Shown: in pieces, positions 1 to 51,343 of the stretch
How the letters are laid out: every line of letters begins with the position of its first letter
Numbering within the stretch: the stretch's first letter is position 1
From: Bacillota bacterium
GTDB lineage: Bacteria > Bacillota > UBA5301
Length of the DNA: 51,343 bases
NCBI GenBank assembly: GCA_017656135.1
Contig: JACDOJ010000009.1
Coordinates: 1-51,343, forward strand
Direction of reading: 5' to 3'
Made by a program: the position numbers and the translations under genes
Notes under the pieces: generated by a model
What the model was told of the DNA's origin: nothing
Seen by the model: the letters and a program-made list of their open reading frames with translations, nothing else
Databases searched by the model: none

Positions 1-74
1 GTGATGTGGTGGATGTGCGGGTGCTCGACGTCGACCTACAGCGGAAGCGGATTGCGTTAAGCATGAAACTGTGA
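1..74 (+). CDS. C-terminal end of an S1-domain RNA-binding protein (Tex-like), partial
   Basis: Only the last 23 codons lie in the window, read from base 3 to the TGA at 72-74. The peptide (DVVDVRVLDVDLQRKRIALSMKL) has the closing strand pattern of an S1 RNA-binding fold, V-x-V-L-x-x-D-x-x-R-x-R-I-x-L-S-x-K, as seen at the end of Tex-type transcription accessory proteins and ribosomal S1 repeats. Such proteins bind RNA in the cytoplasm. Tex is my best guess because the S1 domain lies at or near its C-terminus, but too little is visible to separate it from other S1 proteins. Confidence 0.6.
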   Translation, partial: DVVDVRVLDVDLQRKRIALSMKL

Positions 75-152
75 TCGATACCCCCATAGCCCTCCTCGTC
101 TGCCACGAAAATATAAAAGGGGAAAACCATTTTTTGGAGTAATTTCTTAAGG

Positions 153-175
153 GTGGATGGGAGCTTACCATCCAC
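153..175 (+). other. Perfect 8-bp hairpin in the leader of the nucleotidase gene
   Basis: GTGGATGG (153-160) and CCATCCAC (168-175) are perfect inverted repeats around a 7-base loop. The hairpin ends 24 bases before the likely ATG at 200. There is no T-run after it, so it is unlikely to be a terminator; a 5' UTR structure or a protein-binding site is possible. Confidence 0.4.
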
Positions 176-199
176 AAATACACCATAGGGGGCTTGCGA

Positions 200-3100
200 A
201 TGGGAATCGCACGTAAGTTTGGCAAGACGCTGGTTGCGCTGTTGCTCGTCCTGTTGCTGTCTGTTGGTGTAGTCTCTGCCCAGCAGACGGTCGTCACCAT
301 CCTCGGTACATCCGACTTGCACGGCCACATCTTCCCGTGGGACTATGCGGTCGACGAGGAGGATGATGACACTGGCCTAGCCAAGGTGGCCTCAGTAGTC
401 AAAGAAGTACGAGCAGAAAACCCGAACACCTTGCTACTGGATGCCGGTGATACCATTCAGGATAACATGGCATCCCTTTTTAATGATGAACCGGTCCACC
501 CGATGATCCAGGCCATGAACCTGATTGGCTATGATACCTGGACCGTCGGTAACCACGAATTCAATTTCGGCTTGGACGTCTTGGGCCGGGCGATTGACGG
601 TTCCAAGGCGACTGTCCTCGCAGCAAACATTTATAAAGAAGATGGTTCAAGATGGCTGACCCCCTACGTCATCAAAGAGGTAGCCGGCATTAAGATCGGG
701 ATCTTTGGCCTGGTCACCCCCCACATCACCCGGTGGGAAGCCAGCACCCCAAGTCACTTTGCCGGTTTAGTTTTTGCTGATCCCATCGAAGAAGCCAAGA
801 AGGTAGTAGCAGAGTTAAAGGGCAAGGTAGACGCCATCGTTGCCGTTGCCCATATGGGTATGGAGCCTGAGTACGGTGTTCCCGGATCTGGGCTTCGGGC
901 CGTACTGGCTGCAAATCCGGAGATCGACGTCGTCCTAGCTGGTCACGCCCACGCAGATATTCCAGGTGAAGAGGTCAACGGTGTCCTGGTGGTAGAACCT
1001 AAGCGCTATGGCAACAGGGTTTCCCGGATTGACCTGACCTTTGAACAGAAAGACGGTCGGTGGGAGCTGGTCAAGAGGGAAAGCACCAACATCAACACCA
1101 AGGGATATGAACCTGATTCTGAAGTAGTTGCCGCTTTCCAGAAGTATCACGATGAGGCCAGAGCCGAGGTCAACACGGTTATTGGTAAGGTTACCGCTGA
1201 TTTCCTGCCGGAGCCGTATGTCTTGCCTGGCATTCCTACCGCTCAGGTCCAAGACACGGCGCTGGTCGACTTCATCAACAAGGTTCAACTGAAATATACA
1301 GGAGCGGACATCTCCGCAGCTGCTCTCTTCAGCACCCGTTCCGACTTGAATCCCGGCGATTTCCGCAAGAAAGACGTGGCCAACATCTACAAGTACGACA
1401 ACACTCTGATAGCGGTCAAAGTCACCGGCAAGCAGCTGAAAGACTACATGGAGTGGTCCGCCGCTTACTATAACACCGCTAAACCCGGTGACGTGACCGT
1501 CAGTTTTAACCCCAATATCCGCGGGTACAACTACGACATGTTCGCCGGCGTGGAGTATGAGATCGACATTTCTCAGCCGCCTGGTAACCGTATCAAGAAC
1601 CTGACCTTCAAAGGGAAACCGGTTACCGACGATCAGGAATTCGTCCTGGCGGTCAACAACTACCGCTTCGGTAACATGGTCAGCGACGGATACTTCAACG
1701 AAGAGGATAAGGTTTTTGACTCCTATGAGAAGTGGGGAGATGCCGGCCGTATCCGCGACTTGATTATCAAGTACGTCGAAGAACAGGGTGAGGTCACTCC
1801 TGAATGCGACTATAACTGGAGGATAGTTGGCGCAGATCTCGATCATCCCCTTAAAGATGAAGTTTATGAGCTGGTAGAAAGCGGCAAGCTGGAGATCCCC
1901 ACCTCTGCAGATGGCCGTACTCCCAACGTCAAGTCCCTCAACGTCTACGAGCTGATTCAGGAGGGTGTGCTCCCCTATAAGACTCTCACCATCCTGCACA
2001 CCAACGACACCCACAGCCGGTTATTAGAGGGCAAGTATGACGGCATGGGCATGGCCAAAATCGCCACTTTAGTAGACAGGTACCGCCAGGTGCTTCCGGC
2101 TAGCCTGGTGCTGGATGCCGGTGATGCCTTCCACGGTCAGACCATAGCCACCCTGGTCAAAGGCGAAAGTGTGGCCAAGGTCTTTAACGCTGTCGGCTAC
2201 GACGCCATGACTGCCGGAAACCACGACTTCAACTACGGCTATCAGCGTCTTTTGGAACTGGACCGGCTGGCTGATTTCCCGATTCTGGCTGCCAATGTCT
2301 TGGATGCTGACGGAAACCCGATCTTTGCTCCCTACATGATCAAGGGTGTAGGTGGAATTTACGTCGGCATCTTCGGTTTGGCCACTCCGGAAACCACCTA
2401 CAAGACCCATCCTAAAAACGTCGAAGGACTGACCTTCGCCGATCCAATTGAAACCGCCAGGAAGATGGTGAAAGAGCTCAAGGACAAAGTGGACGTGATC
2501 GTTGCTCTGACTCACCTGGGTCTCGACAAGTCCAGTGAAGTTACCAGTGAAGACCTGGCCTGGCAGGTCACCGGCATCGACGTTATCGTTGACGGTCACA
2601 GCCACAGCGAGCTGACGGAAGGCCTGATGGTCAACAACACTCTAATTGTCCAGGCCGGTGAATACGATAAGAACCTAGGCGTAGCTGAGCTCTTGCTCAA
2701 AGACGGCAGGGTCGTACAGAAGTACGCTAAACTGATCAGCAAAGCGGAGGCTGCCTCGGTTCCTGAAGACCAAGAGGTCCTGGATGTTCTGGCCCAGGTC
2801 AAGGCCGAGAATGAGAAGATCACCTCAGTGGTCATCGGTAAAACTGCAGTGACCTTGGACGGTGAACGGGCTCACGTCCGTACCCGTGAGACCAACTTAG
2901 GAAACCTCATCTGTGATGCCATGCTGGCAGCCACCGGTGCCGATGCTGCTCTGACCAACGGCGGCGGCATCAGGGCCTCCATTGAGCCCGGTGAGATCAC
3001 CAAAGGTGAGGTCATCACCGTTCTGCCCTTTGGCAACATCGTTGTCGTCAAGAAAATGACCGGAGCACAGCTCTTGGCGGCTGTTGAGTACGGGCTTTCC

Positions 3101-3562
3101 GCTTATCCTGATGCAGCCGGTAGCTTCTGTCAGATCGGCGGCATGACGGTGAACTTCGATCCCAGCGCACCTGCCGGTTCCCGGGTTACAAGGATCTTGG
3201 TTCAAGGTGAGCCTCTGGATCCTGAAAGGTACTACACAGTAGCCACCAATGACTTCTTGGCCGCCGGTGGCGACGGATATACAATGTTTGCTGAGGCAGA
3301 AACCGTTGCTGAGCTGGGCGGTCTGGACGAGGTCCTGATCAACTACATTCAGGAGCAGGGCACTGTCGCTCCTAAGGTCGATGGTCGTTTGAGTGATCAA
3401 CCGGCAGCCGACTTTGTGGAGTATATCATTGAACTCGGTGATACTCTCTCTGAGATCGCTGAGGAGTATGGGGTCAGCATCGGGGAGCTAGTTGAGTTGA
3501 ACGCCATAACCAATCCAGACCTGATCTATGCTGGTCAGAGTCTGAATATCCCGGTGCAGTAA
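200..3562 (+). CDS. Secreted two-domain nucleotide phosphoesterase (YfkN/CpdB-UshA type) with C-terminal LysM
   Basis: Likely hydrolyses extracellular nucleotides and 2',3'-cyclic nucleotides outside the cytoplasmic membrane. Residues 1-30 are a signal peptide ending near VSAQQ. The first metallophosphoesterase half has DLHGH (~37), DAGDT (~81), GNHEF (~117) and GHAHAD (~247), then a 5'-nucleotidase C domain. A second copy follows with HTNDTHS (~600), DAGDAFHG (~638), GNHDFNYG (~673), DGHSHSE (~798) and the substrate loop NGGGIR (~920). Residues ~1073-1120 form a LysM peptidoglycan-binding repeat. This double architecture matches B. subtilis YfkN, with LysM in place of a sortase anchor. The first half lacks the NGGGxR loop. 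ATG 200 is preferred over TTG 194 because the G-rich SD at 186-191 sits 8 bases from ATG but only 2 from TTG. Single gene, closed by a terminator. Confidence 0.88.
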   Translation: MGIARKFGKTLVALLLVLLLSVGVVSAQQTVVTILGTSDLHGHIFPWDYAVDEEDDDTGLAKVASVVKEVRAENPNTLLLDAGDTIQDNMASLFNDEPVHPMIQAMNLIGYDTWTVGNHEFNFGLDVLGRAIDGSKATVLAANIYKEDGSRWLTPYVIKEVAGIKIGIFGLVTPHITRWEASTPSHFAGLVFADPIEEAKKVVAELKGKVDAIVAVAHMGMEPEYGVPGSGLRAVLAANPEIDVVLAGHAHADIPGEEVNGVLVVEPKRYGNRVSRIDLTFEQKDGRWELVKRESTNINTKGYEPDSEVVAAFQKYHDEARAEVNTVIGKVTADFLPEPYVLPGIPTAQVQDTALVDFINKVQLKYTGADISAAALFSTRSDLNPGDFRKKDVANIYKYDNTLIAVKVTGKQLKDYMEWSAAYYNTAKPGDVTVSFNPNIRGYNYDMFAGVEYEIDISQPPGNRIKNLTFKGKPVTDDQEFVLAVNNYRFGNMVSDGYFNEEDKVFDSYEKWGDAGRIRDLIIKYVEEQGEVTPECDYNWRIVGADLDHPLKDEVYELVESGKLEIPTSADGRTPNVKSLNVYELIQEGVLPYKTLTILHTNDTHSRLLEGKYDGMGMAKIATLVDRYRQVLPASLVLDAGDAFHGQTIATLVKGESVAKVFNAVGYDAMTAGNHDFNYGYQRLLELDRLADFPILAANVLDADGNPIFAPYMIKGVGGIYVGIFGLATPETTYKTHPKNVEGLTFADPIETARKMVKELKDKVDVIVALTHLGLDKSSEVTSEDLAWQVTGIDVIVDGHSHSELTEGLMVNNTLIVQAGEYDKNLGVAELLLKDGRVVQKYAKLISKAEAASVPEDQEVLDVLAQVKAENEKITSVVIGKTAVTLDGERAHVRTRETNLGNLICDAMLAATGADAALTNGGGIRASIEPGEITKGEVITVLPFGNIVVVKKMTGAQLLAAVEYGLSAYPDAAGSFCQIGGMTVNFDPSAPAGSRVTRILVQGEPLDPERYYTVATNDFLAAGGDGYTMFAEAETVAELGGLDEVLINYIQEQGTVAPKVDGRLSDQPAADFVEYIIELGDTLSEIAEEYGVSIGELVELNAITNPDLIYAGQSLNIPVQ

Positions 3563-3588
3563 CTAACTCCTTGAATCAAGGCACAACA

Positions 3589-3628
3589 AAAAGGTTACAG
3601 GCCCTACTGTGGTCTGTAACCTTTTTTC
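3589..3628 (+). terminator. Rho-independent terminator after the nucleotidase gene
   Basis: Stem AAGGTTACAG (3591-3600) pairs with CTGTAACCTT (3614-3623) around a 13-base loop. The downstream arm runs into a T-tract (TTTTTT, 3622-3627), with an A-tract before the upstream arm, so it could work in both directions. Confidence 0.85.
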
Positions 3629-3707
3629 TCTCTTCCCCACCTATTCTAGACGAACAGTGTTATTTTGTTGCAACAGGAGAACAATTATAGTACGTGGAGG
3701 TGGAAGA

Positions 3708-4547
3708 ATGCCCAGGTCCAGATTAAGATTTTTGGTAACCGCTGCAATTCTGGGAATTCCCCTGCTTGTCAATTACCTGTCCACTATTGCTCCTGGGGGT
3801 TTCAGCGATATCAACGCTCCTCTACGGGGACCAGGGGTAATCATGGGCGAGAGGCGGGATGTGGATGGGGATGGGGTAGAGGAAACCATTCGACTGTTGA
3901 AAGAGCCTGGCCAGGACTTCCAGCTCCAGAACCTCAGATTAGAGGTAGTGGATGGCGAATCTACTATACGGATCCCTATCGAGAGCGAAGGTTTTGTTAC
4001 GGCAACGTTAAACATCATCCAGATGGATAAGCCTCCGGAAGAGGAGATGTTCGTGACTCTGGTCGGGGCCAACGGACAGCACGAGCTGCACGGCTTCAGG
4101 GCAAAGGATGGGAGATATAAGGTCATTTTCGGTCCAAAGTACTACCTGAAACCAGGTGAGTTTAGGCTGGAATACCTGGGAGACAAGAAGGTCCAGTTCA
4201 GAGATCTGTGCACAGGGCTTTCGGTCACTTTGGACTTATCAGAGAACCCCAGCTACGCCGATTTTACTGAGGCCGAGCTGGAGCGTTTCTACAATTCCCA
4301 CCGGGCTTGGGAGGTGACCGAGTATTCCGGGTTTAGCTGGGCTGACTTGACCGGCGACGGCGAAAAAGAGATCATCGGCAGCCGTTCAGTCACCGGTGTT
4401 ACCAGCACTGATCTCATCGGTACCCTGCAGGAGTATTACCGGCAGGAAGACGAAGTTTACAAACCATATGCTCAGGCATTCTTCAGCCCTGGTGGGGTTG
4501 AGGAGGCTGGGGTGATCATTCCGAAAGAGCAGAAGGTGAGAGAATGA
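3708..4547 (+). CDS. Secreted or membrane-anchored protein with two Asp-rich (FG-GAP/EF-hand-like) motifs
   Basis: Protein of 279 residues that I do not recognise as a named family. An N-terminal hydrophobic segment (about residues 6-26) suggests a signal peptide or anchor. Two short acidic motifs, DVDGDGVEE (~residue 54) and DLTGDGEKE (~residue 214), are the D-x-D-G-D-G type found in FG-GAP/VCBS repeats and EF-hand-like calcium loops, so an extracytoplasmic, calcium-stabilised fold is likely. ATG 3708 is chosen because of the strong SD TGGAGGTGG at 3695-3703. The reading frame is open upstream but lacks a good start. The 3' end overlaps pdxA by 4 bp (ATGA), so the two are probably translationally coupled, although no functional link is obvious. 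Confidence 0.7.
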   Translation: MPRSRLRFLVTAAILGIPLLVNYLSTIAPGGFSDINAPLRGPGVIMGERRDVDGDGVEETIRLLKEPGQDFQLQNLRLEVVDGESTIRIPIESEGFVTATLNIIQMDKPPEEEMFVTLVGANGQHELHGFRAKDGRYKVIFGPKYYLKPGEFRLEYLGDKKVQFRDLCTGLSVTLDLSENPSYADFTEAELERFYNSHRAWEVTEYSGFSWADLTGDGEKEIIGSRSVTGVTSTDLIGTLQEYYRQEDEVYKPYAQAFFSPGGVEEAGVIIPKEQKVRE

Positions 4548-5500
4548 AGCCGCGGATTGGAATAACACTTGGTGACCCGGCGGGAATTGGGCCGGAGATA
4601 GTGGTAAAGGCCCTCTGTGAGCAGGAAGTACAGGCCTGCTGCCACCCTGTGGTCTTTGGGGACCGCTGGGTTTTTGAGCGGACGGCCGCAGAGTTAGGGC
4701 TGGCCGCCGAGTTGGAGGCCAGCGGAGTATTTGAGTTCGTGGACTCCGGGGTGGTGCAGGGAAATTTCTCTCTAGGTCAGGTTTCGGCCATAGGTGGACA
4801 AGCTGCCTTCACCGCCATCAGAAACGCCATTCAAGCTGCTCAAGATGGCGCGATTGCTGCCCTGGCCACAGCGCCGATTAACAAGGAATCCCTCAAAGCG
4901 GCAGGGGTTGAGTACATCGGACATACTGAGATTTTGGCCGGGCTGACTGGAAGCCCGGATCCCCTCACTCTGTTTGTAGTCAGAGATTTACGGGTCTTCT
5001 TTGTGAGTCGGCATGTCTCGCTGCGGAAGGCCTGTGACCTGGTGACCCGGGAGAATCTGGTCCGTTTCACCCTCCGAGCTTACCGGGAACTCCAGAGGCT
5101 TTTGGGCCTTGAGAAACCCAAACTGGCCATAGCCGGCCTCAACCCCCACAACGGGGAGCATGGTCTTTTTGGCGACGAGGAGGTTAGGGAGATCGAGCCG
5201 GCCGTGGCTGAGCTGCAGGAGCGGGGTTTGGATGTGGTTGGCCCGTATCCTGCTGACTCAGTGTTTTACCGGGCTCTGCAGGGAGAGTTTGCTGCTGTGG
5301 TCTCCCTTTACCACGATCAGGGGCACATCGCAACAAAGATGGTGGATTTTGAATGCACTATCAGTATGACCTTGGGACTGCCGTTTCTGAGGACCTCTGT
5401 AGACCACGGGACTGCCTTTGATATTGCAGGAAAAGGGGTGGCCAGTCCTGTTAGTATGGTAGAGGCGATTAAGATGGCGGCCCGCTATACACACATATAG
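4544..5500 (+). CDS. pdxA: 4-hydroxythreonine-4-phosphate dehydrogenase family protein (PdxA)
   Basis: 318 residues, normal family length. It opens with GITLGDPAGIGPEI, the PdxA signature, and keeps the metal and substrate ligands in GHTEILAGLTG (~residue 126), NPHNGEHG (~201) and YHDQGH (~256). PdxA oxidises 4-phosphohydroxy-L-threonine in DXP-dependent pyridoxal phosphate synthesis in the cytoplasm. Many Firmicutes make PLP through PdxST instead and carry PdxA2-type paralogues acting on 4-phospho-D-threonate or D-erythronate. No DUF1537 kinase or pdxJ is adjacent, so the sequence does not settle which role applies. The start overlaps the preceding stop by 4 bp, with SD-like GAAGGTGAG just upstream. 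Confidence 0.9.
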   Translation: MKPRIGITLGDPAGIGPEIVVKALCEQEVQACCHPVVFGDRWVFERTAAELGLAAELEASGVFEFVDSGVVQGNFSLGQVSAIGGQAAFTAIRNAIQAAQDGAIAALATAPINKESLKAAGVEYIGHTEILAGLTGSPDPLTLFVVRDLRVFFVSRHVSLRKACDLVTRENLVRFTLRAYRELQRLLGLEKPKLAIAGLNPHNGEHGLFGDEEVREIEPAVAELQERGLDVVGPYPADSVFYRALQGEFAAVVSLYHDQGHIATKMVDFECTISMTLGLPFLRTSVDHGTAFDIAGKGVASPVSMVEAIKMAARYTHI

Positions 5501-5571
5501 GGGACGGGTACCAATAGTCTGGGGAACAAGGTGTATCCTCTGCTCGTTTATACCATTGGAGGTAGATACTA

Positions 5572-6624
5572 GTGAAAAGCCCCTTGGTCATGATCTCATT
5601 TCTCATATTTGGCCTCATCACCGTTTTAGGGCTGGGAGCTGCGGCGGCCCAAACCCAAGAGGTGGACTTGCCCACCTACCTGCAGCTGGTTTCTGAAAAC
5701 AACCTTGGCCTGCAGGCGGCCAAGCTTGAACTGGTCCAGGCCGAGCTGGCCTTCAAGAAAGCCACGGCTGCCAATCTCTTCACCGGCTCCAAGCAGGCTG
5801 CCTTGAAGGCGGCTTCCGATTTCGCAGCCGCCCAGGCCACCTACGAGCAAACCAGAGCCCAGATCATGCGGGATGCTGTGGCCAGCTATTTTCAGGTCAT
5901 TCTGGCCCAGCGGGATCTGGAAATCCGGCAAAACCGCTTGAAGCTCGCCGAGGAGAGACGGGCTATTACCGAACGGAAAATAGCTGAGGGTCTAGCCAGT
6001 GAGCTGGATCTGCTCCAAGCCACAGCAGAGGTGGAACGGGCTAAACTGGACTACCAGCGGGCCGACCAGGCTTACCAGGAAAAGCTGCTTGACTTCAACA
6101 GTCGGGCCGGTTCAGGCGCCGACTTAAAGTATGTCCCCGGTGTGTTGCCGGTCTACCCCATCGTGAAATACGATCCGGAAACTGCAGTCGGCAAGGCCCT
6201 AGCCGCATCCGACCAGTTGAAACGGTTATCCGAACTCGCCCGTTTAGCCGAGATGGAGCTAGCTAAGGCCGAAGCGGAAAATGCTGCCCCCCTCACTCTG
6301 GAGCAGGCCAAGAACGATCTGGCCTTAGCCAAGATACAGGTTGAGCAGCAGAGGCAAGCGCTTCGGGCAAGTGTCCTCAAAGACCTCCACACCCTGAGGA
6401 GCCTGGAAAAAGAAATCGCCCTCAGCCAGCTAAACGTGGAGCTGGCCCAGAGTAAGTACAAAACCGCTGAAAAGCAGTATAAAGCCGGCCTCCTCACCGA
6501 CCGGGAGTTGGATGAATCCGTCACTGGCCTCTGGGAAGCTCGTAAACAAGAGCTCCAGGCCAAGCAGAATTATGCTATTCAGCTGTTGAGTTTCAAAGGG
6601 CTCATCGGGGAGGAGCTGGAGTAG
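5572..6624 (+). CDS. TolC-like protein, short form apparently lacking beta-barrel strands
   Basis: 350 residues against the usual 430-480 for outer-membrane efflux proteins. A signal peptide (~1-24, ending AAAQT) leads into two long helical hairpins rich in Ala, Glu, Lys and Gln, with the family motif ASELDLLQATAEVERAKLDY near 143-162 and a second repeat with ELDESVTGLWEARKQELQAKQ. Where TolC has two beta-strand segments between helices, only short loops remain (around AANLFTGSKQAALKA and AENAAPLTLEQA). It may therefore form or extend a periplasmic helical tube without its own barrel (inference). GTG 5572 is supported by SD TTGGAGGTAG. It is the first gene of the efflux operon, and its stop abuts the next ATG. 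Confidence 0.8.
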   Translation: MKSPLVMISFLIFGLITVLGLGAAAAQTQEVDLPTYLQLVSENNLGLQAAKLELVQAELAFKKATAANLFTGSKQAALKAASDFAAAQATYEQTRAQIMRDAVASYFQVILAQRDLEIRQNRLKLAEERRAITERKIAEGLASELDLLQATAEVERAKLDYQRADQAYQEKLLDFNSRAGSGADLKYVPGVLPVYPIVKYDPETAVGKALAASDQLKRLSELARLAEMELAKAEAENAAPLTLEQAKNDLALAKIQVEQQRQALRASVLKDLHTLRSLEKEIALSQLNVELAQSKYKTAEKQYKAGLLTDRELDESVTGLWEARKQELQAKQNYAIQLLSFKGLIGEELE

Positions 6625-8028
6625 ATGCGGCTCAAGATTCTACTGATCCTCTTTGCTCTGGTCCTTATCTTTTCTGGAACCGCTACCGCCTGGCAGCAGA
6701 GCGTCCTCTCCCTGGAAGAGGCTTTGCAGGCAGTCTTAGAGCAAAAGATCGAAGTCAAAGAAGCGGAAAACACCCTCTTAGATGCTAAGTCAGACTTCGC
6801 GGCCTTTGAGGAGGAGCAGGGTTTACAGTGGGAGCTATCCCTGCCTGCTGCTACTTTTGATGCGGACGGTCTCCAACTCTCTGAGACCTGGGCCCTTACC
6901 GGCAAAGCAGGCAGCACCACCGAATACACAATTAACCTGGGGAAACGTGCCGCAGGCATTCCATCCACATTAAAGGAAGAATTATCCTTTAGTGTTTCCC
7001 GTAGGCTCTGGCCCGACCCTGAGCCGGCCCTGGACCAGCGTGAGGAATCTCTTGTCATGGGCGTCCAGTTTGCCGAGAAGAGTTTGGCGGATACCCAAAA
7101 CCAGGTCTTGATCAGTGCCTATGACCAGTACCGCAACCTCCAGCTTGGCCAGATTAAGTTAAAGCTCCTGGAGGAAAAAGCGGCGCTGGCCCAGAGCACT
7201 TACCAGAAAGCCAAGCGCCTCTTGGAGATCGACGAGACGACCCCGGCTGAGGTTAAAGAGGCGGAAGCCGCCTGGCTGAGGCAGGAGGCCACTTTGGTCA
7301 AGGAACGCGCTGCCTGGCAGAAGGAGAAGGTGGTTTTTCTCCAGAGTCTAGGTAGAGCAGCTAACATAGGCTTGGATGCCTTAAACCTGACTGAAGTCAT
7401 CGAGCAAGCCGAAGCCTGCCTCGCAGAGCCGGATCAGCCTGCAGTCTCTCTCGAGACTGTCCTCGCCGAAAGCAGGGAGATCCAAACCCTTGCAGGCCAG
7501 GTTCGGCTCAAAGAGAAGGCTCTGGAAATAGCCGAAGGCGATTCAGCTTGGGCCGTGGACCTTTCCGTTGGTGTCACCACCGATATCCAGACTCAGGAGA
7601 CCGATTGGTCTGCCGGCCTTTCTGCCACTTTGGACCTCTCCGGCCAAAAAGCCCGAGAGCGTCAGGTCGAGAAGGCCCACCGAGAGCTGGAGCTGGCCAA
7701 GCAGAAATTGGCAGAGGCGAGAGTCCGGGTGGAGCAAGAGTTTTCCCAGGCCCGGGCCGATTTGACCTATCAAAAAGCCCTGCTTGAGGCCGCCTACTTT
7801 GAGTGGCAGGCGGCTGAAGGCAACCTGCAAGTGGCCGCTAAGCAGCTGCGAGAAGGATTCATTACCGACGACCAGTACTCCGAGACCAAAATTGCCGCGA
7901 AAACCGCTCAACTGCAGCTGGCTCAGGCCTATTTCGCCTACCGGGTTCAGCATCTGAAACTGCTCTCTCTGGCCGGAGAGAAACCACTGCTTGAGATCGC
8001 CAAAGGAGAGACAAGCCATGCGGACTAA
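6625..8028 (+). CDS. TolC-like outer membrane efflux protein
   Basis: 467 residues, full family length. A signal peptide (residues 1-22, ...GTATA) is followed by helical hairpins. Unlike its upstream neighbour it keeps strand-like segments in both repeats: about residues 70-130, with alternating hydrophobic stretches such as LSETWALTG and ELSFSVSRRLW, and about 309-345 (VDLSVGVTTDIQ, WSAGLSATLDLSG). It should form the outer-membrane exit duct of the tripartite pump. The ATG directly follows the TAG of the first TolC-like gene, with SD GGGGAGGAG inside that gene's end. It overlaps the adaptor gene by 11 bp. Confidence 0.85.
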   Translation: MRLKILLILFALVLIFSGTATAWQQSVLSLEEALQAVLEQKIEVKEAENTLLDAKSDFAAFEEEQGLQWELSLPAATFDADGLQLSETWALTGKAGSTTEYTINLGKRAAGIPSTLKEELSFSVSRRLWPDPEPALDQREESLVMGVQFAEKSLADTQNQVLISAYDQYRNLQLGQIKLKLLEEKAALAQSTYQKAKRLLEIDETTPAEVKEAEAAWLRQEATLVKERAAWQKEKVVFLQSLGRAANIGLDALNLTEVIEQAEACLAEPDQPAVSLETVLAESREIQTLAGQVRLKEKALEIAEGDSAWAVDLSVGVTTDIQTQETDWSAGLSATLDLSGQKARERQVEKAHRELELAKQKLAEARVRVEQEFSQARADLTYQKALLEAAYFEWQAAEGNLQVAAKQLREGFITDDQYSETKIAAKTAQLQLAQAYFAYRVQHLKLLSLAGEKPLLEIAKGETSHAD

Positions 8029-9049
8029 GAAGTGGATATACCTTATAGTTGTTTTGGTCATTGTCGGCTCTGCCTACGGGTACTTCCGCTGGCAGGCCCA
8101 GGTCAAGAAAGCGGTGGTGGCTGATGGACCAATCTCCAGGGTCATCACAGTGGGCCGCACTGATTTAGTGAGAACGGTGACAGCTGCTGGGGTGGTCGTC
8201 CCCAAGGACGATGCCCAGCTTTTCTTCGGCCGGGCCGGGCGCATCAAGAAGCTGTACGTGGAAGAGGGACAACGCGTTAAGGAAGGCCAGCTTATCGCGG
8301 AGCTAGAGGCCACCGAAGAGCAGCTGGATCTCTTGGCAGCCCGGCGCCAGTACGAGGAGGCTAAGATTGAATCCCCTCCCACCATCGTTAAAGAGAAAGA
8401 GCTGACCCTTAAGATCATGGAAGAGAGGTTGGAGCGGACTAAGCTTGTGGCCCCCTTCAGCGGTGTTGTCGCCGAGCTGAACTTTGGCGTTGGTGAGTGG
8501 GTGGGGACCTCAACTCACCTCCTGACTCTGATAGATGATAGCAAGCTATTCGTCGACGCCACTGTGGATGAGGTCGATATTGCCCGAATTAAGCCGGGGC
8601 AGAATGCCATTGTGACCTTCACTGCCCTGCCGGGAGTGGAGGTTCACGGCAGGGTCAAAGAGGTGGCCATGATTCCGAAAACCAAGAGCGATTTAGTGCT
8701 CTTTCCGGTGAAAATAGAGCTCACCGATCCCAGTGAAGCTGTTTTAGTGGGTCTTTCCGCTGAGGTTAGCATCATCACTGACCGCCGATCTGATGTCCTG
8801 GCCGTTCCCCTGGAGGCCGTCTTGGACTATCAGGGGAAACACCTGGTCAGCGTGGTCGGCGTGGACGGGAACCCCACACCGGTCCCAGTGGAAACCGGGA
8901 TCTCGGACGGCCGTCAGGTGGAAATTGTCTTCGGCTTGTCCGAAGGTGACCGGATCCTGGCCAGCAACTTCGAGCTCTACCGCAGGCTCTCCGGACCTGC
9001 TCAGCACGGTCCCAACTTCAGAGTCAACCTGCCGGGCCTGAGGAGGTAG
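8018..9049 (+). CDS. Periplasmic adaptor (membrane fusion) protein, MacA/HlyD family
   Basis: 343 residues with an N-terminal membrane anchor (~6-24). The lipoyl halves are around GRIKKLYVEEGQRVKEGQLI (~75-94) and LVAPFSGVVAELNFGVGEWV (~143-162). A beta-barrel domain (FVDATVDEVDIARIKPGQ) and a membrane-proximal domain follow. The coiled-coil hairpin between the lipoyl halves is short, only about 45 residues, so its reach towards TolC is limited. That is notable beside a helical-only TolC-like protein. Links the inner-membrane ABC transporter to the outer-membrane duct. ATG 8018 is chosen for the SD AAAGGAGAG at 8002-8010. Confidence 0.88.
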   Translation: MRTKKWIYLIVVLVIVGSAYGYFRWQAQVKKAVVADGPISRVITVGRTDLVRTVTAAGVVVPKDDAQLFFGRAGRIKKLYVEEGQRVKEGQLIAELEATEEQLDLLAARRQYEEAKIESPPTIVKEKELTLKIMEERLERTKLVAPFSGVVAELNFGVGEWVGTSTHLLTLIDDSKLFVDATVDEVDIARIKPGQNAIVTFTALPGVEVHGRVKEVAMIPKTKSDLVLFPVKIELTDPSEAVLVGLSAEVSIITDRRSDVLAVPLEAVLDYQGKHLVSVVGVDGNPTPVPVETGISDGRQVEIVFGLSEGDRILASNFELYRRLSGPAQHGPNFRVNLPGLRR

Positions 9050-9053
9050 GAAC

Positions 9054-9746
9054 ATGGCAGAAACCTTGTTAGAAGCCCGGGGTGTAACTAAGTCCTACCA
9101 GATGGGGGAGAGCGTGGTCCACGCCTTGCGAGGGATTGATTTGGCGGTGGAGGCCGGAGAGTATGTGGCCATTATGGGGCCTTCCGGTTCCGGCAAATCC
9201 ACCCTCATGCACATCTTAGGCTGTTTAGACCGGCCCACCAGCGGGGCTCTCTTCATCAAAGGGGTGGACACCAAGACCCTGAAAGATAACGCCTTGGCCG
9301 AAACCCGCAACTCGGAGATTGGTTTTGTCTTCCAGGATTTTTACCTGCTGCCCCGTTTGACGGTGCTGGAAAACGTGGAGATCCCTTTGGTTTACGCCGG
9401 TGTTCCTCGGGCTGAGAGAAGAGCCCGGGCCACTCGGGTCCTGTCTCAAGTGGGCTTACAAAACCGGCTCGGGCATAAGCCCAGCGAACTCTCGGGCGGC
9501 CAGCGCCAACGGGTGGCTATTGCCAGGGCCCTGGTGAATGAGCCTTCCATCATTTTGGCCGATGAGCCCACTGGAAATCTGGACAGCGTGACCGGCTCGG
9601 AGATCAGGGCGATTTTCTCGGAATTAAACGCCGCCGGCAACACTATCATCATGGTCACCCACGAGAGAGAAGTGGCCCTGGATGCCCAGAGGATTATCCA
9701 CCTCAAGGACGGCTTGGTGGAGAAGGTGGAGGCGGTAGCGGTATGA
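9054..9746 (+). CDS. ABC transporter ATPase, MacB/LolD type
   Basis: 230 residues. It carries Walker A GPSGSGKST (~42-50), Q-loop FVFQDFYLLPRLTV, signature LSGGQRQRVAIARALVNEP, Walker B IILADEPTGNLD and the H-switch MVTHE. The LLPRLTVLENVEIPL stretch is characteristic of the MacB/LolD/FtsE-like group that partners FtsX-type permeases. It powers the efflux complex formed with the adaptor upstream and the permease downstream. SD AGGAGG lies at 9041-9046. The stop overlaps the permease start by 4 bp (ATGA). Confidence 0.93.
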   Translation: MAETLLEARGVTKSYQMGESVVHALRGIDLAVEAGEYVAIMGPSGSGKSTLMHILGCLDRPTSGALFIKGVDTKTLKDNALAETRNSEIGFVFQDFYLLPRLTVLENVEIPLVYAGVPRAERRARATRVLSQVGLQNRLGHKPSELSGGQRQRVAIARALVNEPSIILADEPTGNLDSVTGSEIRAIFSELNAAGNTIIMVTHEREVALDAQRIIHLKDGLVEKVEAVAV

Positions 9747-10954
9747 ACTGGTTGGAAGTGTTAAAGACGGCCATACGCAGCTTGACCGGAAATAAACTGA
9801 GGACTCTCCTATCCCTCTTAGGAATCGTTATCGGCATTGCTTCGGTGATCATCATGGTTTCCATCGGGTTAGGGGCCAAACAGAAAGTGGCGGATGATAT
9901 CGCTGCTCTAGGTTCCAACCTGATTAATGTCTCCCCTGCCACCAGCCGAGGCAGGGGCGGCCGGCTAAGCCAGGACGTTGTGAACATCTTCACCGCTGAA
10001 TTGCTGGGCGATTTAGAGCAGATCCCAGGGGTGCAGCACGTCTCGCCGATGGTCACCGTGGGGTCTCTCTTAAGTTACAAAGGGATCAACTACCGGGCTT
10101 CGGCCTTCGGGGTCTCCCCAGGCTATGAACACATCACCAATTACCATCCCCGGTGGGGGCGGTTTATTACCGGCACTGACCTGAAGTTTCGTAGCGAGGT
10201 GGCGGTCCTCGGCAGCGAGGTGGCCAAAAACCTGTTTGGACCTACGGAAAACCCGGTGGGAAAACGCATCAAGGCGGTCATCAACGGCCGGCCGACAAAC
10301 TTGACGGTAGTCGGTCTAATGGAGGAGAAGGGCCAGGTTTCCTTCAGCAACTTCGACGACCGGATCTATCTCCCGTACACCACCTTGCTGGACCGGATGC
10401 TGGGCCGGGATTTCGTCAACGCCTACGTCCTTTCGGCAGCCAGCTCCGAGCGGGTTTCGGAGGTAGCCGACCGGATAGAGTTTTTTATGCTGAAACGTAT
10501 CGGTGATTCGGAGAAGTTCCGGGTCTTGACCCAGGAGTCCTTGCTCTCGACCATCACCAACACCGTTCAGATCTTTACCACCGTTTTAGGGGCCATCGCC
10601 GGAATATCTCTTCTGGTAGGTGGCATCGGCATCATGAATATCATGCTGGTCTCCGTGACCGAGCGCACCACCGAGATCGGCGTCCGTAAGGCCTTAGGAG
10701 CCAAAAACCGGGATATTCTGAGTCAGTTCTTAGCAGAGGCGATGCTGCTCAGTGCCGCCGGTGGGGTGATTGGCCTAGCTGTGGGCTGGGGCGGAGGCTA
10801 TGTTCTCTCCCGTTTTGCTGAGTGGCCTTTCGTCTTCTCTTGGGTTTCGGTCCTGGTAGCAGTGGGGTTCTCCAGTTTGGTCGGCCTGTGTTTCGGTATC
10901 TTCCCGGCCATGCGGGCAGCCAAACTTCAACCGGTAGTAGCGTTGAGGCACTAA
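9743..10954 (+). CDS. MacB-type ABC transporter permease (FtsX fold)
   Basis: 403 residues, with the classic layout of one N-terminal membrane helix after LRTLLSLLGIVIGIASVIIMVS, a large periplasmic MacB core domain, and three C-terminal helices including GISLLVGGIGIMNIMLVSVTERTTEIGVRKALGAK. Family members work by mechanotransmission, moving substrates from the periplasm through TolC rather than across the inner membrane. Substrates of the family include macrolides, toxins, peptides and lipoproteins; nothing here tells which. It is the last gene of the five-gene operon starting at 5572. Confidence 0.92.
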   Translation: MNWLEVLKTAIRSLTGNKLRTLLSLLGIVIGIASVIIMVSIGLGAKQKVADDIAALGSNLINVSPATSRGRGGRLSQDVVNIFTAELLGDLEQIPGVQHVSPMVTVGSLLSYKGINYRASAFGVSPGYEHITNYHPRWGRFITGTDLKFRSEVAVLGSEVAKNLFGPTENPVGKRIKAVINGRPTNLTVVGLMEEKGQVSFSNFDDRIYLPYTTLLDRMLGRDFVNAYVLSAASSERVSEVADRIEFFMLKRIGDSEKFRVLTQESLLSTITNTVQIFTTVLGAIAGISLLVGGIGIMNIMLVSVTERTTEIGVRKALGAKNRDILSQFLAEAMLLSAAGGVIGLAVGWGGGYVLSRFAEWPFVFSWVSVLVAVGFSSLVGLCFGIFPAMRAAKLQPVVALRH

Positions 10955-10970
10955 TACACTAATACTACTT

Positions 10971-10979
10971 TGGTATAAT
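10971..10979 (+). promoter_or_regulatory. Extended -10 promoter for the selenium operon
   Basis: TTGGTATAATT contains TG-N-TATAAT (TG at 10971-10972, TATAAT at 10974-10979), a consensus extended -10 element. No good -35 is visible at 17 bp, which extended -10 promoters tolerate. Transcription would begin near 10986, leaving a leader of about 80 bases that contains the hairpin at 11019-11055. Confidence 0.6.
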
Positions 10980-11018
10980 TTTATGGAATGCATCTCTAAA
11001 TAAAAGGAATATTGTACT

Positions 11019-11055
11019 CCTGCCAGAATTATGTTAATAGCTAAATTCTGACAGG
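11019..11055 (+). promoter_or_regulatory. Leader hairpin overlapping the yedE ribosome binding site
   Basis: CCTGCCAGAATT (11019-11030) and AATTCTGACAGG (11044-11055) are complementary over 12 bp with one mismatch, around a 13-base loop. The downstream arm covers the first bases of the SD (AGGAGG, 11053-11058). When folded it would partly hide the SD, so it could be a translational switch or a protein operator. Confidence 0.5.
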
Positions 11056-11067
11056 AGGTTGATTAGC

Positions 11068-12144
11068 TTGCCGTTAATCATCGTGACCGGTGCCGTTGTC
11101 GGCGCTCTCTCCGTGCTCTTGGTTCTTTCCGGAAACCCCGCTAATATGGGTGTCTGTGTGGCCTGCTTTCTCCGGGACATCGCCGGTTCCCTGGGTCTAC
11201 ACCGGGCCGGGGTCGTCCAATACCTGCGCCCGGAGATTGCCGGTTTCGTCCTGGGTTCTTTTGGCATCGCCTTGGCCAAAAAAGAATTCAAAGTCACCGG
11301 TGGTTCCAGCCCTGTCATCCGTTTTCTTTTAGGGATCTTCGTGATGATTGGGGCTCTCGTCTTTTTGGGCTGCCCCTTGCGGATGGTCTTGCGCCTGGCC
11401 GCCGGAGACCTCAACGCCGTCGTCGGGCTCTTGGGCTTCACTGCCGGTATCTTCATCGGTATCCAGTTCTTGAAACGCGGTTTTTCCCTTGGCCGCAGTT
11501 ATGAACAGGTCAAAGCCAACGGTTATATCCTCCCGGCGCTGGCCGTACTTATGGTAATAGCGGCTCTGGTCCGGCCGAGCTTCCTATTCTTCAGCTCCAA
11601 AGGCCCAGGGGCTGCGGCTGCTCCGGTTTTGCTGTCCTTGGCTGTCGGCTTGATCGTCGGTGCTCTGGCCCAGCGTTCCCGTTTATGTATGGTCGGAGGC
11701 ATCCGGGATGCCATTCTGGTCAAGGACTACTACTTGATCTCCGGTTTCGCCAGTATCTTTGTAGTGGCTTTCTTGGGCAACCTGCTCTTTGGCCAGTTCA
11801 ACCTAGGCTTCGCTGGCCAGCCTATTGCCCATACTGATGGACTCTGGAACTTCCTCGGCATGCTGTTGGCAGGTTGGGGTTCGGTCCTCTTAGGCGGCTG
11901 CCCCCTGCGTCAGCTGATTCTAGCCGGCGAAGGCAATCTCGACTCAGTCATCACCGTCTTTGGTTTGCTGGTTGGTGCAGCCATAGCTCACAACTTTGGC
12001 CTGGCCGCTTCTCCGGCCGGGGTTCCAGCTGCCGGAAAAGTGGCAGTTCTCATCGGCCTGGTGGTGATGGCGGCTGTTGGCACCTTGAGCAGGCCGGTTA
12101 TCGTCGGCAAACCCTCTGCACGGAGTACCGCGGTAAGCGCATAA
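11068..12144 (+). CDS. yedE: YedE-type selenium metabolism membrane transporter (YeeE/YedE family)
   Basis: 358 residues, very hydrophobic, with two homologous halves each carrying a conserved GCPLR motif (GCPLRMVLRLAAGD ~96 and GGCPLRQLILAGEG ~280). It also has Cys-containing turns MGVCVACFLRDI and RSRLCMVGGIRD. In the YeeE/YedE family these cysteines move thiosulfate or related sulfur anions. The YedE branch found beside YedF, DUF3343 and desulfurase genes is linked to selenium use, probably import of a selenium species. TTG 11068 is preferred over TTG 11059 because SD AGGAGG at 11053-11058 lies 9 bases away. First gene of a four-gene operon; selD itself is not in the window. Confidence 0.85.
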   Translation: MPLIIVTGAVVGALSVLLVLSGNPANMGVCVACFLRDIAGSLGLHRAGVVQYLRPEIAGFVLGSFGIALAKKEFKVTGGSSPVIRFLLGIFVMIGALVFLGCPLRMVLRLAAGDLNAVVGLLGFTAGIFIGIQFLKRGFSLGRSYEQVKANGYILPALAVLMVIAALVRPSFLFFSSKGPGAAAAPVLLSLAVGLIVGALAQRSRLCMVGGIRDAILVKDYYLISGFASIFVVAFLGNLLFGQFNLGFAGQPIAHTDGLWNFLGMLLAGWGSVLLGGCPLRQLILAGEGNLDSVITVFGLLVGAAIAHNFGLAASPAGVPAAGKVAVLIGLVVMAAVGTLSRPVIVGKPSARSTAVSA

Positions 12145-12168
12145 TTTATCTAGGAGGTTGGGAAATAA

Positions 12169-12381
12169 ATGGCGAAAGTAGTAGATGCCCGGGGTCTCTC
12201 TTGCCCTGAACCGATTCTCTTGACCAAAGAGGCTATGAACGAGGTGGGTTCAGGCAGCTTCGAGGTCCTGGTGGATAATCAGACGCAGTGTTTCAACGTC
12301 ATCCGGATTTGTAAGAGTAGCGGGTGGAATGCGCAAGTTACACCTGAGGGAAGCGATTTTCGGATTACTGTTTCTAAATAG
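12169..12381 (+). CDS. TusA/YedF-like sulfur (selenium) carrier protein
   Basis: 70 residues with the hallmark CPEP motif (GLSCPEPIL, Cys12), which carries a persulfide or perselenide in TusA-family proteins. The second Cys-containing stretch (NQTQCFNVIRICKSSGW) resembles the N-terminal domain of selenium-associated YedF, but the usual C-terminal DsrE-like YedF domain is absent. Between yedE and DUF3343, it is likely to shuttle Se or S from the desulfurase encoded at the end of the operon. The strong SD TAGGAGG lies at 12151-12157. Confidence 0.88.
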   Translation: MAKVVDARGLSCPEPILLTKEAMNEVGSGSFEVLVDNQTQCFNVIRICKSSGWNAQVTPEGSDFRITVSK

Positions 12382-12393
12382 GAGACTAAAACC

Positions 12394-12609
12394 GTGGTTG
12401 TGTTGACCTTTTACTCAACCTACTTTGCCCTGACTGCCGAAAAGGTAGTTCGTGCGGCCGGCCTCTCCGGGAAGTTGATTCCGGTGCCCCGGCAAATCAG
12501 CACCAGCTGCGGCACCGCTCTCCGCTTGGAGGAAGCCGAAGTGGATACCGCTCTGCAGCTTTTGCACGGAGCAGGTGTTGAAGTATCTGGTGTGCACCAT
12601 CTCCCCTGA
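12394..12609 (+). CDS. DUF3343 family protein of the selenium cluster
   Basis: 71 residues, matching the small DUF3343 (putative Se/S carrier-like) family. It has an early VLTFYSTYFALTAEKV stretch, a central VPRQISTSCGTALRL with one conserved Cys, and a hydrophobic C-terminal strand. The family's biochemical role is not known. It is recurrent beside yedE, yedF and a class V aminotransferase in Firmicutes, and the Cys in the SCG motif could accept a chalcogen (inference). GTG 12394 has GGAG at 12381-12384. Confidence 0.82.
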   Translation: MVVLTFYSTYFALTAEKVVRAAGLSGKLIPVPRQISTSCGTALRLEEAEVDTALQLLHGAGVEVSGVHHLP

Positions 12610-12625
12610 GAAGTAGGTGATTTTG

Positions 12626-13777
12626 TTGAAAGTCTATCTGGACAACAGCGCCACCTCCTGGCCAAAACCGGAAGTGGTTTACCAGGCAGTGGACCGGTTT
12701 GCCCGGGAGATAGGCGCCAATCCTGGACGGTCTTCTTATGAAAGCGCTCTGGAGTCGGGCCGGGTCCTTCTGGAGGCGAGGACGCTCTTGGCGGAGCTTT
12801 TTCACGCTCCCAATCCCAGCTCAATTGTCCTGGCCTTTAATGCCACCGATGCGTTGAACATGGCGATCAAGGGGCTCCTGGAGCCCGGCGACCATGTGGT
12901 CACGACCAGCATGGAGCATAACTCAGTGCTTCGGCCTTTGACCGGCCTGGCCAGACGGGGCATCATCGATTTCACGATTGTTCCCGCAGATAACCAGGGT
13001 CGCATCGACCCTGAGCAGGTGGCAGCCGCTATTAAAGATAACACCCGGCTAATAGCGGTGAACCACGTCTCCAATGTGGTTGGAACCATCGCGCCGGTGA
13101 AAGAGATCGGCCAGATTGCCAGGGACCGGGGAGTGACCTTCCTGGTGGATGCCGCCCAGAGTGCCGGCAATACCGTCATCGATGTCCAGGAGATGAACAT
13201 TGATATCCTGGCTTTCACCGGGCACAAGGCCCTTCTGGGTTTCCAGGGTACCGGCGGTTTATACCTGCGCCCGGGTATTGTGCTAAAGCCCTGGCGGGAG
13301 GGGGGCACCGGCAGCCTTTCCGAGCTGGATACTCAACCTGAGTTTCTCCCGGATCGGCTGGAAGCCGGTACCCACAATGCTCACGGTTGGGCCGGGGTTG
13401 TGGCCGGAATCAAGTACATCCTGGCGATTGGGGTGGAGGAGATCAATGCCCAGGAGTGGGCTTTGACCCAGAGGCTTCTTGCGGGGCTGGCCGAGATCCC
13501 GAAAATCCAGGTCTACGGTCCGGACAGTTCGGTACGCCGGGGGCCTATCGTCTCCTTTAACATCAGCGGGGCTGACGGAGGTCAGGTCGGTTACGAGCTG
13601 GCCGAACGTTACGGTATCATGACCCGCACCGGCCTGCACTGTGCTCCTCATGCCCACAAGAGTTTGGGCACTTTTCCTGAGGGAACGGTGAGGCTCAGCT
13701 TGAGCCATTTCACCACTGAGGAAGAGATTGACTACACTCTGAAATCCCTGGCAGATTTGGTGAGTATTCTGACATAG
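12626..13777 (+). CDS. Cysteine desulfurase / selenocysteine lyase (class V aminotransferase)
   Basis: 383 residues. A PLP enzyme opening with YLDNSATSWPKP; the Schiff-base lysine is in FTGHKALLG (~residue 199), the Asp pairing with the pyridine nitrogen in VDAAQSAG, and the catalytic Cys in GLHCAPHAHK (~338). It releases S from cysteine or Se from selenocysteine as an enzyme-bound persulfide or selenide; the neighbours suggest selenium delivery. TTG 12626 is chosen for the spacing from SD AGTAGGTG (12612-12619). GTG 12617 would place the start inside the SD. Last gene of the yedE operon, followed at once by a strong terminator. Confidence 0.88.
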   Translation: MKVYLDNSATSWPKPEVVYQAVDRFAREIGANPGRSSYESALESGRVLLEARTLLAELFHAPNPSSIVLAFNATDALNMAIKGLLEPGDHVVTTSMEHNSVLRPLTGLARRGIIDFTIVPADNQGRIDPEQVAAAIKDNTRLIAVNHVSNVVGTIAPVKEIGQIARDRGVTFLVDAAQSAGNTVIDVQEMNIDILAFTGHKALLGFQGTGGLYLRPGIVLKPWREGGTGSLSELDTQPEFLPDRLEAGTHNAHGWAGVVAGIKYILAIGVEEINAQEWALTQRLLAGLAEIPKIQVYGPDSSVRRGPIVSFNISGADGGQVGYELAERYGIMTRTGLHCAPHAHKSLGTFPEGTVRLSLSHFTTEEEIDYTLKSLADLVSILT

Positions 13778-13809
13778 AAAGGGAAAGAAACTGCTCTTAC
13801 CGAATTTAG

Positions 13810-13866
13810 AGTCCGACACTTTTTTCAGGAGATGATCCTGTGAAAAAGAAGGTCGGACTTTTTTTG
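13810..13866 (+). terminator. Long hairpin terminator, overlapping the start of a decayed gene
   Basis: AGTCCGAC (13810-13817) pairs with GTCGGACT (13852-13859). Inside it T6/A5 tracts and CAGGA/TCCTG pair around loop GATGA. A T-run follows at 13859-13865 and the other strand is also T-rich, so it may be bidirectional. The SD-like GGAG and GTG start of the following pseudogene lie inside the hairpin. Confidence 0.8.
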
Positions 13867-14644
13867 CTGTTCTGTTTACTGTCGCCGCCATCGCCGGCAC
13901 GGTACTGGCAGGCCAGTGGCTGACTATAGAAACCGAGCACTTTAAGATTCACTTCCCAGCTGGGTATGATGAGGTGGCCAAACGAGCTGCCCTGATCGCT
14001 GAAGAAATCTACCCTGTGGCAACTAGGGCCGTCGGATATGAACCGGCGGAGAAAACCCAGATTGTTTTCAAAGATGTCACCGATGCCGCCAATGGTTTCT
14101 CCCGGTGGTCTCTCTTCAACGGAATGAGCCTGTGGGCAAGTCATTGCAGAGGTCAGGAAGCCGGGGTAGTAGTAGGTGAGAGGCTCACTTTCTCTGGAGA
14201 AAGGACCCTGGGGCCGGTTTACCTACCTTTCGGGGATCTGGTCTACCTAGCCAGCGGAAAATGCTCTTCAGCCAGTACAGCAGCCTCTCGGCCAGGGTTA
14301 GCACCGACCGGACCGGGGACAGGCTGGTTTTCTCCGAAACATACCAGGAAAATGAAGACAAGACCACAAGTGAGCTGGTGCTCTTCGACAGAAGGACCGG
14401 TGAAAAAAGGCGTCTGACCACTGGCAGCAGAGCTGTGGATCCGGCCTTGAGCCCTGACGGCACTACCATCGCCTACGTGAAGATCAAACCCTATGCTAAG
14501 GCGGCCTCCAGCACTACACCGGTGAGGGCCCCTGGTCGGTTCTTGCGGGGCTCACTGTGAGCGGAGAAGAGGAGCTGGCCGCTGAGCTTTGAGGGCGAGG
14601 GCAAGTTCTACTTCTCGGCCAGCCTGCCGCTGTTAGGGTTCTGA
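13840..14644 (+). pseudogene. Decayed outer-membrane protein gene: MA-like N-terminus, PD40 repeats, barrel remnant
   Basis: The remains of one gene are spread over several frames. GTG 13840 gives MKKKVGLFLLFCLL, a signal-peptide start, which soon hits a stop. Shifting frame near 13880 gives GTVLAGQWLTIETEHFKIHF and a peptidase-MA-like region down to about 14250. Another frame (14261 on) has PD40/WD40-type repeats (DRTGDRLVFSETY, RRTGEKRRLTTGS, DPALSPDGTTIAYV). After about 14500 only barrel scraps remain (YTGEGPWSVLAGLTVSG) and a final strand EGKFYFSASLPLLGF ending in Phe before TGA 14642. Several frameshifts and a large internal deletion make it non-functional. The intact ancestor was probably a large surface protein with a BamA/TamA-like or similar barrel (inference). 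Confidence 0.8.
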
Positions 14645-14692
14645 GTTCTTTTTCAAATTCTTGGTGAATCTTACCGGTGAGGAGACGTTGAG

Positions 14693-15592
14693 TTGGGAAA
14701 AATCATCCTAGATATAATTGTAGCTTTCATCAACTGGCTCCCGCGAAAGGTGGCCCTTCGGTTGGGAGCTGCTTTCGGCAGTTTTCTCTACAGCATTGTT
14801 GAGTTGACCAGATTCCGAGGCGCAGTCAGAAGAAACATCCGCAATGCCTTTCCCGACCGCTTTACGGACCGGGAAGTCGCCGAGATGGCCCGGCAGCACG
14901 GCAGGGATTTGATTACTACTCTGGTGGAAGCCATTCGTTTCCGGGAGCTGCCCGAGCTTTTGGAAAAGGGCATCATCCAAGTGGAGGGGCTGGAACACCT
15001 GGAGCAGGCCCTCGCCAAAGGCAAGGGAGCCATCCTGCTCAGCGCCCACATGGGCAACTGGGAGATGCTTTTCTCAATTATGGGCCTCTTGGGGTATCCT
15101 GTTCACGCCATTGTGGTGAAGCAGTCAAATGAGCTCATCAACGATCTGTTGGTTAGGGAGAGGGAACGTTTCGGCTCCAAGATCATCTACCTTCATGAAG
15201 TAAACAGCCAGCTCATTAAAGAGATTTTAACTAACAATGGCATCCTCTTGCTCCTTGCCGATCAGCATAATTACGGGGGCAAAGTCCGGAACATTATTGA
15301 GTTTTTCGGGAAACCGGTTTCGGTCGCCGGTGGTCCGGTCGCCTACAGTCAGCGGTTCGGTGCCCCGCTGATCCCGGCCTACACGGTGCGGGAGCCGGGT
15401 GATAGGCACCGGATCATTATCGAGCCGCCTTTGAAGCTCATCGATACCGGTAACCCAGAGGAAGACTTTCTGGCTAACTGCCGCCTGTACTATCAGGTTT
15501 ACGAGCGCTGGATCAGAAAACACCCCAGTCAGTGGATGTGGTCCCACGAGCGCTGGGAGTGGCTGGATGAAAACCTGCAGCCCAGGTTTTAA
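14693..15592 (+). CDS. Lipid A biosynthesis acyltransferase (LpxL/HtrB family)
   Basis: 299 residues, the usual family length. It has a hydrophobic N-terminal anchor, the H-x4-E catalytic motif in SAHMGNWEM (~residue 119), and the downstream block LLLLADQHNYGGKVRNIIEFFG with FGAPLIPAY. These enzymes add a secondary acyl chain to the lipid A precursor on the cytoplasmic face of the inner membrane, so the gene argues for LPS and an outer membrane. TTG 14693 with SD GGTGAGGAG (14676-14684). A role as an acyltransferase for another glycolipid (PIM-type) cannot be excluded. Convergent with the minus-strand gene at 15595. Confidence 0.85.
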   Translation: MGKIILDIIVAFINWLPRKVALRLGAAFGSFLYSIVELTRFRGAVRRNIRNAFPDRFTDREVAEMARQHGRDLITTLVEAIRFRELPELLEKGIIQVEGLEHLEQALAKGKGAILLSAHMGNWEMLFSIMGLLGYPVHAIVVKQSNELINDLLVRERERFGSKIIYLHEVNSQLIKEILTNNGILLLLADQHNYGGKVRNIIEFFGKPVSVAGGPVAYSQRFGAPLIPAYTVREPGDRHRIIIEPPLKLIDTGNPEEDFLANCRLYYQVYERWIRKHPSQWMWSHERWEWLDENLQPRF

Positions 15593-15594
15593 AT

Positions 15595-16101
15595 TCAGTT
15601 AGGATCTTCCGAATCCACTTTTTCTGACTCTAGGTCTGCTGGGGTGTTGGCTGCTGCCATCTGGCTTAGGGCCAAAGCTCCGGTAGGCCCTTTTTCTACG
15701 ATTGAGTTTTTCTTGAGGAAGAGCCCGATTACCAGCGCGACAATCACCACTACGAACCAGAGAAAAAAGAGCATTCCGAATCCCACTGTGGCCCCCACAG
15801 CATGACCGGCGGCATCGTACTCGTTTTGGAGATAGGCCATTTCTTGAGAAAGGCTGGCTAAGCCGCTTAGAAAGGCAAAAAGCATGAAAATGCTCCAGAG
15901 AATAGCGAAGTTTTTGGTGATATTCCAGCCGGTTCCGCCTTCTCTGACTTCGCCCGCTTTCAGATTGCGTTTTGCAAGGTAAACAGGAAGTGCAAAGACC
16001 CCAAAGATCAGAACTGCCAGAATCCACCAGTTGGAGTTCTTCCGCTTATTCACGTCCCAAATAGTCCAGGCGGTAAGGGCGATGGTAAATAGCCACCACA
16101 T
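15595..16101 (-). CDS. Small integral membrane protein of unknown function
   Basis: 168 residues with about four hydrophobic segments: residues 1-14 (MWWLFTIALTAWTI), 25-42 (WWILAVLIFGVFALPVYL), 67-85 and 108-130. A positively charged loop containing WDVNKRKNSN resembles the start of PLDc_N-type or other small phospholipid-linked membrane domains, but the match is not convincing. The C-terminal 35 residues are acidic and probably cytoplasmic. I do not recognise the family. ATG at 16101; it runs convergently to the acyltransferase, with only 2 bases between the stops, and divergently from the riboswitch. Confidence 0.65.
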   Translation of the reverse strand: MWWLFTIALTAWTIWDVNKRKNSNWWILAVLIFGVFALPVYLAKRNLKAGEVREGGTGWNITKNFAILWSIFMLFAFLSGLASLSQEMAYLQNEYDAAGHAVGATVGFGMLFFLWFVVVIVALVIGLFLKKNSIVEKGPTGALALSQMAAANTPADLESEKVDSEDPN

Positions 16102-16224
16102 GTTTTATCAACTCCCGTCGAGCTTATACTTAAAGCATACGGCCCGCGTTTCTAAAAATCCTTGTGGATAGAAAGAGGATATTCCCAGATTTTCTGGAAT
16201 CACTTAAATAAACTAAATATCAGC

Positions 16225-16380
16225 TTTAGGTGCCCACAACGTGGGTTAAAAGGGAATCGGGTGCAAATCCCGAACGGTTCCCGCCACTGTAACGGCCATT
16301 ATTTGCTGTCAGTCACTGGAGTTAAGCTCTGGGAAGGCTGATGGTGTACCCGGCCGGAGTCAGGAAACCTGCCTAAAGCG
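16225..16380 (+). ncRNA. Cobalamin (B12) riboswitch aptamer
   Basis: Diagnostic blocks occur in order: TTTAGGTGCCCACAACG, TTAAAAGGGAATC, GGGTGCAAATCCCGAACGG, the CCCGCCACTGTAA B12 box, and the 3' closing block AGTCAGGAAACCTGCCTAAA. The aptamer binds adenosyl- or methylcobalamin and would shut off the downstream BtuB/TonB genes when B12 is plentiful. The roughly 410-base gap between 16101 and 16514 is taken up by this element, its expression platform and, presumably, a promoter upstream of 16225 that I could not place. Confidence 0.95.
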
Positions 16381-16443
16381 TGAAGAATCGCAACTTTCGG
16401 TGAAAAGGGGGCGATCAGATGACGTACTTACGGCACGTCTTTT

Positions 16444-16472
16444 AGCCCTTAGCTTTTTGCTAGGGGTTTTTT
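16444..16472 (+). terminator. Riboswitch expression-platform terminator
   Basis: CCCTTAGC (16446-16453) pairs with GCTAGGGG (16459-16466) around a TTTTT loop, followed by TTTTTT. It lies between the aptamer and the SD of the receptor gene, as expected for transcription-attenuation control. A second short inverted repeat, GACGT/ACGTC, just upstream could be part of the switch. Confidence 0.85.
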
Positions 16473-16513
16473 GTTGCTAAAGCGGCTCAAGTATTGAACA
16501 TGGAGGTACATTG

Positions 16514-18286
16514 ATGAAAAGAATTATGGTTATTGTTTTAACTCTGTTGTCTATTTTCGCCTACCCGGTTTTGGCCAGCACCAAAGCGTCTGACATAGAA
16601 CCGATTGTGGTGGTAGTAACTGGTTCCCTGCTTCCTGCAATGGAGGAGGAAACCCCTGCTGTGGTCCAGACCATTCCTCCGGAGGTTGTCCAAGCTGCCG
16701 AGGATCTGCCGCAGCTTCTTGCAGACCACGTGGGCATAGACTTGCATGCAAATAGGCCTACCCCTGGAGGAGTAGCCACTTTACGGATTTGGGGTAGCAC
16801 TCCCACTCAGGTCTTGGTCTTGCTGGATGGGGTTCCTTTAAATACCCCCTGGGATGGCATGGTTGATCTGAGCCTGCTTCCTTTAGACGCGGTGGAACGG
16901 ATTGAGGTGCAAAAAGGCGGCTCTTCCTCCCTTTATGGGAACGCAGCCGTTGGCGGTGTGGTCAATATCATCACCAAGAAAGGATTCAAACCACAAAATG
17001 AAGTTCAGGTGGCGGCAGGTAGCTACAATGAGAAAGAATTGGCCGTCACTACCGCCGGACCTGTGGACGAAGTCACCTACTACCGGCTTAATGTAGGTAC
17101 AGACAGCGGGGAAGGGCCACAGGAACACTCCGCCTACCGGCATAATACGCTCTTTGCCTCTTTGGACAGAGACCTCAGCGAGTATGCGACTGCTTCCTTC
17201 ACCATACTCGGCTATGATGCTGATGTGCAAATCCCCCCAATCCCCTGGGGGCCAGGAGAACAGGGTAACCAACGTTTCCGGCTGACAGGCCACTACTCCT
17301 ATGAAGATTTGACCGGCTTGACCTGGAAAGGGGCGCTCTGGCTGGATTCCGACCACCTCACCTATGAGACTGAGACTGAACAATCCGACCACCGTCTCGC
17401 GACTTTGGGCTACAGCCTGATCCGGAGTAAATCTGATGAAGACGGCGGAATCAGTTTAGCCACAGATGGCTTGGTAACCCGAGTCAATAGTACCAATGTG
17501 GTGGGCCAGAAAACCATCACCAATCAAGGGATATTCGCCGAAAAAACCGGCCAACTTGCAGACTGGAACTACTCGGTCAGCGGCCGGTTGGATTTGCACT
17601 CCAACTTTGGTCTGCACCTTTCTCCGCGGCTTGGTTTCTCCCGGCCTCTGTCAGGTGGGACCTTCAAGGTCAACCTGGGTTCCTCCTTTAAAGCACCGAC
17701 AGCCAATGACCTCTATTGGGAGAGCACATACGGGTCCGGAAACCCTAACCTCAGCCCGGAGCGAGCCTGGAGCCTGGAGGCACAATACCTGAGGGTTCGG
17801 TCAAGCTGGGAGTGGAGCGTGGCCGCATTTTACCGCTATGTGCAGGATATGATCGCTTGGCCCTATGACGAAACTGCTGGTAAATGGGTTGCTCAGAACA
17901 TCGATGAGATGAAGGTAAAAGGCACAGAGCTTTCGGCCAGCCGCACCCTGGGAAAGACCCTGAAATTGACGGGGAATCTGACCTTGCTCTCAGCGGAAGG
18001 GGCTGCCGTTGCTGTTAATCCGCTGGCTCCGGTGGAGTACTCTCTGGGCCTATGCTATACGCCTTCGACCCGCTTGAGAACAGACCTCAAACTGCGGGGA
18101 GCGGGGCAACGTTACAACGGGGTGGCAGCCTATACTGTCGTTGATAGCAGTGTAGCATACACCCTTAACCCTCAAACCCGACTCACACTGTCTATCACTA
18201 ACCTGATGAATGAGGAGTACCAGCTCAATGAAGGTTATACCATGCCCGGGCGGCGCATCCAAGCAGGAGTCACCTACTCCTTCTAA
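16514..18286 (+). CDS. btuB: TonB-dependent outer membrane receptor, BtuB-like (cobalamin uptake)
   Basis: 590 residues. Signal peptide 1-22 (...YPVLAS), a TonB-box-like IVVVVTGS at ~31-38, then the plug domain with GVATLRIWGSTPTQVLVLLD, VERIEVQKGGSSSLYGNAAVGGVVNIITKKG, and a beta-barrel with repeated aromatic strand ends. The last strand, RIQAGVTYSF, ends in Phe as BAM substrates do. The B12 riboswitch immediately upstream makes a corrinoid the likely ligand. ATG 16514 is preferred to TTG 16511 from the SD TGGAGGTA at 16501-16508. The 3' end overlaps the tonB gene. Confidence 0.92.
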   Translation: MKRIMVIVLTLLSIFAYPVLASTKASDIEPIVVVVTGSLLPAMEEETPAVVQTIPPEVVQAAEDLPQLLADHVGIDLHANRPTPGGVATLRIWGSTPTQVLVLLDGVPLNTPWDGMVDLSLLPLDAVERIEVQKGGSSSLYGNAAVGGVVNIITKKGFKPQNEVQVAAGSYNEKELAVTTAGPVDEVTYYRLNVGTDSGEGPQEHSAYRHNTLFASLDRDLSEYATASFTILGYDADVQIPPIPWGPGEQGNQRFRLTGHYSYEDLTGLTWKGALWLDSDHLTYETETEQSDHRLATLGYSLIRSKSDEDGGISLATDGLVTRVNSTNVVGQKTITNQGIFAEKTGQLADWNYSVSGRLDLHSNFGLHLSPRLGFSRPLSGGTFKVNLGSSFKAPTANDLYWESTYGSGNPNLSPERAWSLEAQYLRVRSSWEWSVAAFYRYVQDMIAWPYDETAGKWVAQNIDEMKVKGTELSASRTLGKTLKLTGNLTLLSAEGAAVAVNPLAPVEYSLGLCYTPSTRLRTDLKLRGAGQRYNGVAAYTVVDSSVAYTLNPQTRLTLSITNLMNEEYQLNEGYTMPGRRIQAGVTYSF

Positions 18287-19280
18287 TAAGAGGACGAAGG
18301 GCTGGCCAGACTGGGTCTGGCTGGCCCTCTCCGCCTTTTTGCACATTGTCATCCTATCTGTATTGCCTGTACCTTCTGTGATCTCGCTGCCTTCTACTCG
18401 TGAGTCAGACCTTCAGGTGGTGCAGCTTTACACTCTGCCCGTAGAGCCAAAGCTGCCTACTCCGATTGCCGTAGACATACCGGGAGTTGCAAAAACTGAG
18501 CCGGTTAAACCCAAAGAGCCTATAGAACCTAATGAACCCAAAGAACCCCAAAAACCAAAACAGACTGAAGAACCCAAAGAACCTGTAGAGGAAAACTGGC
18601 AGCTTCCCCCGGTGCTTCCTTTGGAAGCCTTATATTTGCCGGAGAAACCAGTCTCAGAGCGGACGCAACCGAAGAAACAGCCCGAGCGGGCAAAACCGGT
18701 GAAAGAACCCGAAACACCTCAGCCGGAACAGTTAAGCCAAGAGCAACCGGAACCTAAACCTGAATTCGAGCTTAAAACCGAGCTTAATTCAGAGTCTGCA
18801 CCACTCTCTGAACTGCCGCCTGAACCACCGCCTGAACCACCACTCCTGCCGAAACCACTGCCGCTGTCAGAATCTGCATCACCGCCAAAATTGGAACCAG
18901 GGCAGCAACCACCGCAACAGCCACCCCTTGAACCGGGGCCGGGAACTAATCGGGAAGCTGATTCAGAACCGCATCGAGAATTGAAGCCAGAAGCAAAGGA
19001 AGAGAGCTGCTACTATCCTCCGACCGTGGTCAAGCGCATTGAACCTATATACCCTCTCCGGGCGCGGAGGAGGGGCTGGAGCGGCGAAGTCTCTCTTCTA
19101 GTTGCGGTTTCCCCTGAGGGCCGGGTGGAAGATGTTCAGGTGGTGGAGACCAGCGGTTACTCCATCTTGGATGCTGCAGCTAGCGAAGCTGTCAAAGGGT
19201 GGGTGTTTTCCCCTGCCAAACAAGGGGAGCAACCTGTTGAGGGAGAAGTCCCAGTAGTCATCAAATTTGTGTGCCAATAA
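18228..19280 (+). CDS. tonB: TonB energy-transducing protein with long Pro/Glu-rich linker
   Basis: 350 residues. An N-terminal membrane anchor (WVWLALSAFLHIVILSVLPV) is followed by roughly 180 residues dominated by P, E and K in repeats such as EPKEP and PEPPPEPP, which would span the periplasm. The C-terminal TonB domain has YPLRARRRGWSGEVSLLVAV, the VVETSGYSILDAAA core, and WVFSPAKQGEQPVEGEVPV. It passes proton-motive-force energy to the receptor upstream. The start is uncertain: ATG 18228 has GAGGAG 10 bases upstream, within the receptor's last codons (59-bp overlap); ATG 18210 is also in frame. No exbB or exbD lies in the window, so they must be elsewhere. Confidence 0.88.
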   Translation: MKVIPCPGGASKQESPTPSNKRTKGWPDWVWLALSAFLHIVILSVLPVPSVISLPSTRESDLQVVQLYTLPVEPKLPTPIAVDIPGVAKTEPVKPKEPIEPNEPKEPQKPKQTEEPKEPVEENWQLPPVLPLEALYLPEKPVSERTQPKKQPERAKPVKEPETPQPEQLSQEQPEPKPEFELKTELNSESAPLSELPPEPPPEPPLLPKPLPLSESASPPKLEPGQQPPQQPPLEPGPGTNREADSEPHRELKPEAKEESCYYPPTVVKRIEPIYPLRARRRGWSGEVSLLVAVSPEGRVEDVQVVETSGYSILDAAASEAVKGWVFSPAKQGEQPVEGEVPVVIKFVCQ

Positions 19281-19383
19281 GTTTCAGAGTAGCATTATTG
19301 CGGTATTTGTCGTTGCTGCTGACAGGAATCAGAAAAAAAGAGCCGAATTATCTAGGGCACTTCTCTTGGAAAGGCGAGATTAA

Positions 19384-20790
19384 ATGAAGCAGACCAAAAG
19401 GCAGGACTTTACCGAAGGAAATATACCAAAACATCTGCTGAAATTTGCTATACCCATGTTTTTGGGCAACCTTTTTCAAGCACTGTATAATACAGTGGAT
19501 ACCATTTGGGTCGGCCGGTTCCTGGGGCCGGAAGCCCTCGGCGCTGTATCCGTAGGTTTTCCCATTATCTTTGCTCTGGTTTCCCTGGTTATGGGGATTG
19601 GTATGGGGACTACGGTGTTAGTCTCCCAGTATGCCGGGGCCAGGCAATGGGATGAGGTGCGCAGGGTAGTAATTAACTCCTTTTCCCTGTTATCACTAGC
19701 GGGTTTAGCTGTTTCGCTAATTGGCTATTCTTTCAATGAGGCCTTGCTTCGGTTGGTGAATACGCCAGAAGTGCTGATCCCCCTGGCTTCTTCATACATT
19801 AGCGTGTTCTTTTCGGGCCTTCTGTTTATGTTCGTTTTCAACGTCATGGGTGCGATTCTGCGGGGATTGGGCGACTCCAAAACACCGCTGCGGTTCCTGA
19901 TCGTAGCCACAGTGACCAACATCATCCTGGACCCCTTGTTCATCTTTGGTATCGGTCCCCTCCCCAGGATGGAGGTGGCGGGAGCGGCTTTGGCCACAGT
20001 CATTGCCCAGGGAATTTCGGCGGTCCTAGCAGTCCGCCACGTGTATAAGGTCAACGGGCTCTTGAGCATAAATATTGCCGACTACAAGCTGGACCGGGAA
20101 TTAACCCTCCTTACACTGAGAATTGGTATCCCCGCGGGGCTCCAGCAGACGGTGGTATCTCTGGGAGCTTTGGTCCTGATGTCGATTGTCAACGGGTTTG
20201 GCGAGATAGTTGTGGCCGGTTATGGGGTCGGGGTGCGCCTGGATCAGTTTGCGTTCATGCCTTCCATGTCAGTGAGCATGGCCGTTTCTGCTGTGGTCGG
20301 GCAGAACCTGGGTGCAGGCAACGAGGACCGGGCCCATCTGGCCCTGCGGTGGGCGCTCATCCTGGCCGGCGGCATTGCCCTGGTTATTGCTCTGGGAATG
20401 CAGTTCTTAGCTTGGCCTATTTCCAGCGTCTTTACCAGAGATCCCGGCGTTCTGGCTCATTCCACCGAATACCTTAGGATTATCTCCCTTAGCTATGTCT
20501 TCTTGGCTTCGCTATTTTCCTTGACCGGTTTCCTACGGGGGGCCGGGGACACCGTGCCTCCGATGTTGATAACCCTGGTGTCTCTGTGGTTTGTGCGGAT
20601 TCCACTGGCTAAATACCTCTCGTTGATTTGGGGCAGCAGAGGCATCTGGATTGGCATCGCCATTAGCCCCGTGATTGGCCTAACCCTTTCGGTGTTATAC
20701 TACTTTAAAGGGGCCTGGCGCAGCAAAGTGGTTACCAGACCCCCAGTTCTAAAGGGAAGCCGAAGTATTAACGCCCCCTTGGAGCGGTAA
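19384..20790 (+). CDS. MATE family multidrug/cation antiporter
   Basis: 468 residues with about 12 hydrophobic segments in two similar halves. It starts with FTEGNIPKHLLKFAIPMFLGNLFQALYN and contains VDTIWVGRFLGPEALGAV and the second-half equivalent GYGVGVRLDQFAFMPSMSVSMAVSAVVGQNLGAG, both typical of the NorM/DinF-like MatE fold. Exports organic cations or metabolites in exchange for Na+ or H+. SD GGAAAGGCGAG lies just before ATG 19384. Its 3' end overlaps the convergent TetR gene by 23 bp. Whether that regulator controls it is not shown; no palindrome like the one at 22797 precedes it. Confidence 0.92.
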   Translation: MKQTKRQDFTEGNIPKHLLKFAIPMFLGNLFQALYNTVDTIWVGRFLGPEALGAVSVGFPIIFALVSLVMGIGMGTTVLVSQYAGARQWDEVRRVVINSFSLLSLAGLAVSLIGYSFNEALLRLVNTPEVLIPLASSYISVFFSGLLFMFVFNVMGAILRGLGDSKTPLRFLIVATVTNIILDPLFIFGIGPLPRMEVAGAALATVIAQGISAVLAVRHVYKVNGLLSINIADYKLDRELTLLTLRIGIPAGLQQTVVSLGALVLMSIVNGFGEIVVAGYGVGVRLDQFAFMPSMSVSMAVSAVVGQNLGAGNEDRAHLALRWALILAGGIALVIALGMQFLAWPISSVFTRDPGVLAHSTEYLRIISLSYVFLASLFSLTGFLRGAGDTVPPMLITLVSLWFVRIPLAKYLSLIWGSRGIWIGIAISPVIGLTLSVLYYFKGAWRSKVVTRPPVLKGSRSINAPLER

Positions 20791-21349
20791 TACCTGCCAA
20801 GAGAAGTCTTTTTAGTTGTTCGCTGGCTGTAGAGGGGTCAATCCCCTCATCTAATATTAATGAATCCAGAGCAAGAACCATGATCGCCCCGAAGAGGGTG
20901 TGGACCGCTACCTCTGGCTGCAAATCGTCTGTGATCGAGCCTTCTGCTTTTCCCTGGTCGATGATGCTCGTCATCAGTTGAGTGTACTCCAGATGGAGCA
21001 TTTTGACTTCCTGACGCCACCGTTGTTCCGGACCTTCACTGAGGAGAAGCCGGACCAGGTCCTGTTCCTCCTGAACAAAGCGGAGGTGTTCATCAATGGC
21101 AGCTCCAAGTTTCTGGGGAAACGCCAGGGGGCTTTCAGCAATCCGGGCCAGGGATAACAGCCATTTCTTCATCCCTGTGTTCACTGTGTAGATGAAGAGC
21201 TCCCGCTTGCTGTTAAAATGATAGAAGATCGTCCCTTTGGCTATCCCTGCCTTCAACGCAATGTCATCGATACTGGTCCGCTCATATCCTTGTTGAGCGA
21301 AAAGGGTTACCGCAGCCTGTGCAATGCTATCTTTTGTGGTATCAGCCAA
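20768..21349 (-). CDS. TetR family transcriptional repressor
   Basis: 193 residues. The N-terminal helix-turn-helix is clear: IAQAAVTLFAQQGYERTSIDDIALKAGIAKGTIFYHFNSKRELF (residues ~9-52). The ligand-binding C-terminal half is of the ordinary all-helical type. TTG 21349 is used; AGAGG lies 9 bases upstream and ATG codons at 21354 and 21357 are out of frame. It lies 32 bases downstream of the radical SAM gene on the same strand, so the two form an operon. The perfect palindrome at 22797-22820 before that operon is the obvious operator, implying autoregulation. Confidence 0.9.
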   Translation of the reverse strand: MADTTKDSIAQAAVTLFAQQGYERTSIDDIALKAGIAKGTIFYHFNSKRELFIYTVNTGMKKWLLSLARIAESPLAFPQKLGAAIDEHLRFVQEEQDLVRLLLSEGPEQRWRQEVKMLHLEYTQLMTSIIDQGKAEGSITDDLQPEVAVHTLFGAIMVLALDSLILDEGIDPSTASEQLKRLLLAGITAPRGR

Positions 21350-21381
21350 CGCATCATGCCTCTTTTCTTACTCCTTCAAAC

Positions 21382-22770
21382 TTAGTTGCTATTCGCGGTA
21401 CGCAGCACTTTCTCCTTTCCGGAAGCAAGATTTGGGAAATCTCTTTCCCATAAGGGCCTGGAGATTTGGTCCCATTCTTTGGCGTAACCCTGCAGCTCGT
21501 GGGCTAATAATTCTGGGTCAACCTTGTTGTGGCACTGGGTCGGTGTTGCCCCTGATTCTTTGACAATTTCCGGGAGCTGGTTCGGATTGTCTAAAAGAGG
21601 GCAGGGGCGAAGTAGGTTTTCATTGAAGGGCTGTCGTCTTTGGTAAGCTTTGAACAGTGGGGATTGCAGAGCTTCAACCAAAGAGACTTCCTCGATATTA
21701 CAGGTGGCGTAGTGGATGAAGGCGCACGGCTCCACATCTCCGGCCGCATTAATATGAAGGTAGCGTTTGCCTCCGGCTATGCAGCCATTGCTATAGGGTC
21801 CGTCGTTCCAGAAGTCCACCAGCAAAATGGGTTTGGACTTGCGAAAGCTGTGAATCTGATTGTAAATATATTTTCTCTGAGCTGGCGTGGCCATGTAATC
21901 CAGATCCACGTCTTTGCCAATGGGAATGTAGGTGAAATACCAGCCCCAGACAGCCCCCTTCTTGACCATGAAGTCAACAAACTCTTCGGAACCCACTTCT
22001 TCAGTGTTCAGCCGGGTGTAAGTTACCGAATAACCAAAGGGGACGCCCCCTTCCCGCAAGAGGTCCATGGAGTCCATGATCCGTTGGAAGACGCCTTTGC
22101 CTCGTCGCTCATCAGTACGCTTCTCAAAACCCTCCAGGCTGATGGCCATGGTGACATTGCCGACTTGTTGCAGCTCTGAAACCAGTTCTTCGTCAATGAG
22201 GGTACCGTTTGTAAAGAGGTGAAATGCCATTTCAGGATGTTTCTGCGCCAACGCAATGATGTCGTTACGCCGTACCAGAGGTTCGCCTCCGCTGAGGACG
22301 ACAAAGTAGATGCCCAGCTCTTTGGCTTCTGTAAAGATCCGGTCCAAGGTTTCAAAACTTAGGTTGTCATTTTTTTGGTAATCGCCGGCCCAACACCCGG
22401 TGCATGAAAGGTTACAGGCGCTGGTGGGGTCGACCAGTAAAGCAAAGGGCACCGAAACCCCAATTTCCTTGGCCTTTCTGTGTTGGACGGGAATGCCTTT
22501 AAGGCCGGCCTTGACGATGAAGTTTAGGAGCAAGGTTTCTAGGATCTTGGGGTTGGTGGTCTTGGCAACGCGGTCGATCAGTTGGTACCAGTTGCTGTCA
22601 GGATTGGACAAATGGGGTGAAACAGCCTCCAGGTTGCGCTTGTGGTTCTCCTCCCGAGCCAATTTGGAAAGCAAATTGATGAGCCTTCCCAAATTGGAGA
22701 GATCCTTGGCCGCCATCCTGATTGCCCCTCTGATGACTTCCTCGGAGACAAATTCCTGAAAGGTATTCAT
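21382..22770 (-). CDS. Radical SAM protein with SPASM-like C-terminus
   Basis: 462 residues. The radical SAM 4Fe-4S cluster motif is C-x3-C-x2-C in SACNLSCTGCWAG (Cys119, 123, 126), with the GGEPL motif (VVLSGGEPLVRR) following. A C-terminal region with cysteines in GCIAGGKRYLHINAAGDVEPCAF and LRPCPLL suggests auxiliary Fe-S binding as in SPASM-type enzymes. About 110 mostly helical residues precede the core. The substrate is unknown; HpnH-like and peptide-modifying enzymes share this layout. ATG 22770 is chosen from the SD GGGGGGAG at 22778-22786. Expression is probably controlled by the TetR protein encoded next. Confidence 0.85.
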   Translation of the reverse strand: MNTFQEFVSEEVIRGAIRMAAKDLSNLGRLINLLSKLAREENHKRNLEAVSPHLSNPDSNWYQLIDRVAKTTNPKILETLLLNFIVKAGLKGIPVQHRKAKEIGVSVPFALLVDPTSACNLSCTGCWAGDYQKNDNLSFETLDRIFTEAKELGIYFVVLSGGEPLVRRNDIIALAQKHPEMAFHLFTNGTLIDEELVSELQQVGNVTMAISLEGFEKRTDERRGKGVFQRIMDSMDLLREGGVPFGYSVTYTRLNTEEVGSEEFVDFMVKKGAVWGWYFTYIPIGKDVDLDYMATPAQRKYIYNQIHSFRKSKPILLVDFWNDGPYSNGCIAGGKRYLHINAAGDVEPCAFIHYATCNIEEVSLVEALQSPLFKAYQRRQPFNENLLRPCPLLDNPNQLPEIVKESGATPTQCHNKVDPELLAHELQGYAKEWDQISRPLWERDFPNLASGKEKVLRTANSN

Positions 22771-22796
22771 AAAGATATCTCCCCCCAAAGAACAAA

Positions 22797-22820
22797 ATTA
22801 TACTGACCGGTCAGTATAAT
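22797..22820. promoter_or_regulatory. Perfect 24-bp palindromic TetR operator
   Basis: Half-site ATTATACTGACC (22797-22808) is followed directly by its exact reverse complement GGTCAGTATAAT (22809-22820). The core TGACCGGTCA is common among TetR-family operators. It lies 27 bases upstream of the radical SAM start codon and probably overlaps that promoter. The protein encoded at 20768-21349 is the expected ligand. Confidence 0.85.
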
Positions 22821-22878
22821 TATATGCCTTATCTGGTAAAAAAATCAAGGAAATAATGATAATGGGATAGTTTTCGTG

Positions 22879-22907
22879 TTGGAATAATCAGGGGTAAAAG
22901 GTATAAT
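22879..22907 (+). promoter_or_regulatory. Sigma-A-type promoter of the zinc transport operon
   Basis: TTGGAA (22879-22884), a 17-base spacer and TATAAT (22902-22907). Transcription would start near 22914, just upstream of the palindrome at 22921-22949. A second possible promoter, CTGAAA-17-TATAAT (-10 at 22950-22955), lies within and after that palindrome. Confidence 0.65.
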
Positions 22908-22920
22908 ATAGAATAGTACG

Positions 22921-22949
22921 GTCTAACTGAAATTTGATTTCAATTAGAC
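22921..22949. promoter_or_regulatory. Fur/Zur-family operator at the zinc operon promoter
   Basis: GTCTAACTGAAAT (22921-22933) and ATTTCAATTAGAC (22937-22949) are inverted repeats with one mismatch across a TTG spacer. The centre reads TGAAATT-T-GATTTCA, a 7-1-7 arrangement typical of Fur-family sites. The operon ends in a Fur-family gene, so metal-dependent feedback repression is the natural reading. Confidence 0.75.
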
Positions 22950-22973
22950 TATAATATACTCGGAGGTGTTAAT

Positions 22974-23879
22974 ATGCGCCGCATTCGGCTATCCTTGTTT
23001 GTCTTGGTCCTACTAATTATTGCGGTAGCGTTCCAGTGGGCGGATTACCAACCAGTGCGAGCCCAGGAAAAAGTCCAGGTAGTGACGACCTTAGCCCTGA
23101 TCGGGGACTGGGTCAAGGAGGTCGGTGGCCCCTACGTTGAAGTCCACAGCCTGGTTTCCGGCAAATCAAATCCCCACACCTTCGAGCCAACAATCAAGGA
23201 CATAACCTTGCTCCAGAAGGCAGACCTTTTCATTGAAATCGGTTTGGGCCTGGAGGTCTGGAGCGATAAGCTGGTGGCCAGCAGCTTCAACTCTGACCTG
23301 GTCCGGTTGACCCTTTCCGACAAACTTTCTGTTTGCAGATTCGGTCCGATGGAGCACAAACTCGGCCAAAGGCGGCACACCGTCTGTAATCCTCATATTT
23401 GGCTGGCAGAGCCGGAAGTGACCCAGTCTATATCCGTCATCGCTGATTACCTGGCCGAACTGTTGCCTGCCCAGGCCGAGTACTTCCGAGCCGGCGCCAT
23501 AAAATACAGCGATCAAATCAGTGAGCTTTTCGGCAGATATAAGCAGCTGGCTGAAGGGCGCAACTTAAGCCTCTTGACTGTCGTCCCCACTTATTCCTTT
23601 CTCCTGAAGTACTTGGGGATTACCGAAATTGGCCCCTTAGTCAGCGGTCACGGTGAACAGCCCTCAGCCAAGGAGGTTGCCCAGTTGGCTGATAAAGCCA
23701 GAAAAGCCAAGGCGGTTGCTGTCATTTCCGAAGCCAACTACGACCACGGTTTTGGCCGGATTATAGCCGAAGAAACCGGTCTCCCTCTGGTCAATTTGGA
23801 GCCTACCCCCAGACCAGGCCAGAGTTACCTGGAATTTCTCAAAGAAAACCTGCGCACCTTGTTTGCTGCGCTGGATTAG
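22974..23879 (+). CDS. znuA: Zinc/manganese ABC transporter substrate-binding protein (ZnuA-like)
   Basis: 301 residues, cluster A-I metal-binding protein of the periplasm. Signal peptide ~1-30. Expected metal-ligand regions are NPHTFEP (His ~67), NPHIWLA (His ~141) and a late acidic site near ISEANYDHG (~251). At the place where the family normally has its third ligand, a His before the Y-F/L helix, the sequence reads VVPTYSFLLKYLG, with no His. The loop between the first two ligands is short (GPMEHKLGQRRHTVC), not His-rich. ATG 22974 with SD GGAGG 22962-22966. First gene of the znuACB-zur operon. Confidence 0.88.
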   Translation: MRRIRLSLFVLVLLIIAVAFQWADYQPVRAQEKVQVVTTLALIGDWVKEVGGPYVEVHSLVSGKSNPHTFEPTIKDITLLQKADLFIEIGLGLEVWSDKLVASSFNSDLVRLTLSDKLSVCRFGPMEHKLGQRRHTVCNPHIWLAEPEVTQSISVIADYLAELLPAQAEYFRAGAIKYSDQISELFGRYKQLAEGRNLSLLTVVPTYSFLLKYLGITEIGPLVSGHGEQPSAKEVAQLADKARKAKAVAVISEANYDHGFGRIIAEETGLPLVNLEPTPRPGQSYLEFLKENLRTLFAALD

Positions 23880-23889
23880 GGGTGTGAAG

Positions 23890-24660
23890 ATGATTGAATT
23901 CAGAGGGGTTTGGGCCGGATACGGCCGGACGACGGTTTTGACCGATGTCAGCTTCGCTGTTAAAGAGGGGGAGTTCACAGTCTTCATTGGACCTAACGGC
24001 TCAGGCAAGAGCACCCTGCTTAAGACCGTGTTAGGCCTGGTTCCTGTTCTAAAAGGCGAAGTACGGGTCATGGGGTACACCGGCCATCAGGTGGTGAAGG
24101 CTCGGGAACTGATCGGGTACCTACCTCAGAACAGCTCTATGGATTTAAAGTACCCAGCTACCGCCTTTGATGTGGTGTTGATGGGCAGCTACAGCAGGTT
24201 AGGTTTGCTGGCCCGCCCTGGCCGAACTGAAAAGGCTGAGGCCTTGCGCCGCTTAGAAGAGGTTGGTTTGGCCCAATTTGCTTCGATGCCTTTCGGCATT
24301 CTCAGCGGCGGGCAGAGGCAGCGGGTGCTTTTGGCCAGGGCTTTGATGGGAGACCCGAAACTCCTGCTCCTTGATGAACCTACCACCGCTTTGGATGTTT
24401 CCGCCCAGAGCGAGCTGATTGAGCTCATCACCGCTTTAAACAGGGATAAGGGGCTTACAGTGGTTATGGTGACTCACGACGTTAATTTAGTGGTCGGCCG
24501 GGCAGATAAGATTGGGTACCTGAAAAAAAGCCTGCAGGCTTATGGCCCTCCTGAGAAAGTCTTGGACTCACAGCTGCTCTCGAAGGTCTACGAAACCCAA
24601 GTCCTGGTGTTCGAACACGATGGGGAGAAACGCGTCGTAGTAGGTGATCATCATGCTTGA
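23890..24660 (+). CDS. znuC: Zinc-type ABC transporter ATP-binding protein (ZnuC-like)
   Basis: 256 residues. Walker A GPNGSGKST, Q-loop YLPQNSSMDLKYP, signature ILSGGQRQRVLLARAL, Walker B LLLLDEPTTALD and H-loop VTHD are all present. The Q-loop context and VFDVVLMG-like stretch fit metal ABC importers of the ZnuC/MntB group. ATG 23890 lies 10 bases after the preceding stop, with SD AGGGGTG. It overlaps the permease gene by 8 bp. Confidence 0.92.
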   Translation: MIEFRGVWAGYGRTTVLTDVSFAVKEGEFTVFIGPNGSGKSTLLKTVLGLVPVLKGEVRVMGYTGHQVVKARELIGYLPQNSSMDLKYPATAFDVVLMGSYSRLGLLARPGRTEKAEALRRLEEVGLAQFASMPFGILSGGQRQRVLLARALMGDPKLLLLDEPTTALDVSAQSELIELITALNRDKGLTVVMVTHDVNLVVGRADKIGYLKKSLQAYGPPEKVLDSQLLSKVYETQVLVFEHDGEKRVVVGDHHA

Positions 24661-25507
24661 TTTTTTGCAGTACGGTTTTCTCCAGCGGGCTTTGGCCTCT
24701 GCTGTTGTCATCGGGTTTACCTGTTCGGTCATGGGGGTCTTTGTGGTTATTCAAGGCCTCTCCTTTGTCGGCGCTGGAATCGCCCACGGAGCCTTTGCCG
24801 GAGTCGCCTTGGGCCTGCTACTGGGTTTTGATCCCCTGATCGGAGCGGCGGTCGCGGCGGTGCTCATGGCGCTTTTCATCGGCTATACCAAGCGTCAAGG
24901 CAAGCTCAATGCCGATGCCTCCATTGGCATCTCGTTTTCTTTCGCCCTGGCCCTAGCAGTGCTCTTTATCGGCCTAATGCCGGGTTTTAACGCCGACCTG
25001 ATGAGCTATCTATTCGGAAACCTGCTGGCGGTGGACACCAGTGAGCTCTGGTTTAGCCTAGGTTTGGGAGGCATCGTTCTGGCGGTGATCGCTCTTTTTT
25101 TCAAGGAGTTTCAGTTCATCACCTTTGATCCGGTGCTGGCTGAGGCCTCTGGGCTTCCGGTGCACCTGCTCTTTGATGGGCTCCTGGTCTTGGTTTCCTT
25201 GGCCATTGTTTTGTCGCTTAGAGCCGCTGGAGAACTTTTGGTCATGGCTTTTCTGGTTATTCCGGCGGCCATCGCCTGGCAGTGGAGCACGAGCCTGGCT
25301 CCGATGATCATTCTGTCGGGGCTTATAGGCACGGTTTCCGCAGTCGTTGGCTTAGTCATTTCCTTCTATTTTGATGTCCCCACCGGTTCCAGCATCGTGC
25401 TGCTTTTAGTCGCCCTCTTCTTTGTCAGCTCACTCCTATCCACCAGGAGCTGGCGGGTACCGATCCGTCGCGGAAGGGAAGGTGAAGGAAAGAGTGAAGA
25501 ACAGTGA
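24653..25507 (+). CDS. znuB: Zinc-type ABC transporter permease (ZnuB-like, ABC-3 family)
   Basis: 284 residues, about eight or nine membrane segments. Family marks include GIAHGAFAGVALGLLLG near residue 43, ADASIGISFSFALALAVL, and AAGELLVMAFLVIPAAIAWQWS near 190-210. It forms the inner-membrane channel for the metal taken up by the binding protein. ATG 24653 is preferred to GTG 24644 on spacing from TAGGTG (24641-24646). Its last 14 bases overlap the regulator gene. Confidence 0.92.
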   Translation: MLDFLQYGFLQRALASAVVIGFTCSVMGVFVVIQGLSFVGAGIAHGAFAGVALGLLLGFDPLIGAAVAAVLMALFIGYTKRQGKLNADASIGISFSFALALAVLFIGLMPGFNADLMSYLFGNLLAVDTSELWFSLGLGGIVLAVIALFFKEFQFITFDPVLAEASGLPVHLLFDGLLVLVSLAIVLSLRAAGELLVMAFLVIPAAIAWQWSTSLAPMIILSGLIGTVSAVVGLVISFYFDVPTGSSIVLLLVALFFVSSLLSTRSWRVPIRRGREGEGKSEEQ

Positions 25508-25940
25508 GGGCTCCCAGGCCCTTTTGGAGGAAGCTGCCAGTAAACTGCGGCAGGCCGGGTACAAGCTGACCCGGCCGCGCAGAGTAATCATGGAGTGGTT
25601 CTACCGGAAGCAGGAACATGCCACACCGCACCAGGTTCATGCGGCGGTCAAGGACTTTGGGGTGGGGTTGACCTCTGTCTACCGCAACCTGGAACTTTTA
25701 GCCCAGGTCGGCATTCTCAGACAGGTTTGCTTCCATGACGGCTACCAACGCTATGAACCTGTGTTGCCTGGAGACCATCACCACCATCTGATCTGTTCCG
25801 GCTGCGGGAAAGTTGTGAAGTTCTTCAACTGTGACTTGGACAAACTGGAAGAACAACTGGCGGCGGAGACCGGCTATGTTGTGGACCGGCACATGCTGCA
25901 GGTTTTTGGGTACTGTCGCCGCTGCCAAAAGGACCGTTAG
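25494..25940 (+). CDS. zur: Fur family metalloregulator, probably Zur
   Basis: 148 residues. Winged-helix DNA-binding domain with LTRPRRVIMEWFYR, HATPHQVHAAV and the recognition region GLTSVYRNLELLAQVG. The metal-sensing half has EPVLPGDHHHHLICSGCGKVVKF, with a CxxC pair matched by CRRCQ near the C-terminus as a structural zinc site. The zinc importer genes immediately upstream and the Fur-type box at 22921 argue for Zur rather than Fur or PerR. The start is uncertain: GTG 25494, after AAGGTGAAGG, gives a normal length and a 14-bp overlap with the permease gene; GTG 25482 is an alternative. Confidence 0.88.
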   Translation: MKNSEGSQALLEEAASKLRQAGYKLTRPRRVIMEWFYRKQEHATPHQVHAAVKDFGVGLTSVYRNLELLAQVGILRQVCFHDGYQRYEPVLPGDHHHHLICSGCGKVVKFFNCDLDKLEEQLAAETGYVVDRHMLQVFGYCRRCQKDR

Positions 25941-25969
25941 TACACCGTTACAATTGAAAAGGTGGGGGG

Positions 25970-27256
25970 TCACCTTGAGATCTCTTCAGCCGTCTCCCCT
26001 TTGGCAGCTGGTACAGCCACGGCCTCAACCAACATATCCGTAACAGCGGTGATCGTGACGCCCAAGTCGTAGCGTTCGTTCAACAGAGCCAGCTGCAGCC
26101 GGCAGTTCTCACATGGGGTGGCTACGGTTTTCGCCCCAGTTGCCTTAATCTGTTCAGCCTTGAGTCGTCCTGTCTCTGCCCGGTAATTCTCAAGGTCAGT
26201 CTGGGCTACCAGGCCACCGCCTCCCCCGCAGCACCAGTTTTTCTCGCGGTTCGGCGTCATTTCCCGGAAATCGGTACAGATCGTCTTGATGATTTCCCTA
26301 GGTTCCTCATAGACGCCGCCGTTCCTACCCAGCTGGCATGGGTCATGATAGGTGACCGGTTCGGTAATCTGCGTATGTACCTTCAGGCGCCCGTCCCGGA
26401 GATATTCCGCAAAGGGCTGGAAGATGCTCCGGACCCGGAAAGGAAGGTCCCGTTTCAGCCAGCCGCCGGCGAGGTATTTCATCACCCGGAAGGCATGGCC
26501 GCACTCGGTAATGACCACTTCCTTTACTCCCAGTGCCTCTGCTTCGTCCACTATCCTCTTGGCAATCTCGGCCGCCTTAGAGGTTTCACCGGAGAAATAC
26601 CCGTAATTTGCGGCCTCAAACATGCTCAAAGTCCAGTCTTCTCCGGCAAGGTTGAAGATGATCGCCGCCGGGAGAATGGAATGAATACCGGCAAGAGCAA
26701 CGTAGAGGACGCGGGCGCCCTTTTCGCCAATCGGGATGGAGGCTTCGGGCATTCCGGTGCGGGCCCTGAGTTCCGGCTCGTAGCTTTTGATCTGTTCTGC
26801 CATGATTTCCCGATACAGTTCGATGCTTTTGCCTTTTTCCACCGCTGCATCGGCGAGCATGGAGAGCTCTTCGGGCACCCGGCCGAAGGAGGACAGGACG
26901 GCCTTTTCCATACTGATCAGCCAGGTGATGTCAATCCCGAAGGGACAGTAAACCATACACCGTCGGCAGCCGGTGCAAGTGAAGGCCGCCTCGTACATCT
27001 TCTGCAGGTCTTCTTCCGTCACCTCTCCATAATCCCGACGTAACCGCCCCAAAGGTGCCAGGTATTTATTGTACACTCGGCGCAGGACCTCCGCCCGATA
27101 GGAAGGGACGTGCTCCACGCGCCCGGTAGCTCGGTAGATATGGCAGGCATCCTTACAGATGCCGCAGCGGGCGCAGATATCGAGGTAGTACAGAAGCTGG
27201 CGGTTCATTTTCTCTTTTAAAAGGTCCCGTACCTGTTCACTTATGCTGACAGCCAT
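25970..27256 (-). CDS. Fe-S oxidoreductase with two CCG domains (HdrD/DsrK/TmcB-like)
   Basis: 428 residues. Two 4Fe-4S ferredoxin sites near the N-terminus: Cys28, 31, 34, 38 (CARCGICKDAC) and Cys94, 97, 100, 104 (CTGCRRCMVYC). Two CCG-type regions follow, the second clear at HDPCQLGRNGG, WCCGGGGG and PCENC, which bind the noncubane cluster in HdrB/HdrD-like proteins. Such subunits reduce disulfides or sulfur-carrier trisulfides on the cytoplasmic side. It pairs with the cytochrome-b-like gene 3 bases upstream, as in DsrMK, HdrDE and TmcBC. SD GGAGGGGAT precedes ATG 27256. Confidence 0.87.
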   Translation of the reverse strand: MAVSISEQVRDLLKEKMNRQLLYYLDICARCGICKDACHIYRATGRVEHVPSYRAEVLRRVYNKYLAPLGRLRRDYGEVTEEDLQKMYEAAFTCTGCRRCMVYCPFGIDITWLISMEKAVLSSFGRVPEELSMLADAAVEKGKSIELYREIMAEQIKSYEPELRARTGMPEASIPIGEKGARVLYVALAGIHSILPAAIIFNLAGEDWTLSMFEAANYGYFSGETSKAAEIAKRIVDEAEALGVKEVVITECGHAFRVMKYLAGGWLKRDLPFRVRSIFQPFAEYLRDGRLKVHTQITEPVTYHDPCQLGRNGGVYEEPREIIKTICTDFREMTPNREKNWCCGGGGGLVAQTDLENYRAETGRLKAEQIKATGAKTVATPCENCRLQLALLNERYDLGVTITAVTDMLVEAVAVPAAKGETAEEISR

Positions 27257-27259
27257 TTC

Positions 27260-27964
27260 CTATCCCCTCCTTATCCCGTTGGTGGCAACTGCTCCGGCAA
27301 AGTGCACCAACTTACTGAAGGGCAGGTACACGAAGAGCAGGTTGGCAAAGAAGACGTGCCACACAAAAACGATTTTCTGTGGCGAGTCCATGAGAGCTGG
27401 AGGTAAAGCCGGACGGAAAGAAAGCAGGCCGTAGGCATACTCTCGGTAGACTTCAAAGGGTATGTGCCCGAAAAGGCGCAGGTGGTCACCAAGCAGGATA
27501 ATGGCAAAGAGCAGGAACAGCAGGAAATAGTCTTCTGGTAGTGACAATTCCTTTTGGGGGCTCTTAAATCGCCGGAACAAGAAGTAGAGCGTTCCGATGA
27601 GAAGAATGACCCCCATTGTTCCGCCCGCCAGGTGCGCCGATTCGCTCATCTTTGCCTCCAGGATTCCCGGGAACCGACCCAACAGGCGCAGGTGCCCTAC
27701 GAACACTCCCAGCAGTGCAAAGTGAAACAGCACGGTCATCAGCCACATCCTGCGGTTAACCTCGGCGACCTGTGGAAAAAGGAACGTATCCCGGACAACG
27801 GTGGCGGTTCTGGAAACCCCCTGCGTCTTAGGGAAGATTCCCAGCCTAATTGGGCTGGCAGGTACTGATAGCCAACGGAAAATACGATAAATCATTCCGA
27901 ATACCAGCACACCAACGGACAAATAGACCATCGGCCCGGTGATTAGGTAAGACAGAGCATCCAT
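27260..27964 (-). CDS. Cytochrome b-type membrane subunit (NarI/DsrM/TmcC-like)
   Basis: 234 residues with five or six hydrophobic segments. Histidines suitable for haem b lie in VLFHFALLGVFVGHLRLLG, ESAHLAGG, LGDHLRLFGH and WHVFFANLLF, the pattern of the NarI/HdrE/DsrM family. It should exchange electrons between the quinone pool and the Fe-S subunit encoded next. Operon order from the promoter: dsrE remnant, tusA, this gene, Fe-S protein. The ATG at 27964 nearly touches the tusA stop at 27966. Confidence 0.87.
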   Translation of the reverse strand: MDALSYLITGPMVYLSVGVLVFGMIYRIFRWLSVPASPIRLGIFPKTQGVSRTATVVRDTFLFPQVAEVNRRMWLMTVLFHFALLGVFVGHLRLLGRFPGILEAKMSESAHLAGGTMGVILLIGTLYFLFRRFKSPQKELSLPEDYFLLFLLFAIILLGDHLRLFGHIPFEVYREYAYGLLSFRPALPPALMDSPQKIVFVWHVFFANLLFVYLPFSKLVHFAGAVATNGIRRG

Positions 27965-27965
27965 C

Positions 27966-28205
27966 TTACTTCATCCTTTTAATAAAAATGTTGATTTCCG
28001 AGCCGTTGCGTTCAATATCAAGAATCTCGTTGCCGCTGGTTTTTGCCCATGCCGGAAAGTCCGCTAAGGCTCCGGGGTCGGTCGCGACTACTTTCATCAC
28101 ACTGCCTACGGGAACATCTTTGATGCTTTTTGAGGCCTTAACAACCGGCAGCGGACAGGCCAGTCCCCTCAGATCCAGTTCCAGATCAACATTGTGTTCG
28201 CTCAT
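27966..28205 (-). CDS. tusA: TusA family sulfur carrier protein
   Basis: 79 residues with GLACPLPVVKASKSI, whose Cys17 carries sulfur as a persulfide, and a typical TusA beta-alpha-beta-alpha-beta fold ending in INIFIKRMK. Beside a DsrMK-like redox pair it probably presents bound sulfur for transfer or reduction. This is a different locus and motif (CPLP) from the selenium-cluster TusA at 12169 (CPEP). ATG 28205 follows a strong SD, AAGGAGG. The reading frame is open for 75 more codons upstream, but that stretch is the DsrE-like remnant in another frame. Confidence 0.9.
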   Translation of the reverse strand: MSEHNVDLELDLRGLACPLPVVKASKSIKDVPVGSVMKVVATDPGALADFPAWAKTSGNEILDIERNGSEINIFIKRMK

Positions 28206-28420
28206 TTTCGCGCCTCCTTTTTTTAGGTAAGTTAGATAAAGAGAGTGAAGTCTGATTCTGCCGCCCCAGCATACGCCCGAAGAAGCTCTGCCCAGTGGGG
28301 ACGTCCTTCTTGATGGCCTTGAGCCCCCCAGAAGGTGAAGAACATCGTTACCTCCATCCCAGTTGCCGCAGCGCTGGCCTTTTTCGGTTTTTCCGCAGCT
28401 TGGGGTTCTACAACCGACAT
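28186..28420 (-). pseudogene. DsrE-like gene remnant with G-run frameshift and internal deletion
   Basis: ATG 28420 has a good SD (AAAGGGGTGA) and begins MSVVEPQAAEKPKKASAAATG. It then gives MEVTMFFTFWG, the signature of the DsrE/peroxiredoxin-like family often placed with TusA. Reading then goes out of frame at a run of six G (C6 on the plus strand at 28324-28329) and stops at 28232. Removing one G restores LKAIKKDVPTGQSFFGRMLG and the family-like ending QTSLSLSNLPKK, to a stop at 28186. The normal N-terminal strand and helix (about 20-25 residues before AAATGMEV) are also missing. It is therefore probably non-functional even if the G-run is a sequencing error. Confidence 0.75.
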
Positions 28421-28454
28421 TCTCATTCACCCCTTTCCATAATTGTTTCAGTTT

Positions 28455-28475
28455 GTTATCGGTAGAACCGGTAAC
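28455..28475. promoter_or_regulatory. 21-bp near-perfect palindrome at the start of the tusA operon
   Basis: GTTATCGGT (28455-28463) and ACCGGTAAC (28467-28475) are inverted repeats with one mismatch around AGA. The site lies at or just after the predicted transcription start of the minus-strand operon, a typical repressor position. The binding protein is unknown; the TetR encoded at 28708 is one candidate. Confidence 0.5.
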
Positions 28476-28482
28476 TTCATCT

Positions 28483-28510
28483 AATATATTACGATGGATT
28501 CGTGAAACAA
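28483..28510 (-). promoter_or_regulatory. Probable promoter of the minus-strand tusA/DsrMK-like operon
   Basis: On the minus strand TTGTTT (28510-28505), a 16-base spacer and TATATT (28488-28483). The -10 is good and the -35 moderate. The start would fall near 28476, next to the palindrome at 28455-28475. Confidence 0.5.
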
Positions 28511-28604
28511 TCCTCTATTTATTTAAAAATTCTGTTACTTTATTTTAAGAATACTGTTTAAATGGTGCTGCTTCCGAATATTGCAAATAAGTTTACAGTT
28601 TTTC

Positions 28605-28634
28605 TTGATAACTACCAGTAAACGGAAGTACAAT
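28605..28634 (+). promoter_or_regulatory. Probable promoter of the TetR/Lol-like operon
   Basis: TTGATA (28605-28610), an 18-base spacer and TACAAT (28629-28634), both good sigma-A matches. It leaves a leader of about 65 bases before GTG 28708, containing a direct repeat of ATGACC (28639 and 28648 areas) that could be part of an operator. The 287-base gap 28421-28707 holds this and the opposing promoter. Confidence 0.5.
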
Positions 28635-28707
28635 GTAAATGACCGGATGACCAGATAAATCTAATCGGTTATGTAGTCATATAGTGAACAGAAGGAGGAT
28701 TCGGAAG

Positions 28708-29307
28708 GTGTCTGAGGATAAACGGGACAGGATTCTCGATGCAGCTCTCTGCCTCATCAACCGCTATGGTTTCGATAAAACCACCGTATCCGAAATCGCC
28801 AGAGAAGCCGGAATCGCCAAAGGCACGGTATACCTCTATTTCCAAAGCAAAGACGAGATCTACTACGCACTTTTGGCCCGGGAGTCTAACCGGAATAAAG
28901 AACGGATTATTCCGAAGTTACAGGCGGCGGCTGATCCCGTAGAGAAGTTACGGCTCTTTCTCCTGGAAGTTGGCATGACTCTTCTGGAGAACGAGTTTGC
29001 CCGGCAGACTTTGAAGCGGGATTATCTACCGCGGTTTCAGGGCTACGCCAACTCAGACGTCGGCCGCCAACACGGCGATGAGGGAGTGGCGTTTCTTGTG
29101 GCTATGTTGGAAGACGGGATGGCCAAAGGGTATTTCCGCAACCTGGACCCAACCCGTGTAGCTTTGGTCATGTACAACAACATCTCTAGTTTGGTGCTTT
29201 TGTCGATGCTTATGGAGGATATGTACAGCACCGAAGAGATTAAAGAGTTGATCCGGGTAAATGCTGACCTTATGGTGCACGGGCTTGTAAAGGAGGATGC
29301 CAAATGA
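28708..29307 (+). CDS. TetR family regulator of the Lol-like export operon
   Basis: 199 residues. HTH region SEDKRDRILDAALCLINRYG followed by KTTVSEIAREAGIAKGTVYLYF. The C-terminal part is a standard helical ligand-binding domain. GTG 28708 is chosen because the SD GAAGGAGG (28691-28698) sits 9 bases upstream; the GTG at 28684 precedes that SD. It overlaps the ABC ATPase gene by 4 bp and is first in the operon, so autoregulation of the export system by a lipid-like or hydrophobic ligand is likely, as for many TetR-transporter pairs (inference). Confidence 0.9.
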   Translation: MSEDKRDRILDAALCLINRYGFDKTTVSEIAREAGIAKGTVYLYFQSKDEIYYALLARESNRNKERIIPKLQAAADPVEKLRLFLLEVGMTLLENEFARQTLKRDYLPRFQGYANSDVGRQHGDEGVAFLVAMLEDGMAKGYFRNLDPTRVALVMYNNISSLVLLSMLMEDMYSTEEIKELIRVNADLMVHGLVKEDAK

Positions 29308-29987
29308 GTTTGTTAGAGTTGAAAGGAGTCACCAAAGAGTACTCCCGGGGGAGAGTGTCAGTCAAGGCTCTGCGGGGGATCGACCTCAGTATTGAGCCAG
29401 GGGAGTTTCTCTCTATCGCTGGACCATCAGGCTCCGGCAAGAGCACGCTGCTCAACTTGGTGGGCTGCCTGGACGTCCCAACCAGTGGAAGCATCATCTT
29501 GGACGGCGAGCCTCTAGAGAAGCTGAATCCCCAGGAACTCGCCCTGGTGCGCAGGGAGAAGGTCGGATTTATCTTTCAGACCTTCAACCTTATTCCGGTG
29601 CTCACCGCCTTTGAGAACGTGGAACTGCCCTTGGTGCTCCTTAAAGAGGATCCCAAGACCATCAAAGACAAGGTCATGAAGATCCTGGAGGCTGTGGGAA
29701 TTGCGGATCTTGCCGACCGCAGGCCTCAGGATATGTCCGGTGGCCAGCAGCAGCGGGTGGCCATCGCCAGGGCCCTGGTGAAAGAGCCAAAGTACGTCTT
29801 GGCCGATGAGCCCACAGCCAACCTGGATTCAGAGAACGGTAAAGCCGTCCTAGAGATCATGAGGGAGATGAATGAACGTTTAGGCACCACCTTCATCTTC
29901 TCCACCCACGACCAGATGGTAATGGATTTCGCCAAACGGTTGGTAAGACTCAAAGACGGTCAGATCATCTCCGACGAGAGGAGGTAG
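29304..29987 (+). CDS. ABC transporter ATPase, LolD/MacB type
   Basis: 227 residues. Walker A GPSGSGKST, FIFQTFNLIPVLTAFENVELPL (the LolD/MacB/FtsE-type Q-loop block), signature MSGGQQQRVAIARALVKEP, Walker B YVLADEPTANLD and STHD switch are all intact. It drives the two FtsX-type permeases encoded next. With a LolA-like protein in the same operon, lipoprotein or lipid extraction from the inner membrane is the most likely work. Confidence 0.92.
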   Translation: MSLLELKGVTKEYSRGRVSVKALRGIDLSIEPGEFLSIAGPSGSGKSTLLNLVGCLDVPTSGSIILDGEPLEKLNPQELALVRREKVGFIFQTFNLIPVLTAFENVELPLVLLKEDPKTIKDKVMKILEAVGIADLADRRPQDMSGGQQQRVAIARALVKEPKYVLADEPTANLDSENGKAVLEIMREMNERLGTTFIFSTHDQMVMDFAKRLVRLKDGQIISDERR

Positions 29988-29991
29988 CCGG

Positions 29992-31236
29992 ATGGGCAAC
30001 TTCAAATACTACCTGACCCTGGCGGCTCGAAACCTGTGGCGCCAGAGGCGGCGCACCATCCTTACCTTTCTGGCTGTCTCTCTTGGGCTGGCTTCATTCC
30101 TGGTGGCTGACTCACTGATGAAGGGTCTTGATAAACAGTCCATTGACAACTTAATAACTCTGGAAACCGGAGAGCTGCGCCTGACAGCACCGGGCTATAT
30201 TGACATCAAAGAAGAGGACCCCCTGAAAAAACTCCTCCCTAAAGACCAAAAGCTGTTGGCCCTCTTGGCCGAGGATTCGGAGATTGCCGGTCTGGCGCCG
30301 CGGCTCAGTTTTCCGGTGCGGGTCGGAAACGGCTGGGATGAGTACCCCCAAGAGGCGGTCGGGATTGACCCGGTTAAGGATACTGAGGTCTTCAAGGTCA
30401 AGGACTACCTAGTGGAAGGGCGCTGGCCGGAAGCGGGCTACGAGGTATTGATCAGTAGGGACACCGCCAAGATTCTAGAGCTGGGCATAGGGGATTACCT
30501 GCTCATGACCACCAGGACCAAGAGCGGGGCTTTCCAAGCTGTGGATATGGAGATCGTCGGCATAGTTAACACCGTGAACCCCAACACCAATAACCAAGTC
30601 TTTCTCCCGCTGGCGGCTGCCCAGGAGATTGTGGGCGTTCCCGACTTTCTGAGCCAAGTGGACCTACGGCTTGCAGCCGGGGTCGATGCTCGGGAAAAGG
30701 CCGCCTCCCTCAAAGAGAAAATAGCCGGGGCCGGTTTTCAAGTGGAAACCCAGCCCTGGCAGGAGATGGCTGAAGAGTTTCTCCAGATCAGTAAGACCAA
30801 AAATGCCTTTATCGGCATCTTTCTGATGATGATCCTGCTTATCGCCACGGTAGGGATCGTGAACTCGATTCTTTTGGCGACTATCGAAAGGACCAGAGAA
30901 ATCGGGGTTCTCAAGGCCATGGGCATGACTGAAGGAAACATTGTCCGCCTGTTCTTGGTTGAGGCTGCCTTGATTGGGCTTTTGGGTTCCGGAGCCGGCC
31001 TGGCCATTGCTCTGGCCGGAGAGTATTACATGGTCAACGTTGGCTTGGATATGACTGAAATCATAGGGAACCTGGATGTGGGCTATCCCATCACCGGCCT
31101 GATCAAAGGGGCTTGGAACCCCGGCACCATGGTCGGCGGCTTCTTCTTTTGCCTGTTGGTCTGCGTTCTGGCAGGCATCCTGCCGGCCAGGTACGGAGCG
31201 AAGAAAGAACCGATTGAAGCCCTGCGCCGGGTTTAG
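29992..31236 (+). CDS. FtsX-type permease, LolC/E-like (first of two)
   Basis: 414 residues. One N-terminal membrane helix (RRRTILTFLAVSLGLASFLVA), a large extracytoplasmic MacB-like domain (~45-270), and three C-terminal helices with NAFIGIFLMMILLIATVGIVNSILLATIERTREIGVLKAMGMTEG. The paired-permease arrangement in one operon resembles LolC and LolE heterodimers rather than MacB homodimers. SD AGGAGG at 29980-29985 precedes ATG 29992. Confidence 0.88.
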   Translation: MGNFKYYLTLAARNLWRQRRRTILTFLAVSLGLASFLVADSLMKGLDKQSIDNLITLETGELRLTAPGYIDIKEEDPLKKLLPKDQKLLALLAEDSEIAGLAPRLSFPVRVGNGWDEYPQEAVGIDPVKDTEVFKVKDYLVEGRWPEAGYEVLISRDTAKILELGIGDYLLMTTRTKSGAFQAVDMEIVGIVNTVNPNTNNQVFLPLAAAQEIVGVPDFLSQVDLRLAAGVDAREKAASLKEKIAGAGFQVETQPWQEMAEEFLQISKTKNAFIGIFLMMILLIATVGIVNSILLATIERTREIGVLKAMGMTEGNIVRLFLVEAALIGLLGSGAGLAIALAGEYYMVNVGLDMTEIIGNLDVGYPITGLIKGAWNPGTMVGGFFFCLLVCVLAGILPARYGAKKEPIEALRRV

Positions 31237-31248
31237 GGGGTGTATTTG

Positions 31249-32505
31249 ATGAAAATATTAGCATTAGCCAGGAAAAACCTGGGACGGCACAGAGGAAGGA
31301 CCATTCTCAGTCTCATAGCTGTTGCTTTAGGGGTTGCGATCATCATATTTACCAAAGGTTACACAGAGGGAATGATCAACGATCTGCTAAATAATCATAT
31401 AAGGCTGATGGCCGGCCACGTCCGGATTATTCACCCGGAATATCAGAAGAAAGAACGCCTACTCTCTCTGACCTTGCCGGTAGAGGGCTATACGGACGGC
31501 GGTTTAGATGAGATGCTGGCCCAGCTGGAAGAGATGCCTGAGACCCGGGTGGTCGCTCCCAGGATCAAATTTGGTGCTCTAGTGCCCAAGGACGAGAAGA
31601 CCGAAGGAGTCCTTGGGGTGGCGGTCAGGCCCCAGGCAGAAGAGGAGCTGGCCCGAATATCACAATACGTCGGGGAAGGCCGGTGGCTGCAAAAAGGCCG
31701 GGAGGTCGTGGTAGGCTCGAAGTTCCTCCAGGAGATGGGCCTTGAGGTCGGCGACGAAATCACCGTGGTTGCCAACTCCGCCTATGGCTCTCTCCGGGCT
31801 AGATCCTATAGGGTAGTGGGAGCCTTTGCCAGCGGCCTCAAGTACCTGGATGAGAACACCATCTACATGACTCTCCCTGAGGGGCAGGACCTTTTGGAAA
31901 TGCCGGGTCAGGCCACTGAGATCTTACTCGGACTCAAGGATGGCGATGCCGGGCCGATTGTTTTTGCTGAAAAGTATAGTAGGTGGCAGAAAGAAAAATA
32001 CGGCCAAGAAGTCTACACAGCTGTACCTTGGCAAAAGAGCAGCCCTCTCATTGAAACCGCTCTGATAGAGAAGGCGGTTTATCATGAAATTTACCTACTG
32101 ATTGCGGTGCTTTCGGCTTTTGTGGTCTTCAACACCATGATGATGATTGTCAACGAACGCCGCCGGGAGATCGGGATGCTCAAAGCTCTGGGTATGACCA
32201 GGCGTCAGATTATCGGCCTCTTCTTAGGAGAGGGGTTATACATCTCGGTTATCGGTGGGCTGATGGGAGTGGCCATCGGGGGAGCCGCTACTTGGTACCT
32301 GTCCCAAAATCCCCTGGATTTCTCGGCGATAATGAAAACTCTCGATAAGAACCTACTCTTTTACCCAAAAATCTACTTCTCCTCCAATGTGGCGGATTTA
32401 TTTTACGCCTTCTTTGTGGGGGTTGTAGTGACATTGATTGCTTCATTTCTACCGGCTAGGCGCGGATCCAAGCTGCCGCCTAGCGAGGCCCTGAGATCTC
32501 TTTAG
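31249..32505 (+). CDS. FtsX-type permease, LolC/E-like (second of two)
   Basis: 418 residues with the same topology as its neighbour: RTILSLIAVALGVAIIIFTKGY as the first helix, then an extracytoplasmic domain, then NTMMMIVNERRREIGMLKALGMTRRQIIGLFLGEGLY and two more helices. ATG 31249 is chosen over GTG 31240 because TAGGGGG (31234-31240) is then correctly spaced. It probably heterodimerises with the previous product. Sequence similarity between the two is restricted to the membrane parts as far as I can see by eye. Confidence 0.88.
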   Translation: MKILALARKNLGRHRGRTILSLIAVALGVAIIIFTKGYTEGMINDLLNNHIRLMAGHVRIIHPEYQKKERLLSLTLPVEGYTDGGLDEMLAQLEEMPETRVVAPRIKFGALVPKDEKTEGVLGVAVRPQAEEELARISQYVGEGRWLQKGREVVVGSKFLQEMGLEVGDEITVVANSAYGSLRARSYRVVGAFASGLKYLDENTIYMTLPEGQDLLEMPGQATEILLGLKDGDAGPIVFAEKYSRWQKEKYGQEVYTAVPWQKSSPLIETALIEKAVYHEIYLLIAVLSAFVVFNTMMMIVNERRREIGMLKALGMTRRQIIGLFLGEGLYISVIGGLMGVAIGGAATWYLSQNPLDFSAIMKTLDKNLLFYPKIYFSSNVADLFYAFFVGVVVTLIASFLPARRGSKLPPSEALRSL

Positions 32506-32519
32506 AAGGAGTGGACGAA

Positions 32520-33281
32520 ATGTTTGTTCGGAAGATAGTCAGGACGGTTTTGGCCGCCTTGCTCCTCGTGGCGGTTTCCCTGCCGGTGCTGGGGGCAGAG
32601 CTCAGCGTCGATGAGATCATGGCGAAACTGGATGAGAATATGTTCATCGAGAAAATCCAGTACAAAGCGACAATGGTGACTATCAATCGGGGCCGGGAAA
32701 TTACCAAGGAAATGACGGTTAAAGCCATCGCAGACACCCATGCTTTGGTGGAGTTCACCAACCGCCGGGACCGGGGTACCAGATACCTAAAGATCGACGA
32801 CGAGCTGTGGATGCGTTTCCCCGACACCGAGGAGATAGTGAAGATCTCCGGCCACATGCTCAGGCAAGGTATGATGGGAAGCGACATCTCCTATGAGGAT
32901 GCCTTGGAGAGCTCCAAACTTCAGGAGAACTACACCGCAAAGCTCTTAGGGTCTGAAACCGTGAACGGCCGGGAATGTTACTTGGTGGAACTGACTGTGA
33001 AACCCGGCAAAGAAGTGGCTTATCCTACCCGAAAGATGTGGGTGGATAAAGAGCACTTTACGGTCTGGAAGGAAGAGATGTACGCCCAAAGCGGAAAGCT
33101 GGTAAAGGAAAGCAAGACCTTGGCGGTGACTGAGATTGACGGCCGGGTACTTCCGACTGAGGTTGTCATGGAGAACAAACTGCGCCGGGGCTCCCAGACT
33201 CGGATGACCTTGTACGATATTGAGCTAGGAGGAGACTTCAGCCAGGAAGACTTCTCCCTGCGGGCCCTTACCCGTCCGTAG
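32520..33281 (+). CDS. LolA-like outer-membrane lipoprotein-sorting protein
   Basis: 253 residues. Signal peptide 1-24 (...LPVLGAE), then the LolA/LppX-like beta-sheet fold: SVDEIMAKLDENMF, TMVTINRGREITKEMTVKA, YLKIDDELWMRFPDTEEIVKI, and the late block YPTRKMWVDKEHFTVWKEEMY followed by TLAVTEIDGRVLPTEVVM. Such proteins carry a lipid or lipoprotein across the periplasm in a half-barrel. ATG 32520 has SD GAAGGAG (32505-32511). Gene order permease-permease-LolA-barrel suggests it receives cargo from the ABC complex. Confidence 0.85.
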   Translation: MFVRKIVRTVLAALLLVAVSLPVLGAELSVDEIMAKLDENMFIEKIQYKATMVTINRGREITKEMTVKAIADTHALVEFTNRRDRGTRYLKIDDELWMRFPDTEEIVKISGHMLRQGMMGSDISYEDALESSKLQENYTAKLLGSETVNGRECYLVELTVKPGKEVAYPTRKMWVDKEHFTVWKEEMYAQSGKLVKESKTLAVTEIDGRVLPTEVVMENKLRRGSQTRMTLYDIELGGDFSQEDFSLRALTRP

Positions 33282-33293
33282 GAGGTGGCTCTC

Positions 33294-34346
33294 GTGAGAA
33301 CACTCTACGCCAAAAAAACACTGATCCTCGTTGCCCTCGTTGCAGTGCTGGTTTTCTCCGAGGTCCTAGCTTCTGCGGAAGAAGTCTACTGGCAGGGGAA
33401 GCTGGAGACTGACTTCATGGTGGGTTTCGCTGATGTGGGTTCGGAAACGCTGATGAACCGGTTGAGCCTGGAGCTGGTCCTTCCTTGGTCGGAGGACATC
33501 TCTACCAAGGTAGCAGGAGATTTGCAGCATATCTCTTCAAATGTGGACCGAGACGGCAACATTGGTCCCAGCTACAGCTTGACTGCGGCGGAGTTGACCA
33601 GGATGTATATCCGGCTATACCGGCCCGGTTACGACCTGACTCTGGGCCTGCAGCCTTTGAGCTGGGGGGCAGGGATGTTCTTCAACCCTGCCGACCCCTT
33701 CGCCGGGTCCACTGACCCAATGACCAGCAGCCTCGGAGCAGCGCCGGGCTATTCCGGAGTCAGCCTAAATGTGCCGCTGGGGGTTCTGTCCCGCTTTACT
33801 GCTTTCCACTTTGTGGACGACGGCAAAAGTGGCATCAAGTACCGGACCAACCTTAACGGGACAGACCTAATCGGAGCTGCCACAGTCCGGCCAGGCGGGG
33901 AAAACCTGCAGGTGTTGCTGCAGGCCCAAGGTGATCTGGGGATCGGCTGGTTCGCCCAAACCGCCTTCACCGATCTGGAGACGTCTGATCCTGGTTTCCG
34001 CTGGGCCGCCGGTGCCGACTACAGTTGGAACGGCAAGGTGATAGTAAAAGGGGAGCTCTCCAATGCCGGCCCCAGTTTCTCCGGGTTGGCTTTAGGACCT
34101 GGCCTGGGTACTGGCGATGAAGACACCGTCTCCGTCGGGGTTTCCCTTCAGTACATCCCCGACGAGTTCTCCAGCCTCGCCTTGACGGTTCTGGTTACTC
34201 CAGAGGATAAGAACTTCATGCTGATGCCGGTGTACACCACTCAGTTGACAGACCTCATGGATTTGCGGGCCTATGGAGGGTTTGGCAAGGCAGGCGCTGA
34301 ACTTAACATTGGTCTGGCCGGAGCCGGTTTGAGTTACAGCTTTTAA
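33294..34346 (+). CDS. Predicted outer-membrane beta-barrel protein of the Lol-like operon
   Basis: 350 residues of no named family that I recognise. Signal peptide 1-28 (...SEVLASAEE). The rest alternates hydrophobic and polar residues in strand-length stretches (LSLELVLPWSEDISTKVAGDLQ, RMYIRLYRPGYDLTLGLQPLSWG, VLLQAQGDLGIGWFAQTAF) and ends AGAGLSYSF, the terminal Phe expected of barrels assembled by BAM. GTG 33294 has SD GGAGG 8 bases upstream. As the last gene of the operon it may accept or insert the LolA-like protein's cargo at the outer membrane, a position filled by LolB in Proteobacteria (inference). Confidence 0.75.
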   Translation: MRTLYAKKTLILVALVAVLVFSEVLASAEEVYWQGKLETDFMVGFADVGSETLMNRLSLELVLPWSEDISTKVAGDLQHISSNVDRDGNIGPSYSLTAAELTRMYIRLYRPGYDLTLGLQPLSWGAGMFFNPADPFAGSTDPMTSSLGAAPGYSGVSLNVPLGVLSRFTAFHFVDDGKSGIKYRTNLNGTDLIGAATVRPGGENLQVLLQAQGDLGIGWFAQTAFTDLETSDPGFRWAAGADYSWNGKVIVKGELSNAGPSFSGLALGPGLGTGDEDTVSVGVSLQYIPDEFSSLALTVLVTPEDKNFMLMPVYTTQLTDLMDLRAYGGFGKAGAELNIGLAGAGLSYSF

Positions 34347-34360
34347 GGAGACGTTCACCA

Positions 34361-35251
34361 GTGGATACCAAATTGCGCACTTTTTTGACCGTTGCCAGGA
34401 AAGGGAGCTTTTCCGCGGCTGCCCGGGAGCTTCACCTGAGCCAACCGGCGGTCAGTATGCAGATCCAACAGCTGGAATCCCAGTACGGGGTGCGCCTGTT
34501 TGACCGCCTGGACCGGAGAATCAGGCTCACCCCGGCCGGGCTTCTACTTCAGAAGTACGCCCGGGAGATTTTAGCCGTCTACCAAAAGGCCAGTGCCGAG
34601 ATCATGCACTGTTGCGACAAGATTATGGGTGAACTCCACATCGGGGCCACCTTGACCATCGGCGAGTACGTCATCCCCAAACTCATCGGGCTCTTCAAGA
34701 AAGAATATCCTGAGGTTGAGCTGCTGTTGACAGTGGAAAACACCGAAAGCGTTATTCGGGGTCTGGCTGACGAGCTTTTTGACGTGGCCTTTGTGGAAGG
34801 ACCTTTTGACCACGCTAAACTGGAGAGAAAGCCCTGGTCCACTGATGAGCTGGTCCTAGTGGTTTCGGCCGATCATCCCTGGGCCACCCGCAAATCTGTG
34901 CACGTTGAGGAGCTCCTCCAGGAAAACCTGGTTCTCAGGGAACCGGGCTCAGGTACGAGAGAAGTTTTCATGGCCGCTTTAAGGAAAGCCGGCTACAGTT
35001 GGGATCAAGTTCCCGTCTATATCGAGCTGGGCAGCACCACTGCCATCAAATCGCTGGTCAGCGCCAACTTAGGGATGACGGTGATCTCCCGCTGGACGGT
35101 CCGGGATGAGGTCCAGCGGGGCTCGCTGCGTGCTTTGCCTGTAGACGGTCTCGAGTTGACCAGGGAGTTTACCGTGGTCACCCGGAAGAAACATCCCCTC
35201 AATCCCCAATCTGAGAAATTCATCGAATTCTGCTTTACCCATTTGGAATAA
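34361..35251 (+). CDS. LysR family transcriptional regulator (CysL/CbbR-like)
   Basis: 296 residues. The winged HTH is textbook: LRTFLTVARKGSFSAAARELHLSQPAVSMQIQQLE, then RLFDRLDRRIRLTPAG. The effector domain keeps GELHIGATLTIGEYVIPKL and SLVSANLGMTVISRW. This profile resembles the YwfK/CysL and CbbR subgroup, whose targets include sulfur assimilation and carbon fixation genes. GTG 34361 follows AAGGAG (34345-34350). It runs straight into the truncated ferredoxin-like gene and may once have had a different neighbour to regulate. Confidence 0.9.
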   Translation: MDTKLRTFLTVARKGSFSAAARELHLSQPAVSMQIQQLESQYGVRLFDRLDRRIRLTPAGLLLQKYAREILAVYQKASAEIMHCCDKIMGELHIGATLTIGEYVIPKLIGLFKKEYPEVELLLTVENTESVIRGLADELFDVAFVEGPFDHAKLERKPWSTDELVLVVSADHPWATRKSVHVEELLQENLVLREPGSGTREVFMAALRKAGYSWDQVPVYIELGSTTAIKSLVSANLGMTVISRWTVRDEVQRGSLRALPVDGLELTREFTVVTRKKHPLNPQSEKFIEFCFTHLE

Positions 35252-35262
35252 CAAGGAGCCAT

Positions 35263-35718
35263 CTTCTCGTAATCATCTACTTTACTGTGACTACCGCCAA
35301 GCTGTGGTTCGCCGACTATGATCCGTACCGGACCCTCTTTAGCTTGGAGTGGCTCTTTGAGCCTTCTCTGGAGAAATGGCCGGCTTATCTGATCACCATC
35401 CTGGTTCTGGCCGGAGCACTGCTTGTCAAGAGGTTCTGGTGCCGGTTCCTCTGCCCGCTGGGGGCAATCATCAGTATATTCCAGCCTATTGGATTAATTA
35501 AAGTCAGGCGGGACGAGAATTTGTGCATCAACTGCGGCAAGTGTGACAAGGTCTGTCCGTCGGCCTTGAAACCCAGTCAGAAAGCAACTCCGGGCATGCA
35601 GTGCACGTCCTGTCTGGAGTGTGTCGAGGCGTGCCCGGTAAAAGGCGCCTTGGATGTTTATGCTGGGCCAAAGAAAGATTCACTTGTTTCTAAGGAGAGT
35701 GAACAGAGTGCGTATTAA
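35263..35718 (+). pseudogene. 5'-truncated NapH/NosR-like membrane ferredoxin
   Basis: Homology-like sequence begins abruptly about 12 bases after the LysR stop with LLVIIYFTVTTAKLWFADYDP, a mid-protein segment of NapH/NosR-type polyferredoxins. It continues through a membrane helix, the WCRFLCPLGA motif and two 4Fe-4S sites (CINCGKCDKVCP and CTSCLECVEACP). The normal N-terminal half, with its own membrane helices and first CxxxCP motif, is missing. The only in-frame start, GTG 35287, falls inside the conserved segment and has no SD. The rest of the frame is clean, so the truncation may be recent or a shortened protein may still be made. Confidence 0.65.
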
Positions 35719-36037
35719 TAAGTTTGTTGTACCTGTACTGGCTGTATCTGTAATAGCGCTTGCGGTGGTAATAGCCAATGTTACCGGAGACTGGGTTACT
35801 TCCGGTAAGCAGATCGTTGACCAAAAAGTGGAGGCAGGCACTTTGACCCCAGATGACATCCGGGGCCGGATGACCTTACAGGAAGTGGCTGATGCCTTTG
35901 GGCTTTCGATCGAGGAGATAATCCAGAAGGCCGGTCTTCCGGCAGATATCGATGCTACAATCCCTCTTCGTGACCTCAAGGCTGTGGTTGAGGGCTTCGA
36001 GGTTTCACAGGTCAGGGATGCGGTTGGGGATAGGTAG
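35708..36037 (+). CDS. Small membrane-anchored companion of the NapH-like ferredoxin
   Basis: 109 residues. An N-terminal membrane helix (VVPVLAVSVIALAVVIANV) is followed by about 75 residues with TPDDIRGRMTLQEVADAFGLSIEEIIQKAGLPADIDATIPLRDL, a helical domain that is recurrent beside, or fused to, 4Fe-4S membrane proteins in anaerobic Firmicutes. Its role is not established. The LQEVADAFGLSIEEI part has a small helix-turn-helix look. GTG 35708 overlaps the preceding gene by 11 bp and has SD AAGGAG (35692-35697), so it depended on translation of that gene and may now be poorly expressed. Confidence 0.7.
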   Translation: MRINKFVVPVLAVSVIALAVVIANVTGDWVTSGKQIVDQKVEAGTLTPDDIRGRMTLQEVADAFGLSIEEIIQKAGLPADIDATIPLRDLKAVVEGFEVSQVRDAVGDR

Positions 36038-36214
36038 TTTGGTATAAACTCAAAATACTCGTTCTTAAATACAACCGAACAGTGTACCAAAGGGTAGAAT
36101 CATACCCCCTGGGGAAAGACTAAACTAGTGCAGAAGAAGTAATAGCAGGGAAATGCCTAATTATCTCAAAGTTGTAAAATAATTACACGAGCCAATGATC
36201 TAGGGGGAACCGCT

Positions 36215-39200
36215 GTGAGCAACTTGCAGGATGCCGAACATCTCTTCGAGCACACCATGGCTGAACATCTTGCAGAGCTAGCCCGCTACTGTGAAGTTGA
36301 TATTGTCATCGGTGTCCCATTCTATAACGAAGAAAAAGAAATCGGGCCCGCCATTGAAGCTCTACAATCGGGCCTTGAAAAATACTGTCCTGAATGCCGC
36401 GCTTTAATCGTCTGCGTCGGCTCCGCAGCAGGCCACAGAGCCCTGGAAAAGCTCGCCGAATCCAAAGCAGTGTCCGGCAAGCCCGAGGTCTATACCTTCC
36501 TCTTAGACCATGACGAGCTTCTGGGCAAAGGCTGGGGCGTCAAGGCTCTGCTTAAAGTGGCGGCCGCACTCCATGCCGATCTCGCCCTTTTCGAGGCCGA
36601 TTTCCTGGCTTCTGTCGGTGAGGTGGACAGCTACCAGTGGCTCCGCCTCCTCTTGGACCCCATCAGAATCGACGGCTATGACCTCTCCCTGGGGTGTTTC
36701 GAACGCCACCCTTTCACTGACGGGCTTGCTCTTCACCTGGTCAGCCCGATTATTGCTTCCACCTACGGTTGGCACATCACAGACCCCCTGGGGGATGAGA
36801 TGGCCCTCTCTAATGATCTTGTGAACAGGTTAATCAGCAAGAGTGTAAACTGGTTTGAAGATGCCTACCAGTATGGGGTCGGCATCTGGATTCTGACCAC
36901 GGCTTTGGCCCAGGAGGCCAGGATTTGCGAATCCAGCCTTGGAGCCAAGGCGCCTACGCGCTATAATGGCAAGCGAGAGCTGATGGGGCACCAGATCATC
37001 AGAACCCTTTTCCACCAGGTGAAAGAGCACTTTCCCAAGTGGAGCAAAACCGGCACGGTCTTGAGGTTTCCGGATGCCATTGGAGTTGCCAAGTGTGCAT
37101 CGGTGATCGCTGATAAACCGGATTTTGCCGCGGCTCTGCGCAAGTTCCAAAAAGGGTTCAATGCCTCTACTGCCAACTTACTGAAACGCATCATTCCCTC
37201 TGAGACTTTTGCCAAGTTAAACTTCCTCGCCGAGGCCCCGCGGGAACACTTCCATTTTAATGATTCCCTCTGGGCCGAAGTGGTCTACGACCTGCTTTTG
37301 GGTTCGGCCTTTCACAGTGAGTTGGATGAGGATGATTTGATCAATGCCGCCTTAAGCTTACTCCATGGCCGGAGGGCGCATACTGCCAAGCACCTTGCTG
37401 AAATCGAGCAGCGCCTGGGTACAATATCGGCCGACGAAACCAACCTCCTTTCCTTGGTTATCAGCCAGGAAAGCTCCAGGCAAATCCGGCTCTTTCACCA
37501 AAAGAGAGAAGAGCTCATCAAAGCCTGGCAGGAGCAGGAAGAAAAGATCCAGCCCTTCCTGCCTCAGGTGGCCTTTTGGGAGTTTATTCCCGGGGTGGCC
37601 ATGACCCTACCTCAAGAAGTTAGCTCTTCTAAAGGGAAGACCATCAGCCTCATCCCGATATACGAAGCCCTGCTTAGAGAGTACCGCCAGCGGTTTGCCT
37701 CCTTTGTGGAAGAGAGATTCGGTCTTCCTGTGACCGCTCCTTCCAGCAAGCTGGTGGAGGCGATCACCGGGTTCATGCGCTCTCTGGAGGAGGGGGTAAA
37801 AGAGCACTTTTTAACTGCGAACTTCACTCTTTACGAGGGGACTAAAGCCAACGCAAAAATACTTTTTGATTTCTTCGATCCGGGAGAGATTTATGCCCTC
37901 AAAGATGAGGCCGCTTGGCGCTTCCTGTACGAGAATCCCCCGGCTCACCTCTTGACTAAATACAACTCAAGTTCTGTGGCGGAGCTTCGGGAAAAGATGC
38001 CGCCCCACCACATACTGGCCCTTTCCTTCTGCACTGAGCACCGGGAGTACCAAATGCGGCTCTGGGAGTGGCTGCGCAAGAATGTAAGGCCGGAGGATTT
38101 CGAGAACCGCCCATTAGAGCCCTTGGTCGTCCCCAACACTCTATTCTATGGTCCTAGCGAGATGAGAGAAACCACCAAGCTCTGCCGGTTAGCTGGGACC
38201 TTAGTTCTGACTAACCTCACTAAACACGCCGGGGGCGAATACCGTTCCCTCCGCTACCTCACAGCTGTGGGCAAAAGCATCTTCGAAGCCCTGGCCTTCA
38301 GTGAGATCTGGCGGGGGTTTGCCAAGGAGGGGAGCAAGCAGTTTGCCCGCAAAGTCGCAAATTCCCTGGAAGGCCACTGGGGTAACGCACTTTTCTCGGC
38401 TCATAACATCTTTGAAAGTGGTATTCACAGAAAATTTGCCTCTCAGCTTCGCGAGAGGGCTCTGGCCCTTAAAGCCGCTTCTCAAGACCCAGAGTTCCAA
38501 CGTTTCTGTGCCGACCTGGCCTTGGCGGCGGAAGTCTATCCCTTGGCCATCACCTTGGCAGACGGCCAGTTTATCCCTCTGTCCATCTGGACCTGGGCCA
38601 GCTTCAGCTATAAAGGGGGCAAGGGCGTTCCCGGGCCTCTCTCTCTCCACGTGGAGCGGGACTGGTTCTCCCGGGAGATCTTAGAGCGGACCTATGCCGC
38701 CCTGGAGGAGAACTGGACCATTGACGAACTCATTATAGACCTCATGGGCAGGGGCAGTGAGTCTGCCGACCTAGCTGAATTCATCTTACCGGTCCAGCAG
38801 GACTCCAAAGAGCTTTTCGTGGAAACCTGTGTCCAGCCGGTGTACCCAGAGGCCGGGCAGTTGAAGCGTTTTCAGGGTAATCCCATATTAAGCCCGGTCA
38901 AAGAGCACGACTGGGAATCCACCTATGTGCTTAATAGCGCCGCCATCCGGTTGGGCGGCAAGATTTACCTGTTGTACCGAGCCTTTGGCGACCAAAAGGT
39001 TTCCAGCATTGGGCTGGCGGTAACCAACGACGGTTTTCACATCTCTGAACGCCTGCCGGAGCCGATCTTCGTCCCCGAGACCCAGGAGGAATCTGCGGGA
39101 GTGGAAGACCCGAGGATCGTTCGGATTGGCGACCGGCTCTATATGACTTACACTGCCTATGATGGGGTGGTTCCCCAGATCGCTTTGGCTTCTATCTCCG

Positions 39201-39823
39201 TCGATGATTTTCTGGCCCGCCGCTGGGAGAAGTGGGAACGCTTGGGCCTGGCGTTTCCCAACTTCCCTAATAAAGATGCGGTCATCTTCCCGGAGAAGAT
39301 CAACGGCCGCTATGCTATGTACCACCGGGTGGCTCCCAGTATCTGGCTCTCGTACGCAGACTCCATCCAGTGCCCGTGGCCCAAGACCGGCCATAAGATC
39401 ATCATGGGGCCCCGCTACGGCATGCTCTGGGATGCAATCAAGATCGGCGCCGGCGCTCAGCCCTTAAAAACCCGCCACGGCTGGCTCCTCATCTACCACG
39501 GAGTGGACTACGCGATTCACTACAGCCTGGGGGTTATGCTGGTTTCACTGGATGATCCCAGTAACCTCATTTACCGCTCTCCAAACCCTATTCTGACCCC
39601 GGAAGAGGAGTACGAGAAAGGGGTCAAAGGACAGGTCTGGGTCCCCAATGTCGTTTTCACCTGCGGTGCCGTTCCCGCCAGAGATACAGACCTCTTAGAA
39701 GATGATGATGAGGTGCTGGTCTACTACGGAGCGGCAGACACCTTTATCGGTGTCGCCAAGGCCACGGTGGCCGAGTTAATTCCTGAACCAATCAGAAAAC
39801 AAGAAAAAAGCTGGAAGAAATGA
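36215..39823 (+). CDS. Giant fusion: glycosyltransferase-like domain, unknown middle, GH130 phosphorylase domain
   Basis: 1202 residues, no signal peptide or membrane helix. Residues ~29-290 look like a GT-A transferase: DIVIGVPFYNEEKEIGPAIEAL, an acidic LFEADFLAS in the DxD region (~126), and DPLGDEMALS / NWFEDAYQYGVGIWI as acceptor-side blocks, similar in style to GT2/GT81 mannosyl- or glucosylglycerate synthases. Residues ~300-880 are mostly helical and unrecognised. Residues ~884-1190 are GH130: FQGNPILSP, GVEDPRI with the general-acid Asp (~972), NKDAVIFPEKINGRYAMYHR, YHGVD and GQVWVPNVVF. GH130 enzymes split or phosphorolyse beta-mannosides. The gene precedes a GDP-sugar operon, so a mannose-type substrate is likely. 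GTG 36215 with SD TAGGGGGAA. The fold assignment of the N-terminal domain is less secure than that of GH130. Confidence 0.8.
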   Translation: MSNLQDAEHLFEHTMAEHLAELARYCEVDIVIGVPFYNEEKEIGPAIEALQSGLEKYCPECRALIVCVGSAAGHRALEKLAESKAVSGKPEVYTFLLDHDELLGKGWGVKALLKVAAALHADLALFEADFLASVGEVDSYQWLRLLLDPIRIDGYDLSLGCFERHPFTDGLALHLVSPIIASTYGWHITDPLGDEMALSNDLVNRLISKSVNWFEDAYQYGVGIWILTTALAQEARICESSLGAKAPTRYNGKRELMGHQIIRTLFHQVKEHFPKWSKTGTVLRFPDAIGVAKCASVIADKPDFAAALRKFQKGFNASTANLLKRIIPSETFAKLNFLAEAPREHFHFNDSLWAEVVYDLLLGSAFHSELDEDDLINAALSLLHGRRAHTAKHLAEIEQRLGTISADETNLLSLVISQESSRQIRLFHQKREELIKAWQEQEEKIQPFLPQVAFWEFIPGVAMTLPQEVSSSKGKTISLIPIYEALLREYRQRFASFVEERFGLPVTAPSSKLVEAITGFMRSLEEGVKEHFLTANFTLYEGTKANAKILFDFFDPGEIYALKDEAAWRFLYENPPAHLLTKYNSSSVAELREKMPPHHILALSFCTEHREYQMRLWEWLRKNVRPEDFENRPLEPLVVPNTLFYGPSEMRETTKLCRLAGTLVLTNLTKHAGGEYRSLRYLTAVGKSIFEALAFSEIWRGFAKEGSKQFARKVANSLEGHWGNALFSAHNIFESGIHRKFASQLRERALALKAASQDPEFQRFCADLALAAEVYPLAITLADGQFIPLSIWTWASFSYKGGKGVPGPLSLHVERDWFSREILERTYAALEENWTIDELIIDLMGRGSESADLAEFILPVQQDSKELFVETCVQPVYPEAGQLKRFQGNPILSPVKEHDWESTYVLNSAAIRLGGKIYLLYRAFGDQKVSSIGLAVTNDGFHISERLPEPIFVPETQEESAGVEDPRIVRIGDRLYMTYTAYDGVVPQIALASISVDDFLARRWEKWERLGLAFPNFPNKDAVIFPEKINGRYAMYHRVAPSIWLSYADSIQCPWPKTGHKIIMGPRYGMLWDAIKIGAGAQPLKTRHGWLLIYHGVDYAIHYSLGVMLVSLDDPSNLIYRSPNPILTPEEEYEKGVKGQVWVPNVVFTCGAVPARDTDLLEDDDEVLVYYGAADTFIGVAKATVAELIPEPIRKQEKSWKK

Positions 39824-39866
39824 TTTTAGATCCCCTCTAATTGGCCTTATAACCACTTCCTATTTT

Positions 39867-39904
39867 TTGAATAATTGGCAAACAAAGTGGTATAATGATA
39901 TAAT
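39867..39904 (+). promoter_or_regulatory. Promoter of the sugar-nucleotide operon
   Basis: TTGAAT (39867-39872), an 18-base spacer and TATAAT (39891-39896) preceded by TG (extended -10, TGG at 39888-39890). A second TATAAT lies at 39899-39904. The operon 39954-44860 can thus be transcribed independently of the fusion gene upstream. No clear terminator is visible in 39824-39866. Confidence 0.65.
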
Positions 39905-39953
39905 AAAGGTAATTTTTGGAAATTAGATATATCTAAAGGAGGGATCGTTCGAG

Positions 39954-40988
39954 ATGCGTGTTGGGGCGCTCTTGTTGGCGGGGGGGCTCGGTACGCGCCT
40001 TTTTCCCCTCACCAAGCAGCTGCCTAAACCGATGATTCCGTTACTTGGGAAGCCTCTTTTGGAACACATCATCACCAATCTAGTCGGCCAAGGCGTAGAG
40101 GATATTGTCATCGCCGTCGGCTACCAAGGGGAAGTTATCGAAAGATATTTTGGCGATGGTTCTCGCTTTAACTGCCGGATTCGGTATAGCCGAGAAGATA
40201 AACCCCTTGGTACAGGCGGAGCCATCAGAAAAGGCGGGCTCCTCTTTGATCACACCTTTCTGGTCTTAAACGCAGACATTCTCCAAGACTTCGCTTTGAA
40301 CAAGTTAGTGGCCTTTCACCAAGAGACTGGTGCCTCAACTACCATCGGGTTGATGATGGTCAAAGATCCCCGGAGTTTTGGCCTGGTGGAGCTGGGACCT
40401 TCCGGCAGGGTGCAGCGCTTTGTGGAGAAACCTAAAACCCTGGCCGAAGTCACCAGTCCGTATGTAAATGCAGGCATTTATGTTATGGAACCGGAAGTTT
40501 TAGCATATATTCCTGATAGTAAACAAGTTTCCGTTGAACGGGAGACGTTTCCGGCCCTTTTGGCTGCAGGAGAGCCTGTATATGGTTTCCCCATGTCCGG
40601 TGTCTGGCATGACCTAGGTACCCGGGAAAGATACCTTAAGGTGCATCAAGACCTGCTGCAAACAACAAAACCGGCGGTGCAGTCTGCTCCCGACGCTGTG
40701 GTGCACAAAAAAGCAAAGCTTATACCCCCGGTCTGGATCGGCCCAGGATGCCAGGTTCAGAATGGGGCTGAGGTAGGTCCCTTTGCTTTTTTAGGTGCCG
40801 GTTGCCAGGTTAAGTCCGGGGCTAAGGTTAAAGAGTCCGTACTGTGGGATCAAGTGATCGTGGGGCCCGGGGCATGTGTTATCCAGTCGGTCTTAGGAAA
40901 TACTGTCAGTGTACCGCCGGCAGGGAGGCTTATTGGGCAGTTGGTTTGTCCAGAGAGCCTGGAAGAAGCGATAAGGAGGTCGTTGTAA
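39954..40988 (+). CDS. Sugar-1-phosphate nucleotidyltransferase (mannose-1-phosphate guanylyltransferase-like)
   Basis: 344 residues. It begins with ALLLAGGLGTRLFPLTKQLPKPMIPLLGKPLLEHII, the nucleotide-binding signature, followed by ADILQDF for the metal-binding Asp, FVEKPK, and NAGIYVME. From about residue 245 it has a left-handed beta-helix tail of hexapeptide repeats (PPVWIGPGCQVQNGAEVGPFAFLGAGCQV). This two-domain layout is that of GMPP-type GDP-mannose and some NDP-glucose pyrophosphorylases. The base specificity cannot be read with certainty; the phosphomannomutase-like partner favours GDP-mannose. SD AAAGGAGGG before ATG 39954. Confidence 0.85.
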   Translation: MRVGALLLAGGLGTRLFPLTKQLPKPMIPLLGKPLLEHIITNLVGQGVEDIVIAVGYQGEVIERYFGDGSRFNCRIRYSREDKPLGTGGAIRKGGLLFDHTFLVLNADILQDFALNKLVAFHQETGASTTIGLMMVKDPRSFGLVELGPSGRVQRFVEKPKTLAEVTSPYVNAGIYVMEPEVLAYIPDSKQVSVERETFPALLAAGEPVYGFPMSGVWHDLGTRERYLKVHQDLLQTTKPAVQSAPDAVVHKKAKLIPPVWIGPGCQVQNGAEVGPFAFLGAGCQVKSGAKVKESVLWDQVIVGPGACVIQSVLGNTVSVPPAGRLIGQLVCPESLEEAIRRSL

Positions 40989-43285
40989 TGAAGATCGCAA
41001 TTGTTTCATCTTGGCCCCCCAGACAGTGCGGAATAGCTTCCTTTGCTTCGGACATGCGCTTGGGGTTGAAACAGAACGGGTATTCGAACCTGCCAGTTGT
41101 CGCCGTCTCTCGGGAACCAGGGGAGTACCACTACGGTGATGAGGTGGTCTACGAGATCATCCAGGATGAAGCCGAAACCTACCGGGAAGCAGCCCAGGTT
41201 CTAAACGATCTGGCGGTGGATGCTGTTATTTTGCAGCACGAGTACGGACTTTTCGGCGGCCCAGATGGTGACATGATCTTAGGGCTGCTCTCCAGCCTCA
41301 AGGTGCCGGTGGTCTCCATCCTGCACACGGTCCTTTCCAAACCCTCGGCCGGGCAGTATAAAGTGCTGGGGAGGCTGGCTGAGTACTCCAGCAAGGTGGT
41401 GGTCATCGCCGAACGGGCCAAGAACATCTTAGGACAAGTCTACGGCATACCCCCGCAGAAAACAGTTCATATTCCGCACGGGGTTCCGGAACCGCCGTTG
41501 CCGAAAGCGGTTCAAAAGGTGAAGGAGAGTTTCGGTGGCGGGGGAAAAACCCTGTTGCTGACGTTTGGGCTCCTGAGTCCGGGGAAGGGCCTGGAGCTGG
41601 CGATTAAGGCGGTAGGTGAGATCCGCAGCTCCTGCCCTGATTTACTCTACCTCATCGTTGGGGCCACCCACCCGAATGAGAGGCGCCTGCACGGCGAGGC
41701 CTACCGGGAGGGCCTGCAGAGAATGATAAGGATGATGGGCCTGGAGGAGAATATCCGCCTCATCGACAGGTTCTTGGATGAAGACGAGCTCATGGCCCAC
41801 ATCGCCGCCTGTGACATCTACGTGATTCCCTACCCCAGCCGGGAACAGATCTCCAGCGGCACGCTCTCTTTCGCTCTGGGATTGGGGAAACCCATCATCT
41901 CCACCCCCTTTATTTACGCTGAGGAAATGCTGGGTGATGGCTCAGGGCTCTTGGTTCCCTTCGGAGATGCCGGGCAGATGGGTAAAGCTATGGCCACTTT
42001 GATCAAAGACCGTGGCTTTCGGGCGGAACTGGCTGCCAAGGCCCTTGTCAAGGGTCGGAAGATGCAGTGGAAAGTGGTGGCCCAAAAGTACGCCAAACTG
42101 GCCAAGACGGTGGGCAAGATTCATCCGGTCCACAAAGGGAGAATACCCCCTGCGGTCGGAGAACGCCATTCCGGCAAGAAGGACTTGGTCAAACTGCCCG
42201 CGGTCTCCTACGACCACCTCATACGGATGACAGACGACACCGGTCTGCTCCAGCACGCCTGCGGCTCGATCCCCAACCGGCAGCTGGGTTACACCTCAGA
42301 TGATAATGCCAGGGGGCTTCTGGCCATGGCGCTGGCTCCCAAGGAACAGGAGACTCAGGCTCTGAAATTGGCTGAAAACTACCTGGCTTTCCTGTATTAT
42401 GCCTGGGAGGGGGATGGCTGGTTCCACAACTGCTTCAGCTACGACCGCAGACCTTTGGAAGAGAAACCGTCTGATGACTGTCAGGGCAGGGTGCTATGGG
42501 CTCTGGCAGCTACCGTCAGAGTCTGGAGTGAGCTGCCCCTGGCCAAAGTGGCCTTCAGGATGTTTAGGGAATCCCTGCCGACCTGGACCAGAATGACTTC
42601 GATCCGGGGCTATGCTGGCGTAGTTATGGCCCTGGCGACGCTGCTGCGCTCCACACCCAGCCTGGGGACGGAAGGGTGTTCACAGGACTTATCAGAGGGT
42701 TTGGTTGCTGAATACACGGAAACCCTGGTCAAAGTGGCCGATAAGCTGGCCGCAAAGTATAAGGCGACCGCCAGGAAGAACTGGCTCTGGTACGAGAACA
42801 TCCTAACCTATGACTGTGGATTGATGCCGGCCGCCATGTTTCAGGCCTACGGTGTGGTACCGAAGAAAGAGTACCTGAAGATTGCCGCTGAGAGCCTGCA
42901 CTTTTTGGCCGGCAAGACTGTGGAGGAGGGAATCTTCCGCCCGGTGGGGAATAGAGGATGGTATCCGCGGAACGGCAAAAAGGCTGAGTACGACCAGCAG
43001 CCTTTAGAGGCCTGGGCAATGGCTCTGGCAGCGATTTCCGCCTATGATGTGACCCGGAACCGCCGCTGGCTGGACCTGGCCGATATCGCTGAACGCTGGT
43101 TCTTGGGCCAAAACGACCTGGGGATTTCTCTTTATGATCCCCGGACAGGGGGCTGTGCCGACGGTCTGCATTCGGAAGGGATCAATGAGAACCAGGGGGC
43201 CGAGTCGACTCTGGCCTACATTTTGACCAGATCGCTGCAGGAGGCAGTCCGCGAGAGTACGCTATCGGAGGTGCAGGAAGCTTGA
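40988..43285 (+). CDS. GT4 glycosyltransferase fused to an (alpha/alpha)-barrel glycosidase-like domain
   Basis: 765 residues, cytoplasmic. Residues 1-400 are a GT-B transferase of family GT4: IVSSWPPRQCGIASFASDM, HGVPEPP, LLTFGLLSPGKGLELAIKA, and IPYPSREQISSGTLSFALGLGKPIISTPF for the nucleotide-sugar site. Residues ~420-755 are an all-helical toroid-like domain with paired motifs (YTSDDNARGLLAMAL, FHNCFSYDRRPL, DDCQGRVLWALA, YDQQPLEAWAMALA, NENQGAESTLAYI), as in (alpha/alpha)6 glycosidases and phosphorylases. ATG 40988 overlaps the previous stop, with AAGGAGG at 40974-40980. GT4 plus this type of domain recurs near GH130 genes in other bacteria, to my knowledge without biochemical proof. The likely sugar is mannose. 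Confidence 0.83.
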   Translation: MKIAIVSSWPPRQCGIASFASDMRLGLKQNGYSNLPVVAVSREPGEYHYGDEVVYEIIQDEAETYREAAQVLNDLAVDAVILQHEYGLFGGPDGDMILGLLSSLKVPVVSILHTVLSKPSAGQYKVLGRLAEYSSKVVVIAERAKNILGQVYGIPPQKTVHIPHGVPEPPLPKAVQKVKESFGGGGKTLLLTFGLLSPGKGLELAIKAVGEIRSSCPDLLYLIVGATHPNERRLHGEAYREGLQRMIRMMGLEENIRLIDRFLDEDELMAHIAACDIYVIPYPSREQISSGTLSFALGLGKPIISTPFIYAEEMLGDGSGLLVPFGDAGQMGKAMATLIKDRGFRAELAAKALVKGRKMQWKVVAQKYAKLAKTVGKIHPVHKGRIPPAVGERHSGKKDLVKLPAVSYDHLIRMTDDTGLLQHACGSIPNRQLGYTSDDNARGLLAMALAPKEQETQALKLAENYLAFLYYAWEGDGWFHNCFSYDRRPLEEKPSDDCQGRVLWALAATVRVWSELPLAKVAFRMFRESLPTWTRMTSIRGYAGVVMALATLLRSTPSLGTEGCSQDLSEGLVAEYTETLVKVADKLAAKYKATARKNWLWYENILTYDCGLMPAAMFQAYGVVPKKEYLKIAAESLHFLAGKTVEEGIFRPVGNRGWYPRNGKKAEYDQQPLEAWAMALAAISAYDVTRNRRWLDLADIAERWFLGQNDLGISLYDPRTGGCADGLHSEGINENQGAESTLAYILTRSLQEAVRESTLSEVQEA

Positions 43286-44685
43286 GCAAGCCGGAGTTAA
43301 AACTGCATGTTTTTAAAGAGTATGACATCAGGGGTGAGGCCTACAAGGACTTGACCCCTGATTTTGCGTGCCTTTTGGGCTACGCCTTTGGGAAGATGGT
43401 AAAGGAGGAGAAGGGTTTCAATAAGGCCATCATAGGCCGGGACAACCGGGAGTCTTCCCCGGAGCTGGCCGAGGGGCTTGTCACGGGCTTACGCCGGGCC
43501 GGGGTAGAGGTAGTCGATATCGGCCAGGTGGTGACGCCGGTCTTCTACTGGTCCAGGATCTACTATGATATCAATCCCGGGATCATGGTAACGGCCAGCC
43601 ACAACCCGCCCAAGGACAACGGTTTCAAGATCGCCTTAGGTTTTGCCACTATCTATGGGGAAGATGTGCAGAACCTGCGCCGGCGGATGGAGGCCCTAAT
43701 CGACGAATACGAGAAGGAACCCAGTGAGCTGCCGCCGGTGCGCAAAGAGCGGCCCAATCCAGAGTACATCAAGATGGTTGCGGAGAAAGTGAAGCTGGAT
43801 AGGCCTCTGAAGGTGGCAGTGGACTGCGGCAACGGTACGGCTTCGGACATCGCCGTAGATCTGTATGAGGCCTTGGGCTGTGAGGTTATACCTCTATACT
43901 GTGAGTCAAACCCCTCCTTCCCCAACCACCATCCTGACCCGGTGAGGCCCGAGAACCTGCAGGACCTGATCAAGGTCGTTAAGGAGAACCAGGCTGATGT
44001 GGGTCTCGCCTTTGACGGTGACGGAGACCGGTTGGGTGTGGTTGATGATACCGGAAACATCCTGTGGGGAGACCAGTTGATGGTCTTGTACTGGCGGGAG
44101 ATCCTGCCGAAACACCCGGGAGCAGAGGCGATTGTTGAGGTGAAGTGCTCCAATGCCTTGGTGGATGAGGTGAAGAAGCTGGGGGGAAGACCTTTCTTCT
44201 ACCGGACCGGCCACTCTTACATTAAGGCCAAGCTCAAAGAGATTGGGGCTCCTTTCACTGGGGAGATGAGCGGCCATCTCTTCTTTGCCGATGAGTACTA
44301 TGGTTTTGATGATGCGCTTTACGCAGGGGCGAGGCTATTGCGGATACTGGCCAGGGAGGATAAACCTTTATCTCGACTTCTCGATGATGTGCCTAAGTAC
44401 TACAGTACGCCTGAGGTCAGGGTCCACTGCCGGGAGGAGTCCAAGACCAAGGTGGTTAAGGCTGTACTGGACCATTTCCGGGAGAAGTATGAGGTTATCG
44501 ATGTGGACGGCGCCAGGGTGAACTTTCCCAATGGCGGATGGGGCCTGGTGAGGGCCTCCAACACCCAGCCGGTATTGGTCTTAAGGTGTGAGGCCAAGAC
44601 CAAGGAGGATTTGGGTAAAATCACTGGGGAGATAGAAGAGGTCCTGGAGAAGTTCCCTGAGGTGGGGGAAATCAACTGGAAATAG
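43282..44685 (+). CDS. Phosphomannomutase / phosphoglucomutase
   Basis: 467 residues, usual for the AlgC/ManB branch of alpha-D-phosphohexomutases. The active-site phosphoserine is in TASHNPPKDNGFK, the Mg2+ site in FDGDGDRLGVV, the sugar-recognition loop in GEMSGHLFF and the phosphate site in RASNTQPVLVLR. It interconverts mannose-6-P and mannose-1-P (or the glucose forms), feeding the nucleotidyltransferase of the same operon. TTG 43282 overlaps the preceding stop by 4 bp (TTGA), after SD GGAGGTGCAGGAAG. Confidence 0.92.
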   Translation: MSKPELKLHVFKEYDIRGEAYKDLTPDFACLLGYAFGKMVKEEKGFNKAIIGRDNRESSPELAEGLVTGLRRAGVEVVDIGQVVTPVFYWSRIYYDINPGIMVTASHNPPKDNGFKIALGFATIYGEDVQNLRRRMEALIDEYEKEPSELPPVRKERPNPEYIKMVAEKVKLDRPLKVAVDCGNGTASDIAVDLYEALGCEVIPLYCESNPSFPNHHPDPVRPENLQDLIKVVKENQADVGLAFDGDGDRLGVVDDTGNILWGDQLMVLYWREILPKHPGAEAIVEVKCSNALVDEVKKLGGRPFFYRTGHSYIKAKLKEIGAPFTGEMSGHLFFADEYYGFDDALYAGARLLRILAREDKPLSRLLDDVPKYYSTPEVRVHCREESKTKVVKAVLDHFREKYEVIDVDGARVNFPNGGWGLVRASNTQPVLVLRCEAKTKEDLGKITGEIEEVLEKFPEVGEINWK

Positions 44686-44725
44686 GAAAAGGGCTAAGCA
44701 AATAGTTTCAGGGGGAGAGGAGAGT

Positions 44726-44860
44726 ATGCTGAAAAAGGTTTTGCTCATTATTGCTATTATCGTGCTGATTTTTGTGGTCCAGATTGTGAACACCCATTCA
44801 CCCAGCGGTGAGCACGCAACCAGCGGGCCGGAACAGGAAATAACGGAGGTTCAGCATTAA
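44726..44860 (+). CDS. 44-residue single-span membrane peptide
   Basis: A small gene with a strong SD (GGGGGAGAGGAGAG, 44711-44724) and ATG 44726. The peptide begins MLKKVLLIIAIIVLIFVVQIV, one membrane helix with a positive inside end, followed by a polar, mildly acidic tail HSPSGEHATSGPEQEITEVQH. It lies 40 bases after the phosphohexomutase stop with no terminator between, so is probably co-transcribed. Function unknown; it could tether a cytoplasmic sugar enzyme to the membrane (speculation). Confidence 0.65.
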   Translation: MLKKVLLIIAIIVLIFVVQIVNTHSPSGEHATSGPEQEITEVQH

Positions 44861-44949
44861 TAGACAGAGTTGAATGTAGTAGTTGCCGCATTGTTAGCTT
44901 CTTCATATAGGAAGGAATTCATTCAGAATGGTCTAAAGTTTGTTTTACT

Positions 44950-46074
44950 ATGCAGATATTAGCCCAGGTAAAACTAATAATTGGACTTTGCATTACTCTC
45001 CTTGTTTTGGTGACCATTCCGGTTGCAGCTGAAGAACTATGTAATGTAGAGGTTCTGGTGGACCAAAACGGGCTTAGCCTGCAAGAGCTGAGCTTCCATT
45101 TAAGCGCCGGTGCTTGGCAGCTGACCGCAGGGAAACAGCAAGTTCACTGGGGCCCTGGCAAGCTAGGGAATCTCTTTCTTTCGGAAGAAAGCCCTTTCTG
45201 TGGGTTGGTTGCCAGTAGATCTTGGGAGATTGGTAAGTATTCAATAAGGAGCACCCAGCTTTTCGCTCCTATTGATTCTACGAAACACAAGGTTCTGTTT
45301 GCCCATCGACTGGAGAGCCCATTGACCGACAATCTGACTTTAGGAGTCAATGAAAGTGCCATTGCTAGTGGGGATTTCACTCCATGGTTGTATAATCCAA
45401 TCCCATTTTGGCCCTATTATCTCACTCAGCACTTGGTGAAGAAGGACGATCCTCAACAAGACTGGCTTATCAATGTTAATCTAGGTATTGATACTGTCTA
45501 CAAATGGAGTGCTGATAAAGAAGTTTATGGTGAGCTATTCATCGATGATGCTCAGAGTGACCTACAAGGCAGGACCAGAGTGCCGGATATGTTCGGCATC
45601 ATGTTGGGCTTTCACGATAAGGAGCTTGAGTTTTGGTCAAATACTGCGGCCACTGTAGAGTACGTAGCAATCACCAACTGGGTCTACTCCCACAAAAATT
45701 TGGACAACAACTATGTTTGGGAAGATGAAACTCCCATTGGTCACTGGTTAGGTCCTGACGCTGATGCTATAACTCTTCTCTTGACACACGGGCTGAATCC
45801 AAAAACTGATATATCCTTTAAACTTCAGGCTGAACGGCACGGTGAAGGGTCCATAGACGAGCAGTGGAAACCTGAGTATGGACACGAAAACTGGTTTTTG
45901 TCAGGTGTTGTTGAAAAACGCTATACAGCTGGAATTAGCTTGACTGAAACCTTAACCAAATACTTGCGGGTGAGCTCCAAGCTGGATTGGACCAGAAGAT
46001 ATAACGCAGGTAACGAACTCGGGAAGACGACTGAAGGTTTTGACCTGGACATAGAGGCGAGTCTCTCATTTTAG
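44950..46074 (+). CDS. Wzi-like capsule assembly outer-membrane protein
   Basis: 374 residues. Signal peptide ~1-27 (...IPVAAEE). It contains QLTAGKQQVHWGPGKLGNLFLSE near residues 57-79, the signature of Wzi/Cap-assembly proteins (a W-G-P-G-x-x-x-x-L-x-L block after an RY/K-Q strand), then many strand-length segments and a final DLDIEASLSF ending in Phe. Wzi is an 18-strand barrel that helps attach capsule to the surface in E. coli. The polysaccharide export genes that follow fit this. The ATG has no clear SD, so the start is less certain. Overlaps the convergent LolA-like gene by 9 bp. Confidence 0.8.
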   Translation: MQILAQVKLIIGLCITLLVLVTIPVAAEELCNVEVLVDQNGLSLQELSFHLSAGAWQLTAGKQQVHWGPGKLGNLFLSEESPFCGLVASRSWEIGKYSIRSTQLFAPIDSTKHKVLFAHRLESPLTDNLTLGVNESAIASGDFTPWLYNPIPFWPYYLTQHLVKKDDPQQDWLINVNLGIDTVYKWSADKEVYGELFIDDAQSDLQGRTRVPDMFGIMLGFHDKELEFWSNTAATVEYVAITNWVYSHKNLDNNYVWEDETPIGHWLGPDADAITLLLTHGLNPKTDISFKLQAERHGEGSIDEQWKPEYGHENWFLSGVVEKRYTAGISLTETLTKYLRVSSKLDWTRRYNAGNELGKTTEGFDLDIEASLSF

Positions 46075-46803
46075 GAAATAAGAGTCCGTCAGGCCGATGT
46101 TCACTTGATGTTTGGAAAGCTCCATCTGGAAGTGAAGGTCATCTGTCAAGGCGACTTTGCTAAGCAATTTACCGAACCCGGAAGGGGGTAGGAGGTTAGC
46201 TAAGAGCAATCCACCTTCACCCTTGAGCTCAGTAGGGATCCAAGCATTAGGGGCAGCTTGGATGTATTTGGCCTGCATGACCGTTCGCCCCATTCCCGGG
46301 ACTGACATGTCTGATTTAATGATTAACCAGCTTTTACTGGAAATCCAAAAACGCATATTAAGGTTTTCCTCGCTTTCTTCCTTAGAGGAAACATCTATTA
46401 TGTAAACCTTTTGTCCTTCAAGTTCAGTGGTTCCAACCAATTTCAAGGTATATCTGGAAGAGGCGAACTGCAAGGGGTCGGGAAAGATAAACCGGTATTG
46501 AGGGAGAAATAATATTTCGCCGATTACAGCTTTAACCTGGCTGGGGCGCTTACTATAGATATCTCCTGAGAGGGGTAATAAAGGAATGAAACCAATTCGT
46601 GCAGTCAATTTTACTTTAGCGTGAAAGTCTTTTAAGCCACTTTGAGCGTTCAGCATATTCTGGATTATCTCGGTTGCTGAGTAGTCTAGGTTTTGTTCAG
46701 TTAATGAGTGAGCAAATACCCTTTGATTTAAAACGAGACTTAAAAATAGTATCAGCATCCAGCTCAAGTGGACTTTTTGCTTAGAGCGGGGCAGCTTAAA
46801 CAA
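46066..46803 (-). CDS. LolA-like periplasmic carrier protein
   Basis: 245 residues. A signal peptide (WMLILFLSLVLNQRVFAHS, ~15-33) is followed by the LolA/LppX-like half-barrel: EIIQNMLNAQSGLKDFHAKV, VKLTARIGFIPLLPLSGDIY, RPSQVKAVIGEILFLPQ, then YTLKLVGTTELEGQKVYIID, NMRFWISSKSWLIIKSDM. This pattern is common in DUF-type outer membrane lipoprotein carriers outside Proteobacteria. It sits between a Wzi-like gene and the capsule export genes, so a role in moving a lipid-linked factor for capsule assembly is conceivable. TTG 46803 has GAGG 9 bases upstream; ATG 46758 is a weaker alternative that shortens the signal peptide. Confidence 0.72.
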   Translation of the reverse strand: MFKLPRSKQKVHLSWMLILFLSLVLNQRVFAHSLTEQNLDYSATEIIQNMLNAQSGLKDFHAKVKLTARIGFIPLLPLSGDIYSKRPSQVKAVIGEILFLPQYRFIFPDPLQFASSRYTLKLVGTTELEGQKVYIIDVSSKEESEENLNMRFWISSKSWLIIKSDMSVPGMGRTVMQAKYIQAAPNAWIPTELKGEGGLLLANLLPPSGFGKLLSKVALTDDLHFQMELSKHQVNIGLTDSYFLK

Positions 46804-46852
46804 GGACGTAAACCTCGATTCTTTGGATTTCTTATATCATTCAGTAAAAGCA

Positions 46853-46887
46853 ATGAATTCCCTTGGGCCACGAAGGGTTTAATTCAT
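46853..46887 (+). other. Inverted repeat in the leader of the capsule export operon
   Basis: ATGAATTCCCTT (46853-46864) can pair with AAGGG-TTT-AATTCAT (46873-46887) with a three-base bulge. It lies 55 bases before the SLBB gene start in the 138-base space between divergent genes. No T-run follows. It could be an operator or a leader RNA structure. Confidence 0.4.
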
Positions 46888-46941
46888 GGAAAAACGAACA
46901 ATATGTAGGAAAATGTAGAATGCCAGGTGGAGGGACATTAG

Positions 46942-48327
46942 TTGAAACGGCTTGCTGTTTTTTTTCTGTTTTCAGCTCTACTGTTTTCTTTGGCAACAAT
47001 CCCATTAGCTGCCCAAGAGAACAACCAGGATTACCGGTTAGGGCCGGGAGATGTCCTTTAAATTTCTGTCTGGGGTCACGAAGATTTGGCCCAGATGGTT
47101 GAAGTCCGACCGGATGGCAAGATTAGTTTTCCTCTCATAGATGATCTCATGGTGGACAACCTGACCATACCACAGGTCAAAGAAGCGTTAACAAAGCAGC
47201 TGGCCCAGTATGTCCGCGACCCTAAGGTAACAGTAGCGGTTAAAAAGTTTCGCACCATAACTGTACAGGTATCGGGAGAGGTCAGGAACCCTGGCCTCTA
47301 CCTGCTACAGCCAGACAGCAGTATCTCAGATGCTATTGCGGCAGCTGGTGGGCTCACGCCTGACGCTGATGGGACAAGGATCAAGTTTGTTCCTAAATCG
47401 GGAGGGGTTTCTCTCGTAAACCTGGACAGTGTTGCCGATACGCTAGGTGAGAAGAGACTACAAAACGGCGACCAGATTATTGTCCCTGAGGTACCAAAGG
47501 TCATGGTGATGGGAGAAGTTCGGTCTCCCGGAATGTATCCTTTAAAACCGGGAAGTAGAGTTTCTGATGCTATTGCCACAGCAGGTGGGCTCACTGGGAA
47601 TGGGGATGTCACAAGTGTCAGAGTGGTTTTCTCTCAAGGTGGCACTGGATCTTTCAATCTGCGAGACTTCTTCCTGAATGGAGATCAAACAAATAACCCA
47701 ATTATCCGCAATGGGGATCAAATCATTGTCCCAGCATTACCCACAGTGACTGTTTTAGGAGAGGTGAATAGGCCAGGTTTAGTGCAGGTAGAGGCTGGAA
47801 GCACTATCAGTGATATTCTCGCTCAGTTGGGGGGAACTACTCCTGATGCAAATCTTCAGCGGGTTGAGCTGACCATCTACCAAACTGCGGAGGCAGCTCC
47901 CATCACCCAAGTCTTTGATCTCACCAAAGCCGATGGCAACAGGCCGATTAGTGTTCCCAGGTCAGCCAGTGTGGTTATTACTGTGCCAAAGATCCAGTGG
48001 CAAGTTACAGTTTTGGGAGAAGTTCAGCGGCCGGGCACCTACCCGGTGAGCGAAAGTTCCAGGCTGCTAGAGGTCATCGGTAAAGCCGGCGGGCCAACCG
48101 ACCGGGCTCGCTTAGACGGTGTGCGGGTTTACAGGGGTGGTGATTTTGCCGATCCAGAGTCTGTTGTCGTGGGCCGGGAACATCTGCTTTTCGAGGGCGA
48201 TTCCAAAGAGAACCCGCAGGTGAAACCTGGTGATGTTATCTTTGTTCCAGAGACAAAGAGAATCGACTGGGATAAGGTCATTAAGTTACTGACAGGGCTC
48301 AAACTTACCAAAGATTTGTTGGAGTAA
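46942..48327 (+). pseudogene. Wza-like polysaccharide export protein (SLBB repeats) interrupted by one in-frame TAA
   Basis: TTG 46942 with SD AGGTGGAGGGA starts LKRLAVFFLFSALLFSLA, a signal peptide, then QDYRLGPGDVL, the Poly_export start. Codon 40 is TAA (47059-47061), after which the same frame continues perfectly with ISVWGHEDLAQMVEVRPDGKISFPLIDDL. Four SLBB repeats follow (starting VSGEVRNPGLY, VMGEVRSPGMY, VLGEVNRPGLV, VLGEVQRPGTY). The family usually has Lys or Glu at the stop position (GDVLKISVWG), so one AAA or GAA to TAA change explains it. No good restart exists: TTG 47086 and ATG 47095 lack a signal peptide and SD. An intact protein would form the periplasmic or outer-membrane polysaccharide channel. 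Readthrough or a sequencing error would also fit. Confidence 0.85.
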
Positions 48328-48345
48328 GGCGGCAGGAGGACCCAA

Positions 48346-49749
48346 ATGGAACAGGAAATTGAACTCAGAGAGCTGTTTGAAATACTCGCCAAGCGGAAGA
48401 CGTTAATAATTTTGCTCGTTATTGGAGCGGTGGTTGCGAGCTTTATTACTTCGCAATTCATGACCCCTATTTATGAAACCAGTACAACCATTATTGTGGA
48501 GAAACCCTCCTCACTGGAGAACCCTTTTCAGCAAATGCTGAGCATGGACCAGCCTCAGGTGGCCGATTTCGCGGAAATCCTGAGGAGTAGAAGTTTGCTC
48601 TACACAGTTGCCAAGAAACTGGATCTGGTGGAAGACGAAAATTCCCAGAAGTTAAAAGAGCTGGCAGAAGCGGTTTCTGTCCAATCGGTTGGGCAGACCA
48701 ACTTGATTCGAATTACCGTGGAGTCGCCGAAGCCGGAGGTGGCCAGGGATTTAGCCAATGGTCTGGCTCAGGAGTTCATAACACAAAATGAGCTGTTGAA
48801 CAGAACAGAGGCTCGCGGGGCCAAAGAGTTCATTGAGGAGCAGCTGAAGATAGTTAGCGAGGACTTGGCACAAGCTGAGGAAGCTCTGCGGAATTTCCAG
48901 ATCGAAAACCAGATTTTTGCACCTGAGCAAGAGGTAGAGGCCACCTTAAACCAGCTCACTAAACTCGAGACCATGCAGGCTGAGACCTTGGTTTCTTTAA
49001 GTGAGTTGGAGAGCAGGCAGAGGCAGGTTAATGCACAGTTGGAAACGGTGGAGGAGAAAGTAATATCCTCTACGACTATTGCCAGAAATCCGCTCATCCA
49101 GGCACTGAAGACACAACTGAACAATTTGGAGATCCAATTGGCAGGTGCCTTGGAGAAATACACTGACGAGCACCCCACAGTTGTCTCTCTGCGGGCAGAG
49201 ATAGAGGAAATTAAAGCCCGCATGAAACAAGAGGCAGCAAAGGTAGTAACTGCTGAAACAGAGACGCTAAACCCGATGTATCAGGCGCTTTATCAGAAGG
49301 CAAGTGAACTGCAGGTCGAAGAACTGGCACTGCAGGTGCGTAATGAAACCCTAGCTAAACTAATTGCCGAGCAAGAGCAAGAGTTGGTTTCCCTCCCTGA
49401 TAAGCAGCTGCAGCTAACCAGACTGATGCGTAACGCCAAGGTCACCGAAGAAATTTATGTTATGCTCAAGAAAAAGTATGAGGAAGTCAAAATCACCGAG
49501 GCTATGAAGACTGCCAATGTCCGGGTGGTCGATGAAGCATTGTCTCCAACCGCCCCCATCCGTCCTAAAGTAAAGCTAAATGTCTTAATCGCAGCCTTTT
49601 TGGCACTTTTCGTGGGGGTCGGTCTAGCCTTTGCTATAGAGTTCCTTGACACTACGATAAAAACCCCGGAAGAGGTGGAGGAGCTTCTGGGACTCCCAGT
49701 ATTAGGCCAAATTCCTTCCTATTTGCCAGAACACTTGCCTGATAAATAG
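48346..49749 (+). CDS. Chain-length determinant / capsule co-polymerase (Wzz, GNVR domain)
   Basis: 467 residues. First membrane helix LIILLVIGAVVASFITSQF (~24-42), then the Wzz domain start MTPIYETSTTIIVEKPSS, and a long periplasmic coiled-coil (~150-400). The final membrane helix lies in PTAPIRPKVKLNVLIAAFLALFVGVGLAFAIEF, with the proline-rich pre-helix motif typical of polysaccharide co-polymerases. The tail KTPEEVEELLGLPVLGQIP fits a cytoplasmic contact with the BY-kinase encoded next. It sets polymer length in Wzy-type assembly. ATG 48346 with SD GCAGGAGG. Confidence 0.9.
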   Translation: MEQEIELRELFEILAKRKTLIILLVIGAVVASFITSQFMTPIYETSTTIIVEKPSSLENPFQQMLSMDQPQVADFAEILRSRSLLYTVAKKLDLVEDENSQKLKELAEAVSVQSVGQTNLIRITVESPKPEVARDLANGLAQEFITQNELLNRTEARGAKEFIEEQLKIVSEDLAQAEEALRNFQIENQIFAPEQEVEATLNQLTKLETMQAETLVSLSELESRQRQVNAQLETVEEKVISSTTIARNPLIQALKTQLNNLEIQLAGALEKYTDEHPTVVSLRAEIEEIKARMKQEAAKVVTAETETLNPMYQALYQKASELQVEELALQVRNETLAKLIAEQEQELVSLPDKQLQLTRLMRNAKVTEEIYVMLKKKYEEVKITEAMKTANVRVVDEALSPTAPIRPKVKLNVLIAAFLALFVGVGLAFAIEFLDTTIKTPEEVEELLGLPVLGQIPSYLPEHLPDK

Positions 49750-49771
49750 TATCGCAGGAGAGGGTGAAGTA

Positions 49772-50488
49772 ATGAGCAGGAGCAAGAGTAAGAGTAAGAT
49801 TGAACGGAAGTTGCTGATAAAAACTCTAAGGTCAAATGCGCCTGCTGTGGAGGCGTTCAGGAGTCTGAGGACAAATATCCAGTTCACTAACATAGCTGCA
49901 TCGACTAAGGTGATAGCCCTGACCAGTGCTGGGCCGAGCGAAGGGAAATCAAGTGTGGCCGGGAACCTGGCTTCGGTAATGGCACTGGCCGGTTCCAAGT
50001 GTATCTTGGTAGATGCTGATCTGCGTAAACCGGTGCAGGCTAAACAGTTCGGTGTAAGCGGCAGGGTTGGGTTGACTAATGTATTAATGGGGTCTTTAAG
50101 CGTGGAGGACGCACTGGTTTCTACGGAAATCGAGGGTTTACGTCTTCTCCCTAGTGGGCCTATTCCTCCCAATCCTGCAGAGCTTTTAGGGAGCGCTTTG
50201 ATGAAGTCGACTCTGGAGGAGTTACGAGAAAGAGCCGATATTGTCATTGTAGATACCCCACCGTTGCTGCCGGTGACAGATGCAGCTGTTTTGGCCTCAA
50301 TTGTGGACGGCACCATCCTAGTGGTTAAGTCCGGTGAAACCCATAAACAGGCCGTAATACGGGCCAAGCAATCCTTGGAATCGGTGAACGCTAGAATCCT
50401 CGGGGTAGTGCTTAACGGAGTAATTCCAAAAACAGGTTATTACCAACACTACTACTATCACTATGCCGAGTCCAACAAAGGAGCATGA
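49772..50488 (+). CDS. Bacterial tyrosine kinase (CpsD/CapB/YwqD type)
   Basis: 238 residues. Walker A SAGPSEGKSS (~49-58), Walker A' ILVDADLRKP (~80-89) and Walker B VIVDTPP (~165-171), the BY-kinase set. The C-terminus carries the autophosphorylated tyrosine cluster GYYQHYYYHY. It works with the transmembrane Wzz-like activator upstream, cycling phosphorylation to control capsule polymerisation. As in Gram-positives, activator and kinase are separate proteins; in Proteobacteria they are usually fused (Wzc). SD CAGGAGAGGG precedes ATG 49772. Confidence 0.93.
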   Translation: MSRSKSKSKIERKLLIKTLRSNAPAVEAFRSLRTNIQFTNIAASTKVIALTSAGPSEGKSSVAGNLASVMALAGSKCILVDADLRKPVQAKQFGVSGRVGLTNVLMGSLSVEDALVSTEIEGLRLLPSGPIPPNPAELLGSALMKSTLEELRERADIVIVDTPPLLPVTDAAVLASIVDGTILVVKSGETHKQAVIRAKQSLESVNARILGVVLNGVIPKTGYYQHYYYHYAESNKGA

Positions 50489-50492
50489 GTCT

Positions 50493-51236
50493 GTGGGTGA
50501 AGGTTTGATTGATATCCATGCACATATCTTGCCCGGCCTAGATGACGGGCCCAAAGATTTGGCGGGATCGCTTGAGCTGTTAAAACTTCTCAGTGAGGAT
50601 GGGGTCCAGACTGTAATCGCCACACCTCATGTGGTTCCAGGGTACTTTTGGCCCTATGACCCTGACAAATTGCGGGATACCGCGGAAGAGCTGCGTGAAG
50701 CAGTCAGAAAGTCCAGGATAGCCATAGAGATTATACCCGGTGCAGAAATCTATCTTTCTCCTGAAATAGCGCAAATGGCGGAGGAAGGGTTACTTCCGAC
50801 CTTGGCTGATTCCAGTTATGTTTTAGTTGAGTTCCCCAGAAACGAAGTGCCTTTTTGGGCGTTTGAGGTGTTGAAAAAAATTCAAAAAGCGGGCTATAAA
50901 CCAATTCTAGCCCATCCTGAGTTAAATAGCGAGGTTAGAGCAGATGATACACTGGCAGAGGACTTGGTCCAGCAAGGTGTACTCCTACAGGTTGATGCCA
51001 GCAGTTTGGCCGGCAAATGGGGAGAGTCCCCGAAAAATTACGCATTAGAGCTGATTGGTTCAGGATTGGTTCATTACATAGGTAGTGATACCCATTCACC
51101 GAGAAGGCCCCCAAAGATGAGGACAGCTTGGAATGTTGTAGAGGATGTTTATTCTAGAAGTGTTGCAGAGAAACTTATGGTAGAAAACCCAAGGAGACTA
51201 TTTGGGGATGTAGTAAGACAGAAAATGTCAGGATAA
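50493..51236 (+). CDS. PHP-type tyrosine-protein phosphatase (CpsB/CapC/YwqE)
   Basis: 247 residues. Metal ligands typical of PHP enzymes: DIHAHILPGLDDGP at the start, ATPHVVPGYF, PGAEIYLSPE, ILAHPELN and GSDTHSPRRPP. It removes phosphate from the tyrosine cluster of the kinase encoded 4 bases upstream, resetting the capsule switch. GTG 50493 is preferred because AAAGGAG (50477-50483) is correctly spaced; ATG 50463 would begin inside the kinase gene before that SD. The last 107 bases of the window (51237-51343) show no gene. Confidence 0.9.
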   Translation: MGEGLIDIHAHILPGLDDGPKDLAGSLELLKLLSEDGVQTVIATPHVVPGYFWPYDPDKLRDTAEELREAVRKSRIAIEIIPGAEIYLSPEIAQMAEEGLLPTLADSSYVLVEFPRNEVPFWAFEVLKKIQKAGYKPILAHPELNSEVRADDTLAEDLVQQGVLLQVDASSLAGKWGESPKNYALELIGSGLVHYIGSDTHSPRRPPKMRTAWNVVEDVYSRSVAEKLMVENPRRLFGDVVRQKMSG

Positions 51237-51343
51237 TCTGGGAAAGGGATTTGAGGTTTGTAACTAATCTAGCTTTGAACTTATAAAGTTGAATGTGTTG
51301 GTGGCTTATGTTTCAGACAGTAATGTCTAACTATCTAAAAAAA

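Follow-up and report, generated by a model that had tools for sequence, protein, structure and literature searches.

A GH130 fusion protein and neighbouring GDP-mannose genes suggest a cytoplasmic beta-1,2-mannoside turnover module in anaerobic bacteria

What does a bacterium do with a GH130 domain that shares one polypeptide chain with a glycosyltransferase-like domain and is encoded next to genes for sugar nucleotide supply? The initial annotation of this locus had proposed a mannogen-like system, in which a mannan is made and recycled inside the cell. We have analysed the locus within the window, the whole stretch of 51,343 nucleotides. All genes noted earlier were confirmed between 36215 and 44860 on the forward strand:

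36215..39823, +, three-domain fusion (GT78-like, unrecognised and GH130 domains), 1202 aa; ORF, Pfam GH130, conserved single frame
36215..37504, +, predicted GT-A domain with helical tail, mannosylglycerate synthase-like (GT78), from the predicted fold
36593..36601, +, E127-A-D129, counterpart of DXD, whose second Asp occurs in 60/75 relatives
37532..38854, +, unrecognised domain (residues ~440-880), mainly helical with short strands in the predicted structure
38873..39781, +, GH130 domain (residues 887-1189); PF04041, PDB 7fip, tree placement
39107..39109, +, D965 of V-E-D-P-R, GH130 catalytic Asp; aligned with 7fip and 9fj8
39272..39274, +, K1020 of N-K-D, proposed equivalent of Lys199 of BT3780
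39323..39328, +, H1037-R1038, basic pair conserved in 75/75 and shared with the solved phosphorylases 7fip and 9fj8
39875..39904, +, promoter-like site TTGGCA-18-TATAAT with TG, in the gap before the guanylyltransferase gene
39954..40988, +, mannose-1-phosphate guanylyltransferase-like nucleotidyltransferase, 344 aa; best NCBIfam match NF052502
40988..43285, +, GT4 plus alpha/alpha fusion, 765 aa (ATG start 40988); PF13692/PF00534
43282..44685, +, phosphomannomutase/phosphoglucomutase, 467 aa; PF02878-80, NF046027 PgmG
44726..44860, +, membrane peptide, 44 aa; ORF

Relatives of the fusion protein were found at 164 loci or more. Carriers are mostly anaerobes of the Bacillota, Chloroflexota and Desulfobacterota, together with some archaea; they include thermophiles and marine anaerobes, and Thermosediminibacter, Fervidicola, Tepidanaerobacter and Anoxynatronum are available in culture. 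Because the whole three-domain frame recurs across many phyla at 27-63% identity, the fusion is beyond chance. All conservation counts rest on 75 aligned relatives that are complete or nearly so and share a single frame. In a plasmid search the GH130 relatives were standalone proteins only.

Phosphorolysis of beta-mannosides is a well supported prediction for the GH130 domain. The domain scores 189 bits against PF04041 (cut-off 26, E 1.2e-55) and matches PDB 7fip with an E of 1.7e-64; its best matches are beta-1,2-mannobiose and 1,2-beta-oligomannan phosphorylases. The catalytic motif is present as E964-D965-P966-R967, with the Asp in 75/75 relatives. K1020 is equally invariant (75/75), and 7fip and 9fj8 each have a Lys at the aligned position. 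Lys199 of BT3780 is the residue for beta-1,2-specificity (PMC4599007), and K1020 is its proposed counterpart by motif and spacing; the same N-K-D motif occurs in Lin0857 and Uhgb_MS. In the tree, the fused GH130s are monophyletic (support 99/99). They form a clade that is sister to, but separate from, the characterised beta-1,2-mannoside phosphorylases Teth514_1788/1789 (99/97), and the clade is distinct from transporter-linked GH130 pairs. The score against the NCBIfam equivalog NF052550 is 262.8 bits, under the cut-off of 450. The window genome holds only one GH130 copy. Membership of GT108 was dismissed on sequence grounds: 6Q50 is absent among the profile matches up to E 10, while GH130 entries are matched down to 8e-74.

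The N-terminal part (residues 1-~430) was expected to be a transferase, and this holds for its predicted fold. The AlphaFold2 model has a pLDDT of 87, and Foldseek aligns it with 2y4j/2bo7 (E 5e-12, TM by target 0.77 over 421 columns). The nearest folds are those of mannosylglycerate synthase and glucosyl-3-phosphoglycerate synthase. PF00535 is matched by 41/75 homologues; sequence similarity to GT78 is too low for a direct profile match. In the window copy the EAD motif is kept with D129 present, but a Pro occupies the position equivalent to His217. With this metal-ligand His replaced, the GT78-like domain of the window copy probably has weak transferase activity or none, and synthesis and phosphorolysis in one polypeptide, as once suggested, probably do not apply to it. 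A complete GT78-like metal site, with the DXD Asp and the His, is found in 13/75 relatives.

Between the two outer domains, about 580 residues had been described as unrecognised. The first ~130 belong to the tail of the mannosylglycerate synthase-like fold and a novel linker of full length was rejected, whereas ~440 residues do stand as a domain of their own. Its model is confident (pLDDT 87), with no fold match at E<=0.001 among PDB and viral structures and no Pfam family. The residues E456, P459, G673, G674, W792, W794, S796, S798, G802, P806 and E814 are invariant. Within our sample the domain is confined to these three-domain frames or their truncated pieces.

The assignment of mannose as the sugar, and hence of GDP-mannose supply, is well supported by the guanylyltransferase and phosphomannomutase genes at this locus and by ManC, mannomutase or mannose-6-phosphate isomerase genes that neighbour many fusion relatives in other genomes. 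Both enzymes score below the cut-offs of their best NCBIfam models (266 bits against 440 for NF052502; 470.7 against 600 for NF046027 PgmG). The third protein combines a GT4 part (residues 1-~375), whose nearest PDB relatives are the GDP-mannose alpha-mannosyltransferases PimA/PimB, with an alpha/alpha domain (~400-765). The latter has conserved acidic residues and its best profile match is the uncharacterised 7tem (E 1.2e-23); matches to GH76 and epimerases are weak. GT4 enzymes are retaining. The GT4 part would therefore form alpha bonds, which GH130 does not cleave. None of the four enzymes shows an evident export signal or membrane span; their highest Kyte-Doolittle means over 19 residues are 0.99-1.72. 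This agrees with the cytoplasmic location proposed before.

The idea of one operon of five genes is weakened. The tight operon covers 39954-44685, with gene overlaps of 1 and 4 bases, and the fusion gene lies outside it, upstream of a 130-bp gap that contains the promoter-like site. This site matches the consensus at 11/12 positions with an extended TG; over its full length the gap shows no enrichment of such sites (8 found, 7.5 expected from shuffles). In a sister genus, linkage differs as well: the fusion and the GT4-phosphomannomutase genes are on separate contigs and no guanylyltransferase gene follows the fusion gene. A short peptide resembling the 44-aa membrane peptide also follows the mutase gene there; beyond this genus the peptide has no significant match.

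Within the phylum we sampled 300 genomes, 107 with and 193 without GH130; 37 of the 300 carry the fusion. Of the GH130 genomes 63/107 have the alpha/alpha domain, compared with 1/193 of the others (Fisher p 2e-34). It is present in 32/37 fusion genomes and missing from 5/37. A GT4 partner is rarer beside an intact GT78 site (1/6 against 22/27 among loci with long flanks, p 0.005), a contrast that carries shared ancestry. The trade-off repeats inside the Chloroflexota, where L027, L030 and L040 have an eroded site and the partner, while L021, L028 and L029 have an intact site and no partner. A strong GlgA match was obtained in 8/37 fusion genomes compared to 153/263 others; because the families are clumped, replacement of glycogen in fusion genomes is only suggestive.

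Similar gene sets are known. The Teth514_1785-1796 cluster of Thermoanaerobacter has a GH130 of the sister clade, a mannose-1-phosphate guanylyltransferase and a GT4, and by gene order the protein after the GT4 is an alpha/alpha domain. This order is taken from L140, a locus of a close Thermoanaerobacter relative in which the gene for a GH130 almost identical to the characterised 1,2-beta-oligomannan phosphorylase is followed by guanylyltransferase, GT4 and alpha/alpha genes, which matches the published cluster (PMC4264767). All four components are present in the window. In contrast to our locus, the Thermoanaerobacter GH130 is a separate protein and the cluster contains ABC transporter and GH5 genes; here GH130 is fused to the GT78-like and unrecognised domains, and both an ABC transporter and a GH5 gene are absent from 36215-44860. 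The Leishmania mannogen system resembles the proposed one in its GT108 enzymes, a related five-bladed propeller family, in the beta-1,2-mannan and in its mannose-1-phosphate/GDP-mannose economy. However, the window protein is a prokaryotic three-domain fusion that is GH130 and not GT108 by sequence, and its product is putative. The GT78 mannosylglycerate synthase of Rhodothermus marinus (2BO4) has the fold predicted for residues 1-~430, and the likeness extends to the helical tail, whereas the window copy lacks the metal His, has EAD for DXD and is fused to two further domains.

We favour, at about even confidence, a cytoplasmic module that turns over a beta-1,2-mannoside, which is probably an oligomannan, as a variant of the Thermoanaerobacter cluster. 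The mutase and guanylyltransferase would interconvert mannose-6-phosphate, mannose-1-phosphate and GDP-mannose. Reversible phosphorolysis by the GH130 domain would release mannose-1-phosphate, so that the sugar might be returned without ATP cost. The glycan would be built mainly by the adjacent GT4-alpha/alpha protein and perhaps also by GH130 in reverse. The eroded GT78-like domain may be retained as a binding or scaffold part, and the 440-residue domain may hold or process the glycan. The genes, their conservation and families, the placement of the clade, the co-occurrence and the eroded metal site are observed; what the product is, how it is linked, which way the flux runs and what the middle and alpha/alpha domains do is deduced from them. 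This reading draws on the GH130 best matches and sister clade, the invariant D965, K1020 and HR pair, the GDP-mannose neighbours and GT4 relatives, the alpha/alpha co-occurrence, the order in L140, an operon without a transporter and a GT78 site that is intact in 13/75 relatives and eroded here. Against it stand the sub-threshold equivalog scores of guanylyltransferase, mutase and GH130, the position of the fusion gene outside the operon and its different linkage in the sister genus, the alpha bonds expected from GT4, and the five fusion genomes without the alpha/alpha domain.

The likeness of the N-terminal fold to compatible-solute enzymes, and the thermophiles and marine anaerobes among the carriers, would also fit a product that is no reserve polymer but a small mannosyl solute, such as a mannosylglycerate-type osmolyte, with GH130 trimming its beta-mannosyl extension. 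We regard this as unlikely, given the eroded metal site in the window copy, the lack of a glycerate-specific gene as recurrent neighbour, and the action of the nearest characterised GH130s on beta-1,2-mannan oligomers. Literature searches on GH130 with mannosylglucosylglycerate and on mannosyl-di-myo-inositol found nothing in the library searched. Alternatively GH130 might only degrade scavenged beta-1,2-mannosides, the product passing into GDP-mannose for other glycans. Such a salvage role was proposed for Teth514_1788/1789, for whose beta-1,2-oligomannan no source has been identified (PMC4264767), and the relatives L145 and L146 have tandem GH130 pairs with ABC transporters. The fused clade lies apart from those pairs. 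The fusion locus has neither a transporter nor a mannanase, and none recurs near the fusions save a GH5/42-like gene in 5 loci, and a GT78-like domain in one chain with GH130 would be unexpected for pure salvage, which makes this explanation improbable.

Capsule-export genes (Wzi, SLBB/Wza, Wzz, CpsD-like ATPase, CpsB/CapC) follow on the same strand at 44950-51236, and the genes studied here might belong to this capsule or exopolysaccharide locus and supply or trim an exported mannose-containing glycan. We give this little credence. Capsule-export genes, Wza, Wzx and Wzy among them, are not recurrent neighbours in ~80 homologous loci, linkage differs in the sister genus, and archaea and numerous phyla carry the fusion in unrelated surroundings; homologues are not generally tied to secreted glycans, which agrees with the initial annotation. 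A further idea assigns both the synthesis and the cutting of an alpha-mannan to the GT4-alpha/alpha protein, with a beta-mannosyl cap as the target of GH130. It takes its model from the mycobacterial methylmannose polysaccharide system, an intracellular mannan with recycling, in which the GDP-mannose GT4 ManT is paired with the alpha/alpha6 endomannosidase MmpH (PMC9883506). Conserved acidic residues and a weak GH76 similarity of the alpha/alpha domain agree with this. However, the barrels are likened by fold and neighbours, which does not imply homology, the best match is 7tem and not MmpH, and no methyltransferases are seen here or recur elsewhere. The presence of GH130 is another difference from the mycobacterial system. 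For our locus, where an intracellular mannan is likewise proposed, we judge the alpha-mannan a poor candidate.

A bolder version of the beta-1,2-mannoside turnover module is tentative and we would not expect it to hold in full. Copies with an intact site, as in Dehalococcoidia, Methanophagales and some others, could be a new kind of single-chain mannan synthase and phosphorylase, the 440-residue domain could be a new carbohydrate-active fold, and the GT78 site could have decayed where an acquired GT4-alpha/alpha partner took over. Jointly these would form a widespread and so far unrecognised beta-1,2-mannan reserve of anaerobes that partly replaces glycogen. The existence of a reserve like mannogen is plausible, though unproven; the papers we found describe none in bacteria. 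The family offers concrete genes, a biochemically anchored clade, cultured carriers and a domain without a known fold match. As an intact GT78 site is linked to an absent GT4 partner, the division of labour can be put to a direct test. Our data point to an overlooked mannose-based compound inside the carrier cells. The glycan, if found, would be an added storage or stress compound for syntrophic, dehalogenating and methane-oxidising microbes.

The initial annotation had read a GT-GH130 fusion gene followed by sugar-nucleotide genes, and all of its gene positions were confirmed:

36215-39823, fusion gene, a 1202-residue frame with its GH130 domain at residues 887-1189
39954-40988, nucleotidyltransferase, for which the top NCBIfam model is mannose-1-phosphate guanylyltransferase
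40988-43285, GT4 carrying an alpha/alpha extension
43282-44685, phosphomannomutase/phosphoglucomutase

No signal peptide or membrane span is evident in the four enzymes. Consecutive genes of the guanylyltransferase-GT4-mutase set overlap, each end running into the following start, and the three look like a single operon. The fusion gene lies upstream of a 130-bp gap that contains a near-consensus promoter-like site, and in the sister genus the fusion and GT4-mutase genes are found on separate contigs, with no guanylyltransferase gene after the fusion gene. Thus, the fusion gene is probably its own transcription unit. It is functionally associated with the guanylyltransferase-GT4-mutase genes.

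The closest solved relatives of the fused GH130 domain are beta-1,2-mannobiose phosphorylase and 1,2-beta-oligomannan phosphorylase. All 75 sequences aligned keep Asp965 (catalytic), Lys1020 of an N-K-D motif, His1037 and Arg1038. The lysine matching Lys199 of BT3780 is a described determinant of beta-1,2 specificity and is kept in the Thermoanaerobacter phosphorylases Teth514_1788/1789 (PMC4599007); judged by motif and spacing, Lys1020 would be its equivalent. In a GH130 tree the fused domains make up a single clade with the Teth514 enzymes as its sister group; GH130s from related standalone operons form another clade apart from it. Mannose, GDP-mannose and phosphorolysis of a beta-mannoside in the cytoplasm are well supported, and a beta-1,2 linkage is likely.

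The predicted model of residues 1-885 has a pLDDT of 87. Residues 1 to ~430 match best the fold of mannosylglycerate synthase (MGS; E 5e-12), followed by glucosyl-3-phosphoglycerate synthase (GpgS), and 41 of 75 fusion homologues match the GT2 Pfam family. In MGS and GpgS the metal is bound by the second Asp of the DXD motif and a His (PMC2581804). Among the fusions Glu usually replaces the first Asp, the second is retained in 60/75, and the complete set (acid-x-Asp plus His) is present in 13/75. The window copy keeps EAD and has Pro at the His position. Standalone GT78/GpgS-like proteins in other genomes of the phylum (L147:1413-2699, L150:1381-2694, also L148 and L149) have an intact DSD and retain the His (checked in L147, L149 and L150); a sugar-binding ABC transporter protein is encoded right after them in L147 and L150. 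The middle domain (~440-880) is confidently modelled and matches no Pfam family. Its fold has no match in PDB or viral structures, which were the sets searched, so that a novel fold is not established. Most residues that are invariant outside GH130 fall within this domain, which is seen only in three-domain fusions or truncated pieces of them.

A GT4-alpha/alpha partner is encoded in the locus of 1 of 13 intact-site copies versus 36 of 57 eroded ones, and with flanks of at least 5 kb in 1/6 versus 22/27 (p 0.005), counts that are inflated by shared ancestry; the contrast repeats between close relatives within the Chloroflexota. This suggests that the partner replaced the reaction of the GT78 domain, although some eroded-site copies have no partner nearby. 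The earlier proposal that one chain both makes and breaks the glycan probably fails for the window copy and may hold for copies with an intact site.

Recurrent neighbours of the fusion are GT4, the alpha/alpha domain (GT4-fused or encoded on its own), phosphomannomutase, ManC-type guanylyltransferase, a mannose-6-phosphate isomerase cupin and a second GT4. Of the genomes with GH130, 63/107 have the alpha/alpha domain, versus 1/193 of those without (p 2e-34); it is present in 32 of 37 fusion genomes and missing altogether from five. Standalone operons of GH130, guanylyltransferase, GT4, alpha/alpha and mutase exist in other families, complete in locus L139 and partial in L129, L137, L138 and L140. 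Clusters of this kind, in several Bacillota families, also include L134, where the gene order differs. The gene order of L140, GH130-guanylyltransferase-GT4-alpha/alpha, matches Teth514_1788-1785, whose final gene is annotated merely as "hypothetical protein" (PMC4264767), and the GH130 of L140 is a near-copy of the 1,2-beta-oligomannan phosphorylase that has been characterised; the standalone-cluster GH130s outside L140 belong to the separate clade. Two further loci (L145:230-7999 and L146:5313-13001) carry a tandem Teth514-like GH130 pair. A GH5/42-like gene, the genes of an ABC sugar transporter and what is probably a LacI-type regulator accompany the pair, and the set is likely an import-and-phosphorolysis operon for beta-1,2-mannosides.

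Capsule-export genes lie directly downstream of the mannose genes in the window, so that in this organism the module may have a part in exopolysaccharide formation; the fusion homologues, in some 80 loci, show no recurrent linkage to such genes. The export locus (44950-51236) comprises Wzi-like, SLBB/Wza, Wzz, CpsD-like ATPase and CpsB/CapC genes, and 29304-33281 encodes a MacB/FtsX-type ABC transporter (ATPase and two permeases) and a LolA-like outer-membrane lipoprotein sorting protein. The export locus and LolA-like proteins suggest that the cell has an outer membrane, though its relatives are labelled Bacillota. As for a reserve role, glycogen synthase GlgA is rarer with the fusion (8/37 versus 153/263 genomes without; full-length-type matches in 300 phylum genomes, raw counts uncorrected for ancestry), and the genome of the window organism has no strong GlgA match. 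This fits a reserve role without demonstrating it.

Seven of 60 relatives, and at least 164 loci in the GTDB genome set, carry homologues of residues 1-880 (27-63% identity); the best 80 of these loci were examined in detail. They span Bacillota, Chloroflexota, Desulfobacterota/Myxococcota, Krumholzibacteria, Sumerlaeota and archaea, by MAG labels that may be erroneous in places. A Pelotomaculum genome (L085:8222-17837) holds two fusion copies inside a 10-kb stretch, together with a GT4-alpha/alpha, an additional GT4 and a separate GH130, one of the standalone-cluster kind, that does not have the N-K-D lysine. Domain order is constant across the homologues, with all three domains in one frame. 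In the 300 phylum genomes all GH130 matches of at least 59% identity lie within long fused frames, mostly of ~1,170-1,275 codons; below them come standalone GH130s, at 52% or less. We found no study of the three-domain fusion in the literature searched. The fusion is widespread, and with its partners it is a form of the known GH130/guanylyltransferase/GT4 module in which GH130 has become part of a three-domain protein whose central domain is unrecognised.

Follow-up and report, generated by a model that had tools for sequence, protein, structure and literature searches.

Gene organization

The window, a 51,343-nucleotide stretch of DNA from a Bacillota bacterium (contig JACDOJ010000009.1), carries on its forward (+) strand a gene at 40988–43285 that encodes a 765-residue fusion of a GT4-like glycosyltransferase and an (α/α)6 barrel. 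The gene starts with ATG at 40988 behind a Shine–Dalgarno sequence (AAGGAGGT, 40973–40980), its start overlaps the stop of the upstream gene (TAATG), and its own stop codon lies at 43283–43285. The product comprises a GT4-like GT-B domain (residues 1–375; 40988–42112), a disordered linker (residues 383–400; 42134–42187; pLDDT <50 in the full-length model) and the barrel domain (residues 404–765; 42197–43282). Relatives of the fusion are annotated 'glycosyltransferase family 4 protein'.

The neighbouring genes are on the same (+) strand. A 1202-residue protein (36215–39823) combines an N-terminal GT-like part and a middle region without known family with a GH130 domain (residues 887–1189; 38873–39781; PF04041, 189 bits against a cut-off of 26). 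The best solved relatives of this domain are β-1,2-mannobiose and 1,2-β-oligomannan phosphorylases (7fip, E 1.8e-63), and its NF052550 match fell below that NCBIfam model's own cut-off. Next come a mannose-1-phosphate guanylyltransferase-like sugar-1-phosphate nucleotidyltransferase (39954–40988; PF00483, 184.7 bits; NF052502, 266 bits, under its 440 cut-off) and, overlapping the stop of the fusion gene, a phosphoglucomutase/phosphomannomutase (43282–44685; PF02878–PF02880 and PF00408; NF046027 PgmG, 470.7 bits, under its 600 cut-off). Judged from these domains, the window carries a whole mannose module: GT–GH130 fusion, guanylyltransferase-like protein, GT4–barrel fusion and phosphomannomutase-like protein. 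A sequence-only reading of the locus had pointed to two fusions in one neighbourhood, and both are real: in the first an N-terminal region is joined to the PF04041 domain (36215–39823), and in the second (40988–43285) a GT4 transferase is joined to a barrel. At E ≤1, Pfam returned GT4 and GH130 models and otherwise weak matches for window proteins P0001 and P0002. A promoter scan of the window found 5 sites against 5.1 expected from shuffles, no better than chance. A TTGGCA-18-TATAAT site lies at 39875–39904, ahead of the nucleotidyltransferase gene. A defence role was rejected, PADLOC giving no match.

A variant GT4 domain

Residues 1–375 scored above the Pfam cut-offs for PF13692 (55.3 bits) and PF00534 (53 bits), and matched PF13439 too. 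The best solved relatives of this half are PimA (E 6e-10) and Alr3699. It shares the GT-B GT4 domain of PimA and retains PimA Lys200, but is without the E-X7-E catalytic motif of GT4 enzymes. Where PimA has E-x-F-G-x(4)-E, the alignment of fused relatives, which drew on 43 of the 63 available, shows a variant QxxSGTL motif (Q287-I-S-S-G-T-L293; 41846–41866, +). Q287, S290, G291, T292 and L293 are invariant in 44/44 fused relatives. The second Glu of PimA aligns with F295, a position occupied by Tyr or Phe in 44/44, and the first is not conserved; the position of the PimA Arg is occupied by hydrophobic residues. Among split GT4 partners scoring >200 bits, none contained E-x-[FYM]-G-x4-E. By its Pfam domains this half thus belongs to GT4, yet it lacks the canonical catalytic motif.

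The same reading had seen two fusions that each make and break a glycan in one pathway. With QxxSGTL in place of E-X7-E in all 44 sequences, however, 'make/break' is not to be assumed, and the idea is further weakened because a retaining GT4 would yield α-mannosides whereas GH130 acts on β-mannosides.

The barrel is an (α/α)6 fold

No family exceeded its cut-off in the barrel part when the window protein was scanned against Pfam and NCBIfam. The domain was modelled as a twelve-helix (α/α)6 barrel (pLDDT 92.3, pTM 0.91), and the nearest solved fold is 7tem (YPO2471; Z 38.5 over 334 residues, 18% identity), which also matched by profile (E 8e-25). Significant profile similarity and a common fold place the barrel in the YPO2471 superfamily. 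Lower fold scores were obtained for cellobiose 2-epimerases (9l8i, 3wkf; Z ~31, 10–14% identity), GH9-type exo-β-glucosaminidases (3h7l, 6gdt; Z ~30.5) and GH76 (4v1r, 6u4z; Z ~28). Model and solved-fold matches therefore agree with the barrel assignment made from sequence. The domain does not group with non-catalytic helical repeats, since the nearest solved folds of named activity are enzymes; a HEAT/TPR-like repeat was ruled out by fold and conservation pattern.

GH9 enzymes carry a DAGD base motif and a C-terminal catalytic Glu, and GH76 enzymes a catalytic Asp–Asp pair. An exported clade of barrels (described below) aligned with GH9 (PF00759) in hhalign at a probability of 95.9 (E 5e-9; GH9 set of only 12 sequences), with its WTDA under the WYDA of the DAGD motif. 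As this alignment stops short of the region of the GH9 catalytic Glu, no catalytic residue was transferred from GH9. Cytosolic barrels alone gave a probability of 1.5 against GH9 (12 sequences, weak evidence) and a local match of 77 over 89 columns against AGE epimerases (4 sequences, weak evidence). Against GH76 (PF03663; 3 sequences, weak evidence), probabilities were 35% for cytosolic barrels, 85% for cytosolic and exported barrels combined, and 4% for exported barrels. The best GH9 match among 25 barrels scanned had E 0.0049; the window protein gave no GH9 match and stayed below the GH76 cut-off. An invariant Asp pair at inner helix 2 may correspond to the GH76 pair. The barrel fold is common to GH9, GH76 and the present domain, but catalytic residues are not transferable from the alignments obtained. 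Several further matches were read as fold echoes: GH76 and C5-epimerase models below cut-off in the window protein, LANC and LanM in some barrel relatives, and, more tentatively, C5-epimerase, GH88 or GH127 (1e-7 to 1e-11) in some single members among the 25 scanned.

Conserved residues line the inner helices

We aligned 61 barrel domains, comprising that of the window and 60 relatives at 35–42% identity (60 of 78 usable barrels). DDNARG (residues 438–443; 42299–42316, +) opens inner helix 2; D438, D439 and R442 are invariant (61/61) and kept in 7/8 exported relatives, the eighth being gapped there. DDCQGR (496–501; 42473–42490, +) opens inner helix 4. Its first Asp is mostly Glu (E in 43 and D in 13 of 61), D497 is Asp in 60/61 (Glu in one) and Ser in 8/8 exported relatives, and R501 is Arg in 60/61 and in 8/8 exported relatives. 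D725 of a TGGC-x-D-G motif (43160–43162, +), a candidate active-site acid, is invariant in 61/61 and 8/8 exported relatives; G726 is invariant in 61/61, and D717 is kept in 8/8 exported relatives. NENQGAES (733–740; 43184–43207, +) opens inner helix 12 and contributes N735, G737 and E739, all invariant in 61/61 and 8/8 exported relatives. The positions and conservation of the three acidic motifs named in the sequence-only reading are borne out, with two exceptions: the first Asp of DDCQGR, as noted, and the Glu of NENQ, which is not part of a conserved column, E739 being the conserved acid of this motif.

Of 58 columns at least 90% conserved, 21 lay at the N-terminal ends of inner helices (six helices) and 1 at those of outer helices in equal windows, a descriptive contrast only, as the windows were picked after the motifs had been seen. 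Conserved polar and acidic residues thus gather at the six inner-helix starts, where they may line a cleft of the toroid as had been proposed. Twelve helices and conserved polar/acidic inner-helix N-termini are, on the modelled structure, what is expected of an (α/α)6 carbohydrate-active enzyme. D438/D439 and E739 are the likeliest catalytic acids, with D725 nearby; the roles of single residues are tentative.

The fold would also suit an AGE-type (cellobiose 2-epimerase-like) enzyme that epimerises or isomerises sugars. Among solved families of known activity, cellobiose 2-epimerases score best, and a GH130 mannosylglucose phosphorylase partners cellobiose 2-epimerase in known mannan catabolism. 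AGE enzymes, however, require catalytic His residues on the inner helices. Across the 61 barrels only H423 is invariant and H410 common (53/61), neither sits at an inner-helix start, and the catalytic His pair of AGE epimerases (PF07221; 9l8i, 3wkf) is missing. In Rhizobium daejeonense, moreover, a separate AGE-family gene adjoins the GT4–barrel/GH130 pair. We consider an epimerase very improbable.

Coupling to GH130 and GT4

Survey of same-phylum genomes revealed tight coupling of the barrel to GH130, in line with the co-occurrence expected from the earlier reading. GH130 was present in 64/65 genomes with a barrel against 43/234 without one, with genomes counted as independent irrespective of relatedness and places compiled by hand. 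The 65 are the 71 barrel genomes minus six with weak matches (G078, G141, G148, G150, G224 and G272), each of which has an exported-type barrel and carries GH130. At least 43 of 68 barrel places in these genomes lie ≤10 kb from GH130, and ~1200-residue relatives of the GH130 fusion adjoin barrel genes. Such co-occurrence means a common pathway and says nothing of the reaction.

Wider sampling gave the same picture. We examined 79 loci from named genomes (the best 80 of 565 confirmed, with L065 left out), a choice that biases them toward close relatives; many end at a contig edge. GH130 lay ≤5 kb from the barrel in 65/79. The barrel was fused to GT4 in 63/79, and 12 more had a GT4 gene next door, so that the barrel also exists unfused. 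It occurs on alphaproteobacterial plasmids, with GH130 directly adjoining the GT4–barrel gene in 3/3 plasmid regions, and on contigs titled Bacteroidetes, Firmicutes, Chloroflexi, Planctomycetes, Bathyarchaeota and Asgard.

A distinct exported clade has signal-like N-termini, C-terminal extensions and transporter-like operon neighbours. Cytosolic and exported barrels matched in hhalign at 99.9% (E 2e-33). The clade occurs in 7 same-phylum genomes, with GH130 in 7/7, and no GT4 match adjoined the barrel in its operons (L112–L118, L187–L189). The barrel tree (105 rows, quick method) left out L017 and, as duplicates, L181, L184 and L185; L097 and L111 were set as 'fused' by hand, L007 and L036 have the same sequence, and the L179 barrel was not found.

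The close association with GT4 (fused or adjacent in 75/79 loci) could instead indicate a non-catalytic module that binds acceptors or gauges chain length for the GT4 half. Such functions are known for helical domains appended to glycosyltransferases, as in the account of the Fap1 bifunctional protein (PMC5063993). Against this stand the D, D, R, N, Q, D and E residues conserved in all or nearly all barrels, many of them at inner-helix N-termini, and retention of conserved barrel residues in the GT-free exported clade. This role is quite unlikely.

Comparison with known systems

To our knowledge, no member of the barrel family has a measured activity. YPO2471, an uncharacterised putative exported protein of Yersinia pestis, shares the DDxAR, DG and NxNxGAES motifs with the barrel, but it is called exported, its chain has no GT domain and it lacks the acid of SEDxxGR. 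An open-access literature search found no paper on it. A similar search for the GT4–barrel architecture with GH130 found only a 2014 description of the Thermoanaerobacter GDP-mannose cluster (Teth514_1785–1796), listed there with two GH130 genes, a mannose-1-phosphate guanylyltransferase, a GT4 and the 'hypothetical protein' Teth514_1785 (Chiku et al. 2014, PMC4264767). In our Thermoanaerobacter loci (L048, L058), GT4 and barrel are unfused, unlike in the window, and the order is GH130, GH130, nucleotidyltransferase (NTP), GT4, barrel. Because this order fits, Teth514_1785 is probably a split version of the barrel. The cluster description proposed salvage of imported 1,2-β-oligomannan, assigned no function to Teth514_1785 and identified no origin of this glycan within Thermoanaerobacter (Chiku et al. 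2014, PMC4264767).

Cyclic glucan synthase (Cgs) offers another analogy, from which the barrel might be a transglycosylase rather than a hydrolase. Cgs is reported to unite GT, (α/α)6 barrel and inverting phosphorylase on one glycan (PMC10901819, PMC10834661, PMC12102758); its cyclisation (CY) domain is homologous to GH144 endoglucanases, and its phosphorylase sets chain length (PMC10901819). A similar trio would here be divided between the GT4–barrel protein and GH130, the latter nearest to β-1,2-mannoside phosphorylases. Cgs differs, however, in being one membrane protein with another GT family, another phosphorylase fold and glucose rather than mannose. The window GT is a soluble GT4, not a membrane GT84, and no sequence relation was found between the barrel and the Cgs cyclisation domain. 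The exported-clade operons showed no adjoining GT4, which suits a hydrolase better than a transglycosylase. By this analogy, a transglycosylase seems unlikely.

Proposed pathway and implications

We favour, with somewhat better than even confidence, the view that the protein is an enzyme in two parts serving a pathway of mannose polymers or mannosides, its barrel being a catalytic domain of glycosidase type that shares its mannoside substrate with GH130. Both barrel catalysis and the mannoside substrate are inferred from the data above. Its N-terminal half, a GT-B domain from a variant GT4 subfamily, would act as a mannosyltransferase, probably with GDP-mannose as donor. The barrel would act on the glycan of the GT4 half, either as a hydrolase or as a transglycosylase moving or branching chains, and GH130 would regain mannose-1-phosphate from the β-mannoside part. 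The guanylyltransferase-like and mutase-like neighbours could connect mannose-1-phosphate to GDP-mannose and mannose-6-phosphate.

A bolder reading, possible if doubtful, is that GT4–barrel and GH130 together run a mannan cycle that is self-contained, horizontally mobile and pan-prokaryotic, a 'mannogen' analogue of glycogen metabolism. The variant GT4, with its rebuilt site, would elongate the polymer, the new-family barrel would branch, cyclise or debranch it, and GH130 would phosphorolyse it to mannose-1-phosphate. If so, the exported sister clade would represent secreted depolymerases dedicated to that polymer.

The split, fused and exported barrels provide three easy expression targets. 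If catalytic, this ~350-residue domain, which has no family in Pfam or NCBIfam, would found a glycoside-hydrolase-type family. It would then also account for the role of much of GH130 in organisms for which growth on plant or yeast mannan is not known. Together, barrel, GT4 and GH130 point to a widespread mannose-polymer pathway in bacteria and archaea.

Results and Discussion

The fusion gene (40988-43285, + strand) is a single, uninterrupted ORF of 765 codons. AAGGAGGT precedes its start, which shares TAATG with the upstream stop, and its 3' end shares four bases with the start of the downstream gene. Pfam matches place a GT4-like part at residues 1-375, followed by a linker (383-400) that is disordered in the predicted structure and a C-terminal barrel domain (404-765), which exceeded the cut-off of no family in a Pfam/NCBIfam scan of the window protein. 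The barrel was modeled from the window sequence and 60 relatives, giving twelve helices (pLDDT 92.3, pTM 0.91). Structure comparison returned YPO2471, a putative exported Yersinia pestis protein, as the closest solved fold (7tem, Z 38.5). Cellobiose 2-epimerases came next (Z about 31), with GH9-type exo-beta-glucosaminidases at about 30.5 and GH76 alpha-mannanases at about 28. A 25-member barrel profile also recovered 7tem from sequence alone (E 8e-25). These fold and profile matches bear out the helical toroid proposed for the C-terminal half by the sequence-only reading. Membership of the AGE epimerases was rejected, since the catalytic His pair of that family is absent; for GH9 and GH76 a family relationship is possible. 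No paper on the barrel domain was found in the open-access literature. A 2014 report on Thermoanaerobacter (PMC4264767) describes the same gene set, unfused and including a 'hypothetical protein'; this is probably the barrel (compare loci L048 and L058).

In (alpha/alpha)6-type barrels, the catalytic cleft is built where the inner helices begin, at their N-termini. Across 61 aligned domains, 58 barrel columns were conserved at ≥90%. Using windows at helix N-termini that were picked after the motifs had been seen, 21 of the 58 fell where an even-numbered helix begins (six helices) and one where an odd-numbered helix begins (also six). D416, D438, D439, D725 and E739 are invariant (61/61), and D717 is kept in 60.

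An exported sister clade was also identified. Besides its GT4-barrel gene, locus L106 encodes a second barrel protein with a lipoprotein-like signal (L106:6293-7615), located between transporter-like genes and GH130. Strong relatives occur in 7 of 299 same-phylum genomes, all with GH130; in at least five of these, a listed GH130 shares the contig with the relative, no more than about 7.1 kb away. Where the sequence includes the gene start, the exported barrels begin with a hydrophobic N-terminus; they also carry C-terminal extensions, some of which may be carbohydrate-binding modules. D438/D439 are kept in seven of eight exported relatives, with a gap in the eighth, and D717, D725 and E739 in all eight; position D497 is Ser. 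Neighboring genes, judged by eye from sequence, are solute-binding- or permease-like, and no GT4 gene was seen beside the exported barrel in the loci examined for such neighbors. Like L106:6293-7615, L112-L118 are exported paralogues with signal-like N-termini, in operons resembling ABC sugar importers with GH130. A secreted barrel in an import-like operon with a phosphorylase, lacking a GT4 neighbor, is the pattern expected of a depolymerase. Mainly because of this setting we prefer a glycosidase-type activity for the barrel, which in its working appears most like a glycosidase-type barrel.

The cytosolic barrel was found in 65 of the 299 genomes and GH130 in 107. The co-occurrence raised by the sequence-only reading was recovered, with GH130 in 64 of the 65 barrel genomes versus 43 of the remaining 234; the sole exception, G019, is 78% complete. 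A listed GH130 lies within 10 kb of at least 43 of 68 barrel places, and in 28 of those 43 it belongs to a frame of ≥1000 aa. A protein of ~1055-1208 aa matching all three parts of the neighboring 36215-39823 product was present in 14 of the 20 regions examined around such places and other matches. Among 79 named-genome loci, drawn from the best 80 of 565 confirmed matches, GH130 lies ≤5 kb from the barrel in 65. GT4 and barrel form one protein in 63 of these loci, and a GT4 gene adjoins the barrel in 12; three (L076, L077 and L103) have no GT4 with the barrel, and one is cut by a contig end. A second GT4 (L043:9487-10836, N-terminus MRIAMLSPIAWRTPPRHYGPWE) is joined in one chain with a cupin resembling mannose-6-phosphate isomerase (PF01050), and 31 of these 79 loci have its cluster close to the barrel gene.

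Matches were present in 27 plasmid records, and three of these regions were examined. GH130 directly follows GT4-barrel on the Novosphingobium and Rhizobium plasmids; two GH130 genes and another GT4 lie upstream of it on the Ilyobacter plasmid. Among the records listed, annotations under the match, where present, name the fusion 'glycosyltransferase family 4 protein'. On plasmids L191 and L192 the GT4-barrel and GH130 pair lies near toxin-antitoxin genes, and on L191 also near transposases, which suggests that the pair spreads as cargo.

In the GT4 half, a QxxSGTL motif (41846-41866, residues 287-293) replaces the canonical E-X7-E. All 44 fused relatives share Q287, S290, G291, T292 and L293. 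They do not conserve the first Glu, and every one has Tyr or Phe at the position aligned to PimA's second Glu. The residues close to PimA's Arg (195/196) are hydrophobic in these relatives, and K200 is retained. QxxSGTL is seen in most split GT4 partners, and E-x-[FYM]-G-x4-E in no partner scoring above 200 bits. QxxSGTL could serve as a marker for a GT4 subfamily with an unusual, perhaps altered mechanism; its members should not be taken for standard alpha-mannosyltransferases.

On a tree of 105 barrels, the window fusion groups with split relatives, outside the main fused clade, and the 'fused' label requires at least five changes (three imposed by well-supported branches), counts that do not separate gain from loss. 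The fusion may therefore well have arisen more than once, and such repeated fusion would argue that GT4 and barrel work together. Domain anatomy, conservation and coupling are shown here, and the reactions are inferred. In the mechanism that we favor, the GT-B half would transfer mannose, the barrel would hydrolyze or rearrange mannosidic bonds of the same glycan, and GH130 would recover mannose-1-phosphate from it. As the window GH130 is nearest to beta-1,2-mannoside phosphorylases, beta-1,2-mannan is our best single guess for the glycan shared by GT4-barrel and GH130, although a retaining GT4 would make alpha-mannosides, at odds with the beta-mannosides that GH130 attacks.

The window mannose module (36215-44685, + strand) runs in the order GT-like/GH130 fusion, guanylyltransferase-like, GT4-barrel and mutase-like, with one- and four-base overlaps joining the last three genes. 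The middle region of the first protein (36215-39823, residues about 400-880) gave no Pfam/NCBIfam family and no convincing solved-structure match, yet it recurs in the long GH130 proteins encoded close to barrel genes in the same-phylum loci examined. Downstream of the module, Pfam/NCBIfam matches identify Wzi-, SLBB/Poly_export- and Wzz-type genes for polysaccharide export and chain length (44950-49749). Because these genes come next, the product of the module in this organism may be a capsule or exopolysaccharide.
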